From contig OX387182.1 in assembly GCA_947561395.2 (NCBI GenBank), positions 41,161,949 to 41,225,948 on the forward strand: 64,000 nucleotides of DNA, read 5' to 3'. Each line of letters opens with the position of its first letter. Position 1 is the stretch's first letter. The notes beneath the pieces were generated by a model. It was not told the DNA's origin and searched no databases. It saw only the letters and a program-made list of their open reading frames with translations. This stretch comes from Buxus sempervirens. Its lineage: Eukaryota > Streptophyta > Magnoliopsida > Buxales > Buxaceae. This document shows, one piece after another, positions 1 through 64,000 of the stretch. Made by a program: the position numbers and the translations under genes.

Positions 1-797
1 TCATTCTAGTGGCAATTGATTATTTCACAAAATGGGTTGAAGCTGCTTCATATGCAAATATCACAGGAAACCATGTTCTTAAGTTTCTGAAGCACAACAT
101 AATTTGTCGCTACGGGTTGCCAAAAGCCATAGTTTCAGACAATGCTTCAAATATTAAGAACAAGGATATGAAGGAGATGTGTGAGCAGTTTCAGATAACT
201 CATCACAAATCCACCCTTTACAGGCCAAAGATGAATAGAGCAGTAGAAGCGGCAAATAAGAATATAAAGAAAATAATCCAGAAGATGGTGGTAAGCTATA
301 GAGATTGGCACGAGATGTTGCCATTTGCTCTCCATGCTTACAGAACCTCGATCCGAACTTCTACTGGGGCAACGCCGTATTCCTTGGTTTATGGAACAGA
401 GGCCGTCTTACCTGTTGAGGTAGAAATCCCTTCATTAAGAGTGCTTATGGAAACAGAGCTTGAAGAGGCTGAATGGGTTCAGTCTAGATATGAGCAACTT
501 AATCTGATAGAAGAAAAGCGGTTGAATGCGCTTTGCCACGGTCAACTGTATCAGAGGAGAATGGCCAGAGCCTACAACAAGAAAGTAAAGCCCAGAGCTT
601 TCCAAGTGGGTAATCTAGTCTTAAAGAAGATATTACCATTTCTGGAAGACCCTCGTGGAAAGTTTAAGCCAAATTGGGAGGGACCTTATGTAGTAAAGAA
701 GATCTTGTCAGGAGGCGCTCTTATCTTGACAGAAATGGATGGGACAGATTTTCCTGAGCCAATCAACTCCGATGCGGTCAAACAATATTTCCCTTGA
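1..797 (+). CDS. pol: pol 3' end of element A: integrase catalytic core and C-terminal domain (partial)
   Basis: The reading frame enters from the left edge and ends at TGA 795-797. It encodes the second half of a retroviral-type integrase. The first visible block is the DYFTKWVEA segment of the core. The second catalytic Asp lies in SDNASN and the Glu in AVEAANKN, 35 residues apart (DD35E). A GPY-type C-terminal module (NWEGPYVVKK) and the ending DAVKQYFP follow. The protein is clearly homologous to the integrase ends of B, C and D but carries scattered substitutions, including Arg for Gly just before the AVEAANKN block. The frame is open, with no stop or shift. The first catalytic Asp and the HHCC finger lie outside the window. 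This is an old element fragment, and activity cannot be judged. Confidence 0.93.
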   Translation, partial: ILVAIDYFTKWVEAASYANITGNHVLKFLKHNIICRYGLPKAIVSDNASNIKNKDMKEMCEQFQITHHKSTLYRPKMNRAVEAANKNIKKIIQKMVVSYRDWHEMLPFALHAYRTSIRTSTGATPYSLVYGTEAVLPVEVEIPSLRVLMETELEEAEWVQSRYEQLNLIEEKRLNALCHGQLYQRRMARAYNKKVKPRAFQVGNLVLKKILPFLEDPRGKFKPNWEGPYVVKKILSGGALILTEMDGTDFPEPINSDAVKQYFP

Positions 798-1853
798 AGG
801 AATATCACAAAGAAATGATCCGAGGCCATTTTTCTTCCTCCCTCACAAATTCTAATATCCCTAGATTAAACCAAGTTGAGCCTGTTCGTGTTTTAAAGAA
901 CCCAAACTGGAGCTTACAGTCGCGATTGGGGCAGGGTTAATAGAAAAACAAAAAGGGAAATAGAAAAGAAAGGCCAAAAGAAAAAAAAAAAAAAAAAGAA
1001 GGCCAATATTGGGAATGGGGGGTCGCATCCATTATGACTGTAAGCCCAGTTGTCCCATTTTCAAGATGTTAAAATGTTGAGCCTATAATAACCTTTTTTT
1101 CATAAACCCAACCCAGCCTTCATTTCGTCCTATCGATCAAGTCCTCGGTGATCTGGGTGTATCCCTTCAAGCTCGGGATGTTGAAAGGGCAATGACGGAA
1201 TAAACAAGCCGGTCCTAGTGAAAACCGTAACAGGCACTAGGGGCAATATTGGCAGAAAGAAGGCGAAAGAAAAAAAAAGAGAATAAAAGAAAAGGAAGAA
1301 ACAGGAAAAAGGTCACCAACCGTACTTGGGATACAGATTGAACTAAACCGCCCTTTTTCTACGGTTTTGGCAGAAGGGCTATGCAACTGCATATTGAAGA
1401 CGGTTTTGGCTAAACCGTTCTGAATGCGCGGTTTTGCGCAGCAGAAGTGAATTGAGCAGATTTTATGCACAGGACTGAACCAGTAGGCTGGGGCAGGCCC
1501 CCTGAAAGTGGGAAGGAAACTTGGGGATGAGTCTAAGGGTTCCAAGGGGGACGGATTGGCTTCCTCCTCATTAACTGAAACACCCTTTTTGCCCAAACTT
1601 TCTTCAATTCATCCAACTATATGGGATTAAAGCATGATGGACCAATTTACAATAAAAACACACAAAAATGAAAACTATATTTTGGCCGATGATGAGAAAT
1701 CAGTGACTTTTCATTAAAACTGTCAGTTTTTACAAGCATATGAGAGTTCTGAGGCCAATAGTATAAAAACCTACTTTGTATTCTCTATCTTTCCACTAGT
1801 GGAGTTTCTCTTTGTACAGAGGTATAAAAAAGAAAAAAATACAATAAAAGGGG
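798..1853 (+). other. Element A 3' noncoding region between pol and antisense DUF7745
   Basis: No protein gene is supported. This is the convergent 3' region of pol (+) and DUF7745 (-). It holds a purine-rich tract near 960-1005 and a block at about 1216-1253 (GAAAACCGTAAC, then GGGGCAATATTGGC) that recurs in the same place in C, B and D. It also holds several AACCG/CGGTT words at about 1337-1440, which belong to the motif set of this family. The last 200 bases match the 3' flank of DUF7745 in the other elements. Confidence 0.7.
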
Positions 1854-3152
1854 CTAATCTCTATCCCCTAGCCTTTCCTCAAGCTCTCTGATCCGGGCCG
1901 CCCGAACCGCCACAAGCCTTTCAGCCCCCTCTGCATCTGGGTCACTGAGGAATGAGATGACGTCATCTGAGAGGGTCTGCCTAGTCCTCATATCTCGGAG
2001 CCTGGCCATGGTTTCATCATGCCTACGCCATGCAGCTCTCACCTCGAAGCGACAGGCTTGTATCTGCTCGGATAACCGTCTCTCCAGATCTTCCTTCTCC
2101 AATCTCAAGGTTCGGGCCTCCTCCACCCATATGAGCTGAAGCCGCCTATGAGAAGCCCGCTCGGTCTCCAAGAGGTCCTCATAAGTAGGACACGGGATAG
2201 CAGGAGGATCCGCCGGTATGGAAGCGCAGCTCTGCACCTGCTCTCTAATCCAGAAGATATAGTCCTTCTCATGCAATTTGGAGAAGACAGGACCTCTCAA
2301 GAAGCAGGCCTGCGACCATTCCTTCAATAGGCGGAAGCAGAGGCCCATGGTGGCTGGTGTGAGGGGACCAATGAGTTCTTCATATCCATGAGGCACCAAA
2401 ATCCCTTGAGACTCCTCTCCAAACTGCCGGATGACTCTCAAAGGCAAGTAGAGCAAGGCAGACTTCAAGCCCATAAGCACAGCGAAGTTTTGGTCAGAGA
2501 AGCTGATCACTGTCTCGACGGAGGGCTGATAAGCACCAGGCCATCTCACCTGGTCGTCCTGAAGAGTCCCCAAGAAAGCAAACCATCCCTGTTTGCCGCC
2601 ATGTATATTGGGACACCCCCTGTTGCTCATCAAAACAAGAACGTCCAATCTGGGGAAGAAGTGCCGGGTTATCTCTTCAACCTGACTCAGGTGGTCAAGT
2701 AACCAGAGCTGCACAAAACAGGGAAGCATTTCCAACCTTAGAAAATTTCAACATGGCAATAAAAATTACAATTCAAAGAAAGAGATTCAGATTTTACCTG
2801 AAGTATAGGGGCGCAGGCAAGGAAACTTTTCTGCTTCCTGTGATAGCAGTCAGTCAAGGCCTGGTATATTTCAGCCAGGATCATAGGGGCAAGCCTTTCG
2901 CGCTCCCTAACTTGGCAAATGACTGAAATGAGGGATAAATCAACCTCGCTATCACCTCGGGGGAATAAAAGTTGATTGACCACTATCAATGTCAGAGCAT
3001 TGAACCGGGCCGACTGGTGGGAGCTATTTAACAGCTTCTCAGTCAGAAATGACTTGGATAGGGTCAATAAAGCGTCGGCTTCCCCTAACTCTTTCTTGTT
3101 AATCCCCAAAAAAGTGGAGGCTTCCTTTTTGAAGCTCGGTTTGAGAGGTGGG
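1854..3152 (-). pseudogene. Antisense DUF7745-like gene of element A, 5' end cut off by element C
   Basis: Two exons read on the minus strand: 3152-2798 (the remaining part of exon 1, donor GTAAAAT) and 2708-1854 (after TTGTGCAG). They match the 528-residue product of the intact copies in C and D from the PPLKPSFKKEAS block onward. About 120 N-terminal codons are missing because element C is inserted at 3152/3153. The C-terminal part holds a Glu/Arg/Gln-rich probable coiled coil (around residues RRLQLIWVEEARTLRLEKE). It is about eight residues shorter there than its relatives. The remaining frame has no stop. Recognition as DUF7745 rests on the FRFG...TPT.EE signature seen in the intact copies; the molecular function of that domain is not known to me. 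Confidence 0.85.
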
Positions 3153-5029
3153 TGTGAGACATGGGAAAAATCACCGGAGTGATCATCCCTCCGTCAACAC
3201 ACGGGCTCAACGCAAAAATTGGGAGAGTCGCCACCATTCATGATTTTGGGGTGAGAATGGACACCAAAGAGTTCAAAATAAGCAAAAATAGCCAAAAGAC
3301 AAATTCTAGGATAAAAATAATCCTACTTGAAAATCAAATCCAGAGATGGGTAAGGGGATTAGATTATGAACGGGGGAAGGTGTTAGGCACCCCCATTCAT
3401 CCACACGAAGTGGTTGCCAAGTGTATGTTCATGCTAAAAAGAAAATAAGAAGCTTGCTAAAAATCATGAAAAAGCCTTGAAAAAGGAACAATGTATAATA
3501 TTTTCACATGAAGATCTAAATGGATTTTAGATCCTCTCTTATGTCAATATCACTTCTGGAGTATTTCAAAAGATGGAAATCAAAGTAAAAGTGGCCAAAA
3601 CCAAGTTAAATCAAATCCGGGAAGTTTGGTAAAAAGTATGCTATTTGTCTTGAAATCATTCAAATACAATTTTAAATTGAACTAAACCAAATCCATTTGA
3701 AAGATTAGTGTAAATAAGAGTCTCATGCCAAATTTCACTTCATTCCAATGAAAATCATAGGAGTTATGCTCCTTTGAAGTTGCTGCTGGGGATTTTTAAA
3801 AGTAGTAAGTGGGCAACTTTGGAAAATTGTCTAGAAAAATCCACTACATAGAACTCCGTAAAATTTGGTGTGATTGAAGTCTGTATGGCCATCTTTCCAG
3901 AGAAACTAGCCTTATACAAAAATCCCTTCGGATGTGCCTTGGGTGGTCTCCCGAACAGGCCCTGAAGATCACAGATCTACCCAGAAAAATGCAAATGAGC
4001 AGTTCTGAGTAAATCGGCTACCAATAATTCAAATGGAATCCAAAAATTATGAAACCAACTGGATTTGAAAATAGACTCATAAAGGAGTACTCAGAAACAA
4101 AAATCACTCGAATCGGACTTAAAACGAACACACGGCGGTCCGTCGAAGTGACAAGTTCTGTACTTAGACCTGAACTGTCCACTTAACTTCGACAGAGAAG
4201 AGTCAAAAATCGGCTAGATGAAAATTCATGAAATTTGGTGGACATAAACTAGACAGCCTCACCTTTTCCATGGTTTTGGAATCACCCCAAAATTCATCCG
4301 GATGATGAAGTTACGGGCGTCCGAAGTAAGGGTACAGGTGCTGTCAAGCTAAGCCATTTTTTTGAGTAAAACCAAGTCCGAAAATTGATAAAAATGAAAT
4401 TCGTGCAAGATGAACACAAATACTTTAAAATCATCCGAAAGGCATTCCAGAATTGATTGAGGCCATTTATTTGAGATTTATCACAATAAATGCAATAAAC
4501 CCCAAATATGAGCCTATCCCGCCAAAATAGTGATATGTGTGCAAAAGTGAAAAAAACCAAGCAAGATCCATACACATGCATATAGATTCAACAAAATAGG
4601 TTCTAGCATAGCCTAGGGTTCCGTTCCATTATCGTTTCCCTCTGTTCTCTTTAAGATAATCAAGGGTACTTTGAATATGGAACGGTTTACAATCAATCAA
4701 AAAGGCCTTATGCTACATAGGTTCTAGCACTAGGGTCAATCCCCAGTCTCGTTTCTCCTAGATCCGCCTTCACGTTTTACGGCTAGGGGAGTCTTGAGAT
4801 ACTTTGAGCCGGGGAAGGATTTCCGCACATACAAACAAGGCTTTACACTACAGAAAGGTAGAAGAAGAGATCTAGATCTAGGAATGTAAAGACAGAAAAT
4901 AAAAAGAAAAGTTGAGGCTTACCTGAGTGCTGGAGGCGATTCCACAGCGGTTTTCTTCTTCTCTTGGAGTTCTTCTTTGCGAGAATTCAAAACAAGAGTT
5001 GTGTGCCATTTGCTCAAGGAGGAGGCTCC

Positions 5030-5037
5030 TATTTATA
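5030..5037 (-). promoter_or_regulatory. TATA box of element C LTR
   Basis: TATAAATA in the context CCTATAAATAGG on the minus strand, in the same place in every LTR of the window, about 107 nt before the LTR splice donor. Transcription would start about 25-35 nt downstream. Confidence 0.75.
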
Positions 5038-5197
5038 GGCAAGGGCTAAGGTCATTGGTAGACACAACTTAATGTCTAGAACCCGTCCAGCCTAAACCCT
5101 AAGGTTATTTCCGCGATTTCCCCTCATTTAATGAGGGACATGATGGTAAAAGTGAAAAGCTCTCGGAAAACCCTAATTTTGAGCAAACTTAAGGTAT

Positions 5198-5335
5198 CCA
5201 GTATATCAGACCGGATAACAAAGGGCCTTAAGGTATCCGGTACATGGTACCGGATACGCTAAGGCTCACACGTATCCGGTATGACTATTCGGATACGGGA
5301 AAGGGTACTTGTATCCGGATACTCAATCCGGATAC
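5198..5335. promoter_or_regulatory. TATCCGG/CCGGATA palindrome cluster in U3 of element C
   Basis: Several pairs of TATCCGG and CCGGATA separated by short spacers lie about 170-300 bp upstream of the LTR TATA box. The same cluster is in every B and D LTR. Its regulatory role is inferred from position and repetition. Confidence 0.65.
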
Positions 5336-5425
5336 AGGTAAAAGTTTATTTTCTTCAAATTCTGTGCTGGCTTTCCAGGAGATAATGATTTTTGATGATT
5401 GTTTGTGCAATTTGGGGTGTCTACA

Positions 5426-5438
5426 ACTGCCCCTCTTT
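5426..5438 (-). other. Polypurine tract of element C
   Basis: On the minus strand AAAGAGGGGCAGT directly precedes the LTR start TGTAGACACC. This is the usual position of the plus-strand DNA primer. It is identical in B and D. Confidence 0.85.
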
Positions 5439-6010
5439 GTGGGAGCTGCGAAGCAGTGAGCTGCAAAGAGTAGACAAGCCCAAATTGCATTCCCTTGAGC
5501 ATGAATTGCTCGGTTCAATTCAATTTTTGTAGAAAACAATTTTTGAGTGGAGATTTGCCAAAAAGGCCCTCACTTTATGGGGGCATCTCTCCAAGAGTTC
5601 TTAAATTCCACTGAGCCCTTTGTGGCTGTGAAGTGGATTTTAAGCCCAAAAATAGGATTTTTTGAAAAACTGATTTTTTATGAAACCAAGTTGAAAATTG
5701 AGTGGATATCATCCTTTTGACCAGGCACATTTCCCCAAAGTTGTCCCGAATTCCACAGAGCTCTCGTGGCTGTGAGGTGGATTTCAAGGCAAAAATAGGA
5801 TTTTGAGAAAATAGTAAGAATTATAGCACAAGTTTGCTCTTTCCTTCTCTTTTTTTTTCTTTTCTTCTTTTTTTTTTCCTTTCTTTTTTTCCTTTTTTTT
5901 TTCTTTTTTTTTTCTTTTCATTTCCTTTTTTTTTCTATTTTTTTCTCTTTTTTTTCTCTTTTTTTTTTCTATTTTTTCTGCTTTTTTCTATTTTTTTTTC
6001 TTTTTTTCTT
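5439..6010 (-). other. Element C pre-PPT region with long purine tract
   Basis: Noncoding. From 5439 to about 5830 there are two imperfect copies of a block ending in CTCCACTC; one of them has the near-palindrome CCACGAGAGCTCTGTGG (5753-5769, minus strand). From about 5834 to 6010 the + strand is almost pure pyrimidine, so the element sense strand is a purine tract of about 175 nt. D has both parts in the same order. B has the tract fused to a deletion. Confidence 0.75.
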
Positions 6011-6110
6011 TGGTATCCGGTAAGTGTATCCGGATAATAAAGGGTCTGCGGGTATCCGGCCTGAGTATCCGGATCCCGCAGGTTTACTTAAGTCGCGCAC
6101 GACCGCGACT
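6011..6110 (+). promoter_or_regulatory. Probable promoter of the element C PMD gene
   Basis: Four TATCCGG-type sites at about 6013-6075 are followed by the inverted repeat GTCGCG...CGCGAC (6092-6109). The same order, mirrored, is present in D (60650-60740). It lies upstream of the PMD 5' untranslated exon. I see no clear TATA box here (TTTACTTAAG at best); D has TTTTATAAG at the equivalent place. Confidence 0.5.
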
Positions 6111-7290
6111 TTTCCTCTTCTTTCTTTTTGCTCCGATTATTCAGACCGGCCCTAAGCTCTCGTCCTCGTCCCCGACGACTCGTCTGGCTTTTCCGGCGAT
6201 CTCCAGTAGCTCCGGCAACGTCTATTGCTGCCGGCGGTTGCTCCTTGCTCCGGCAACATTCATTCTTTGCCCATTTACAGCAGCAGTCGAGCCCTAGCTC
6301 GATTTTCTCAGATTCTTCTCGATTTCTCAGCTTGGCATTGGAGGTTCTGCTTTGGCGACCCGTCCCTTGATTCCCCCTTGCAGTTAGGCACTTGATTTCT
6401 CTACTGCTCGTCCAGGTTAGTGAGATTTAAATTTTTCTTTGCAACCCATTGGACGAATTTTAATGCCATGTGTGATTCTTGCAATGTGCTTTAGTGCCAT
6501 ATCCAAGCAATTTTGCCATGCTATGGTGTCTCTTAATTACAGTTAATTGTGGTGAATTGCCCAATTTCTGGCATTTCTGAATTTCTGCCAAGTTTAAGCT
6601 TGAATTTCTGCCAAGTCTGGATTTTTGCCAATTGCCTGAATTTCTGCATTTCCGCCAAGTTTGGATTTCTGCTAATTGCCTGAATTTCTGAATTGATGCT
6701 TTAACAAATCGAATCTCGCAATTGCCTTGGTTGTTTTGGACAAATCATGATGGATTGCAATGCTTTGGACTGCTGATTTTTGGATTGTATGCTGAGAACA
6801 TGATATAATCTTGATCCTGCATTCTAGATGCTTCTGATTCTTCATTGCTGATGCTGCTGTCTTCTTTGCTTGGGATTTTGCCATTTATCTGATCAGACTT
6901 TAATTCATCCGATTGCCTTGATCTCCGATTTGCTGCAAAAAAAATTTTTTTTTTTTGCTTATTGAAGATATTTTTCCCCTGGCCTTACTGATTACATGTT
7001 TCCGAAGGTACTCCCATTTGTTGTGAAAATTTCTCCGACTTCCTGAAATGTCATACCAAATTCGAATTTCTGTTGCCTTTCCTATAACTCCTGTTTTTGA
7101 TCCTTTGGTCTTCACTTTTCCCATATCCTGGAACCACAATATACAGGATATGTTAATTACTATAGGAATCTTTTAGGAAATGTTTCAGGATTAGAAACAG
7201 AAGTATTCCCCACTTCCCAGTAAAAATTCATAATTCATGATAATTTTGAAAAATAACCATGTGAAATTCATAAAACACTTCCCTGTGTAG
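6111..7290 (+). other. PMD 5' untranslated exon and leader intron, element C
   Basis: About 6111-6415 is a C/T-rich exon with repeated CTCCGGC words and no conserved reading frame. It ends CCAG/GTTAG. The intron (6416-7290) is T-rich and ends CCTGTGTAG directly before ATG 7291. The A copy has the same layout: a strong donor CAG/GTAAGT at 40347/40346 and an acceptor CCTGTAG before ATG 39300. Confidence 0.65.
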
Positions 7291-9908
7291 ATGGCTAGGA
7301 GTCGTTCCCGAGTTAGAGAGGAGGCTGACCCAGCTGATCAGCCCTCCAGTTCGCGGGCTCGGACAGAGGCGAGTTCCAGCGCCACTCTGTCGGAGCCGCT
7401 AGATGTCTCCAGAGAGAGCTCTGCTGAGGTAGGCTTTCAAAAAATTTTCTTTCTTTTCTTTCTTCTATTCTCCTTTCCCACACAATCTTCACACTACCCT
7501 TGGATTTTAGCCCGTGGCAGAGGCCGTGGCAGAGGCCGAGGCAGAGCCAGAGATACGGCTCCGGAAGGGGTTGCTGTAGCCCTTGCAGGAGTTCCTGAGG
7601 AGTTGAGGGCCTCTGTGCATGATACAGAGCTCCTCCATGGCTTGGATAGCCATCCTTCTATGTGCATCAGGGCAGATGTGCCGCTTCCCTATCATTCCTC
7701 CCACTTACGAGGTAGCTGGGGCAGATTTAGTGATCTAGCTCAGTCACTTTCTCCAGCACTCAGGCGGGAGTTTGGGAGGTGCCACCTAGACCATTTTCTT
7801 AGCATCCCATCCTTCAGAGCCGACCGTCCACTCATCTTTGCCATGATGGAGAGATACTTTCCAGAGACACAGTCGTTCCACCTGCCGCACGTGGAGCTGG
7901 GGATCCGCCCCTCCGATTTTGTGATGATTACTGGCATTCCTCTGACGGGGCGGACCATCGTCTTGGAGCGGCCTTCTGCGGAGGATATGGGACTTCTCCT
8001 GGGATATCAGGCCCTGCCACCTACTGCTTGGGATGGGCGGAGCGGCCGGCTCTCCATTAGCTGGCTGCGGGAGAGTCTGGCTCGACATTTCGAGGGGAGA
8101 CACAGGACTGTGGCTGTGGATGATGCTGCATTTATTCCTATCTTCCGGCACGTATTCTTGCTGATGCTGGGGAGCTGCTTCTTCTCGGAGGATACTACTG
8201 GTGTCAATCCGCTCTTTTTGGACGCTTTGAGAGATCTCCATCAGACCCGCCAGCTAGCATGGGGTCGGCTCATTTATGGGACCATCTTGGCCGGGCTGTG
8301 CCGAGCGGTTTGAGGCTTAGCATCTCCGAGAGGTGATCGAGTTAGCAGCCGGTTCTTCTGGCAGATTCTACAGGTATTGCATTCATCTGTCTGGTTTAAG
8401 TCCTTAGGCTTTATCTTTTCTTGACTGATTTTTCCTTTGTTAGGTGTTCATGTACACCTACATGACCTTCTTCCGCCCCTCCCCGGTTCCTGAGGTTGCG
8501 GATTTTCCTGTGGCCCTGCGATGGTCGGCCCAGGTTCGAGATGCCGACAGGAGCCAGCCTCGTACTGCCCGGGTGCACTTAGACCGTGCCCGCCGATCTG
8601 ATGTAAGTCCTCTATATATTTTTTCTTTCATTTCTGTTCCTGTATCTTGACTGTATCTGACCACTTTGCTTCCTTGCAGCTCATTCTGTCCCGATTTGAT
8701 GACGTGGATGTTGGGGTGGCTCGTGAGATGGCGGTACAGGACGCCTTTGATAGAGATCGACGACGTCAGCCCTACCAGTGCTTCCTCGGGAGGCTTGGTA
8801 GGGTGATGTACTTAGGAGAGCGCCTGTACTTCCAGCACACCAGCCCACTTCGCATCCCTGTCCCTCCTCCTCCTGTGGGTCCCGACACACTCTTTCCCGG
8901 CTTCGACGTGGATCAGTTTGATCATTTTCTGGATGCAGAGGGGCTCATAGTAGCCGGAGATTACGACGAGTGGTTTCAGAGGGTGTCTATTGGATGCTTG
9001 ATGGATCGACCCACTCGTGCTGGAGTGACTGAGATCGGCGGGATCCGTATCTGGATTCATGAGGACACCGTAAGTCTTATACTCTTTATATTTTCATCCC
9101 TTTTTTTCCTTATGCATTTCTGACCCTTCTTCTGTTCTTGTTGGCAGGTACACGAGCTGAATACCATCCGGGACCGGTTTGAGAGTCAGCGGGCTGCGAT
9201 CGATGATATGATCGCTGAGCACGATGCGGTCGTGGCCCAGCGGGATGCCCGGATTAGGGAGCTAGAGGCCCTGGTTGCTGAGCTTCAGGCTAGACAGGTA
9301 TCTGGCCTTCTTATATTTTCTTTTCTTTCATTTTCCTGTTTCTGCTATTCTGATATGCTTGTTTGACTTGTGCAGGGCCCGGTCCATGATCAGGATGCCT
9401 TCTTTGAGCATGATTTCCTGATTCCTGACCCATCTCCTGCTCGGGCCTCTGATCCCGAGGATGCCCCAGCGGCTGGTCTTGACGAGCCGGATCCTCCTGC
9501 TCCTTCTGCAGACATTCCTGGTACGATCTTCTTTTAATTCTCCTCCTTTATTCTTCCTTATATCTGAATCTTCTGATTTTTCTCTTTTCTGTGGACTCAG
9601 CTACTTCTGATCCTGGCCCCTCTGCTGCTGATGCTGGGCCTTCTGGAGCTGCGGGAGCAGAGGGTGCTTTGGATGAGGACCCAGTTGGGCCGGTTGCTGC
9701 TGAGCCCGAGGCTTCTTCCCCAGATTCTACTCCTGCTCCTCCCCCAGATCTCGAGGATTATTGCTTGGAGTATCATCTTCAGCAGGTGGTGGGTCGGCAT
9801 CCTCGCCATGCAGCCGAGCGGATCCTTGCATACTCTAGAGGCCGAGCACTTTGGGGGAGAGGCCGTAGAGGTGGACGCGGCCGAGGACGCGGGGATGATC
9901 CTGCATAG
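7291..9908 (+). pseudogene. Plant mobile domain (PMD) gene, antisense cargo of element C, decayed
   Basis: Seven coding exons can be traced by homology to the A copy and by GT-AG ends: 7291-7428, 7511-8373, 8444-8602, 8680-9069, 9148-9297, 9376-9520 and 9601-9908. The order is a Ser/Arg-rich N-terminus, a plant mobile domain (signatures such as RPSDF.MITGIPLTG and SWLRESL, in exons 2-4), a coiled coil in exon 5 (IRELEALVAELQ), a Pro/Ala/acid-rich region, and an Arg-Gly-rich tail. Intact length would be about 718 residues. Two lesions are visible. The frame of exon 2 is not met by phase-0 splicing from exon 1, and TGA 8311-8313 stops it where the A copy has a Ser codon. PMD proteins occur as host genes (MAIN/MAIL1 type) and in plant transposons; the role in this element is unknown. 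Confidence 0.8.
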
Positions 9909-10390
9909 GAGTAGATTAGGATTTTTTTCATTTTCATGTATTTATATCATCATCTCTGTACAAAACTTCCAGATATATATGAAAAAACTTTTTATTCATT
10001 CTATCATGTCTTGCACATCTTTTGTTCTCAATTTTATGCAATTATGACATGTAAGCAGGTAAAACAGGTAAAAAATTCGGATTTTTTCATCCTTAGCTCT
10101 TTTTTTGCATTTTTTCTCGGTATCCGGTCTGACATACCGGATACATTGATTGGTCTTTGTATCCGGTATGTCATACCGGATATTCATGGAATCATCTGTA
10201 TCCGGTATACTTATCCGGATATTACTAAAGCCTTTGTATCCGGTCTGAGTTACCGGATACGTTAAAAGATGCTATAAATGCAACCAGTCTCGGGATTTGA
10301 GCATTTTTTTACGAGTTTTTGAGTTTAGAAACCCCCTTTTTCGCCTTTTTCTTCCTCCTCTTGAGTTCTAGCTTGCTCCCGTCAAATCCA
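9909..10390 (+). promoter_or_regulatory. PMD 3' end, TATCCGG cluster and DUF7745 promoter, element C
   Basis: Spacer between the two antisense genes. After the PMD stop it holds T-rich sequence, then several TATCCGG/CCGGATA sites at about 10118-10262, then a TATA box TATAAATG (10273-10280) in the context GCTATAAATGCAACC. The first ATG after it is at 10391, giving a leader of roughly 85 nt. The TATA box is kept in D at 59858-59865. This is the clearest internal promoter in the window. Confidence 0.7.
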
Positions 10391-12090
10391 ATGGAATCCG
10401 GATCATCTTCTGCCCCATTATTGTCTGTCCACACTGCCTCCCCTGCAAAACAGCCTTTTAGATCAAAACCCCCAAATCTCACTAGGTACAACCCTGTGGA
10501 TTCCTTTTACACAAGGTGGGTTAACTCTATGACCCTAGATGAGGAGAGGAGATGGGGTTCTACTAATCTAGGCCATACCCTGCTCATTCCCAAGGTTCCC
10601 TTCAGGTGGGAGATTATAGAGGCCATGATTGGTCATTGGGTTCCTGATCTCAACTTGTTCCGTTTTGGGACCCATGAGATGACCCCAACCATTGAAGAGG
10701 TGGAAACCATCCTGGGCCTGAGGTTTGATGAGAAGGTGGTGAATCCACCTCTTAGGCCCAGTTACAAGAAGGAAGCTTTTACTTTTTTGGGCATAGGGAA
10801 GAAGGACTTGGGGGATTCTGACACCCTTTTGACCCTATCTAAGGCTTTTTTGACTGAGAAGCTTTTGAGGGGAGAAGATAAGGAGGCCCGATTCAATGCG
10901 TTGACCCTGATAGTGGTCAACCAGTTGCTTTTCCCACGGGAGGATGACGAGGTGGACTTGGCCTTGATTTCCGTGATATGCCAGGTTAGGGAGCGGGAGA
11001 GGTTAGCCCCTATGATTTTAGCTGGGATATATCAGGCCTTAACCGACTGCTACCATAGGAAGTCGAAACGCTTCCTAGCATGTGCCCAGATCCTGCAGGT
11101 AAAAAAGTTTTTTTTTTCTTGCTTTTTGGCTTTCTTTTTGCCTTTTTTGCTTTTTTTATTTTTTATTTTTTATATATACAATGTGCTGACACCTCTCTCT
11201 TCCTTTTGCAGCTTTGGCTACTTGATCATTTGAGCCAGATTGAAGAGATCAATCGACACTTCTTCCCGAGTCTAAAAGTCCCTCTCTTGATGAGCAACAG
11301 GGGGTGCCCCGATATTCCAGGGGGCAAACAGGGCTGGTTCACCTTCTTGGGCTCGCTTCAGGATGACCAGGTGAGATGGCCTGGTACTTATCAGCCTAAT
11401 GCGGAGACAGTGATTAGCTTCCGAGACCGCAACTTTCTGATTCTGGCTGGCCTGAAGCATGCAGTGTTGTATCTTCCTCTGCGGGTCCTTCGTCAGTTCC
11501 GTGCGACCCAGGGGATTATCATCCCATGTGGATATGAGGATCGTCTTGGACCCCTTTCTATGAAGTTGAATGCCTGGTTGATGAAGGAGTGGTCTTATGT
11601 CCGCTTTATGCATGGTCCAGTCTTCTCAGAAGCCCATGTGAAGGATTATCTCTTCTGGATCAAGGAGCAGATACAGACTCAGGCCCCAATACCCGAAGAT
11701 CCTCCTGTGGTCTTGGCTCCCACCTATGAGGACATTCTAGAGTCTGAGCGGGCTTCTCATAAGCGGCTTCAGCAGATATGGGTACGGGAGGCCCAGGAGC
11801 TCAGGATACAGGGTGCTTATCTGGAGAGGCAGCTTGAGGAGCAGATCTCCCGCCGTATTGCCGTGGAAGAAAAGCTGGAGGAGCAGAGGCAGGCTCGTTG
11901 CTTTGAGGTCCGTATGATCCGGCAGAAGTACCAGGATACTTTGGCCAGCCTTAGGAGTATGCGGATCAAGCAGGCCCTTTCAGATGAGGTCATTTCCTTC
12001 TTGAGTGATCCCGCTGCAGAGGGGGCTTCAGGAGTCATTGCAGCTCAGGCAGCTCGGATTCGGGAGCTTGAGGAGTGGCTAGGAGATTAG
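10391..12090 (+). CDS. DUF7745-like antisense protein of element C (two exons, 528 aa)
   Basis: Exon 1 is 10391-11098 (ends CTGCAG/GTAAAA); exon 2 is 11212-12090 (after TTTTGCAG). Both join in phase 0 to give 528 residues. The start is the first ATG after the TATA box; the frame continues upstream but without an ATG. Residues about 35-230 match the DUF7745 type found in many plant transposon proteins: WVNSMTLDEERRWG, then HWVPDLNLFRFG followed by MTPTIEEVETILGL. Residues about 390-525 are rich in Glu, Gln, Arg and Leu and look like a coiled coil (RLQQIWVREAQELRIQ). There is no catalytic motif or membrane segment. It runs opposite to gag-pol, convergent with pol. AATAAA at 12168 is a possible poly(A) signal. 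The open frame in C, D and the remnants in A and B suggests it was kept by selection. The function is unknown. Confidence 0.85.
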
Positions 12091-13059
12091 CTTTATTTCC
12101 TGCACATTTTTCATACCTTTGTACAAAATTGAACTCCAATAGTGGAAATACAAAGGATTTAATTCAAAATAAAGTTTTTATATTATTGGCCTCAGAATGC
12201 TCAGATGCTTGTAAAAACAAAGGTTTTATGAAAAGTATTTGATTTATCATCACTGGCCAAAGTATAATTTTTCCTTTTTGTATTTTTTTTTGTATTTTTT
12301 TTTGAAATATGGTCCATGCACTTAATCACCTATAATTAAAGGAATTCGAACCAGGTTAAATAATGAAAAGGGTAGTCCACAAAATACTGAGGGATCAGAA
12401 CCGTCCATCTTAGGACCTTTAGAGTCATCCCCAAATGCCTTTTCTTCCAGAATTGACTGTATTACCCAATCTGCTCATGCCATCTTTGCTGAAGGCTCAG
12501 ATCCCCATGATCAACTCAACCTCTGATTTTCCTTCATTTTTCTTTTATTTTTTTTTTATTTTTTTTCTCTTTTTTTGCCAATATTGCCCCTAGCGCCAGT
12601 TACGGTTTTCACTAGGGCCGGCTTCTGAATTCCGTCATCACCCATCTTACTCTGATATTTAAATGAACAAGCTAAGATCACCGAGGGCTTAAAAATAGGA
12701 CGAAATAAAGGCTAGGCTCAGTTTATGAAAGAAAGGGTATTAAAGGCCCAAAAAATTTTCAAGTGTGGAAATAGGTCAACCGGACTTACAGTCATGATGA
12801 ATTTAACCCTTTTCCCCCAAATTGCATTTTTTTGCATTTTTTTCACTCTTGGCTTTCATTTGCCATTTCCATTGCTTTTCCTCTCTTTTTTCTTTTTCTT
12901 TCCTTACTTTGCCCCAATTTGTTTTGCCCCAATTTAAGACTGTAAATCCGGTTTGGGTTTATCAAAGAAACGAACCGGCTCAACTTGGCTAGACTAGGGA
13001 TTGAAATTTTGAAGGAAATAAAGAAAAATGGCCTCGGATCATTTCCTAGAAATATTCAT
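12091..13059. other. Convergent 3' region between DUF7745 and pol, element C
   Basis: Noncoding, homologous to 33132-34064 (B) and 57182-58095 (D). It contains the block at about 12575-12620 shared by all four elements and T-rich tracts near 12540-12580 and 12820-12910. Transcripts from pol (-) and DUF7745 (+) would end or overlap here. Confidence 0.65.
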
Positions 13060-16000
13060 TCAAGGAAAATACCTTTTTACTGCATCAGAGTTAATGGGCT
13101 CAGGAAAATCTGCCCCATCCATTTCTGCTAAGATGAGTGCACCCCCTGACAGGACTTTCTTGACGACATATGGGCCTTCCCAATTGGGCTTGAACTTACC
13201 GCGAGGGTCTTCCAAAAATGGTAGAATTTTCTTTAGCACTAAGTTTCCTTCTTGGAAAGTTCTGGGCCTCACCTTCTTATTGTAAGCCCGGGCCATTCTC
13301 TTATGGTACAACTGTCCATGGCAAAGCGCTTTCAACCGCTTTTCTTCTATTAGGTTAAGTTGATCATGTCTCGACTGGATCCATTCGGCTTCTTCTAGTT
13401 CTGCTTCCATGAGCACTCGGAGTGATGGGATCTCTACTTCCACAGGCAAGACTGCTTCCATTCCATAGACTAGGGAATACGGGGTTGCCCCAGTTGAAGT
13501 TCGGATCGAGGTTCTGTATGCATGTAGAGCAAGTGGCAGCATTTCATGCCAATCCTTGTAGCTCACTACCATCTTCTGAATGATTTTCTTTATGTTTTTG
13601 TTTGCTGCTTCTACTGCCCCATTCATCTTTGGCCTGTACGGAGCTGACTTATGGTGGGTGATCTGAAACTGCTCACACATTTTCTTCATGTCCTTGTTCT
13701 TAATATTTGAAGCATTGTCTGATACTATGGCACTTGGCAGTCCATAGCGACAAATGATATTGTGCTTCAAAAATTTAATAACATGGTTGCTAGTGATGTT
13801 TGCATATGAGGCTGCTTCCACCCACTTAGTGAAATATTCAATCGCCACCAGGATGAATCTGTGTCCGTTCGATGCCTTAGGTGAGATCATGCCAATAACA
13901 TCTATGCCCCACATAGAGAAGGGCCAGGGTGATGTCATGTTGTGCAGCTCACCTGGGGGTGCATGCTTGTTATCTGCATAGATTTGGCATTGATGGCACC
14001 TCCTGACATGTATACAGTAATCGTGCTCCATAGTCGTCCAGTAATATCCCAGCCTCAGGATCTTCTTAGCCAGCATGTGCCCACTCATATGGGGCCCACA
14101 GACTCCTCCATGTACAGTCTCAATCAGCCTTTCTGATTCAGCCTTGGCAACACATCTTAGCAGAATATCGTTATGCGACCTCTTATACACATGTCCACCA
14201 CTTAGTAGAAATTGACCAGCCAATCTCTGTATTGTCCTCTTCTCAGTAGCAGTGGCATTCTCTGGCAGACTCCGATTGTTCAAGAAATTTTTGATATCTT
14301 GAAACCACGGTGCTTCTTCTTCTGGTGCTCCCTCTAGGACGAGACAGTAAGCCGGTTCATCTCTAACCTCAATTTCCAGCGGTCGGATGTCTACTCCTTC
14401 TGGTATGCTGACCATTGAAGCCAAGGTTGCTAGAGCATCTGCAAACTGATTCTTGGCCCTTGGCATATAGTTGAAGGAAATTCGAGTGAAATTTGTGCTT
14501 ATTTCTTCCAAATACTGGTGATAGGGGATCAATTTGTGATCCTTGGTTTTCCACTCACCAGTTGTTTGGAAGATGATAAGACTCGAATCCCCGTATACGT
14601 CAAGTTCCTCTACTCCATGATCCATGGCTGCTTGCAATCCAATTATGCATGCCTCATATTCTGCTATGTTATTGGTGCACTGGAATCTCAGCTTTACTGC
14701 AATCGGGATGTGTGAACCATCTGGTTTAACCAAGACTGCCCCTATTCCGTTCCCATTCATATTGGCGGCCCCATCAAAGAACATCTGCCAAGAACTCTCA
14801 CTGTCCTCCTCTTCAGTGTACAGAATTGCCTCATCAGGAAAGTTGGTCTTCAAGGGTTGATATTCTGGCAGAGGATGTGCAGCCAGGTGATCAGCTATGG
14901 CTTGACCCTTGATCGCCTTCTGGGTGATGTATGTGAGGTCAAACTCGGACAATAGTAGTTGCCACTTTGCCGTTCTGCCAGTCAGTGCCGGTTTCTCAAA
15001 TAAATACTTCAGTGGGTCCATCCGGGATATCAATAGTGTGGAGTGACTAAGGAAGTAATGCCTTAGCCTCTGAGTGGCCCACACTAGAGCACAACAAGTC
15101 TTTTCCAATGGTAAGTATTTGGCTTCATATTCCGTGAATTTTTTACTCAGATAGTAAATTGCCCTTTCTTTTCTACCAGTCTCATCGTGCTGCCCCAATA
15201 CACATCCCATCGACGTTTCCAACACTGACAAGTACAGGATCAGTGGTCTTCCTGGAGTTGGTGGCACTAGCACCGGTGGGTTCAGTAAATACCTCTTTAT
15301 TGTGTCAAATGCCTGCTGGCAGTCCTCATTCCAGACCGTCGGGTTATCCTTCCTTAGAAGTTTGAAAATCGGTTCACAGATAGCAGTGAGCTGTGCTATG
15401 AACCGGCTTATGTATTGAATCCTCCCGAGAAAACCACGAACCTCCTTCTCGGTTCTGGGTGCTGGCATTTCAATTATGGCCTTGGCTTTTGCCGGGTCAA
15501 TTTCAATTCCTCTTCGGCTCACTATGAACCCCAGTAACTTCCCTGATGTAGCCCCAAAGACGCATTTAGCCGAGTTAAGCCGTAGACTGTACTTCCTAAG
15601 CCGATCAAACACTTTCTTCAGATTGATCAAGTGGTCCTCCTCTTTGCATGATTTTGCAATCATATCGTCCACATAGACCTCCATCTCCTTGTGGATCATG
15701 TCATGAAAGAGTGCTGTCATGGCCCGCTGGTATGTTGCCCCAGCGTTCTTAAGCCCAAATGGCATGACTGTGTAATGGAATGTGCCCCAAGATGTGATAA
15801 ATGCTGTTTTCTCTTGATCCTCCTTAGCCATCTTGATCTGATTATATCCTGAGAAACCATCCATGAAGGAAAACAGGCTATGTACCGCAGTATTATCGAC
15901 CAGAATGTCGATGTGTGGAAGCGGAAAATCGTCCTTTGGGATTGCCCTGTTTAAGTCTCTATAATCCACGCACATTCGGACCTTCCCGTCCTTCTTTGGT

Positions 16001-16657
16001 ACCGGCACTATGTTTGCGAGCCACTCCGGGTACATAGAGACTGCCAAAAATCCGGCTTGAAATTGTTTGACCACTTCGTCCTTGACCTTTAAGGTCCATT
16101 CAGGCTTCAATCTTCTCGGCTTCTGCTTAATCGGCTTAACCCCTGGCAAAATTGGCAACCTGTGCACCACCATGTCAGTGTCCAACCCCGGCATGTCCCG
16201 ATACGACCAAGCAAACACATCCTTGTAATCTGCCAAGAACAGTGACATTTCATTCTTCTGCACATCAGACAAGCATGCCCCGATTTTTACAATTTTTGGG
16301 TCCTCTTCGGTCCCAAGATTTATGGATATGGTCTCCTCAATATTAGGTTGGACCCCCTTTTCATGACGTTCCAATTGGTATTCAATTTCTTTTGGAACGT
16401 CTTCTTCTTCGACCTCGGTCTCTTCTTCGACACCCATGAGATCAAAGTCGAGCTCAAGGTTGAAGTCATATTCAACCTGGTCCAATTCGGTCTGATTATA
16501 TGGTTCATAAGTGGTTTGGACCTTTTTGAAAAATTTAAATTTTTTAGAAAAAATAGAAAAATCTTTTTGGTTTTTTTTGTGGGCCTTCTAAACATAATTC
16601 CCCTGAAGATGAAGGCCCATTAGAACCTTCAGGGAAATGGCATTCCACTATTGGAGT
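13060..16657 (-). CDS. pol: pol of element C (RT, RNase H, second RNase H, integrase), frameshifted at its start
   Basis: Open from about 16485 to the stop at 13060, homologous throughout to B pol. Order: aspartic-type linker, reverse transcriptase with VDYRDLNRA, PFGLKNAGATYQ and YVDDMIAKS, gypsy-type RNase H, a second RNase H (FFDGAANMNG, EYEACIIGL, YGDSSLI, NQFADALA), HHCC finger, DD35E core (GIDVIG, SDNASN, AVEAANKN) and the GPY module. At 16571-16578 a T8 run (T6 in B and D, with one less flanking G) adds one base. The -1 frame coming from gag-pro then hits a stop, so this copy could not make a normal fusion. It also has Ile for Ser in DLNRAIPKDDF. No ATG opens the frame before the DLMGVE block. 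Confidence 0.9.
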
Positions 16658-19436
16658 TTTTTTTTGGAAGCCGCGTCAGTTTGCCGAACAAACGCTGCTT
16701 CAAAGGTAAGGGGAGTTTCCTCCCAATTGTTTAATACAAAATTTTGGGGAGCAGGGGAAATAGGGAAAGCCTGCTCCTCAAGCCCAGCATCCGATGCCAT
16801 CATCACCGGGTGGGTACTGCCCTTTTCTGCTACGGGGCCCAATCCAGAAATGACCTCTTCCGGAATCTTTACTGCGGCCCAATCAATGAATGGCAGTTCC
16901 ATGTCTGCCCCTGTCTTTTCGGCCACAGTCATGGCGAAGAATGCACCAACATCTTCAGAAAAGTCCACCTGCTGCTCGGGCTGTGGTCCAGGCCCATCTG
17001 CTGCTCCCAGTATTGGAGATGGGTTATAGGGTTGTAGGGCCGAAACAACAGGCTTCTGAAATGGGTTGATGTTGTAGTAGGGAGGTTTTGATTGGTCCAT
17101 AGGAGGAGAAATTTGGATTATATAAGCGGGTTTAGGGAAACTTTCCCTTAAATGAGGGAGTTTTCCTTTGCCTCTGCTCTCCCCTTCTTCGTACTTCATT
17201 CTTCTCCAGCCTCTGGGCTTGAAGCCCAACCCTACCTTGGGGATCAGTTTCTTAGCCGTGATTGGCTCCACCATCCCCTGCAGATTGATCCCCAGGCCTT
17301 TCCCTGGGTGAAAGTGGTATTTCTCCATCACTTTCTTGACCATCATTTCTGCAGTGGTCCCCTTTTCTTTCTTTTTCTCACACCCCCCAGGTATGTAATT
17401 TACCGCCTCAAATTGAAATGAGTGGAATGCAATCTTGTCGACAGTCAAGTCCACATTGATTAATGGTACATCAGGTGACACGATAGGCGGCACCAAGTTT
17501 TCGGCTAGGACTGTTATCACCCTTTGCCCTCTTATGTATTTCACCCTCTGGTGGAGCGTGGATGGTATTGCCCTAGCCGAATGTATCCACGGCCTTCCTA
17601 GGAGCAGATTGAATGCTGCGGGTATATCCATCACTTCAAATGTGATGTTAAAGATATTCGGCCCGATTGTGACCGGCAGTTCAATCTCCCCTAGGGAGTG
17701 GGTCTTGGAGCTATCAAAAGCCCTCACTATTCGCCCATTTCTTTTGATCCTTGACTGGTCCAGACCCAGCTTGGTAAAAATGATTAATGGGCAAACGTTT
17801 AACGCTGACCCGTTGTCAATTAAAACCCGTGCAACCATGCAGCCCTTACAAAGCACAGTGATGTGCAAAGGGTCCACATGATAACAACCACCTGGGCTGA
17901 TCTCTCCCTCTGAGAAACTTATCACATTATGTGACAAGATTTGACCAACCATTTTACCAAGCTGGTCCGGATCAATAGTCTGGGATACGTGTGCACTCTT
18001 TAGCACCCTTAACAATGCATCCCTATGCTTTTCAGAATTCAGCAAAAGGCCCAGTATTGAAATCTGGGCCGGGACCTTGTTTAGCTGATTCACAAGATTA
18101 AATTCACTTTTCTTTATTATTTTTATGAGGTCGGCTGCCTCATTTTCTGCACCCTGGGGGGTGTCTTCTCCCACTTTATTTTTTCCTTTTTGTTTTCTTT
18201 TTTCTTCATTTTCTTTTTTTTCTTTTTCTACTTCTGTCTCTTTCTCCTTCTCTTCACCCCCTGCACATCTCCCCGACCTCGTCATGAGGTTCAGCTCCTC
18301 CTGGTTCGGGTTTCTAACCGCTGGAACCGTAGCCGTGATTCCCTCGCTGTAATTCCATGGTACAGTGGCCTCTGAATAGGCTAATTTAGGGATGTTAACC
18401 ACTAGTGGCTGGAGTTTGGACCGGGATGTATGGGCTGGTTTAGGGATAGTATGGGCTGGCTGCACATTTACAACCAAGGGTTGAAGTTTGGATTTGGTGG
18501 GGACAGAAGAAGTGATGGAAGCAGTGGTGGGGTCAAGATTGATGACCAATGGAGCCTTAGACGGCTTGGATGGGGAACAAGTGGGTGGACTGCAATTGAA
18601 GACCAATGTGGGCCTTGCAGTATTTATCTGGGCCATCAGAGAAGAGACCTGGTTTAAGGAGGAGCTTATGTCCTCAGCAGCAAGATTATTTTTTTGGGAG
18701 ACCATGTTGATCTCCTCTTCGTCCTCCTCTGGGAAGAATCGGACCTGGACTGTAGTCCCCACAAGGGCTATAAGCTGAGATGGGTCAAAGGCCCTTCTCG
18801 TGGTGGATATGGTTGTGATGGAGTTGGATGGTCCTGCCCCATTGTGGTACGGCAGAGGGTTCTGCCCAATATCATTTCCCGATGGGGCGGGTGCAGCAGT
18901 GTTAAAGACCAAAGCCTTCTGGTCCAACAGGTCCTGGATCGCATGCTTCAATACCCAGCAGGTATCTGTAGAATGCCCCGGTGCACCCATGTGGAAATCA
19001 CAGGTGACCGATGTGTCAAAATTTCTCCCCTTCTGGGCATTTGGGTTAGGCTCCTTCAGAGTCAAGTACTCCCCTTTCAGCAGGGTTGGCAGTAGTTGGG
19101 AAAGAGATATTGGTAGAGGGGTGAAAACCCGGTTCTTCCTTGCTGCGAACCAGGCATCCCGCTCCTCCTTAGAAAAAGTCCTCCTTGTGTTAGTTGGCAC
19201 AGAGGGAGGGAAGTTGACATTCAGCGGGGTCTGGTACGACTGCTGGGCCTGCTGGGCCTGTTGGGGTGCCGAGATGTTGACGTGAAGTGGCTTCTTGGCT
19301 GGAGGAGCCTGGACTAGGTTCACCTCCCCTTCCTTTCGGGCCCCTGTCTTTTTAAATCCGGCCCCTCTCTTTTGGGCCATGGAGGCCGAGGAATCAGACT
19401 GCCCAGTCAGAGTAGAGTAGTCTATCAGCCGTCCTG
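16648..19436 (-). pseudogene. gag-pro: gag-pro of element C, N-terminal third deleted
   Basis: Open frame ending at TAG 16650-16648. It begins inside the GRLIDYSTLTGQSDSSASMAQ region that follows the gag domain in B and D, so the capsid-like domain is missing. It keeps the degenerate zinc-knuckle-like CDFHMGAPGHSTDTC, the low-complexity Lys/Glu region, the aspartic protease with DNGSALNVCP, and the G-patch (PGKGLGINLQG). There is no stop within the remaining frame. Upstream it changes abruptly into PMD intron sequence of element A at 19431-19438. Confidence 0.88.
16657..16665 (-). other. A9 tract in the gag-pro/pol overlap, element C
   Basis: Nine A in the sense strand, followed by CTC, two codons before the gag-pro stop. 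It is identical in B (29527-29535) and D (53577-53585). It lies in the short window where the -1 frame of pol is open together with gag-pro. It is a candidate -1 ribosomal frameshift site. Confidence 0.6.
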
Positions 19437-19438
19437 AA
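19431..19438. other. Deletion junction: element C gag joined to element A PMD intron
   Basis: On the minus strand the A PMD intron (GTAAGCATTTTTCCC..., ending TCTTTTCTTCAGG) passes into C gag (GGCTGATAGACTACTCT). Intact gag reads GTCAGGAAGGCTGATAG here, so about six bases (TCAGGA) could belong to either side. This fits end joining at microhomology. The deletion removed the C 5' LTR, leader and gag N-terminus and the A PMD 3' exons and the first half of A DUF7745. Confidence 0.75.
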
Positions 19439-19848
19439 GAAAAGAGAGACGGGAAAAATGCTTACCTCTCTCCTGAAGGTCCTGTCCAGGTGTGCCCTGG
19501 CCGACCTAGGGCGACTCTTCTCTGAGTCACGCCTAATCTGATTCCACCGGCGGGCCAAGGGAAATGTCCCCTCAGACAAAGTGGAGGTAGGGCGAAAGTG
19601 GGCCACATAGACCCGAGCAAAGAACTGAAAAGAAAAAAAAAAGAGAAGAAGAGAAGAGAAAAAGAAAAAAAAAGAGAGAACAAAAGAAAAAAAAGAGGTT
19701 AAGCAAAAAAGAAAAAAAAAGAAGAAGAGAGAAAAGAAAGGAAAGAAAGAAGAAAAAATTTATACCTGCAGAAAGGGCCAGAAAAATCTGCAACCTACTC
19801 CGGCTCCCCTGGGAGAAGATAGGCCGGAAACCACTCGTCGAAGGCCCG
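19439..19848 (-). pseudogene. PMD gene of element A, 3' remnant (end of exon 2 and exon 3)
   Basis: Minus strand. 19848-19766 is the end of exon 2 (AGLRRVVSGLSSPRG, donor GTATAA). 19624-19466 is exon 3 (FFARVYVAHFRPTST..., 159 nt, the same length as exon 3 of C). The start of intron 3 follows to the deletion junction. The frame continues directly from 38263 when element B and one TSD copy are taken out. Later exons are deleted. Confidence 0.82.
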
Positions 19849-19853
19849 CTAGC
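19849..19853. repeat. Target site duplication of element B, left copy (CTAGC)
   Basis: CTAGC immediately before TGTAGACACC; the same five bases follow the other LTR at 38258-38262. It lies in a PMD codon pair (Leu-Ala) of element A. Confidence 0.92.
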
Positions 19854-20228
19854 TGTAGACACCCCAAATTGCACAAACAATCATAAAAAATCATTATCTC
19901 CTGGAAAGCCAGCACAGAATTTGAAGAAAATAAACTTTTACCTGTATCCGGATACAAGTACCCTTTCCCGTATCCGGATAGTTATACCGGATACGTGTGA
20001 GCCTTAGCGTATCTGGTACGATGTACCGGATACCTTAAGGCCCTTTGTTATCTGGTCTGATATACCGGATACCTTAAGTTTGCTCAAAATTAGGGTTTTC
20101 CGAGAGCTTTTCACTTTTACCATCATGTCCCTCATTAAATGAGGGGAAATCGCGGAAATAACCTTAGGGTTTAGGTTGGAGGGGTTCTAGACATTAATTT
20201 GTGTCTACCAATGACCTTAGCCCTTGCC

Positions 20229-20236
20229 TATAAATA
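20229..20236 (+). promoter_or_regulatory. TATA box of element B 5' LTR
   Basis: TATAAATA in GCCTATAAATAGG, kept in every LTR including the diverged A family (41791-41798). This is the likely promoter of the genomic RNA. Confidence 0.8.
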
Positions 20237-20337
20237 GGAGCCTCCTCCTTGAGCAAATGGCACACAACTCTTGTTTTGAATTCTCGCAAAGAAGAACTCC
20301 AAGAGAAGAAGAAAACCGCTGTGGAATCGCCTCCAGC

Positions 20338-20349
20338 ACTCAGGTAAGC
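20338..20349 (+). promoter_or_regulatory. Candidate splice donor inside the LTR of element B
   Basis: CTCAG/GTAAGC with the break after 20343, about 107 nt after the TATA box and preceded by a GAAGAA-rich stretch. It is kept in D (after 44537). The A-family LTR has CCAAG/GTAAAG at the same distance (after 41903). With the acceptor at 25755-25768 it would define a leader intron of 5.4 kb. Confidence 0.55.
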
Positions 20350-22114
20350 CTCAACTTTTCTTTTTATTTTCTGTCTTTACATTCCTAAATCTAGATCTCT
20401 TCTTCTACCTTTCTGTAGTGTAAAGCCTTGTTTGTATGTGTGGAAATCCTTCCCTGGCTCAAAGTATCTCAAGACTCCCCTAGCCGTAAAACGTGAAGGC
20501 GGATCTAGGAGAAACGAGACTAGGGATTGACCCTAGTGCTAGAACCTATGTAGCATAAGGCCTTTTGATTGATTGTAAACCGTTCCATATTCAAAGTACC
20601 CTTGATTATCTTAAAGAGAACAGAGGGAAACGATAATGGAACGGAACCCTAGGCTATGCTAGAACCTATTTTGTTGAATATATATGCATGTGTATGGATC
20701 TTGCTTGGTTTTTTTCACTTTTGCACACATATCACTATTTTGGCGGGATAGGCTCATATTTGGGGTTTATTGCATTTATTGTGATAAATCTCAAATAAAT
20801 GGCCTCAATCAATTCTGGAATGCCTTTCGGATGATTTTAAAGTATTTGTGTTCATCTTGCACGAATTTCATTTTTATCAATTTTCGGACTTGGTTTTACT
20901 CAAAAGTGGCTTAGCTGGACAGCACCTGTACCCTTACTTCGGACGTCCGTAACTTCATCATCCGGATGAATTTTGGGGCGATTCCAGAACCATGGGAAAG
21001 GTGAGGCTGTCTAGTTTATGTCCACCAAATTTCATGAATTTCTATCCAGCCGATTTTTGACACTTCTCTGTCGAAGTTAAGTGGACAGTTCAGGTCCAAG
21101 TACAGAACTTGTCACTTTGACGGACCGCCATGTGTTCGTTTTAAGTCCGATTCGAGTGGTTTTTATTTCTGAGTACTCCTTTTTCAGTCTATTTTCAAAT
21201 CCAGTTGCTTTCATAATTTTTGGATTCCATTTGAATTATTGGTAGCCGATTTACTCAGAACTGCTCATTTGCATTTTTCTGGGTAAATCTGTGATCTTCG
21301 GGGCCTGTTCAGGAGACCACCCAAGGCACATCCGAAGGGATTTTTGTATGAGGCTAGTTTCTGTTGAAAGATGGCCATACAGACTTCAATCACACCAAAT
21401 TTCACGGATTTCTATGTAGTGGATTTTTCTAGACAATTTTCCAAAGTTGCCCACTTACCACTTTTAAAAATCCCCAACAGCAACTTCAAAGGAGCATAAC
21501 TCCTAGATTTTTCATCGGAATGAAGTGAAATTTTGCATGAGACTCTTGTTTACCCTAATCTTTCAAATGGATTTGGTTTGGGTCAATTTAGAATCGGATT
21601 TGAATGATTTCAAGGCAAATGGTATACTTTTTACCGAATTTTCCGGATTTGATTTAACTTGGTTTTGAGCAACTTGTGCTTTGATTTCCATCTTTTGAGA
21701 TATTCCAGAAATGATATTGACATGAGAAAGGATCTAAAATCCATTTAGATCTTCATGTGAAAATATCATTCATTTGATCTTTTTCAAGGTTTCTCATGAA
21801 TTTTAGCAAGCTTTCTTACTTTATTTTTGCATGAACATACACTTGGCAACCACTTCGTGTGGATGAATGGGGGTGCCTAACACCTTCCCCCGTTCATAAT
21901 CTAATCCCCTTACCCATCTCTGGATTTGATTTTCAAGAAGGGTTATTTTTACCCTAGAATTTGTCTTTTGGCTATTTTTGCCTACTTTTGAACTCTTTGG
22001 TGTCCATTCTCACCCCAAAATCATGAATGGTGGCGACTCTCCCAATTTTTGCGTTGAGCCCGTGTGTTGACGGAGGGACGATCACCCCGGTGATTTTTTC
22101 CCATGTCTCACAAC

Positions 22115-22132
22115 TGGCGACTCTGCTGGGGA
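22115..22132 (+). other. Primer binding site of element B
   Basis: TGGCGACTCTGCTGGGGA starts two bases after the LTR end. TGG pairs with the CCA end of a tRNA. Ogre-type elements are known to use a tRNA-Arg primer and this sequence is of that kind; the exact tRNA was not checked. Confidence 0.8.
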
Positions 22133-24057
22133 CTTGTGGATTTAAGCCTATTTGTGTATATTCATGCTTTTTCTTCACTTTTGAATGCTTGCTATTTTGC
22201 TTTTTGTGAATATTGTTGTATCTTAAATCTGAATGGGATGCTTAAAATTTTTCATGGATAAGGGCATGGTTATGTTGCTTGATTTGGTTTAAGGGAAAAA
22301 CCCACATTGTTATATGACTTTTGCTATATTATGTGTTAACATTGGTTTTGGGGTTAGGATACCATGAAAAAATATACAATATTGGAAATCTGGAAATTTT
22401 GTGTTTGTCTTGGTTGTTCAAGCATGTTTCCCATGAATAAAATATGTTTTGTGCTCAATGTTTGCTTTATGCCATGCTTGGGATTTTGGGGGTATGATGA
22501 CATGATTTGAGCGGGAAAATAATGAGCAAAAATCTGTAAATACAGTAGCCATTAGGATGGTTTTCAAGCATGTTTTCCCTCATTAAAACACTTTGGTATC
22601 ATGTCAAGTAGTTGCTAAATTTTTTGGGCATTAATTTGGGGTATAAGGGAAGCACTTTTGAGCATGAAAATTCTGGAAATTTCAGTGTATATTTGGGGGA
22701 TTTCAAGCATGTTTTACCTCATTGAAACACTTTTGAACCATGCCAAGTAGTGCTAAAATTTTAGGTTCCAATTTGGGGTAGAAATGGTACACTTTGAGCA
22801 TGAAAAAGAGCATGAAAATCTGGAATTTTAGGAATGCTTTTGGGTTTCAAGCATGTTTACATGATTTAATTGGTGTTTGTGCAAATAACATGTTTTGTAG
22901 ACCACTTTTTGGGCATGTAATATTTTTGTGCATATTTGGTGCTTGCTTGCTTGTATTTAGCTTCATTATTTTTGTCATATGTACATTGGCTTGAAATTGA
23001 ATGCATGGCTACGAAAAAGAGTGGCAAGGGGCTGGGACGTTGTGAATGTTACCACAATTTAAAATTGCACTTGAGCACTTGAAACAATTTGCACAGCCTA
23101 CCCTTTACCTATTAGGAAGTTGAACCATAAATGTGTGTAGCTTGGCGCACCGAGGTCGTGACTTCGGAAAGCGAAAGTGAAAACATTTACCTTAGAATTT
23201 GAGTCAATGATGTGATGACAATGGGATCTGTGATTCGATTCCGGGCATCACTAGACTTGAGTTCTAAGTTGCCAATTAAGCCAAAACCCAAAAACCATAC
23301 GCTTGAAGGTGGAGAAACACGTTTTTGGCCAAAAGCACACAATTGCGTTTGGGGAATTGGGTGTAAATGTGGGAAGGCCGTTTGCATGTTTTACAGGCCA
23401 AGGTATAATGTGAATACCATATTGAATGAAGGTAATACAAGGTGGCAAGGTAAAGCCATGTCTTTTTCTTAAATTTGAGGAATTTTGCAAGTGTGATGTC
23501 CAAGCCCAATTTGGGGCAAGTTTTGAAGGTCAAATTAAGGTGAACATCAATCGGGAATGAAAAGAATCAAATCTGGTGAAAAAAATGAGTCAAAAAGGGC
23601 CATTTCGGCAATAACCGCCAACTCAGGCCGGTTAATAACAACCCTGCTCATATCCGGTATATATTTCCGGATAAATAGGCATATGCGTGAATCCGGTTAT
23701 GGTAACCGGATACAATAAGGCATATCCTTATCCGGTATATTATACCGGATGCGTTCAAAAAATGCACAAATTGGCTGTTCAGCCCAAATTTTCAGAATAA
23801 AATGCCTAAAACACTGTGGATAATCCTTAGGCACCCCGAAAAAAACATAAGAAATGTTCCCAAAAATACAAAGAAAAAATATAAAAAAAAACAAAAAAGA
23901 GTAAAACAAAATATTCTTTCAGGATTTAACCTAAGTTTGAAAATCAAGGAGGAAACCAATGTGTCATATTTTTGACACCAACTCAACTCAAACAGGTGTC
24001 AATCAAACTCTGGAACTTGAAAACTGAGAAAAATTCAGCAAATTTGAAGAAAAAAAA
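22133..24057 (+). other. Leader of element B: imperfect repeats and TATCCGG cluster
   Basis: No convincing gene. About 22420-22870 holds four imperfect repeats of 110-140 bp, each starting TTCAAGCATGTTT and running into a Thr/Leu-free AT-rich stretch. D has a shorter version (about 46600-46890). At about 23648-23755 there is another TATCCGG/CCGGATA cluster. At 23961-24001 short inverted repeats (GTGTCA/TGACAC, TGACACC/GGTGTCA) come just before the minisatellite; D has GGTGTCA/TGACACC at 48011-48031. Confidence 0.6.
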
Positions 24058-25640
24058 ACCTTTGGTTGGTTATTTTTATCAATCAAATCAAACAAAAAAA
24101 AAATGAAAACCTTGGTTGGTTATTTTTATCAATCAAATCAAAAAAGGTGGGACACTTGGAAGCCCTAGAATATTCCATGAAAACCTTGGTTGGTTATTTT
24201 TATCAATCAAATCAAACAAAAAAAAATGAAAACCTTGGTTGGTTATTTTTATCAATCAAATAAAAAAAAGTGGGACACTTGGAAGCCCTAGAATATTCCA
24301 TGAAAACCTTGGTTGGTTATTTTTATCAATCAAATCAAACAAAAAAAAATGAAAACCTTGGTTGGTTATTTTTATCAATCAAATCAAAAAAAAGTGGGAC
24401 ACTTGGAAGCCCTAGAATATTCCATGAAAACCTTGGTTGGTTATTTTTATCAATCAAATCAAACAAAAAAAAAATGAAAACCTTGGTTGGTTATTTTTAT
24501 CAATCAAATCAAAAAAAAGTGGGACACTTGGAAGCCCTAGAATATTCCATGAAAACCTTGGTTGGTTATTTTTATCAATCAAATCAAACAAAAAAAAAAT
24601 GAAAACCTTTGGTTAGTTATTTTTATCAATCAAATCAAAACATTTGTGGGATACTTGGATAGAGTAGTCTAAGACACCTTTGGTTGGTTATTTTTATCAA
24701 TCAAATCAAAACATTTGTGGGATACTTGGAAGCCCTAGAATATTCCAAGACACCTTTGGTTGGTTATTTTTATCAATCAAATCAAAACATTTGTGGGATA
24801 CTTGGAAGCCATAGAATATTCCAAGACACCTTTGGTTGGTTATTTTTATCAATCAAATCAAAACATTTGTGGGATACTTGGAAGCCCTAGAATATTCCAA
24901 GACACCTTTGGTTGGTTATTTTTATCAATCAAATCAAAACATTTGTGGGATACTTGGATAGAGTAGTCCAAGACACCTTTGGTTGGTTATTTTTATCAAT
25001 CAAATCAAAACATTTGTGGGATACTTGGAAGCCATAGAATATTCCAAGACACCTTTGGTTGGTTATTTTTATCAATCAAATCAAAACATTTGTGGGATAC
25101 TTGGAAGCCCTAGAATATTCCAAGACACTTTTGGTTGGTTATTTTTATCAATCAAATCAAAACATTTGTGGGATACTTGGATAGAGTAGTCCAAGACACC
25201 TTTGGTTGGTTATTTTTATCAATCAAATCAAAACATTTGTGGGATACTTGGATAGAGTAGTCCAAGACACCTTTGGTTGGTTATTTTTATCAATCAAATC
25301 AAAACATTTGTGGGATACTTGGATAGAGTATTCCAAGACACATTTGGTTGGTTATTTTTATCAATCAAATCAAAACATTTGTGGGATACTTGGAAGCCCT
25401 AGAATATTCCAAGACACCTTTGGTTGGTTATTTTTATCAATCAAATCAAAACATTTGTGGGATACTTGGATAGAGTAGTCCAAGACACCTTTGGTTGGTT
25501 ATTTTTATCAATCAAATCAAAACATTTGTGGGATACTTGGATAGAGTAGTCCAAGAAACCTTGGTTGGTTATTTTTATCAATCAAATAAAAAAAAAAAAT
25601 TTTTGGGACCCTTGGAAGCCCTAGAATATTCCAACTCAAA
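24058..25640 (+). repeat. Minisatellite of about 23 units, leader of element B (76-bp main unit)
   Basis: Each unit has the core TTGGTTGGTTATTTTTATCA followed by ATCAAATCAA and a variable tail. Three tail types occur in blocks: a short A-rich linker, GTGGGACACTTGGAAGCCC, and ACATTTGTGGGATACTTGGA with either GCCCTAGAATATTCC or TAGAGTAGTCC. The main spacing is 76 bp, with about 71 bp for the TAGAGTAG type. In RNA the core can fold on itself (UUGGUUGG with UCAAUCAA). Reading frames through the array are by-products of the repeat. Confidence 0.95.
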
Positions 25641-25754
25641 AAAAAAAAATAAAAACAAAAAAAAAAAAAAATCTGGATTGGTGTTCACCTAACCCACTGG
25701 CTTACATATATAGGGGTGTGACTCAAGTTAAATGAAAGCTAACATGTTCTATTC

Positions 25755-25768
25755 ATTTTTTTCCTCAG
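25755..25768 (+). promoter_or_regulatory. Candidate splice acceptor before gag, element B
   Basis: TTTTTTTCCTCAG/GTACATT. D has TTTTCTCAG/GTACATTT at 49802-49811. The first ATG after it is 25831, which starts the conserved part of gag-pro; sequence before it differs between B and D. This supports 25831 as the true start. Confidence 0.5.
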
Positions 25769-25830
25769 GTACATTCAACCCAGGTACACTTGCAATCATT
25801 GCTCCAGTAACCAGATCCAAAGCAAGAGCC

Positions 25831-28800
25831 ATGAATCCTGAAGAGAACCAAGCCCAAGCTACTGTCCCCGTTCAGGACTTCACTCAACTGCAGGAGCAAG
25901 TGGCCGGTCTGGCCAAAATGCTGGGGGACCTATTGGCGGCTCAGGCCCAACAGGCCCAAGCCCCGAACCAGGCATCTACTTCCCATCAGGCACCACCACC
26001 TCAGGCCTACATTCCGCCTCCGGTTCAGCCCATGCCTGAGCCCATTTCTGAACCAGTCCCTGAACCCATTTTGATCAGGGAAAATATGGCGGAGTCTGAG
26101 AAAGAGCTGGAGAAAGAAAAGGCCCGAGATGAGATGGAAAAGAAAATGCTGCTGAGGATAGAAAGAATCCAGGCAGAGCTGAAGGAAGTGAAGGGGGGAG
26201 GCAGCCATGCAGGCACCACCTTCGAGGACCTGTGCATGTACCCGGACGTCTGTCTACCGGCTAAGTTCAGGTGCCCGGATTTTGACAAGTTTGATGGCAC
26301 GGGCTGCCCATTGAGCCATCTCAAATTATACTGCGGGGCCCTGTGCCAGTTTGGCCGGGATGATGGCATACTGATCCAGCTCTTCCAGAGGAGTCTGACC
26401 GGGTCAGCCCTTCGGTGGTTCGCTACAGTGGACCATGGAAGGATTAGGAGGTGGAAGGACCTAGCAGACGCTTTCTTGGACCAGTACAAGTTCAACTCGG
26501 AGATCGTGCCGGACCGGTACGACATGATGAGGATGACCAAGGGGAAGGATGAACCGGTGCGGCAATACGCCAAGAGGTGGAGAGAGGCCGCCTCCCAGGT
26601 CAGGCCACCTATGCAAGAGCCGGAGATGATCTCCACATTTATGGGCACACTAGGGCAGCCCTTTTACAACCATCTGGTGGGCCAGATCACCACCAACTTT
26701 ACAGCCCTGGTGCAGGTGGCTGACCGGATCGAAGAAGGGGTCAGGTCAGGAAGGCTGATAGACTACTCTACTCTGACTGGGCAGTCTGATTCCTCTGCCT
26801 CTATGGCCCAGAAGAAAGGGGCCGGGTTTAAAAAGACAGGGGCCCGAAAAGAAGGGGAGGTGAACCTGGTCCAGGCTCCTCCAGCCAAGAAGCCACTTCA
26901 TGTGAACATCTCGGCACCCCAACAGGCCCAACAGGCCCAGCAGTCGTACCAGACCCCGATGAATGTCAACTTCTCTCCGTCTGTGCCAAGTAACACAAGG
27001 AGGACTTTTTCTAAGGAGGAGCGGGATGCCTGGTTCGCAGCAAGAAAGAACCGGGTTTTCACCCCTCTACCCATATCTCTTTCCCAACTATTGCCAACCC
27101 TGCTGAAAGGGGAATATTTGACTCTGAAAGAGCCCAACCCGAATGCCACCAGGGAGAGAAATTTTGACACATCGGTTACCTGTGACTTCCACATGGGTGC
27201 ACCGGGGCACTCTACTGATACATGCTGGGTATTGAAGCATGCAGTCCAGGATTTGTTGGACCAGAAGGCCTTGGTGTTCAACACTGCTGCACCGGCCCCG
27301 TCCGGGAATGATATTGGGCAGAATCCTCTGCCTTACCACAATGGGGCAAGCCCATCCAACTCCATCACTGCCATATCCACCACCAGAAGGGCCTTTGACC
27401 CATCACAACTTATAGCACCAGTAGGGACCACTGTCCAGGTCCATTTTTTCCCAGAGGAGGACGAAGAGGAGATCAACATGGTCTCCCAAAAAAATAATAA
27501 TCTTGCTGCTGAGGACATAAGTTCCTCTTTAAACCGGGTCTCTTCACTCATGGCCCAGATGAATACTGCAAGACCCCCATTGGTCTTCAATTGCAGTCCA
27601 TCCACTTATTCCCCATCCAAGCCGTCTAAGGCTCCACTGGTCATCAATCTTGACCCCACCACTGCTTCCATCACTTCTTCTGTCCCCACCAAATCCAAAC
27701 TTCAACCCCTGGTTGTAAATGTGCAGCCAGCCCAAACTATCCCTAAACCGGCCCATACATCCCGGTCCAGACTCCAGCCATTAGTGGTTAACATCCCTAA
27801 ACTAGCCTATTCAGAGGCCGCTGTACCATGGAATTACAGCGAGGGAATCACGGCTACGGTTCCAATGGTCAGGAACCAGAACCAGGAGGAGGTGAACCTC
27901 ATGACGAGGTCGGGGAGATGTGCAGGGGGTGAAGAGAAAGAAAAGGAGACAGAAACAGAAAAAGAAAAAATAGAAAAAGAAAATGAAGAAAAAAGAAAAC
28001 AGAAGGGAAAAAATAAAGTAGGAGAAGACACCCCCCAGGGTGCAGAAAATGAGGCAGCCGACCTCATTAAAATAATAAAGAAAAGTGAATTTAATCTTGT
28101 GGATCAGCTAAACAAGGTCCCGGCCCAGATTTCAATACTGGGCCTTTTGCTGAATTCTGAAAAGCACAGGGATGCATTGTTAAGGGTGCTACAGAGTGCA
28201 CACGTATCCCAGACCATTGATCCGGACCAGCTTGGTAAAATGGTTGGTCAAATCTTGTCACATAATGTGATAAGTTTCTCAGAGGGTGAGATCAGCCCAG
28301 GTGGGTGTTATCATGTGGACCCTTTGCACATCACTGTGCTTTGTAAGGGCTGCATGGTTGCACGGGTTTTAATTGACAACGGGTCGGCATTAAACGTTTG
28401 CCCGTTAATCACTTTTACCAAGCTGGATCTGGACCTGTCAAGGATCAAAAGAAATGGGCGAATAGTGAGGGCTTTTGATAGCTCCAAGACCCACTCCCTA
28501 GGGGAGATTGAACTGCCGGTCACAATTGGGCCGAATATCTTTAACATCACATTTGAGGTGATGGATATACCCGCAGCCTTCAATCTGCTCCTAGGAAGGC
28601 CGTGGATACATTCGGCTAGGGCAATACCATCCACGCTCCACCAAAGGGTGAAATATGTAAGAGGGCAAAGGGTGATAACAGTCCTAGCCGAAAACTTGGT
28701 GCCGCCCATTGTGTCACCTGATGTACCCTTGATCAATGTGGACTTGACTGTCGACAAGATTGCATTCCACTCATTTCAATTTGAGGCGGTAAATTACATA

Positions 28801-29544
28801 CCTGGGGGGTGTGAGAAAAAGAAAGAAAAGGGGACCACTGCAGAAGGAATGGTCAAGAAAGTGATGGAGAAATACCACTTTCACCCAGGGAAAGGCCTGG
28901 GGATCAATCTGCAGGGGATGGTGGAGCCAATCACGGCTAAGAAACTGATCCCCAAGGTAGGGTTGGGCTTCAAGCCCAGAGGCTGGAGAAGAATGAAGCA
29001 CGAAGAAGGGGAGAGCAGAAGCAAAGGAAAACACCCTCATTTAAGGGAAAGCTTCCCAAAACCCTCCTACATAATCCAAATTTCTCCTCCTATGGACCAA
29101 TCCAAACCTCCCTACTACAATGTCAACCCATTTCAAAAGCCTTCTGTTTCGGCTTTGCAACCATATAACCCCTCTCCGATACTGGAAACAGTGGATGGGC
29201 CTGGACCACAGCCCGAGCAGCAGGTGGACTTTTCTGAAGATGTTGGTGCATTCTTCGCCATGACTGAAGGCGAAAAGACAGGGGCAGACATGGAACTGCC
29301 ATTCATTGATTGGGCCGCAGTAAAGGTTCCAGACAAGGTCATTTCTGGATCGAACCCCGTAGCAGAAAAGGGCAGTACCCACTCGGTGATGATGGCATCG
29401 GATTCGGGGTTTGAAGAGCAGGCTTTCCCTATTTCCCCTGCTCCCCAAAATTTTGTACTAAACAATTGGGAGGAAACTCCCCTTACCTTTGAAGCAGCGT
29501 CTGTGTGGCAAACTGACGCGGCTTCCAAAAAAAAACTCCAATAG
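25831..29544 (+). CDS. gag-pro: Gag-protease polyprotein of element B (1237 aa, intact)
   Basis: Structural protein and protease for virus-like particles. I start at ATG 25831 (MNPEENQAQ); the frame is open from 25732 but the upstream codons are not conserved with D. Order: Gln/Ala/Pro-rich region (about 20-90), Lys/Glu coiled segment (90-125), retrotransposon gag domain (about 130-310, with LPAKFRCPDFDKFDG and LRWFATVDHG), degenerate knuckle CX2HX5HX4C (451-465), Pro/Ser and Lys/Glu-rich linker, aspartic protease with the active-site word DNGSALNVCP (Asp 849), and a G-patch (about 1010-1030, PGKGLGINLQG). DNGS instead of DTG/DSG is usual in this group. It ends KKKLQ-stop with the A9 tract two codons before the stop. 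It is the only uninterrupted gag-pro in the window. Confidence 0.93.
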   Translation: MNPEENQAQATVPVQDFTQLQEQVAGLAKMLGDLLAAQAQQAQAPNQASTSHQAPPPQAYIPPPVQPMPEPISEPVPEPILIRENMAESEKELEKEKARDEMEKKMLLRIERIQAELKEVKGGGSHAGTTFEDLCMYPDVCLPAKFRCPDFDKFDGTGCPLSHLKLYCGALCQFGRDDGILIQLFQRSLTGSALRWFATVDHGRIRRWKDLADAFLDQYKFNSEIVPDRYDMMRMTKGKDEPVRQYAKRWREAASQVRPPMQEPEMISTFMGTLGQPFYNHLVGQITTNFTALVQVADRIEEGVRSGRLIDYSTLTGQSDSSASMAQKKGAGFKKTGARKEGEVNLVQAPPAKKPLHVNISAPQQAQQAQQSYQTPMNVNFSPSVPSNTRRTFSKEERDAWFAARKNRVFTPLPISLSQLLPTLLKGEYLTLKEPNPNATRERNFDTSVTCDFHMGAPGHSTDTCWVLKHAVQDLLDQKALVFNTAAPAPSGNDIGQNPLPYHNGASPSNSITAISTTRRAFDPSQLIAPVGTTVQVHFFPEEDEEEINMVSQKNNNLAAEDISSSLNRVSSLMAQMNTARPPLVFNCSPSTYSPSKPSKAPLVINLDPTTASITSSVPTKSKLQPLVVNVQPAQTIPKPAHTSRSRLQPLVVNIPKLAYSEAAVPWNYSEGITATVPMVRNQNQEEVNLMTRSGRCAGGEEKEKETETEKEKIEKENEEKRKQKGKNKVGEDTPQGAENEAADLIKIIKKSEFNLVDQLNKVPAQISILGLLLNSEKHRDALLRVLQSAHVSQTIDPDQLGKMVGQILSHNVISFSEGEISPGGCYHVDPLHITVLCKGCMVARVLIDNGSALNVCPLITFTKLDLDLSRIKRNGRIVRAFDSSKTHSLGEIELPVTIGPNIFNITFEVMDIPAAFNLLLGRPWIHSARAIPSTLHQRVKYVRGQRVITVLAENLVPPIVSPDVPLINVDLTVDKIAFHSFQFEAVNYIPGGCEKKKEKGTTAEGMVKKVMEKYHFHPGKGLGINLQGMVEPITAKKLIPKVGLGFKPRGWRRMKHEEGESRSKGKHPHLRESFPKPSYIIQISPPMDQSKPPYYNVNPFQKPSVSALQPYNPSPILETVDGPGPQPEQQVDFSEDVGAFFAMTEGEKTGADMELPFIDWAAVKVPDKVISGSNPVAEKGSTHSVMMASDSGFEEQAFPISPAPQNFVLNNWEETPLTFEAASVWQTDAASKKKLQ
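29527..29535 (+). other. A9 tract, candidate -1 frameshift site, element B
   Basis: Gag-pro frame AAA AAA AAA CTC CAA TAG. The pol frame (-1) is open from 29517, just after TGA 29514-29516, so both frames are open only for 28 nt and the tract lies in this window. A slip of one base back gives AAA ACT CCA and continues without a stop into RT. Confidence 0.6.
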
Positions 29545-32500
29545 TAGAATGCCATTTCCCTGAAGGTTCTAATGGGCCTTCGTCTTCAGGGGAATTATGT
29601 TTAGAAGGCCCACAAAAAACCCAAAAAGATTTTTCTATTTTTTCTAGAAAATTTAAATTTTTCAAAAAAGTCCAAACCACTTATGAACCATATAATCAAA
29701 CCGAATTGGACCAGGTTGAATATGACTTCGATCTTGAGCTCGACTTTGATCTCATGGGGGTCGAAAAAGAGACCGAGATCGAAGAAGAAGACGTTCCAAA
29801 AGAAATTGAATACCAATTGGAACGTCATGAAAAGGGGGTCCAACCTAATATTGAGGAGACCATATCCATAAATCTTGGGACCGAAGAGGACCCAAAAATT
29901 GTGAAAATCGGGTCATGCTTGTCTGATGTGCAGAAAAATGAAATGTCACAGTTCTTGGCAGATTACAAAGATGTGTTCGCTTGGTCATATCAGGACATGC
30001 CGGGGTTGGACACTGACATGGTGGTGCACAGGTTGCCAATTTTGCCAGGGGTTAAGCCGATTAAGCAGAAGCTGAGAAGATTGAAGCCGGAATGGACCTT
30101 AAAGGTCAAGGACGAAGTGGTCAAACAATTTCAAGCCGGATTTTTGGCAGTCTCTACGTACCCAGAGTGGCTCGCAAACATAGTGCCAGTACCAAAGAAA
30201 GATGGGAAAGTCCGAATGTGCGTGGACTATAGAGACTTGAACAGGGCAAGCCCAAAGGACGATTTTCCGCTTCCACACATCGACATTCTGGTCGATAATA
30301 CTGCGGTACATAGCCTGTTTTCCTTCATGGATGGCTTCTCGGGATATAATCAGATCAAGATGGCTAAGGAGGATCAAGAAAAAACGGCATTTATCACACC
30401 TTGGGGCACATTCCACTATACAGTCATGCCGTTTGGGCTTAAAAACGCTGGGGCAACATACCAGCGGGCCATGACTGCACTATTTCATGACATGATCCAC
30501 AAGGAGATGGAGGTCTATGTGGACGATATGATTGCCGAATCATGCAAAGAGGAGGACCACTTGATCAATCTGAAGAAAGTGTTTGATCGGCTCAGGAAGT
30601 ACAGTTTACGGCTTAACCCGGCTAAGTGCGTCTTTGGGGCTACATCAGGGAAGTTACTGGGGTTTATAGTGAGCCGAAGAGGAATTGAAATTGACCCGGC
30701 TAAAGCCAAGGCCATAATTGAAATGCCAGCACCCAGAACCGAGAAGGAGGTCAGGGGGTTTCTTGGAAGAATTCAATACATAAGCCGGTTCATAGCACAG
30801 CTCACTGCTATCTGTGAACCAATTTTCAAACTTTTGAGGAAAGATAACCCGACGGTCTGGAATGAGGACTGCCAGCAGACATTTGACACAATAAAGAGGT
30901 ATTTGCTAAACCCACCTGTGCTAGTGCCACCAACTCCAGGAAGACCTCTGATCCTATACTTGTCAGTGTTGGAAACGTCGATGGGATGTGTCTTGGGGCA
31001 GCATGATGAGACTGGTAGAAAAGAAAGGGCAATTTACTATCTGAGTAAAAAATTCACGGAATATGAAGCCAAATACTCACCATTGGAAAAGACTTGCTGT
31101 GCTCTAGTGTGGGCCACTCAGAGGCTAAGGCATTATTTCCTTAGTCACTCCACACTATTAATATCCCGGATGGACCCGCTAAAGTATTTATTTGAGAAAC
31201 CGGCACTGACTGGCAGAACAGCAAAGTGGCAACTACTACTGTCCGAGTTTGACCTCACATACATCACCCAGAAGGCGATCAAGGGTCAAGCCATAGCTGA
31301 TCACCTGGCTGCACATCCTCTGCCAGAATATCAACCCTTGAAGACCAACTTCCCAGATGAGGCAATTCTGTACACTGAAGAGGAGGACAGTAAGAGTTCT
31401 TGGCAGATGTTCTTCGATGGGGCCGCCAACATGAATGGGAACGGAATAGGGGCAGTCTTGGTTAAACCGGATGGTTCACACATCCCGATTGCAGTAAAGC
31501 TGAGATTCCAGTGCACTAATAACATAGCAGAATATGAGGCATGCAAAATTGGATTGCAAGCAGCCATGGATCATCGAGTAGAGGAACTTGACGTATATGG
31601 GGATTCGAGTCTTATCATCTTCCAAACAACTGGTGAGTGGACAACCAAGGATCACAAATTGATCCCCTATCACCAGTACTTGGAAGAAATAAGCACAAAT
31701 TTCACTCGAATTTCCTTCAACTATATGCCAAGGGCCAAGAATCAGTTTGCGGATGCTCTAGCAACATTAGCTTCAATGGTCAGCATACCAGAAGGAGTAG
31801 ACATCAGACCGCTGGAAATTGAGGTCCGAGATGAACCGGCTTACTGTCTCGTTCTAGAGGGAGCACCAGAAGAAGAAACACCATGGTTTCAAGATATCAA
31901 GAATTTCTTGAATAATCGGAGTCTGCCAGAGAATGCCACTGCTACTGAGAAGAGGACAATACAGAGATTGGCTGGTCAATTTCTGCTAAGCGGTGGACAT
32001 GTGTACAAGAGGTCACATAACGACATTCTGCTAAGATGTGTTGCCAAGGCGGAATCGGAAAGGCTGATTGAGACTGTACATGGAGGAGTCTGTGGGCCCC
32101 ATATGAGTGGGCACATGCTGGCTAAGAAGATCCTGAGGCTGGGATACTACTGGACGACCATGGAGCATGACTGCTGTATACATGTCAGGAGGTGCCATCA
32201 ATGCCAAATCTATGCAGACAACAAGCATGCACCCCCAGGTGAGCTGCACAACATGACATCACCCTGGCCCTTCTCTATGTGGGGCATAGATGTTATTGGC
32301 ATGATCTCCCCTAAGGCATCGAACGGGCACAGATTCATCTTGGTGGCAATTGATTATTTCACTAAGTGGGTGGAAGCAGCTTCATATGCGAACATCACTA
32401 GCAACCACGTTATTAAATTTTTGAAGCACAACATTATTTGTCGCTATGGACTGCCAAGTGCCATAGTATCAGACAACGCTTCAAATATTAAGAACAAGGA

Positions 32501-33131
32501 CATGAAGAAAATGTGTGAGCAGTTTCAGATCACCCACCACAAGTCAGCTCCGTACAGGCCAAAGATGAATGGGGCAGTAGAAGCAGCAAACAAAAACATA
32601 AAGAAAATCATTCAGAAGATGGTAGTGAGCTACAAGGATTGGCATGAAATGCTGCCACTTGCTCTGCATGCATACAGAACCTCGATCCGGACTTCAACTG
32701 GGGCAACCCCATACTCCCTAGTCTATGGGATGGAAGCAGTCTTGCCCGTGGAAGTAGAGATCCCCTCACTCCGAGTGCTCATGGAAGCAGAGCTAGAAGA
32801 AGCCGAATGGGTCCAGTCGAGACATGATCAACTTAACCTGATAGAAGAAAAGCGGTTGAAAGCACTTTGCCATGGACAGTTGTACCAGAAGAGAATGGCC
32901 CGGGCCTACAATAAGAAGGTGAGGCCCAGAACTTTCCAAGAAGGAAACTTAGTGCTAAAGAAAATCTTACCATTTTTGGAAGACCCTCGTGGTAAGTTCA
33001 AACCCAATTGGGAGGGCCCATATGTCGTCAAGAAAGTCCTATCAGGGGGTGCACTCATCTTAGCAGAAATGGATGGGTCAGATTTTCCTGAGCCCATTAA
33101 CTCTGATGCGGTAAAAAGGTATTTTCCTTGA
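29535..33131 (+). CDS. pol: Pol polyprotein of element B (RT, two RNase H domains, integrase), intact
   Basis: Numbering from the first conserved LDQVEYD block at 29706. Reverse transcriptase has YVDD at 271-274, gypsy-type RNase H lies at about 400-550, and a second archaeal-type RNase H lies at about 566-690 (Asp in FFDGAAN, Glu in AEYEA, Asp in YGDSS, Asp in FADALA). Integrase follows with an HHCC finger near 785-830, catalytic Asp in GIDVIG, Asp 923 and Glu 959 (35 residues between), then GPY. In the first RNase H the position of the usual DAS motif reads SVLETS, so its catalytic Asp seems lost. The frame has no ATG before DLMGVE, and the TTG at 29706 is not a credible start. It is probably made as a fusion with gag-pro by -1 frameshift or splicing. 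Two non-conservative changes (EACKIGL, MDHRVEE) affect the second RNase H. Confidence 0.95.
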   Translation, partial: TPIVECHFPEGSNGPSSSGELCLEGPQKTQKDFSIFSRKFKFFKKVQTTYEPYNQTELDQVEYDFDLELDFDLMGVEKETEIEEEDVPKEIEYQLERHEKGVQPNIEETISINLGTEEDPKIVKIGSCLSDVQKNEMSQFLADYKDVFAWSYQDMPGLDTDMVVHRLPILPGVKPIKQKLRRLKPEWTLKVKDEVVKQFQAGFLAVSTYPEWLANIVPVPKKDGKVRMCVDYRDLNRASPKDDFPLPHIDILVDNTAVHSLFSFMDGFSGYNQIKMAKEDQEKTAFITPWGTFHYTVMPFGLKNAGATYQRAMTALFHDMIHKEMEVYVDDMIAESCKEEDHLINLKKVFDRLRKYSLRLNPAKCVFGATSGKLLGFIVSRRGIEIDPAKAKAIIEMPAPRTEKEVRGFLGRIQYISRFIAQLTAICEPIFKLLRKDNPTVWNEDCQQTFDTIKRYLLNPPVLVPPTPGRPLILYLSVLETSMGCVLGQHDETGRKERAIYYLSKKFTEYEAKYSPLEKTCCALVWATQRLRHYFLSHSTLLISRMDPLKYLFEKPALTGRTAKWQLLLSEFDLTYITQKAIKGQAIADHLAAHPLPEYQPLKTNFPDEAILYTEEEDSKSSWQMFFDGAANMNGNGIGAVLVKPDGSHIPIAVKLRFQCTNNIAEYEACKIGLQAAMDHRVEELDVYGDSSLIIFQTTGEWTTKDHKLIPYHQYLEEISTNFTRISFNYMPRAKNQFADALATLASMVSIPEGVDIRPLEIEVRDEPAYCLVLEGAPEEETPWFQDIKNFLNNRSLPENATATEKRTIQRLAGQFLLSGGHVYKRSHNDILLRCVAKAESERLIETVHGGVCGPHMSGHMLAKKILRLGYYWTTMEHDCCIHVRRCHQCQIYADNKHAPPGELHNMTSPWPFSMWGIDVIGMISPKASNGHRFILVAIDYFTKWVEAASYANITSNHVIKFLKHNIICRYGLPSAIVSDNASNIKNKDMKKMCEQFQITHHKSAPYRPKMNGAVEAANKNIKKIIQKMVVSYKDWHEMLPLALHAYRTSIRTSTGATPYSLVYGMEAVLPVEVEIPSLRVLMEAELEEAEWVQSRHDQLNLIEEKRLKALCHGQLYQKRMARAYNKKVRPRTFQEGNLVLKKILPFLEDPRGKFKPNWEGPYVVKKVLSGGALILAEMDGSDFPEPINSDAVKRYFP

Positions 33132-34064
33132 GTGAATATTTCTAGGAAATGATCCGAGGCCATTTTTCTTTATTTCCTTCAAAAATTTTAATCCCTACTC
33201 TAGCCAAGTTGAGCCGGTTCGTTTCTTTGATCAACCTAAACCGGATTTACAGTCAAATTGGGGCAAAATCAATTGGGGCAAAAGTGAGGAAAGAAAAAGA
33301 AAAAGAGAGGAAAAGCAATGGAAATGGCAAATGAAAGTCAAGTGTGAAAAATGCAAAAAATGCAATTTGGGGAAAAAGGGTTAAATTCATCATGACTGTA
33401 AGTCCGGTTGACCTATTTCCACACTTGAAAATTTTTGGGCCTTTAATACCCTTTCTTTCATAAACTGAGCCTAGCCTTTATTTCGTCCTATTTTTAAGCC
33501 CTCGGTGATCTTGGCTTGTTCATTTAAATATCAGAGTAAGATGGGTGATGACGGAATTCAGAAGCCGGCCCTAGTGAAAACCGTAACTGGCGCTAGGGGC
33601 AATATTGGCAAAAAGGCAAAAAAGAAAAAAATAAGAAAAATGAAAGAAAATCAGAGGTTGAGTTGATCATGGGGATCTGAGCTTCAAGCAAAGTCGGCAT
33701 GAGCAGAATGGGGCAGTTTTGGCAGTTGGGGATGACTCTAAAGGTCCTAAGATGGACGGTTCTGATCCCTCAGTATTTTGTGGACTACCCTTTTCATTAT
33801 TTAACCTGGTTCTAATTCCTTTAATTATAGGTGATTAAGTGCGTGGACCAAATTTCAAAAAATACAAAAAAAATAAAAAAGGAAAAATTATACTTTGGCC
33901 AATGATGATAAATCAAATACTTTTCATAAAACCTTTGTTTTTACAAGCATCTGAGCATTCTGAGGCCAATAATATAAAAACTTTATTTTGAATTAAATCC
34001 TTTGTCTTTCCACTATTGGAGTTCAATTTTGTACAAAGGTATGAAAAATGTGCAGGAAATAAAG
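33132..34064 (+). other. Element B 3' region between pol and DUF7745 remnant
   Basis: Noncoding, colinear with 57182-58095 of D. It has A/G-rich stretches near 33285-33330 and the conserved block at about 33575-33612 (GAAAACCGTAACTGGCGC, GGGGCAATATTGGC). Confidence 0.65.
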
Positions 34065-34943
34065 CTAGTCTCCTAGCCGCTCCTCAAGCTCCCGAATCCG
34101 AGCTGCCTGAGCTGCAAGGACTCCTGAAGCCCCCTCTGTAGCGAGATCACTCAAGAAGGAAATGACCTCATCTGAAAGGGCCTGCTTGATCCTCATACTC
34201 CTAAGGCTGGCCAAAGTAGCCTGGTACTTCTGCCGGATCATGCGGACCTCGAAGCAACGGGCCTGCCTCTGCTCCTCCAGCTTCTCTTCCGCGGCAATAC
34301 GGCGTGAGATCTGCTCCTCAAGCTGCCTCTCCAGATAAGCACTCTGTATCCTGAGCTCCTGGGCCTCCCGTACCCATATCTGCTGAAGCCGCTTATGGGA
34401 AGCCCGCTCAGACTCTAGAATGTCTTTATAGGTGGGACCCAAGACTACTGGAGAATCGTCGGGTACTGGGGCCTGAGTCTGTATCTGTTCCTTGATCCAG
34501 AAGAGATAATCCTTCACATGGGTTTCCGAGAAGACTGGACCATGCATAAAGCGGACATAAGACCACTCCTTCATCAACCAGGCATTCAGCTTCATAGAAA
34601 GAGGCCCAAGACGATCCTCATATCCACATGGGATGATAATCCCCTGGGTCGCACGGAACTGACGAAGAACCCGCAGAGGAAGATAAAGCACTGCATGCCT
34701 CAGGCCAGCCAGAATCAGAAAGTAGCGGTCTCGGAAGCTAATCACTGTCTCCGCATTGGGCTGATAAGTACCAAGCCATCTCACCTGGTCATCCTGAAGC
34801 GAGCCCAAGAAAGTGAACCAGCCTTGTTTGCCCCCTGGAATATATGGGCACCCCCTGTTGCTCATCAAGAGGGGGACTTTTAGACTCTGGAAGAAGTGTC
34901 GATTGATCTCTTCAATCTGGCTCAAATGATCAAGTAGCCAAAG
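34065..34943 (-). pseudogene. Antisense DUF7745 gene of element B: exon 2 only
   Basis: 879 nt on the minus strand, the same length as exon 2 of C and D, starting LWLLDHLSQIEEINRHFF and ending EERLGD-stop. The acceptor TTTGCAG is kept at 34944-34950. The intron then runs into an A-rich tract and exon 1, with its promoter, is absent. The exon itself is open. Confidence 0.88.
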
Positions 34944-34972
34944 CTGCAAAGGAAGGGAGATATGTTAGCACA

Positions 34973-34977
<5 letters not shown>

Positions 34978-35023
<46 letters not shown>

Positions 35024-35180
35024 AAAAGAGAAAAAAAAACAGAAAAAAAAACAAGAAAAAGAGAAAAGAATAGAAAAAAAAGAGAGAAAAGAATAGAAAA
35101 AAAGAGAGAAAAAAAAAAGCAGAAAAAAAAAGAAAGAAGAAGAAAATAGAAAAGAAAAGAAAAGAAAAGAAAAAGCAAAC
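34978..35180 (+). repeat. A-rich tract at deletion scar, element B
   Basis: Runs of A with scattered G and C. Its left end continues the DUF7745 intron (A-rich in D near 59011-59030); its right end continues the purine tract before GCAAACTTGTGCTATAA (D near 60740-60918). The sequence between (DUF7745 exon 1, PMD gene; about 5 kb in C) is lost. This fits a deletion or template switch between two A-rich tracts. Confidence 0.75.
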
Positions 35181-35973
35181 TTGTGCTATAATTCTTACTA
35201 TTTTCTCAAAATCCTATTGTTGTCTTGAAATCCACCTCACAGCCACGAGAGCTCTGTGGAATTTAGGAAAACCTTGGGAAGTGTGCCTGGTCAAAAGGAG
35301 GATATCCACTCAATTTTCAACTTGGTTTGATAAAAAATCAATTTTTCAAAAAATCCTATTTTTGGGTTTAAAATCCACTTCATAGCCACGAGAGCTCAGT
35401 GGAGTTTAAGAACTCTTGGAGAGATGCCCCCTTAAAGTGAGGGCTTTTTGGCAAATCTCCACTCAAAAGTTGTTTTCTACAGAAATTGAATTGAACCAAG
35501 CAAATCATTATCTCCTGGAAAAGGAAAAGGAAAAGGAGAAGAAAATAAAAAAAAAAAGAGAAGGAAAAGGAAAGAGCAAAACTTGTGCTATAAATCTTAC
35601 TATTTTCTCAAAATCTTATTTTTGTCTTGAAATCCACCTCACAACCACGAGAGCTCTGTGGAATTTGGGACAACTTTGGGAAATGTGCCTGGTCAAAAGG
35701 ATGATATCCACTCAATTTTCAACTTGGTTTGATAAAAAAATCAGTTTTTCAAAAATCCTATTTTTGGGCTTAAAATCCACTTCACAGCCACAAAGGGCTC
35801 GGTGGAATTTAAGAACTCTTGGAGAGATGCCCCCTTAAAGTGAGGGCTTTTTGGCAAATCTCCACTCAAAAATTGTTTTCTACAAAAATTGAATTGAACC
35901 GAGCAAATCATGCTCAAGGGAATGCAATTTGGGCTTGTCTACTCTTTGCAGCTCACTGCTTCGCAGCTCCCAC
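35181..35973 (+). repeat. Duplicated pre-PPT region, element B
   Basis: Two copies of the block that lies once before the PPT in C and D: about 35176-35516 and about 35572-35973. The first copy lacks a PPT. At AAATCATT it switches directly into early U3 sequence (CATTATCTCCTGGAAA), followed by GGAAAA repeats. The second copy leads into the real PPT. Confidence 0.8.
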
Positions 35974-35986
35974 AAAGAGGGGCAGT
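35974..35986 (+). other. Polypurine tract of element B
   Basis: AAAGAGGGGCAGT directly before the 3' LTR. Confidence 0.88.
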
Positions 35987-38257
35987 TGTAGACACCCCAA
36001 ATTGCACAAACAATCATCAAAAATCATTATCTCCTGGAAAGCCAGCACAGAATTTGAAGAAAATAAACTTTTACCTGTATCCGGATTGAGTATCCGGATA
36101 CAAGTACCCTTTCCCGTATCGGGATAGTCATACCGGATACGTGTGAGCCTTAGCGTATCCGGTACGATGTACCGGATACCTTAAGGCCCTTTGTTATCCG
36201 GTCTGATATACCGGATACCTTAAGTTTGCTCAAAATTAGGGTTTTCCGAGAGCTTTTCACTTTTACCATCATGTCCCTCATTAAATGAGGGGAAATCGCG
36301 GAAATAACCTTAGGGTTTAGGTTGGAGGGGTTCTAGACATTAATTTGTGTCTACCAATGACCTTAGCCCTTGCCTATAAATAGGAGCCTCCTCCTTGAGC
36401 AAATGGCACACAACTCTTGTTTTGAATTCTCGCAAAGAAGAACTCCAAGAGAAGAAGAAAACCGCTGTGGAATCGCCTCCAGCACTCAGGTAAGCCTCAA
36501 CTTTTCTTTTTATTTTCTGTCTTTACATTCCTAGATCTAGATCTCTTCTTCTACCTTTCTGTAGTGTAAAGCCTTGTTTGTATGTGTGGAAATCCTTCCC
36601 TGGCTCAAAGTATCTCAAGACTCCCCTAGCCGTAAAACGTGAAGGCGGATCTAGGAGAAACGAGACTAGGGATTGACCCTAGTGCTAGAACCTATGTAGC
36701 ATAAGGCCTTTTGATTGATTGTAAACCGTTCCATATTCAAAGTACCCTTGATTATCTTAAAGAGAACAGAGGGAAACGATAATGGAACGGAACCCTAGGC
36801 TATGCTAGAACCTATTTTGTTGAATCTATATGCATGTGTATGGATCTTGCTTGGTTTTTTTCACTTTTGCACACATATCACTATTTTGGCGGGATAGGCT
36901 CATATTTGGGGTTTATTGCATTTATTGTGATAAATCTCAAATAAATGGCCTCAATCAATTCTGGAATGCCTTTCGGATGATTTTAAAGTATTTGTGTTCA
37001 TCTTGCACGAATTTCATTTTTATCAATTTTCGGACTTGGTTTTACTCAAAAGTGGCTTAGCTGGACAGCACCTGTACCCTTACTTCGGACATCCGTAACT
37101 TCATCATCCGGATGAATTTTGGGGCGATTCCAGAACCATGGGAAAGGTGAGGCTGTCTAGTTTATGTCCACCAAATTTCATGAATTTCTATCCAGCCGAT
37201 TTTTGACACTTCTCTGTCGAAGTTAAGTGGACAGTTCAGGTCCAAGTACAGAACTTGTCACTTTGACGGACCGCCATGTGTTCGTTTTAAGTCCGATTCG
37301 AGTGGTTTTTATTTCTGAGTACTCCTTTTTGAGTCTATTTTCAAATCCAGTTAGTTTCATAATTTTTGGATTCCATTTGAATTATTGGTAGCCGATTTAC
37401 TCAGAACTGCTCATTTGCATTTTTCTGGGTAAATCTGTGATCTTCGGGGCCTGTTCAGGAGACCACCCAAGGCACATCCGAAGGGATTTTTGTATGAGGC
37501 TAGTTTCTGTTGAAAGATGGCCATACAGACTTCAATCACACCAAATTTCACGGATTTCTATGTAGTGGATTTTCTAGACAATTTTCCAAAGTTGCCCACT
37601 TACCACTTTTAAAAATCCCCAACAGCAACTTCAAAGGAGCATAACTCCTAGATTTTTCATCGGAATGAAGTGAAATTTTGCATGAGACTCTTGTTTACCC
37701 TAATCTTTCAAATGGATTTGGTTTGGGTCAATTTAGAATCGGATTTGAATGATTTCAAGGCAAATGGTATACTTTTTACCGAATTTTCCGGATTTGATTT
37801 AACTTGGTTTTGAGCAACTTGTGCTTTGATTTCCATCTTTTGAGATATTCTAGAAATGATATTGACATGAGAAAGGATCTAAAATCCATTTAGATCTTCA
37901 TGTGAAAATATCATACATTTGATCTTTTTCAAGGTTTCTCATGAATTTTAGCAAGCTTTCTTACTTTATTTTTGCATGAACATACACTTGGCAACCACTT
38001 CGTGTGGATGAATGGGGGTGCCTAACACCTTCCCCCGTTCATAATCTAATCCCCTTACCCATCTCTGGATTTGATTTTCAAGAAGGGTTATTTTTACCCT
38101 AGAATTTGTCTTTTGGCTATTTTTGCCTACTTTTGAACTCTTTGGTGTCCATTCTCACCCCAAAATCATGAATGGTGGCGACTCTCCCAATTTTTGCGTT
38201 GAGCCCGTGTGTTGACGGAGGGACGATCACCCCGGTGATTTTTTCCCATGTCTCACA
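35987..38257 (+). repeat. 3' LTR of element B (2271 bp)
   Basis: Partner of 19854-22112. Motif cluster about 36076-36215, TATAAATA at 36375-36382, conserved U5 block near 38007-38040. Confidence 0.96.
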
Positions 38258-38262
38258 CTAGC
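38258..38262. repeat. Target site duplication of element B, right copy (CTAGC)
   Basis: Follows GTCTCACA directly and equals 19849-19853. Confidence 0.92.
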
Positions 38263-39300
38263 AAGGTGCCATAGACAAGCTGACCCCAAGCGTAGTCCCT
38301 CGCTCGGTGCAGATCCCGGAGAAGACTCAAGAAATGGGGGCTGACCGAAGTAGTATCCTCCAGGCAGAAGCAGGAGCCCATCATCAGAAGAAAAAGAAAT
38401 CTGAAAGCGATCGGGAAACTGGGATGCTCCGCTGCTAAGGTGCTGAATCCCCTCTCCACAAATGCCTCCCTCAACCATGTCCGGGAGATACGAGTGATCC
38501 GGCTCCGATCCCACGCCTCCACGGGCATCTCATCATATCCTAACAGCTCGGCAATCTCCAAGTCCGCCGGCCGATCCATCTCAGTGATGACATCTCCAGT
38601 CATCCTAATCCCGGTAATGAGAGCGAAGTCGGAAGGACGAATACCGATCTCCACATCAGGCAGGTGAAAGCTCAGGGTCTCTGGGAAAAAGCGCTCCAAC
38701 AAAGCCAAGATCAAAGGCCGATCCTGACGAACGCCGGTGATGGTAATGAAGGGGCCAAATCCAAAACGGCCCATCTCTCGGCGCAGAGAGGACGAGCAAG
38801 CCCCTACAACATCAGTAAAAAGGGCCCAGCTCCCTCGGAAATGGGAAGAAGGATATCTAAGGGGGATGTCCGCCCTGACGCCTGCCGAAGGATGCGTCGC
38901 CAAACCACTAAGAAGAGAGGTGTCCCGGATCTGATCTGCTATCTCTGCAGGAATGGCGACACGGGTCGCCCGGGCTCCTGCCCTACCTCTACGACGGCCT
39001 CCACTACGCTCACAGACCTCACCAGCAGGCTAGAAAAGCAAATAAAAGAGGGTTTAAGTTGAATGTGATAAAAGAAAGGCCGGTTTTTGAAAAAGGGAAA
39101 GGGAATACCTCTGGAATCGACTCCAGCGAATCCCCAGACACTCCAGAGTCTGAATCTGAAAGCTCCAGACCACTGGGAGAAGAAGGCTCAGGGTCTGGCT
39201 CGGCCCTAGAGGAAGACGCCACATCGGCCGGGTCCCTCCGAACCCTCGAAGACGAAGGCTCATCTGCGGGACCCCGAGAAGCGCGACGTGTACGGGCCAT
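38263..39300 (-). pseudogene. PMD gene of element A, exon 1 and most of exon 2 (split by element B)
   Basis: Minus strand. Exon 1 is 39300-39109 (64 codons, MARTRRASRG..., Ser/Asp-rich, donor GAG/GTATTC). The intron runs to 39030; exon 2 starts at 39029 (PAGEVCERSGG, Arg/Gly-rich) and runs into element B at 38263. The plant mobile domain is recognised by HLPDVEIGIRPSDFALITGI, ISRTWLREAF and FLLMMGSCFC. It joins in phase 0 and continues in frame at 19848 (GTLL/AGLRR) as if B were absent. Unlike the C copy it has no stop or shift in the part that remains. Downstream exons are gone, so the gene is broken, but it shows what an intact version looks like. Confidence 0.85.
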
Positions 39301-40346
39301 CTACAGGATCAAAGTGCAGGGAGAAATTCATTATTATTTTAACACTTAAAGCCAGTAGATTTTATTCATGATTTCTTCAGTATGGCCATGGATTAATCAA
39401 GTTTGTTTTGTTTACAGGGAAAGAAATGGAGATCGGAAGAAGCACTTCAAAAAGTGCCCCGCCAAATCAGGATTTGATTCTTTACTAACTTCTTTATTAT
39501 TTCTGTTATATAAACAAAAAAAATAAAAAAATAAAAAAATAAAAGAGAAAAGAAAAAAAAAGAAAGGGGTTTTTCAAAGCAGGCTATTCAGAATTTTCAA
39601 TTCATTTCCAATGTTGGGATTCTGAGAAGTTTACAAATTGTTTAAAGCCCTAAACTGTAAATGTGTTTTACTTTTCAGGTTTACAGAGGAAAGACAGTAG
39701 GAAGGACAGTCAAGACAGGACCCTAGCTAACTGGAGGTGTCAAACTAGGTTCAATCCTGTTCAGCCGAGTGTCCAGATCAAATTAAATATTGATAGAGAG
39801 AACCAATAAAACCTTGGCAATAAGTCAGAACAGGTGCATAAAATAGCTAGTATTCAGAAGCATGTTATGATTGAACACACCAAATACTCAAGGGATCAGA
39901 ACAAAGAGGTCACACTGCTATCGAAGCAAAAGCTTAAAGCAAATGCATTAGGATCAAAACAGGATTCTAACATGATCAAAGAGGACCAACCAAGTCAAAT
40001 ATGGCAAATCAAGGCACAATAACAAAGGAAATCTAGTGCTAATCCGGGCATCGGTCCATATGTAGGCGCTTAAATACATGTCCACAGGCAAAAGTTAAAG
40101 AAGAATAATCAGGATGTGAGCAGGAAACCAAAATCATGCTAAAATCCAAGCACTACATGGTTCAGGTCAATACAAGCAGTGGGCATATGCAAAATTGGGG
40201 ATTTTATCCCATTAACAACAGGATAACTAATGCAGTAAATCAATAGCAAGAATCAAATTCGAACATGGCTCAGGCAATCATGGAATCAAGGCACAAGACT
40301 TTCGAACTAATTGTTTGCAAGTAAGAACAAGGATGCGGCCACTTAC
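39301..40346 (-). other. Leader intron of the element A PMD gene
   Basis: Minus-strand intron from GTAAGT (40346) to CCTGTAG (39301). It is A-rich on the + strand with AAATAAA runs near 39510-39560. No gene or RNA is recognised. It is longer than, and only loosely like, the C intron (6416-7290). Confidence 0.6.
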
Positions 40347-40740
40347 CTGTATCAGCCGAGAGATAAATCTGGCAAGGAAATAGGAGCTTGACCTCACCAG
40401 GAATGTAGAGGACGGTCGACTGGAGTGGCAGTCGTAGGGAGCAGGCGCAACAGGTGCAGACCGGAGGGCAGTAGGAAGTGCTCGCCGGAGGCTACAGTCA
40501 CCACCGGGATTATCAATCGCTCAAAAAGGTTGGTCCACCGGAAGAGAGTGAAGAACCACCGGAAGAGAGTGAAGAACCACCGGAAAAAGAAGATGTCGCC
40601 GGAAAGGATGAGCTCGCCGGAGGAAGAGTGATCTCACCGGAGGAGAAGAAGAGAAGACCGAAGCAAAACCACGGTCGCCAGAGGAAAAAGATGAGTTCGG
40701 GAGTTCGAGGGTTTTGCGAAGGCAGAGTGAGGAACCGCGG
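40347..40740 (-). other. 5' untranslated exon of the element A PMD gene
   Basis: It ends with a strong donor CAG/GTAAGT. It contains three copies of a 21-bp unit (CCACCGGAAGAGAGTGAAGAA on the + strand, given here as CCACCGGAAG + AGAGTGAAGAA) at about 40535-40590 and many CCGG words, like the equivalent exon in C. Confidence 0.55.
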
Positions 40741-40875
40741 TCGCGGTCTCGGTTATATGAAACCTAGAAAACCGCATACACAGAGCGGTTGGTATTAATA
40801 CTGTTGAAAACCGCACCTACAGCACGGTTGAAATTGAAAATGCTAAAAACCGCATGTTCAGTACGGTTGGCACCC
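40730..40875. promoter_or_regulatory. AACCG/CGGTT cluster at the element A PMD promoter
   Basis: Pairs such as AACCGC...GCGGTT repeat here, with CATATAACC as a possible TATA box on the minus strand (about 40753-40762). The place corresponds to the TATCCGG cluster at the PMD promoters of C and D. Confidence 0.55.
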
Positions 40876-41210
40876 AAAAATGAATTTTCAAAACTTTTTC
40901 AATCTCTCTCAAAAGATCTATGTCCAGGGCAATTGTGAATTGCAAGAAACACCATCCTACCAACTTTTGCTTTTAAAATTTGCTCAAATCTCACTTCATA
41001 GCCACGAGTGCTCTGTGAGAGGCGAGGAGAGGATTTGACCCTTAAGGTTAGGGACTTTTCATCAAATCCTTTAAACAAATTCTTTTTCAAAAAACCATAT
41101 TGGAGTTCTCGCAGCTCATAATCGAATGGACATCATCCTGAGAGGTGCAATTTGCGGGTCTTTTGCTCTCCGCTGCCAATTGATTCCAATCCCAGCGAAG
41201 AGGGGGCAGT
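40876..41210 (+). other. Pre-PPT region and polypurine tract of element A
   Basis: It contains a relative of the pre-PPT near-palindrome (CCACGAGTGCTCTGTGA, 41002-41018). The PPT GAAGAGGGGGCAGT (41197-41210) directly precedes the LTR. Region order is as in D and C. Confidence 0.75.
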
Positions 41211-43623
41211 TGTAGACACCCCAAATTGCACCCCGATGTAAGAGATTAACTAAGAAAGGCTCCTAAGGTCTTATTTGAGCCTTGACATGTGTCAAACTTT
41301 CAAAAACAATCAAAATCAGTGCCAACCGCACTGTGTATGCGGTTTTTATAATTTCGGTTTCAACCGCTCTGTATGTGCGGTTGCAACCGCACAGACAGCA
41401 CGGTTTAGGTCCTTGCTTGTTGCGCTGGCGGCCACGTGGCTTCGCGAAGCTTTGGCCGTTAAGCCGCGTGGACAGCACTCAATTAAAGCATAACTGAATT
41501 GAACCGTTCTGTATATGCGGTTTGGTCGAATTGGTATTGAACCGCACTTTGAGTGGCGGTTCTGTGGAAACCGCACTGAGTATACGGTTTTGGCTGTTTT
41601 GGGGATTTGCGAAATGGCTCGATCTCTGAGCCTTATTTACGCATATTACCTCTCTCTCAAAGACCTAAACTCCCTATTTCACCCTCCGAAACTTGCTGAA
41701 TTATACCAATTCATGCCTTGGAGGAGAATTGGAATAATCTAGAAGGCCTTTTTGGCCTACCCTTGGGACTCTTCTACCCTTGGCTTGGCCTATAAATAGA
41801 GAAGCCCTCCTCTTGCAAATGGCTGACAATTTGAAGCTTAGAAGCTCTGCAAGAAGAAGGAGAAACTCTACTGGATTGTCTACTGAAGGCTCAAGCTACC
41901 AAGGTAAAGCTCTCTTTCATTTCCAGTCTTCCCTTTTAAGTTCTAGCAAATCTCTCATCTTCTACCTTTCTGTAGTGTAAGGCCTTTGTGCATTTTTGTA
42001 ACCCCAAACCCCTTCTAAAGTACCTGGGAATCCTCTCTAGCCGTAAAACGTGAAGAGAGAGCCTGGGGAAAAGGAAGGTGGAATGGATCCTCTAGGTTTA
42101 GAACCTACAAGTGATGAAAAACATGCTATATGGTTATTTTGAACCCTTGAATGCTTCTCTGATTTTATTTTATATTTGGAGAAGATGTGAATCCATGCTC
42201 TCAATAGCCATGGATTCCAAGCTTCTCATAGAAATGAGATTTTCCACACTTTCACACTCACTTTTCACTATTTTCATCAAATGGGCTAGATCTTGGGCCT
42301 TCCATGTTCAATATGGAAAATCTGAGGTCCTAGGCCTCAAAACGAGTTTTAGAACTTCATGAGAGGATTTCTTGTTGATTTTGAGGTTTTGGTCAAATCC
42401 ACATGCACACATGCACTGGTTTCTATATTTCCTCCTCAAAAAACCTCAAAACAGGACAGATCTGTGGTCTGTCTTGGAAGACTCATAACTTCATCCTCCG
42501 GATGAATTTTTGAGTGATTCTAAAGACATGTGATAGATTGGAAGGTCTATTTAATATCTGGAAATTTTCGTCCACTTCCATGTAGCCAATGTTTGACACC
42601 ATCTCTTCAAAGTTTGTAGGACAGTTCAGCCCAGATTGCTGAACTTGTCGCTTTGATGGTGCACTATTTGCTCAGTTTTAATCCGTTTCCTATGATTACA
42701 GTTTCTGAGTTTTCTTTAAGAAGTCTACTTTCATTTCCAACTAGTTTCAACAGATTTCAATCTGTTTTGTGCCTTGGGTGCTCAGTTGACTCAGAGGTGC
42801 TCGCTGGCATAGTCCAGAGCTCATCTGTGGTCTTCTAGGCCTGTTCCAGAGAGCACACAAGTCACATCCGGATAGAGATTGATGTGAGGTTTTTTTCTTT
42901 GGAAAGATGGCACTACATACTTCCCCCATACCAATTTTTATGGATTTTTATTGAGCCAAACTCCACAAATAGAGCTTTGAAAATACCTACTTAACACATT
43001 TTCTGAGTTATAGCAGCAGATTTCATATGTGGATTTCTCTCTAGTTTTGAATCGGATCGAGCTGAACTTTTTACTGTATATTCTAATATATACCAGTTTT
43101 CAAATGGCTTTGGTTTCATTTGATTTAGATTTAAATTGAATGAGTTATGGTTTATCAAAGCTTTCAAGCTCTTTTGACCGAATTTCTCCAGATTTGCCTT
43201 GGCTTGATTTTCTTCATTTTTACTTTGATTTCACTTCACTCATGAAGTTTTAGAAGTGATGAATCCACAAAGAGAGTCTAAACTCATGAGACTTCTCATG
43301 TGGAATGGTCACACACATTGTGCTTGTTAAGCACCTTTTTGTTTATTTTACTAGCAAACAATTTATAGCATAAGCAAACATGTGGTAACCGTCTTAGACG
43401 GATGAGTGGTGGTGCCTAACACCTTCCCCCGCTCATAAATAATTTCCCGTACCCAATCTCTGGATTTTTCCTCATCTTAGAGCTACTTTGGCTCTATTTG
43501 ACATCTATGAACCTTTTGGTGTCCATTCACACCCTAAGATGGATGGTGGCGACTCTTTACATTTTATTGATCCCCGCGTGACGATATCGGAAGTCATCCG
43601 AGATGACGAATCCATGTCTCACA
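41211..43623 (+). repeat. 3' LTR of element A, diverged family (2413 bp)
   Basis: Same termini TGTAGACACC...GTCTCACA, but most of the body differs from the B/C/D LTRs. U3 carries AACCG/CGGTT pairs at about 41325-41590 where the others have TATCCGG. Shared blocks are TATAAATA (41791-41798), a donor-like CCAAG/GTAAAG (41903/41904), TAGCCGTAAAACGTGAAG, CCTCCGGATGAATTTT, GGTGCCTAACACCTTCCC (about 43411-43428), and GGTGGCGACTCT near the end. The 5 bases after it are CATGC; the matching copy is outside the window. Confidence 0.88.
41791..41798 (+). promoter_or_regulatory. TATA box of element A LTR
   Basis: TATAAATA in GGCCTATAAATAGAG, at the same relative position as in the other family. Confidence 0.75.
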
Positions 43624-44029
43624 CATGCATGAGGAAAACAGTTTATATATAGAAAATAACAGTGGTTTCATGCACGGTAAAATAGGCGATTAATTACAGT
43701 CAATAAGATAAACGAATAATCACGATACAAACAAACATTTAATCAGTGCCCGAATTAGAAGAAGTTAATCATGTGTGTTTCATTTCAATTTAAAGGACAA
43801 TGTATTATATTTCACATTCCCATGGTTTCTGGTTTATTTTCTGTAGTGTCTTCTTAAGAGCAGTTCCACATTTTATTCATGATTCCATAATATTCCATTT
43901 TAACAGTTCACATAAATCATAGCAGTTCTGTTCAATTATGACATTTCAATATTTCCTTTTAAATAATAATCCATCAACCTGAGAATCAATCATTATATCA
44001 GTAATAAAAACCAACCTTCAGGTAGTAAC
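43624..44029. other. Spacer between element A and element D
   Basis: About 400 bp of AT-rich sequence outside both elements. No gene, RNA or repeat is recognised. It is the original flank of A and the target of D. Confidence 0.6.
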
Positions 44030-44034
44030 CTATC
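44030..44034. repeat. Target site duplication of element D, left copy (CTATC)
   Basis: CTATC before TGTAGACACC, repeated at 63597-63601 after the 3' LTR. Confidence 0.92.
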
Positions 44035-46299
44035 TGTAGACACCCCAAATTGCACAAACAATCATCAAAAATCATTATCTCCTGGAAAGCCAGCACAGAA
44101 TTTGAAGAAAATAAAATTTTGCCTGTATCCGGATACTCAATCCGGATACAAATGCTCCTCCCCGTATCCGGATACTCATACCGGATACGTGGGAGCCTTA
44201 GTGTATCCGGTACCATGTACCGAATACCTTAAAGCCCTTTGTTATCCGGTCTGATATACCGGATACCTTAAGTTTGCTCAAAATTAGGGTTTTCCGAGAG
44301 CTTTTCACTTTTACCATCATGTCCCTCATTAAATGAGGGGAAATCGCGGAAATAACCTTAGGGTTTAGGTTTGAGGGGTTCTAGACATTAATTTGTGTCT
44401 ACCAATGACCTTAGCCCTTGCCTATAAATAGGAGCCTCCTCCTTGAGCAAAAGACACACAACTCTTGTTTTGAATTCTCGCAAAGAAGAACTCCAAGAGA
44501 AGAAGAAAACCGCTGTGGAATCGCCTCCAGCACTCAGGTAAGCCTCAACTTTTCTTTTTATTTTTTGTCTTTACATTCCTAGATCTAGATCTCTTCTTCT
44601 ACCTTTCTGTAGTGTAAAGCCTTGTTTGTATGTGCGGAAATCCTTCCCCGGCTCAAAGTATCTCAAGACTCCCCTAGCCGTAAAACGTGAAGGCGGATCT
44701 AGGAGAAACGAGACTGGGGATTGACCCTAGTGCTAGAACCCATGTAGCATAAGGCCTTTTTGATTGATTGTAAACCGTACCATATTCAAAGTACCCTTGA
44801 TTATCTTAAAGAGAACAGAGGGAAACGATAATGGAACGGAACCCTAGGCTATGCTAGAACCTATTTTATTGAATCTATATGCATGTGTATGGATCTTACT
44901 AGGTTTTTTTCACTTTTGCACACATATCACTATTTTGGCGGGATAGGCTCATATTTGGGGTTTATTGCATTTATTGTGATAAATCTCAAATAAATGGCCT
45001 CAATCAATTCTGGAATGCCTTTCGGATGATTTTAAAGTATTTGTATTCATCTTGCACGAATTTCATTTTTATCAATTTTCGGACTTGGTTTTACTCAAAA
45101 ATGGCTTAGCTTGACAGCACCTGTACCCTTACTTCGGACGTCCGTAACTTCATCATCCGGATGAATTTTGGGGCGATTCCAGAACCATGGGAAAGGTGAG
45201 GCTGTCTAGTTTATGTCCACCAAATTTCATGAATTTATATCTAGCCGATTTTTGACACCTCTGTCGAAGTTAAGTGGACAGTTCAGGTCTAAGTACAGAA
45301 CTTGTCACTTCGACGGACCGCCATGTGTTCGTTTTAAGTCCGATTCGAGTGATTTTTGTTTCTGAGTACTCCTCTATGAGTCTATTTTCAAATCCAGTTG
45401 GTTTCATAATTTTTGGATTCCATTTGAATTATTGGTAGCCGATTTACTCAGAACTGCTCATTTGCATTTTTCTGGGTAAATCTGTGATCTTCGGGACCTG
45501 TTCGGGAGACCACCCAAGGCACATCCGAAGGGATTTTTGTATGAGGCTAGTTTCTCTGGAAAGATGGCCATACAGACTTCAATCACACCAAATTTCACGG
45601 ATTTCTATGTAGTGGATTGTTCTAGACAATTTTCCAAAGTTGCCCACTTACCACTTTGAAAAATCCCCAACAGCAGCTTCAAAGGAGCATAACTCCTAGG
45701 ATTTTTATCGGAATGGATTGAAATTTTGCATGAAACTCTTATTTGCCCTAATCTTTCAAATGGATTTGGTTTGGTTCAATTTAATATTGGATTTGAGTGA
45801 TTTTAAAGCAAATGGCATACTTTTTACCGAATTTTTCGGATTTGATTCAACTTGGTTTTTGAGCAACTTGTGCTTTGATTTCCATCTTTTGAGATATTCC
45901 AGAAATGATATTGATATAAGAGAGGATCTAAAACCCATTTAGATCTTCATGTGAAAATATCATACATTGTTCCTTTTTTCAAGGTTTTCTATGATTTTAG
46001 CAAGCTTTCTATTTTTGCATGAACATACACTTGGCAACCACTTCGTGTGGATGAATGGGGGTGCCTAACACCTTCCCCCGTTCATAATCTAATCCCCTTA
46101 CCCATCTCTGGATTTGATTTTCAAGTAGGGTTATTTTTATCCTAGAATTTGTCTTTTGGCTATTTTTGCCTACTTTTGAACTTTTGGTGTCCATTCTCAC
46201 CCCAAAATCATGAATGGTGGCGACTCTCCCAATTTTTGCGTTGAGCCCATGTGTTGACGGAGGGACGATCACTCCGGTGATTTTTTCCCATGTCTCACA
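44035..46299 (+). repeat. 5' LTR of element D (2265 bp)
   Basis: TGTAGACACC...GTCTCACA. Motif cluster about 44124-44262, TATAAATA 44423-44430, donor CAG/GTAAGC after 44537, U5 block near 46052-46084. Confidence 0.96.
44423..44430 (+). promoter_or_regulatory. TATA box of element D 5' LTR
   Basis: TATAAATA in GCCTATAAATAGG. Confidence 0.8.
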
Positions 46300-46301
46300 A
46301 C

Positions 46302-46319
46302 TGGCGACTCTGCTGGGGA
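46302..46319 (+). other. Primer binding site of element D
   Basis: TGGCGACTCTGCTGGGGA, identical to B, two bases after the LTR. Confidence 0.8.
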
Positions 46320-48117
46320 TTTGTGGATTTAAGCCATTTTGTGTATATTCATGCTTTTTCTTCACTTTTGAATGCTTGCTATTTTGCTTATTATTTTTTT
46401 TGTGAATATTGTTGTATCTTAAATCTGAATGGGATGTTTAAAATTTTTCATGGATAAAGGCATGGTCATGTTGCTTGATTTGGTTTAAGGGAAAAACCCA
46501 CATTGTTGTATGACTTTGCTATATTATGTGTTAGCATGGGTTTTGGGGTTAGAATGCCATGAAAAATATACAATGTTGGAAATCTGGAAATTTCAGGTTT
46601 GTCTTGGGTATTCAAGCATGTTTCCCATGAATAAAGTTTTTTTTGTGCTTAATGTGTGCTTTATGCCATGCTTGGGATTTTGGGGTATAAGGGATGCACT
46701 TTTGAGCATGAAAATCTGGAAATTTTAATGTATTTTGGGGAGATCTCAAGCATATTTTACCTCATTGAAACACTTTTGAACCATGTCAAGTAGTGCTAAA
46801 ATTTTAGGCTCCAATTTGGGTAGAAATGGTACACTTTGAGCATGAAAAAGAGCATGAAATCTGGAATTTTAGGAATGCTTTTGGGTTTCAAGCATGCTTC
46901 CATGGTTTAAATTGTTGTATGTACAAATGACATGTTTTGTATAACACTTTTTGGGCATGTAATATTTTTTGTGCATATTTAGTTGTTTTGGTGCTTGCTT
47001 GCTTGTATTTAGCTTCATTATCTTTGTCATTTGTACCTTGGCTTGAAATTGAATGCATGGCTACAAAAAAGAGTGGCAAGGGGCTGGGACGTTGTGAATG
47101 TTACCACAATTTAAAATTGCACTTGAGCACTTGAAACAATTTGCACAGCCTACTCTTTTACCTATTAGGAAGTTGAACCATGAATGTGTGTAACTTGGCG
47201 CACCGAGGTCGTGACTTCGGAAAGCGAAAGTGAAAGCATTTACCTTAGAATTTGGGTCAATGATGTGATGACAATGGGATCTGTGATTCGATTCCGGGCA
47301 TCACTAGACTTGAGTTCTAAGTTGCCAATTAAGCCAAAACCCAAAAACCATACGCTTGAAGGTGGAGAAACACGTTTTTGGCTAAAAGCACACAATTGCG
47401 TTTGGGGAAATTGGGTGTAAATGTGGGAAGGCCGTTTGCATGTTTTACAGGCCAAGGTATAATGTGAATACCATATTAAATGAAGGTAATACAAGGTGGC
47501 AAGGTAAAACCTTGTTCTTTTCATGAATTTGGGGATTTCGCAAATATAATATCCAAGCCCAATTTGGGGCAAGTTTTGAAGGTCAAATTAAGGTGAACAT
47601 CAATTGGGAATGAAAATAAATCAAATCTGGTGAAAAAATGAGTCAAAAAGGGCCATTTCGGCAATAACCGGCAACTCAGGCCGGTTAATAATAACTGTGT
47701 TCATATCCGGTACATATATCAGGATACAAAGACATATGCGCATATTCGGATAGATTGACCGGATACAATATGGCATATCTTATCCGGTATATTATACCGG
47801 ATACATTCAAAAAATGCACAAATTGGCTTTTCAGCCCAAATTTTCAAAATAAAATGCCTAGAACACTGTGGATCATCCTTAGGCACCCCGAAAAGAACAT
47901 AAGAAATTTTCCCAAAAATGCAAAATCAAAGAAAAAAAAAACAAAAAAAGAATAAAATAAAATATTCTTTCAGGATTTAACCTAAGTTTGAAAATCAAAG
48001 AGGAAACCAAGGTGTCATATTTTCTGACACCAACCCAACTCAAACATATGTCAATCCAGCTTTAGAACTTGAAAATCTTCTAAAATGCATCAGATTTCAA
48101 ATGAAAAAAAAATGATG
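46320..48117 (+). other. Leader of element D
   Basis: Colinear with 22133-24057 of B, with fewer AAGCATGTTT repeats (about 46600-46890). It has a TATCCGG cluster at about 47700-47805 and the GGTGTCA/TGACACC inverted repeat (48011-48031). No gene. Confidence 0.6.
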
Positions 48118-49690
48118 AAAACCTTGGTTGGTTATTTTTATCAATCAAATAAAAAAAAGTGGGACACTTGGAAGCCCTAGAATATTCCATGAAAACCTTG
48201 GTTGGTTATTTTTATCAATCAAACCAAAAAAAAAATGATGAAAACCTTGGTTGGTTATTTTTATCAATCAAATCAAAAAAAGTGGGACACTTGGAAGCCC
48301 TAGAATATTCCATGAAAACCTTGGTTGGTTATTTTTATCAATCAAATCAAAAAAAAATTGAAAACCTTGATTGGTTATTTTTATCAATCAAATCAAAAAA
48401 AGTGGGACACTTGGGAGCCCTAGAATATTCCATGAAACCTTTGGTTGGTTATTTTTATCAATCAAATCAAAACATTTGTGGGATACTTGGAAGCCCTAGA
48501 ATATTCCAAGACACCTTTGGTTGGTTATTTTTATCAATCAAATCAAAACATTTGTGGGATACTTGGAAGACCTAGAATATGGCAAGACACCTTTGGTTGG
48601 TTATTTTTATCAATCAAATCAAAACATTTGTGGGATACTTGGAAGCCCTAGAATATTCCAAGACACCTTTGGTTGGTTATTTTTATCAATCAAATCAAAA
48701 CATTTGTGGGATACTTGGAAGACCTAGAATATTCCAAGACACCTTTGGTTGGTTATTTTTATCAATCAAATCAAAACATTTGTGGGATACTTGGAAGCCC
48801 TAGAATATTCCAAGACACCTTTGGTTGGTTATTTTTATCAATCAAATCAAAACATTTGTGGGATACTTGGAAGACCTAGAATATTCCAAGACACCTTTGG
48901 TTGGTTATTTTTATCAACCAAATCAAAACATTTGTGGGACAAGTGGAAGCCCTAGAATATTCCATGAAAACCTTGGTTGGTTATTTTTATCAATCAAATC
49001 AAAAAAATCAAAAAAATTGGGACCCTTGGAAGCCCTAGAATATTCCATGAAAAACTTGGTTGGTTATTTTTATCAATCAAATCAAAAAAATCAAAAAAAA
49101 ATTGAGACCCTTGGAAGCCCTAGAATATTCCATGAAAACCTTGGTTGGTTATTTTTATCAATCAAATCAAAAAAAAAATCAAAAAAAATTGGGACCCTTG
49201 GAAGCCCTAGAATATTCCATGAAAACCTTGGTTGGTTATTTTTATCAATCAAATCAAAAAAATCAAAAAAATTGGGACCCTTGGAAGCCCTAGAATATTC
49301 CATGAAAACCTTGGTTGGTTATTTTTATCAATCAAATCAAAAAAATTTGGGACCCTTGGAAGCCCTAGAATATTCCATAAAAACCTTGGTTGGTTATTTT
49401 TATCAATCAAATCAAAAAAAAAATTGGGACCCTTGGAAGCCCCAGAATATTCCATGAAAACCTTGGTTGGTTATTTTTATCAATCAAATCAAAAAAATTG
49501 GGACCCTTGGAAGCCCTAGAATATTCCATAAAAACCTTGGTTGGTTAATTTTATCAATCAAATCAAAAAAAAAAAATTTGGGACACTTGGAAGCCCTAGA
49601 ATATTCCATGAAAACCTTGGTTGGTTATTTTTATCAATCAAATCAAAAAAAAAAATTGGGACCCTTGGAAGCCCTAGAATATTCCAACAA
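48118..49690 (+). repeat. Minisatellite of about 21 units, leader of element D
   Basis: Same core as in B. Order of tail types: GTGGGACACTTGG units first, then ACATTTGTGGGATACTTGG units at 76-bp spacing (about 48440-48940), then a type not seen as a block in B (TTGGGACCCTTGGAAGCCC with A-rich spacers). The core is nearly unchanged throughout. Confidence 0.95.
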
Positions 49691-49883
49691 TCAAAAAAAA
49701 AAAAAAAACAAGAAAAAATCTGGATTGGTGTTCACCTAACCTACTGGTTTACATGTATAGGGGTGTGACTGAAGTTAAATGGAAGCTAACATGTTCTATT
49801 CATTTTCTCAGGTACATTTACTTTCGACTCAGGTGCACTTATTTGCAGTCATTGCTCCCGTGACCAGATCCAAAGCAAGAGCC

Positions 49884-52800
49884 ATGAATACTGAAGAGAA
49901 CCAAGCCCAAGCTACTGTCCCTGCTCAGGGCTTTACTCAATTGCAGGAGCAAGTGGCCGGTCTGGCCAAAATGCTGGGAGATTTACTGGCAGCTCAGGCC
50001 CAGCAGGCCCAGGCCCAAAATCAAGCCTCTACTTCTCATCCGGCACCGCCACCTCAGGCCTATATTCCGCCTCCGGCTCAGCCCATGCCTGAGCCCATTT
50101 CTGAACCAGTCCCTGAACCCATTCTGATCAGGGAAAATACAGCGGAGTCTGAGAAAGAGCTGGAAAAAGAAAAGGCGAGAGATGAGATGGAAAAGAAAAT
50201 GCTGCTCAGGATAGAGAGGATCCAGGTGGAGTTGAAGGAAGTGAAGGGGGGAGGCAGCCATGCAGGCACCACCTTCGAGGACCTATGCATGTACCCGGAC
50301 GTCTGTCTACCGGCTAAGTTCAGGTGCCCAGACTTTGACAAGTTTGATGGCACGGGCTGCCCATTAAGCCATTTGAAACTATACTGCGGGCCCCTGTGCC
50401 AGTTTGGCCGGGATGATGGCATACTGATCCAGCTCTTCCAGAGGAGTCTGACCGGGTCAGCCCTTCGGTGGTTCGCTACAGTGGACCATGGAAGGATTAG
50501 AAGGAGGAAGGACTTGGCCGATGCATTCTTGGACCAGTACAAGTTCAACTCGGAGATCGTGCCGGACCGGTACGACATGATGAGGATGACCAAGGGGAAA
50601 GATGAACCGGTACGGCAGTACGCCAAGAGATGGAGAGAGGCCGCCTCCCAAGTCAGGCCACCTATGCAAGAACCGGAGATGATCTCCACATTTATGGGCA
50701 CACTAGGGCAGCCCTTTTACAACCATCTGGTGGGTCAGATCACCACCAACTTTGCAGCCCTGGTACAGGTGGCGGACCGGATTGAGGAAGGGGTCCGGTC
50801 AGGAAGGCTGATAGACTACTCTACTCTGACTGGGCAGTCTGATTCCTCTGCCTCTATGGCCTAGAAGAAGGGGGCTGGATTTAAAAAGACGGGGGCCCGA
50901 AAAGAAGGGGAGGTGAACCTGGTCCAGGCTCCTTCAGCCAAGAAGCCACTGCACGTCAACATCTCTGCACCCCAACAGGCCCAGCAGGCCCAGCAGTCGT
51001 ACCAGACCCCGCTGAATGTCAACTTCTCTCCCTCTGTGCCAGCTAACACAAGGAGGACCTTTTCCAAGGAGGAGCGGGATGCCTGGTTCGCAGCAAGAAA
51101 GAACCGGGTTTTCACCCCTCTACCCATATCGCTGTCCCAACTACTGCCAACCCTGCTGAAAGGGGAATACTTGACTCTGAAGGAGCCTAACCCAAATGCC
51201 CCGAAGGGGAGAAATTTTGACACGTCAGTCACCTGTGATTTCCACATGGGTGCACCGGGGCATTCTACTGATACCTGCTGGGTATTGAAGCATGCGGTCC
51301 AGGACCTGTTGGACCAGAAGGCCTTAGTGTTCAACACCCCTGCACCGGCCCAGTCCGGGAATGATATTGGGCAGAACCCTCTGCCTTACCACAATGGGGC
51401 AGGCCCATCCAACTCCATCTCTGCCATATCCACCACAAGAAGGGCCTTCGACCCATCTCAACTTATAGCACCTGTGGGGACTACAGTCCAGGTCCGATTT
51501 TTCCCAGAAGAGGAAGAGGAGGAGATCAACATGGTCTCCCAAAAAAATAATCTGGCTGCTGAGGACATAAGCTCCTCCTTAAACCGGGTCTCTTCTCTGA
51601 TGGCCCAGATAAATACTGCAAGGCCCCCATTAGTCTTCAATTGCAGTCCACCCATTTACTCCCCATCCAAGCCGTCTAAGGCTCCACTGGTCATCAATCT
51701 TGACCCCACCACTGCTTCCATCACTTCTTATGTCCCCACCAAATCCAAACTTCAACCCCTGGTTGTAAATGTGCAGCCAGCCCAAACTATCCCTAAACCG
51801 GCCCATACATCCCGGTCCAAACTCCAGCCACTAGTGGTTGACATCCCTAAATTAGCCTATTCAGAGGCCGCTGTACCATGGAATTACAGTGAGGGAATCA
51901 CGGCTACGGTTCCGGTGGTCAAGGACCAGAACCAGGAGGAGGTGAACCTCATGACGAGGTCGGGGAGATGTGCAGGGGGTGAAGAGAAAGGAAAAGAGAC
52001 AGAAGCAGAAAAAGAAAAAATAGAAAAAGAAAATGAAGAAAAAAGAAAACAAAAAGGAAAAAACAAAGTGGGAGAAGACACCCCCCAGGGTGCAGAAAAT
52101 GAGGCAGCAGACCTCATAAAAATAATAAAGAAAAGTGAATTTAATCTTGTGGATCAGCTGAACAAGGTCCCGGCCCAGATTTCAATACTAGGCCTTTTGC
52201 TGAATTCTGAAAAGCACAGGGATGCATTGTTAAGGGTGCTACAGAGTGCACACGTATCCCAGACCATTGATCCGGACCAGCTTGGTAAAATGGTTGGTCA
52301 AATCTTGTCGCATAATGTGATAAGTTTCTCAGAGGGTGAGATCAGCCCAGGTGGGTGTTATCATGTGGACCCTTTGCACATCACTGTGCTTTGTAAGGGC
52401 TGCATGGTTGCACGGGTTTTAATTGACAACGGGTCGGCATTAAACGTTTGCCCGTTAATCACTTTTACCAAGCTGGGTCTGGACTAGTCAAGGATCAAAA
52501 GAAATGGGCGGATAGTGAGGGCTTTTGATAGCTCCAAGACCCACTCCCTAGGGGAGATTGAACTGCCGGTCACAATTGGGCCGAATATCTTTAACATCAC
52601 ATTTGAAGTGATGGATATACCCTTAGTCTTCAATCTGCTCCTAGGAAGGCCGCTGATACATTCGGCTAGGGCAATACCATCCACGCTCCACCAGAGGGTG
52701 AAATACATAAGAGGGCAAAGGGTGATAACAGTCCTAGCCGAAAACTTGGTGCCGCCCATTGTGTCACCTGATGTACCATTAATCAATGTGGACTTGACTG

Positions 52801-53591
52801 TCGACAAGATTGCATTCCACTCATTTCAATTTGAGGCGGTAAATTACATACCTGGGGGGTGTGAGAAGAAGAAGGAAAAGGGGACCACTGCAGAAAAGAT
52901 GGTCAAGAAAGTGATGGAGAAATGCCACTTTCACCTAGGGAAAGGCCTGGGGATCAATCTGCAGGGGATGGTGGAGCCAATCACGGCTAAGAAACTAGTC
53001 CCAAAGGTAGGGTTGGGCTTCAAGCCCAGAGGTTGGAGGAGAATGAAGCACGAAGAAGGGGAGAGCAGAAGCAAAGGAAAACTCCCACATCTGAGGGTGA
53101 ACTTCCCAAAACCCTCCTATATAATCCAAATTTCTCCTCCTGTGGACCAATCAAAACCTCCCTACTACAATGTCAACCCATTTCAAAAGCCTTCTGTTTC
53201 GGCCCTACGACCCTATAACCCATCTCCAATACTGGGAGCAGTGGATGGGCCTGGACCACAGCCTGAACAGCAGGTGGACTTTTCTGAAGATGTTGGTGCA
53301 TTCTTCGCCATGACTGAGGGCGAAAAGACAGGGGCAGACATGGAACTGCCGTTTATTGACTGGGCCACAGTAAAGATTCCGGAAGAGGTCATTTCTGGAT
53401 TGGGCCCCGTAGCAGAAAAGGGCAGTACCCACCCGGTGATGATGGCATCGGATTCTGGGTTTGAAGAGCAGGCTTTCCCTATTTCCCCTGCTCCCCAAAA
53501 TTTTGTACTGAACAATTGGGAGGAAACTCCCCTTACCTTTGAAGCAGCGTCTGTGTGGCAAACTGACGCGGCTTCCAAAAAAAAACTCTAA
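49884..53591 (+). pseudogene. gag-pro: Gag-pro of element D with two nonsense codons
   Basis: A single frame from ATG 49884 (MNTEENQAQ) to TAA 53589-53591 with in-frame TAG at 50862-50864 and 52485-52487. In B and C the first is CAG (MAQKK). At the second, C has CAG (LGLDQSRIKRNG). Both are C-to-T changes in CAG. Domains as in B: gag domain, knuckle CDFHMGAPGHSTDTC, protease DNGSALNVCP just before the second stop, and G-patch with ECHFHLGKGLG-type change (Cys and Leu substitutions). The first stop falls after the gag domain, so a gag-only product is possible. Confidence 0.92.
53577..53585 (+). other. A9 tract, candidate -1 frameshift site, element D
   Basis: AAA AAA AAA CTC TAA in the gag-pro frame. 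The pol frame is open from 53567 (after TGA 53564-53566), so the overlap is 25 nt. Confidence 0.6.
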
Positions 53592-56500
53592 TAGTGGATT
53601 GCCATTTCCCTGAAGGTTCTAATGGGCCTTCGTCTTCAGGGGAATCATGTTTAGAAGGCCCACAAAAAACCCAAAAAGATTTTTCCATTTTTTCTAGAAA
53701 ATTTAATTTTTTCAAAAAGGTCCACACTACTTATGAACCATATAATCAGACCGAATTGGACCAGGTTGAATATGACTTCGACCTTGAGCTCGACTTTGAT
53801 CTCATGGGGGTCGAAGAAGAGACAGAGGTCGAAGAAGAAGACGTTCCAAAAGAAATTGAATACCAATTAGAACGTCATGAAAAGGGGGTCCAACCTAATA
53901 TCGAGAAGACCATATCCATAAATCTTGGGACCAAAGATGACCCAAAAATTGTAAAAATCGGGTCATGCTTGTCTGATGTGCAGAAAAATGAAATGTCACA
54001 GTTCTTGGTAGACTACAAAGATGTGTTCGCTTGGTCGTATCGGGACATGCCGGGGTTGGACACTGACATGGTAGTGCACAAGTTGCCAATTTTGCCAGGG
54101 GTTAAGCCGATTAAGCAGAAACTGAGAAGATTGAAGCCGGAATGGACCTTGAAGGTCAAGGACGAAGTGGTCAAACAGTTCCAAGCTGGATTTTTGGCAG
54201 TCTCTACGTACCCGGAGTGGCTCGCAAACATAGTGCCGGTACCAAAGAAGGACGGGAAGGTCCGAATGTGTGTGGACTATAGAGACTTAAACAGGGCAAG
54301 CCCAAAGGACGATTTTCCGCTTCCACACATCGACATTCTGGTCGATAATACTGCGGTACATAGCCTGTTTTCCTTCATGGATGGTTTCTCAGGATATAAT
54401 CAGATCAAGATGGCTAAGGAGGATCAAGAAAAAACAGCATTTATCACACCTTGGTGCACATTCCACTATACAGTCATGCCATTCGGACTCAAGAATGCCG
54501 GGGCAACATATCAGCGGGCCATGACAGCACTATTCCATGATATGATCCATAAGGAGATGGAGGTCTACGTGGACGATATGATTGCCAAATCATGCAAAGA
54601 GGAAGACCACTTGATCAATCTGAAGAAAGTGTTTGATCGGCTCAGGAAGTACAGTCTACGGCTTAACCCGGCTAAATGCGTCTTTGGGGCTACATCAGGG
54701 AAGTTACTGGGGTTTATAGTGAGCCGAAGAGGAATTGAAATTGACCCGGCTAAAGCCAAGGCCATAATTGAAATGCCAGCACCCAGAACCGAGAAGGAGG
54801 TCAGGGGGTTTCTTGGAAGAATTCAATACATAAGCCGGTTCATAGCACAGCTCACTGCTATCTGTGAACCAATTTTCAAACTTCTAAGGAAAGATAACCC
54901 TACGGTCTGGAATGAGGACTGCCAGCAGGCATTTGACACCATAAAGAGGTATTTGCTAAACCCACCTGTGCTAGTGCCACCAACTCCAGGAAGACCACTG
55001 ATCCTGTACTTGTCAGTGTTGGAAACGTCGATGGGATGTGTCTTGGGGCAACATGATGAGACTGGTAGAAAAGAAAGGGCAATTTACTATCTGAGTAAGA
55101 AATTCACAGAATATGAAGCCAAATACTCACCATTGGAAAAGACTTGCTGTGCTCTAGTGTGGGCAACTCAGAGGCTAAGGCATTACTTCCTTAGTCACTC
55201 CACACTATTGATATCCCGGATGGACCCGCTGAAATATTTATTTGAGAAACCGGCATTGACTGGCAGAACGGCTAAATGGCAACTACTACTGTCCGAGTTT
55301 GACCTCACGTACATCACCCAGAAGGCGATCAAAGGTCAAGCCATAGCTGATCACCTGGCTGCACATCCTTTGCCAGAATATCAACCCTTGAAGACCAACT
55401 TCCCAGATGAGGCAATTCTGTACACGGAAGAGGAAGACAGTGAGAGTTCTTGGCAGATGTTCTTTGATGGGGCCGCCAATATGAATGGGAACGGAATAGG
55501 GGCAGTCTTGGTCAAACCGGATGGTTCGCACATCCCGATTGCAGTAAAGCTGAGATTCCAGTGCACCAATAACATAGCAGAATATGAGGCATGCATAATT
55601 GGATTGCAAGCAGCCATGGATCATGGAGTAGAGGAACTTGACGTATACGGGGATTCGAGTCTTATCATCTTCCAAACAACTAGTGAGTGGAAAACCAAGG
55701 ATCACAAATTGATCCCCTATCACCAGTATTTGGAAGAAATAAGCACAAATTTCACTCGAATTTCCTTCAACTATATGCCAAGGGCCAAGAATCAGTTTGC
55801 GGATGCTCTAGCAACCTTGGCTTCAATGGTCAGCATACCAGAAGGAGTAGACATCAGACCGCGGGAAATTGAGGTTAGAGATGAACCGGCTTACTGTCTC
55901 GTTCTAGAGGGAGCACCAGAAAAAGAAACGCCATGGTTCCAAGATATCAAAAATTTCTTGAACAATCGGAGTTTGCCAGAAAATGCCACTGCTACTGAGA
56001 AGAGGACAATACAGAGATTGGCTGGTCAATTTCTGCTAAGTGGTGGACATGTGTACAAGAGGTCATATAACGACATTCTGCTAAGATGTGTTGCCAAGGC
56101 TGAATCGGAAAGGCTGATTGAGACTGTACATGGAGGAGTCTGTGGGCCCCATATGAGTGGACACATGCTGGCTAAGAAGATCCTGAGGCTGGGATACTAC
56201 TGGACGACCATGGAGCATGACTGCTGTATACATGTCAGGAGGTGCCATCAATGCCAAATCTATGCAGACAACAAGCATGCACCCCCAGGTGAGCTGCACA
56301 ACATGACATCACCCTGGCCCTTCTCTATGTGGGGCATAGATGTTATTGGCATGATCTCCCCTAAGGCATCGAACGGGCACAGATTCATCCTGGTGGCGAT
56401 TGACTATTTCACTAAGTGGGTGGAAGCAGCCTCATATGCAAACATCACTAGCAACCATGTTATTAAATTTTTGAAGCACAATATCATTTGTCGCTATGGA

Positions 56501-57181
56501 CTGCCAAGTGCCATAGTATCAGACAACGCTTCAAATATTAAGAACAAGGACATGAAGAAAATGTGTGAGCAGTTTCAGATCACCCACCACAAGTCAGCTC
56601 CGTACAGGCCAAAGATGAATGGGGCAGTAGAAGCAGCAAACAAAAACATAAAGAAAATCATTCAGAAGATGGTAGTGAGCTACAAGGATTGGCATGAAAT
56701 GCTGCCACTTGCTCTGCATGCATACAAAACCTCGATCCGGACTTCAACTGGGGCAACCCCGTACTCCCTAGTCTATGGGATGGAAGCAGTCTTGCCCGTG
56801 GAAGTAGAGATCCCATCACTCCGAGTGCTCATAGAAGCAGAACTAGAAGAAGCCGAATGGGTCCAGTCGAGACATGATCAACTTAACCTGATAGAAGAAA
56901 AACGGTTGAAAGCACTTTGCCATGGACAGTTGTACCAGAAGAGAATGGCCTGGGCTTACAATAAGAAAGTGAGGCCCAGAACTTTCCAAGAAGGAAACTT
57001 AGTGCTAAAGAAAATTCTACCATTTTTGGAGGATCCTCGTGGTAAGTTCAAGCCCAATTGGGAAGGCCCATATGTCATCAAGAAAGTACTGTCAGGGGGT
57101 GCACTCATCTTAGCAGAAATGGATGGGTCAGATTTTCCTGAGCCCATTAACTCTGATGCGGTAAAAAGGTATTTTCCTTGA
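53585..57181 (+). CDS. pol: Pol polyprotein of element D, open
   Basis: About 1198 codons without a stop, colinear with B pol. RT (VDYRDLNRASP, YVDDMIAKS), degenerate first RNase H, intact second RNase H motifs (FFDGAAN, EYEACIIGL, YGDSSLI, FADALA), HHCC finger, DD35E and GPY. One notable RT change is TPWCTFHY, where B has TPWGTFHY. As in B, no ATG is present before DLMGVE, while the -1 frame is open through the linker (HFPEGSNGPSSSGE). It could be made only if ribosomes pass the two gag-pro stops, or from a spliced RNA. Confidence 0.94.
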   Translation, partial: TLIVDCHFPEGSNGPSSSGESCLEGPQKTQKDFSIFSRKFNFFKKVHTTYEPYNQTELDQVEYDFDLELDFDLMGVEEETEVEEEDVPKEIEYQLERHEKGVQPNIEKTISINLGTKDDPKIVKIGSCLSDVQKNEMSQFLVDYKDVFAWSYRDMPGLDTDMVVHKLPILPGVKPIKQKLRRLKPEWTLKVKDEVVKQFQAGFLAVSTYPEWLANIVPVPKKDGKVRMCVDYRDLNRASPKDDFPLPHIDILVDNTAVHSLFSFMDGFSGYNQIKMAKEDQEKTAFITPWCTFHYTVMPFGLKNAGATYQRAMTALFHDMIHKEMEVYVDDMIAKSCKEEDHLINLKKVFDRLRKYSLRLNPAKCVFGATSGKLLGFIVSRRGIEIDPAKAKAIIEMPAPRTEKEVRGFLGRIQYISRFIAQLTAICEPIFKLLRKDNPTVWNEDCQQAFDTIKRYLLNPPVLVPPTPGRPLILYLSVLETSMGCVLGQHDETGRKERAIYYLSKKFTEYEAKYSPLEKTCCALVWATQRLRHYFLSHSTLLISRMDPLKYLFEKPALTGRTAKWQLLLSEFDLTYITQKAIKGQAIADHLAAHPLPEYQPLKTNFPDEAILYTEEEDSESSWQMFFDGAANMNGNGIGAVLVKPDGSHIPIAVKLRFQCTNNIAEYEACIIGLQAAMDHGVEELDVYGDSSLIIFQTTSEWKTKDHKLIPYHQYLEEISTNFTRISFNYMPRAKNQFADALATLASMVSIPEGVDIRPREIEVRDEPAYCLVLEGAPEKETPWFQDIKNFLNNRSLPENATATEKRTIQRLAGQFLLSGGHVYKRSYNDILLRCVAKAESERLIETVHGGVCGPHMSGHMLAKKILRLGYYWTTMEHDCCIHVRRCHQCQIYADNKHAPPGELHNMTSPWPFSMWGIDVIGMISPKASNGHRFILVAIDYFTKWVEAASYANITSNHVIKFLKHNIICRYGLPSAIVSDNASNIKNKDMKKMCEQFQITHHKSAPYRPKMNGAVEAANKNIKKIIQKMVVSYKDWHEMLPLALHAYKTSIRTSTGATPYSLVYGMEAVLPVEVEIPSLRVLIEAELEEAEWVQSRHDQLNLIEEKRLKALCHGQLYQKRMAWAYNKKVRPRTFQEGNLVLKKILPFLEDPRGKFKPNWEGPYVIKKVLSGGALILAEMDGSDFPEPINSDAVKRYFP

Positions 57182-58095
57182 GTGAATATTTCTAGGAAAT
57201 GATCCGAGGCCATTTTTCTTTATTTCCTTCAAAAATTTTAATCCCTAGTCTAGCCAAGTTGAGCCGGTTCGTTTCTTTGATCAACCTAAACCGGATTTAA
57301 AGTCAAATTGGGGCAAAAGTGAGGAAAGAAAAAGAAAAAGAGAGGAAAAGCAATGGAAATGGCAAATGAAAGCCAAGTGTGAAAAAATGCAAAAAATGCA
57401 ATTTGGGGGAAAAGGGTTAAATTCATCATGACTGTAAGTCCGGTTGACCTATTTCCATACTTGAAAATTTTTGGGCCTTTAATACCCTTTCTTTCATAAA
57501 CTGAGCCTAGCCTTTATTTCGTCCTATTTTTAAGCCCTCGGTGATCTTAGCTTGTTCATTTAAATATCAGAGTAAGATGGGTGATGACGGAATTCAGAAG
57601 CCGGCCCTAGTGAAAACCGTAACTGGCGCTAGGGACAATATTGGCGAAAAGGCAAAAAGAAAAAAAATAAGAAAAATGAAAGAAAATCAGAGGTTGAGTT
57701 GATCATGGGGATCCGAGCTTCAAGCAAAGTTGGCATGAGCAGAATGGGGCAGTTTTGGCAGTTGGGAATGACTCTAAAAGTCCTAAGATAGACGGTTCTG
57801 ATCCCTCAGTATTTTGTGGACTACCCTTTTCATTATTTAACCTGGTTCTAATTCCTTTAATTATAGGTGATTAAGTGCATGGACCAAATTTCAAAAAAAA
57901 AATATAAAAAGGAAAAATTATACTTTGGCCAGTGATGAGAAACCAAATACTTTTCATAAAACCTTTGTTTTTACAAGCATCTGAGCATTCTGAGGCCAAT
58001 AATATAAACACTTTATTTTGAATTAAATCCTTTGTATTTCCACTATTGGAGTTCAATTTTGTACAAAGGTATGAAAAAATGTGCAGGAAATAAAG
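57182..58095. other. Convergent 3' region between pol and DUF7745, element D
   Basis: Noncoding, colinear with B and C. Conserved block at about 57608-57650. On the minus strand AATAAAG-type signals follow the DUF7745 stop (near 58010-58020). Confidence 0.65.
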
Positions 58096-59747
58096 CTAAT
58101 CTCCTAGCCGCTCCTCAAGCTCCCGAATCCGAGCTGCCTGAGCTGCAATGACTCCTGAAGCCCCCTCTGCAGCGGGATCACTCAAGAAGGAAATGACCTC
58201 ATCTGAAAGGGCCTGCTTGATCCGCATACTCCTAAGGCTGGCCAAAGTATCCTGGTACTTTTGCCGGATCATACGGACCTCAAAGCAACGAGCTTGCCTC
58301 TGCTCCTCCAGCTTTTCTTCCACGGCAATACGGCGGGAGATCTGCACCTCAAGCTGCCTCTCCAGATAAGCGCCCTGTATCCTGAGCTCCTGGGCCTCCC
58401 GCACCCATATCTGCTGAAGCCGCTTATGAGAAGCCTGCTCAGACTCTAGAATGTCCTCATAGGTGGGAGCCAAGACTACAGGAGGATCTTCGGGTACTGG
58501 GGCCTGAGTCTGTATCTGCTCCTTGATCCAGAAGAGATAATCCTTCACATGGGCTTCTGAGAAGACTGGACCATGCATAAAGCGGACATAGGACCACTCC
58601 TTCATCAACCAGGCATTCAGCTTCATAGAAAGGGGCCTAAGACGATCCTCATATCCACATGGGATGATAATCCCCTGGGTCGCACGGAACTGACGAAGGA
58701 CCCGCAGAGGAAGATACAGCACTGCATGCTTCAGGCCCGCCAGAATCAAAAAGTTGCGGTCACGGAAGCTAATCACTGTCTCGGCATTAGGCTGATAAGT
58801 ACCAGGCCATCTCACCTGGTCTTCCTGAAGCGAGCCCAAGAAAGTGAACCAGCCCTGTTTGCCCCCTGGAATATCGGGGCACCCCCTGTTGCTCATCAAG
58901 AGAGGGACTCTTAGACACGGGAAGAAGTGTCGATTGATCTCTTCAATCTGGCTCAAATGATCAAGTAGCCAAAGCTGCAAAGGAAGGGAGATATGTCAGC
59001 ATTGTATATAAAAATAAGAAAAAAAAAAAACTTGTTTACCTGCAGGATCTGGGCACATGCTAGGAAGCGTTTCGACTTCCTATTGTAGCAGTCGGTTAAG
59101 GCCTGATATATCCCAGCTAAAATCATGGGGGCCAACCTCTCCCGCTCCCTAACCTGGCATATCACAGAAATCAAGGCCAAGTCCACCTCGTCATCCTCCC
59201 GTGAGAAAAGCAACTGGTTGACCACTATCAGGGTCAACGCATTGAATCGGGCCTCCTTATCTTCTCTCCTCAAAAGCTTCTCAGTAAAAAAAGCCTTAGA
59301 TAGGGTCAAAAGGGTGTCAGAATCCCCCAAGTCCTTCTTCCCTATGCCCAAAAAAGTAGAAGCTTCCTTCTTGTAACTGGGCCTAAGAGGTGGATTCACC
59401 ACCTTCTCATCAAACCTCAGGCCCAGGATGGTTTCCACCTCCTCAATAGTTGGGGTCATCTCATGGGTCCCAAAACGGAACAAGTTGAGATCAGGAACCC
59501 AATGACCAATCATGGCCTCTATAATCTCCCACTTGAAGGGAACCTTGGGAATGAGCATGGTATGGCCTAGGTTGGTAGTACCCCATCTCCTCTCCTCATC
59601 TAGGGTCATAGAGTTAACCCACCTTGTGTAAAAGGAATCCACAGGGTTGTACCTAGTGAGATTTGAGGGTTTTGATCTAAAAGGCTGTTTTGCAGGGGAG
59701 GCAGTGTGGACAGACAATAATGGGGCAGAAGATGATCCGGATTCCAT
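58096..59747 (-). CDS. DUF7745-like antisense protein of element D (two exons, 528 aa)
   Basis: Exon 1 59747-59040 (708 nt, donor CAG/GTAAAC), exon 2 58974-58096 (879 nt, acceptor TTTGCAG), phase 0, giving the same 528-residue length as the C copy. The start is ATG at 59747, the first after the TATA box (59858-59865). N-terminus MESGSSSAPLLS, then the DUF7745-type region (LFRFGTHEMTPTIEEVE) and a C-terminal coiled coil. Differences from C are scattered substitutions only. It is antisense to gag-pol, so its introns are not removed when the genomic RNA is reverse transcribed. The function is unknown to me. Confidence 0.87.
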
Positions 59748-59857
59748 TGGATTTGACGGGAGCAAGCTAGAACTCAAGAGGAGGAAGAAAAAGGCGAAAA
59801 AGGGGTTTTCTAAACTCAAAAACTCGTAAAAAAATGCTCAAATCCCGAGGCAGGTTG

Positions 59858-59865
59858 CATTTATA
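59858..59865 (-). promoter_or_regulatory. TATA box of the element D DUF7745 gene
   Basis: TATAAATG in GATGCTATAAATGCAACC on the minus strand, identical to C (10273-10280). A shortened TATCCGG cluster (about 59878-59905) lies directly upstream. Confidence 0.65.
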
Positions 59866-59914
59866 GCATCTTTTAACATATCCGGTAACTCAGACCGGAT
59901 ACAAAGGCTTTGGT

Positions 59915-60640
59915 AATTCAGAGAAAATATCAAGGTGATCATGCAAAGAGAAGTCAAGAACCGGTCATGGACAGACAGAGCATCACATTATTCAGAATAG
60001 ATGGAAAAAAAATCCAAGCATACACCAGCAGTCTAATTATAGCAAATGGGACCAAGTTCAGAGCATGCAACCAGGAAATCCAACATACAGTCAAGAAAAT
60101 TGGCATGCAATCAGCAGGATACCATCAGAGGAAACCATGGTGATCAAATATTGCAGCATAAAGTCCAAAAAGTCCAGAATCAACAGAGCAATTAGACCAA
60201 GGATCCAATGGCAAATGAGCATTTCAAGCATGATCACGAAGCAATCAAAAGCAATTGACAACAATTCACGAAATGAAAAAGTGGGAATTCGGCTTGGGCT
60301 AAATAAGAACATGTCGATTGAAGCATGCCAAGCTGTGATCATTGTTTGATTAGCAATAAGAAAAAAGGAACCTGATAGGAGGTAAAGGAATCGGATTGGT
60401 CGCCGGAGGAGGATGGTTCAGATCCAAAAATCGCCGAGCTCGTCGGAAATCAGATGCCGAGCTAGGGCTCGGCCACTGTTGTGAAGGAAGAATCTCCGAA
60501 ATCAGCACGTCGCCGGAGCTAAGAGACTCGCCGGAGGTCGCCGGAACTGATGAAGTTCGTCGGAAAAGGTAGGAGGATCGTCGGGCGTCGAAGCAAAGAA
60601 GAGAGTAGCCGGTCTTTGTAATCGGGGAAGAAAGAAGAGA
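59915..60640 (-). pseudogene. PMD gene remnant of element D: 5' exon and part of the leader intron
   Basis: On the minus strand a C/T-rich 5' exon (about 60640-60372, with CCGGCGA words, ending CTATCAG/GTTCC) is followed by about 455 nt of intron. It then jumps at about 59915 into the spacer before DUF7745 (AAAGCCTTTGTATCCGG). All PMD coding exons are missing. What remains is a promoter and exon that now face the DUF7745 gene. Confidence 0.7.
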
Positions 60641-60740
60641 AGGGGAAAAGTCGCGGTCGCGCGCGACTTATAAAACATGGGGGATCCGGATACTCAGACC
60701 GGATACCCGCAGGCCTTGGATTATCCGGATATACCTACCG
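60641..60740 (-). promoter_or_regulatory. PMD promoter region retained in element D
   Basis: On the minus strand: TATCCGG sites (about 60740-60685), TTTTATAAG (about 60676-60667), and the inverted repeat GTCGCG...CGCGAC (60650-60667). Same order as C. Confidence 0.5.
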
Positions 60741-61316
60741 GATACCAAAGAAAAAAGAAAAAAAATAGAAAAAACAGAAAAAAAAAACAGAAAAAAATAG
60801 AGAAAAAAACAAGGAAAATGGAGAAAAAGAAGAGAAAGGAAAAAATAGAAAAAAAAGAGAAAAGAAAAAAAAAAGAAAAAAAAAAGAGAAAAAAAAAAAG
60901 AAAAGAAAAGAAAAGGGAGCAAACTTGTGCTATAATTCTTACTATTTTCTCAAAATCCTATTTTTGCCTTGAAATCCACCTCACAGCCACGAGAGCTCTG
61001 TGGAATTCGGGACAACTTTGGGAAATGTGCCTGGTCAAAAGGATGATATCTACTCAATTTTCAACTTGGTTTGATAAAAAATCAGTTTTTCAAAAAAATC
61101 CTATTTTTGGGCTTAAACTCCACTTCACAGCCACAAAGGGCTCGGTGGAATTTAAGAACTCTTGGAGAGATGCCCCCTTAAAGTGAGGGCTTTTTGGCAA
61201 ATCTCCACTCAAAAATGGTTTTCTACAGAAATTGAATTAAACCGAGCAAATCATGCTCAAGGGAATGCAATTTGGGCTTGTCTACTCTTTGCAGCTCACT
61301 GCTTCGCAGCTCCCGC
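60741..61316 (+). other. Purine tract and pre-PPT region, element D
   Basis: A/G-rich tract of about 175 nt (60741-60918), then a single copy of the pre-PPT block with CCACGAGAGCTCTGTGG (60987-61003). No gene. Confidence 0.75.
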
Positions 61317-61329
61317 AAAGAGGGGCAGT
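61317..61329 (+). other. Polypurine tract of element D
   Basis: AAAGAGGGGCAGT directly before the 3' LTR. Confidence 0.88.
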
Positions 61330-63596
61330 TGTAGACACCCCAAATTGCACAAACAATCATCAAAAATCATTATCTCCTGGAAAGCCAGCACAGAATTTGA
61401 AGAAAATAAATTTTTGCCTGTATCCGGATACTCAATCCGGATACAAGTGCTCCTCCCCGTATTCGGATACTCATACCGGATACGTGGGAGCCTTAGTGTA
61501 TCCGGTACCATGTACCGGATACCTTAAAGCCCTTTGTTATCCGGTCTGATATACCGGATACCTTAAGTTTGCTCAAAATTAGGGTTTTCCGAGAGCTTTT
61601 CACTTTTACCATCATGTCCCTCATTAAATGAGGGGAAATCGCGGAAATAACCTTAGGGTTTAGGTTGGAGGGGTTCTAGACATTAATTTGTGTCTACCAA
61701 TGACCTTAGCCCTTGCCTATAAATAGGAGCCTCCTCCTTGAGCAAAAGACACACAACTCTTGTTTTGAATTCTCGCAAAGAAGAACTCCAAGAGAAGAAG
61801 AAAACCGCTGTGGAATCGCCTCCAGCACTCAGGTAAGCCTCAACTTTTCTTTTTATTTTTTGTCTTTACATTCCTAGATCTAGATCTCTTCTTCTACCTT
61901 TCTGTAGTGTAAAGCCTTGTTTGTATGTGCGGAAATCCTTCCCCGGCTCAAAGTATCTCAAGACTCCCCTAGCCGTAAAACGTGAAGGCGGATCTAGGAG
62001 AAACGAGACTGGGGATTGACCCTAGTGCTAGAACCCATGTAGCATAAGGCCTTTTTGATTGATTGTAAACCGTACCATATTCAAAGTACCCTTGATTATC
62101 TTAAAGAGAACAGAGGGAAACGATAATGGAACGGAACCCTAGGCTATGCTAGAACCTATTTTATTGAATCTATATGCATGTGTATGGATCTTACTAGGTT
62201 TTTTTCACTTTTGCACACATATCACTATTTTGGCGGGATAGGCTCATATTTGGGGTTTATTGCATTTATTGTGATAAATCTCAAATAAATGGCCTCAATC
62301 AATTCTGGAATGCCTTTCGGATGATTTTAAAGTATTTGTGTTCATCTTGCACGAATTTCATTTTTATCAATTTTCGGACTTGGTTTTACTCAAAAATGGC
62401 TTAGCTTGACAGCACCTGTACCCTTACTTCGGACGTCCGTAACTTCATCATCCGGATGAATTTTGGGGCGATTCCAGAACCATAGGAAAGGTGAGGCTGT
62501 CTAGTTTATGTCCACCAAATTTCATGAATTTCTATCTAGCCGATTTTTGACACCTCTCTGTCGAAGTTAAGTGGACAGTTCAGGTCTAAGTACAGAACTT
62601 GTCACTTCGACGGACCGCCATGTGTTCGTTTTAAGTCCGATTCGAGTGATTTTTGTTTCTGAGTACTCCTCTATGAGTCTATTTTCAAATCCAGTTGGTT
62701 TCATAATTTTTGGATTCCATTTGAATTATTGGTAGCCGATTTACTCAGAACTGCTCATTTGCATTTTTCTGGGTAAATCTGTGATCTTCGGGACCTGTTC
62801 GGGAGACCACCCAAGGCACATCCAAAGGGATTTTTGTATGAGGCTAGTTTCTCTGGAAATATGGCCATACAGACTTCAATCACACCAAATTTCACGGATT
62901 TCTATGTAGTGGATTTTTCTAGACAATTTTCCAAAGTTGCCCACTTACCACTTTTAAAAATCCCCAACAGCAGCTTCAAAGGAGCATAACTCCTAGGATT
63001 TTTATCGGAATGGATTGAAATTTTGCATGAAACTCTTATTTGCCCTAATCTTTCAAATGGATTTGGTTTGGTTCAATTTAATATTGGATTTGAGTGATTT
63101 TAAAGCAAATGGCATACTTTTTACCGAATTTTTCGGATTTGATTCAACTTGGTTTTTGAGCAACTTGTGCTTTGATTTCCATCTTTTGAGATATTCCAGA
63201 AATGATATTGATATAAGAGAGGATCTAAAACCCATTTAGATCTTCATGTGAAAATATCATACATTGTTCCTTTTTTCAAGGTTTTCTATGATTTTAGCAA
63301 GCTTTCTATTTTTGCATGAACATACACTTGGCAACCACTTCGTGTGGATGAATGGGGGTGCCTAACACCTTCCCCCGTTCATAATCTAATCCCCTTACCC
63401 ATCTCTGGATTTGATTTTCAAGTAGGGTTATTTTTATCCTAGAATTTGTCTTTTGGCTATTTTTGCCTACTTTTGAACTTTTGGTGTCCATTCTCACCCC
63501 AAAATCATGAATGGTGGCGACTCTCCCAATTTTTGCGTTGAGCCCGTGTGTTGACGGAGGGACGATCACTCCGGTGATTTTTTCCCATGTCTCACA
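61330..63596 (+). repeat. 3' LTR of element D (2267 bp)
   Basis: Partner of 44035-46299. Motif cluster about 61419-61560, TATAAATA 61718-61725, U5 block near 63353-63385. Confidence 0.96.
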
Positions 63597-63601
63597 CTAT
63601 C
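63597..63601. repeat. Target site duplication of element D, right copy (CTATC)
   Basis: Follows GTCTCACA and equals 44030-44034. Confidence 0.92.
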
Positions 63602-64000
63602 TCTACCATAGGACGTAAACACATAGGATCCACACAAGCTCCGCAGGAGAATGCACATCTCTAAGACTACTGGTACCCCCTGCAGGAGACAGCATAACTC
63701 TACCGTAGGATGTGAACACCTAGCATCTACCTCTACCGTAGGAGATAGCTTCCTCACCTTCCAGTGGTAACTCACACACCCATCCTCCATGTGGGATGCA
63801 ATCACGCATAATCACATCTCCCCCGCATGAGGTATCTCTCCTGTAGGATGCAATCCATCGGAAATACATCTGCCCCACAGGAGGTAATGAATCTCTTCCA
63901 CAGGAGGTAATGTCTCCGCCATGAAGCGGGTATCTCCGCCACTTAGCGGGTTATCTCTGCCACCAAGCAGGTTAGGGTCTCCGCCACCAAGCGGGTTAGG
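63602..64000. repeat. Degenerate short tandem repeats right of element D
   Basis: Units of about 20-30 bp that drift in sequence: CTCTACCGTAGGAGATAG-like, then CCACAGGAGGTAATG-like, then TCTCCGCCACCAAGCGGGTT (about 63905-64000, at least four units). Most units hold a small inverted repeat (CTACC/GGTAG-like, CCGC/GCGG). No gene is supported. Confidence 0.7.

Follow-up and report, generated by a model that had tools for sequence, protein, structure and literature searches.

Palindromic arrays common to the LTRs and antisense promoters of Ty3/gypsy retrotransposons of Buxus sempervirens: candidate sites of a putative dimeric regulator

The analysed window, i.e. the whole 64,000-bp stretch of Buxus sempervirens DNA, contains three closely related, and non-independent, LTR retrotransposons, designated B, C and D. 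Element C extends from position 3153 on the minus strand, with an LTR at 3153–5425, and is cut on its 5′ side. The two other elements are as follows:

19854..38257, plus strand: element B, a Ty3/gypsy element with dual RNase H and TSD CTAGC; DUF7745 exon 1 and PMD are missing
44035..63596, plus strand: element D, of the same family as B, with TSD CTATC; the PMD gene body is missing

The paired LTRs are 98.8% (B) and 99.3% (D) identical. The pol frames of C and B encode RT, RNase H, a second RNase H (RVT_3) and integrase, in that order, which is the domain order of Tat/Ogre-type Ty3/gypsy elements; a dual RNase H is described as a Tat trait (PMC9289625). Long tandem repeats with units of 71–123 bp are located between the leader array (see below) and gag of B (24055–25634) and D (48097–49687), and their unit make-up differs between the two copies. 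The gag of B is open, that of D (49779–53591) is split over several frames, and the pol frame of D is open.

An older related element is also present, in segments 1–3152, 19437–19853 and 38258–43623, which share one order and orientation and look like a single older copy interrupted by the insertions of C and B. Its pol end is approximately 78% identical to those of B, C and D. The following LTR was identified:

41211..43623, plus strand: 3′ LTR of the older element; over 42486–43556, its identity to the B/C/D LTRs is about 66%

Between pol and the 3′ LTR, element C carries two antisense genes, DUF7745 and PMD. The antisense genes of C and of the older element are listed here:

10391..11098 (exon 1) and 11212..12090 (exon 2), plus strand: DUF7745 (PMD-related) gene of C, antisense to gag-pol
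7291..9910, plus strand: antisense PMD gene of C, with several exons; PMD match within 7522..8289; the 3′ end is approximate
1863..3151, minus strand: antisense DUF7745 gene of the older element (exon 2 at 1863..2708, part of exon 1 at 2798..3151), cut by the C insertion
38259..39300, minus strand: 5′ part of the antisense PMD gene of the older element, with its ATG at 39300 and a PMD match at 38259..39008

The exons of the C DUF7745 gene are separated by a GT-AG intron (11099–11211; splice sites read from the sequence), and the older PMD gene continues across the B insertion into 19437–19853. Since the DUF7745 exon is also matched by the PMD model, the two antisense genes look related. Both PMD genes have an apparent 5′ UTR intron (6416–7290 and 39301–40346; splice sites assigned by eye) whose acceptor directly precedes the ATG, a gene structure common to both lineages. 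The C PMD protein contains Gly-Arg repeats (GRGRGRGR) before the PMD match (7522–7557) and near its C-terminus (9855–9905), which may resemble AT-hook or RGG stretches.

Between the lineages, dN/dS reached 0.18–0.22 for DUF7745 exon 2, 0.06 for the exon 1 part and 0.17 for the PMD exon, values that are rough at a dS of 1.2–2.5. Among B, C and D, the ratio for DUF7745 exon 2 was 0.17–0.24; for the exon 1 part (C vs D) it was 0.51, based on few changes. These ratios suggest purifying selection on both antisense genes. Among the ORFs and exons of the antisense genes that were scanned with Pfam, none showed a known DNA-binding domain. A low-confidence structure model (mean pLDDT 48.2) predicts a 94-residue helix near the end of DUF7745 exon 2, possibly a dimerisation coiled coil; both this model and that of the PMD exon (mean pLDDT 44.8) were too poor for a fold search. 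The PMD/DUF7745 alignment had two matches among solved structures, with E 0.81. No relative of the DUF7745 exon was detected at E ≤ 0.001 among 2,224 candidate proteins.

According to the original prediction, one palindrome set (TATCCGG...CCGGATA) is located upstream of every promoter of the B/C/D family. Counting both strands, we found 69 matches to TATCCGG in the 64-kb window, compared with 3.31 expected from 100 dinucleotide-preserving shuffles (largest value 9); the anticipated enrichment over shuffled sequence is thus present within the window. As many as 68 of these matches lie inside eleven clusters, which together occupy 1,262 bp of the 64,000 (cluster limits set in this analysis), and the only match outside them, at 42868, stands alone in the LTR of the older element. 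All eleven of the ranges originally assigned to clusters contain such sites. The listed coding sequence (29,350 bp) contains none of the 69 half-sites, in agreement with the earlier statement that coding regions are free of clusters. The arrays are as follows:

5195..5335, minus strand: type I array in U3 of the C LTR
19945..20071, plus strand: type I array of the B 5′ LTR (U3), with two CCGG to CTGG changes and a length 13 bp below that of the 3′ LTR array
36078..36217, plus strand: type I array in U3 of the B 3′ LTR; the last site starts 180 bp before TATAAA
44126..44265, plus strand: type I array in U3 of the D 5′ LTR; the last site starts 180 bp before TATAAA
61421..61560, plus strand: type I array in U3 of the D 3′ LTR
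23612..23755, plus strand: array in the gag leader of B; the first unit is the variant TAACCGC...CCGGTTA
47665..47805, plus strand: array in the gag leader of D; the first unit is TAACCGG...CCGGTTA
10121..10262, plus strand: type I array before the antisense DUF7745 gene of C, with four 23-bp palindromes; the last site starts 36 bp before TATAAA (10273)
59879..59901, minus strand: the one type I site left at the antisense DUF7745 promoter of D, 36 bp ahead of TATAA
6014..6075, plus strand: type I array at the antisense PMD promoter of C; the TATA box is changed relative to D
60683..60744, minus strand: type I array at the antisense PMD promoter of D, whose gene body is missing; the proximal site starts 33 bp before TATAA

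As a background for the spacing between sites and TATA boxes, TATAA occurs 30–40 bp downstream of 0.8% of the plus-strand positions of the window. The placement of the palindrome at promoters applies to the LTR U3 regions and to the antisense promoters of C and D, but B has lost both antisense promoters, and at the DUF7745 promoter of D one site is kept while the remaining ones are gone. To say that every promoter carries the motif is too strong also because the leader clusters, together with a cluster of the older element at 1318–1433 (see below), are located at no shown promoter. The sites in the gag leaders are real, but a promoter adjoining them lacks support: within 350 bp of the leader clusters, a sense-strand TATAWA was found once in B (+151) and not at all in D. 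The leader clusters were correctly located in the original prediction, except that each starts one 39-bp unit earlier (23612 and 47665).

The predicted motif is present, and its description could be refined. The type I unit is a 23-bp palindrome, TATCCGG-N9-CCGGATA, with the CCGG cores placed on a 13-bp lattice. Neighbouring cores within the clusters are separated by 13, 26, 39 or 52 bp in 50 of 52 intervals (25 bp in the other two), which corresponds to what is usually a 39-bp repeat holding two CCGG cores 13 bp apart. In comparisons between the cluster kinds (LTR U3, DUF7745 promoter, gag leader and PMD promoter), the 14 arm bases were on average 94–100% identical, in contrast to 31–56% for the nine inner bases and 23–44% for the 16-bp spacers. 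These figures are based on nine units (three from U3 of B, three from the DUF7745 array of C, two from the leader of B and one from the PMD array of C) with the last units and the variant unit of the leader set aside. Units entered the comparison through their motif match, which pushes up the arm identity; no such choice acted on the spacers or on the length they keep. Such a pattern, with arms and spacing kept and the spacer letters nearly free, would be easier to reconcile with selection on half-sites bound by a protein than with a minisatellite copied recently, although the lattice itself is likely to have originated as an old minisatellite.

The first unit of both leader clusters is a variant, TAACCG(G/C)...GGCCGGTTA (at 23612 in B and 47665 in D). 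It represents a half-way form, TAACCG(G/C)...CCGGTTA, with a T/A swap on both arms. Among the 34 type I sites, 7 of 13 deviations are C>T or G>A, which suggests that these sites were methylated at some time. The observed/expected CpG ratio of the array is 1.4, compared with 0.62 for the whole LTR; the ratio is raised because CCGG is part of the motif, and is by itself uninformative.

The assumption of a single palindrome set holds for B, C and D, but it overlooked a second type, new here, in the older related element. This type II palindrome, AACCGc-N9-gCGGTT, has the same CCG-N11-CGG geometry as type I, and it forms the following arrays:

41324..41590, plus strand: type II array in U3 of the older LTR, with six palindromes, of which five have a gap of 11 and the sixth a gap of 12
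40770..40870, minus strand: type II array at the antisense PMD promoter of the older element, with three AACCG-N11-CGGTT sites at 39-bp spacing
1318..1433, strand not assigned: further type II cluster in the older element, flanked by the end of pol and by the 3′ end of antisense DUF7745, without an obvious promoter

In U3 of the older element the spacing is less regular and the last site starts 222 bp before TATAAA; at its PMD promoter the proximal site starts 34 bp before TATAA. The place in B, C and D that matches 1318–1433 carries no type I cluster. With at most one mismatch allowed, the older element (a count set that includes about 410 bp beyond its LTR) contains 11 AACCG-N11-CGGTT sites, while 60 shuffles never gave more than three at any gap from 0 to 39. 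The two motif types are near-exclusive by lineage: (i) type I half-sites number 68 in B/C/D (54,351 letters) vs 1 in the older element (9,395 letters), (ii) AACCGCA/TGCGGTT is absent from B/C/D and occurs 10 times in the older element, and (iii) B/C/D contain only two gap-11 AACCG/CGGTT sites, both of them the leader variants, and no gap stands out.

Alignment of the PMD promoters of C, D and the older element revealed a common stretch downstream of the TATA box. The proximal sites of D and the older element share 16 of 23 bases, and their non-palindromic centre is kept but for one base (TCTGAGTAT and TCTGTGTAT, respectively). Apart from this centre base, the differing positions mirror each other in three pairs; in two of these, the bases are exchanged for their complements (T to A with A to T, and G to C with C to G). 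Three mirror pairs would arise by random placement with a nominal probability of 0.002, but this value is not independent evidence, since the mirror placement largely follows from both sites being palindromes. To judge from the alignment, the two represent a single site in which both arms have changed. A shift of specificity in a dimeric binder would be expected to leave a kept centre flanked by two changed arms; an RNA stem could match this pattern as well.

The original prediction proposed that one trans-acting factor acts on both strands through these sites. This is the best-supported reading of the data, but the identity of the binding protein stays putative. The evidence is drawn from one window and two lineages. 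We infer that a protein binds the arrays, that it does so as a dimer, that it is encoded by the element, and that it acts by activation or anti-silencing rather than repression. The arrays would accordingly be cis sites of a putative dimeric regulator of the U3 and antisense promoters, with PMD/DUF7745 as the source of specificity and the motif shifting together with the protein; we consider the chances of this reading to be about even. In this mechanism, the candidate dimeric regulator would bind the arrays at U3 and at the antisense PMD-family promoters, and its binding would link gag-pol transcription to how much PMD-family protein the element provides. Either or both of the PMD and DUF7745 proteins, singly or within a complex, may bind the arrays of their own family as the specificity factor or a part of it; such binding would switch on or un-silence U3 and regulate the element's own genes. 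Protein and motif would change together between lineages (TATCCGG vs AACCGC per arm), while the CCG-N11-CGG geometry would stay. Elements B and D have recently transposed without a full set of antisense genes, yet they keep the U3 and leader arrays, as would be expected if the product acts in trans.

The nearest precedent named in the original prediction, the VANC anti-silencing proteins of the Arabidopsis VANDAL (MULE) DNA transposons (PMC5735166), is strengthened as a comparison by the related element, which has a different motif at both the LTR and the PMD promoter and keeps the geometry. In the VANDAL elements, as described in that source, short motifs accumulated via tandem repeats in noncoding regions, related families differ in their motif, and the encoded protein recognises its own family (PMC5735166); the counterpart proposed here is putative. 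Correspondingly, the motif in the present elements is repeated in noncoding parts and absent from coding parts, and the related families (two lineages only) carry different motifs. The systems differ in that VANDALs are DNA transposons with motifs of 8–9 bp, whereas the elements studied here are LTR retrotransposons with long palindromes of fixed geometry and PMD-family proteins. DUF1985 is a domain of VANDAL/Ulp1-type elements. By Pfam, the encoded proteins are PMD/DUF7745, and a DUF1985 match in the older PMD exon (38259–39008) had an E-value of 0.1, below the cut-off. We do not file the antisense proteins as VANC.

The accessory genes of foamy viruses are in sense orientation. Foamy-virus Tas/Bel1 offers a second parallel, as one element-encoded factor that is reported to bind both the LTR and an internal promoter (PMC517496, PMC4929722); the host is a vertebrate and the element a retrovirus, binding in the present case is putative, and no relation to PMD proteins is claimed. 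Antisense additional ORFs have been described in the plant Ty3/gypsy elements Grande (gene23), RIRE2, Retand and PvRetro13, with an unsettled function for which a nuclear or accessory role was proposed (PMC7264820). The accessible part of that source mentions neither a palindromic array common to the LTR and the antisense promoter nor a motif switch for these elements. Among open-access titles and the opening parts of abstracts, no report was found of one palindrome array common to the sense and antisense promoters of a plant LTR retrotransposon.

Viral sequences were also inspected. In the search for pol protein relatives, four stretches matched a pattern, and none of the four encodes such a relative. 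In the viral collection, the palindrome pattern matched 107 stretches, which by our own estimate is about the chance level for 14 fixed bases. Among the 80 of these that were listed, L050 was the only contig with multiple copies; its seven listed ORFs look phage-like, and it was taken as a coincidence. Irregular TTATCCGG repeats are present at 3480–3800 of this phage-like contig, in a stretch without listed ORFs, and seem unrelated.

Plant LTRs are commonly driven by host activators, and both TATCC and AACCG are possible MYB-type cores. The main rival explanation is that the arrays are enhancer sites of host transcription factors, e.g. of MYB type (TATCC/GGATA in B/C/D and AACNG in the older element), exploited at both promoters. 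The location of the arrays upstream of TATA boxes is consistent with this, but two factors would have to be adopted in concert at both promoters, with CCG-N11-CGG and the position of the sites kept. The specific suggestion of a host MYB recognising a TATCC core is weakened, as this core is absent from the type II consensus and is not common to the two types, although AACCG could still be read as MYB-type. On balance, we regard the use of host factors as rather unlikely.

According to another explanation, which appears improbable, the arrays are minisatellites that were spread or homogenised within each element by recombination or template switching, and no conserved factor is involved. The 39-bp tandem structure is in keeping with such an origin, as is the recurrence of inner bases such as TCTGA across several clusters. 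The 13-bp difference between the arrays of the two B LTRs reflects array turnover after insertion, which a minisatellite would also show. However, in recent homogenisation the spacers would be copied together with the arms, and drift would not leave just the arms untouched, while the arms are nearly invariant and the spacers near random with their length kept; the choice of units by motif match softens this argument.

Since MAIN and MAIL1 are described as silencing factors (PMC5418596), an element PMD protein might also repress, and the arrays could be silencing targets of the host or of the element's PMD protein, serving autorepression or the nucleation of methylation. The sites at the antisense promoters abut the TATA box, and the share of C>T and G>A deviations noted above is as expected after cytosine methylation. 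On the other hand, it is hard to square recently transposed elements with the keeping of silencing-attracting arms, unless copy number is being limited, and we consider this explanation very unlikely.

Least probable of all, with hardly any chance of being correct, are hairpins in the genomic RNA with a role in packaging, dimerisation or processing: the arms do pair (each of the seven arm positions is Watson-Crick paired in 32–36 of the 36 sites counted, namely the 34 type I sites and two leader variants, four-mismatch matches being left out), the clusters lie within the expected transcript of the element and a stem would also give the mirror-symmetric change between types, but the type II position after CCG is an unpaired A-C in 6 of 11 gap-11 sites, ten type I arms are loop-less palindromes TATCCGGATA (TATCCGG matches paired 3 bp apart), and the sites 33–36 bp before the antisense TATA boxes have a placement that suits DNA binding.

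The reading that we prefer, in which element-encoded PMD-family proteins would act through the arrays, touches on what is described for PMD proteins elsewhere. The plant mobile domain, common to host silencing proteins, is described as a domain of unknown function, and the same review raises the possibility that elements produce PMD proteins to counter silencing (PMC8616336); PMD-A clades encoded by gypsy elements have been described (PMC5418596). The promoters of genes that need the cellular PMD proteins MAIN/MAIL1 carry the DOWN motif (PMC7156037, PMC9899485), which in the MORC1 promoter reads CATGCAGTTT (PMC9899485); the accessible parts of both papers leave open whether the PMD complex contacts chromatin. 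As is proposed for the elements, PMD proteins are here tied to transcription through a promoter motif, and DOWN resembles the type II half-site, but the instance compared is a single 10-mer and not a palindromic array. Scored against a matrix of 24 type II half-sites (12 sites, the two-mismatch site at 1318 being left out), CATGCAGTTT gave p-values of 0.0073–0.0145 under four null models, vs 0.16 for type I; the comparison is post hoc and concerns one instance, with two motif types tried and uncorrected. The closest half-site is CATGCGGTTT at 40848. We treat this resemblance as a lead only.

In its widest form, the proposal is that the PMD/DUF7745 proteins of giant plant gypsy elements are sequence-specific, dimeric DNA-binding regulators of lineage-specific palindromes at their own LTR and antisense promoters, that co-evolution of motif and protein isolates the families, and that the cellular DOWN motif descends from such a site. 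As a whole this is a tentative possibility, which we hold to be more doubtful than the regulatory role of the arrays. If it is true, the cellular DOWN motif was kept when the host took over an element protein. The two lineages side by side provide matched cis arrays at both promoters together with a natural difference in specificity, which makes the pairing of protein and palindrome directly testable. If an element protein does bind, this would reveal a self-recognition or anti-silencing system in LTR retrotransposons and would provide a plausible ancestry for the MAIN/MAIL1 pathway.
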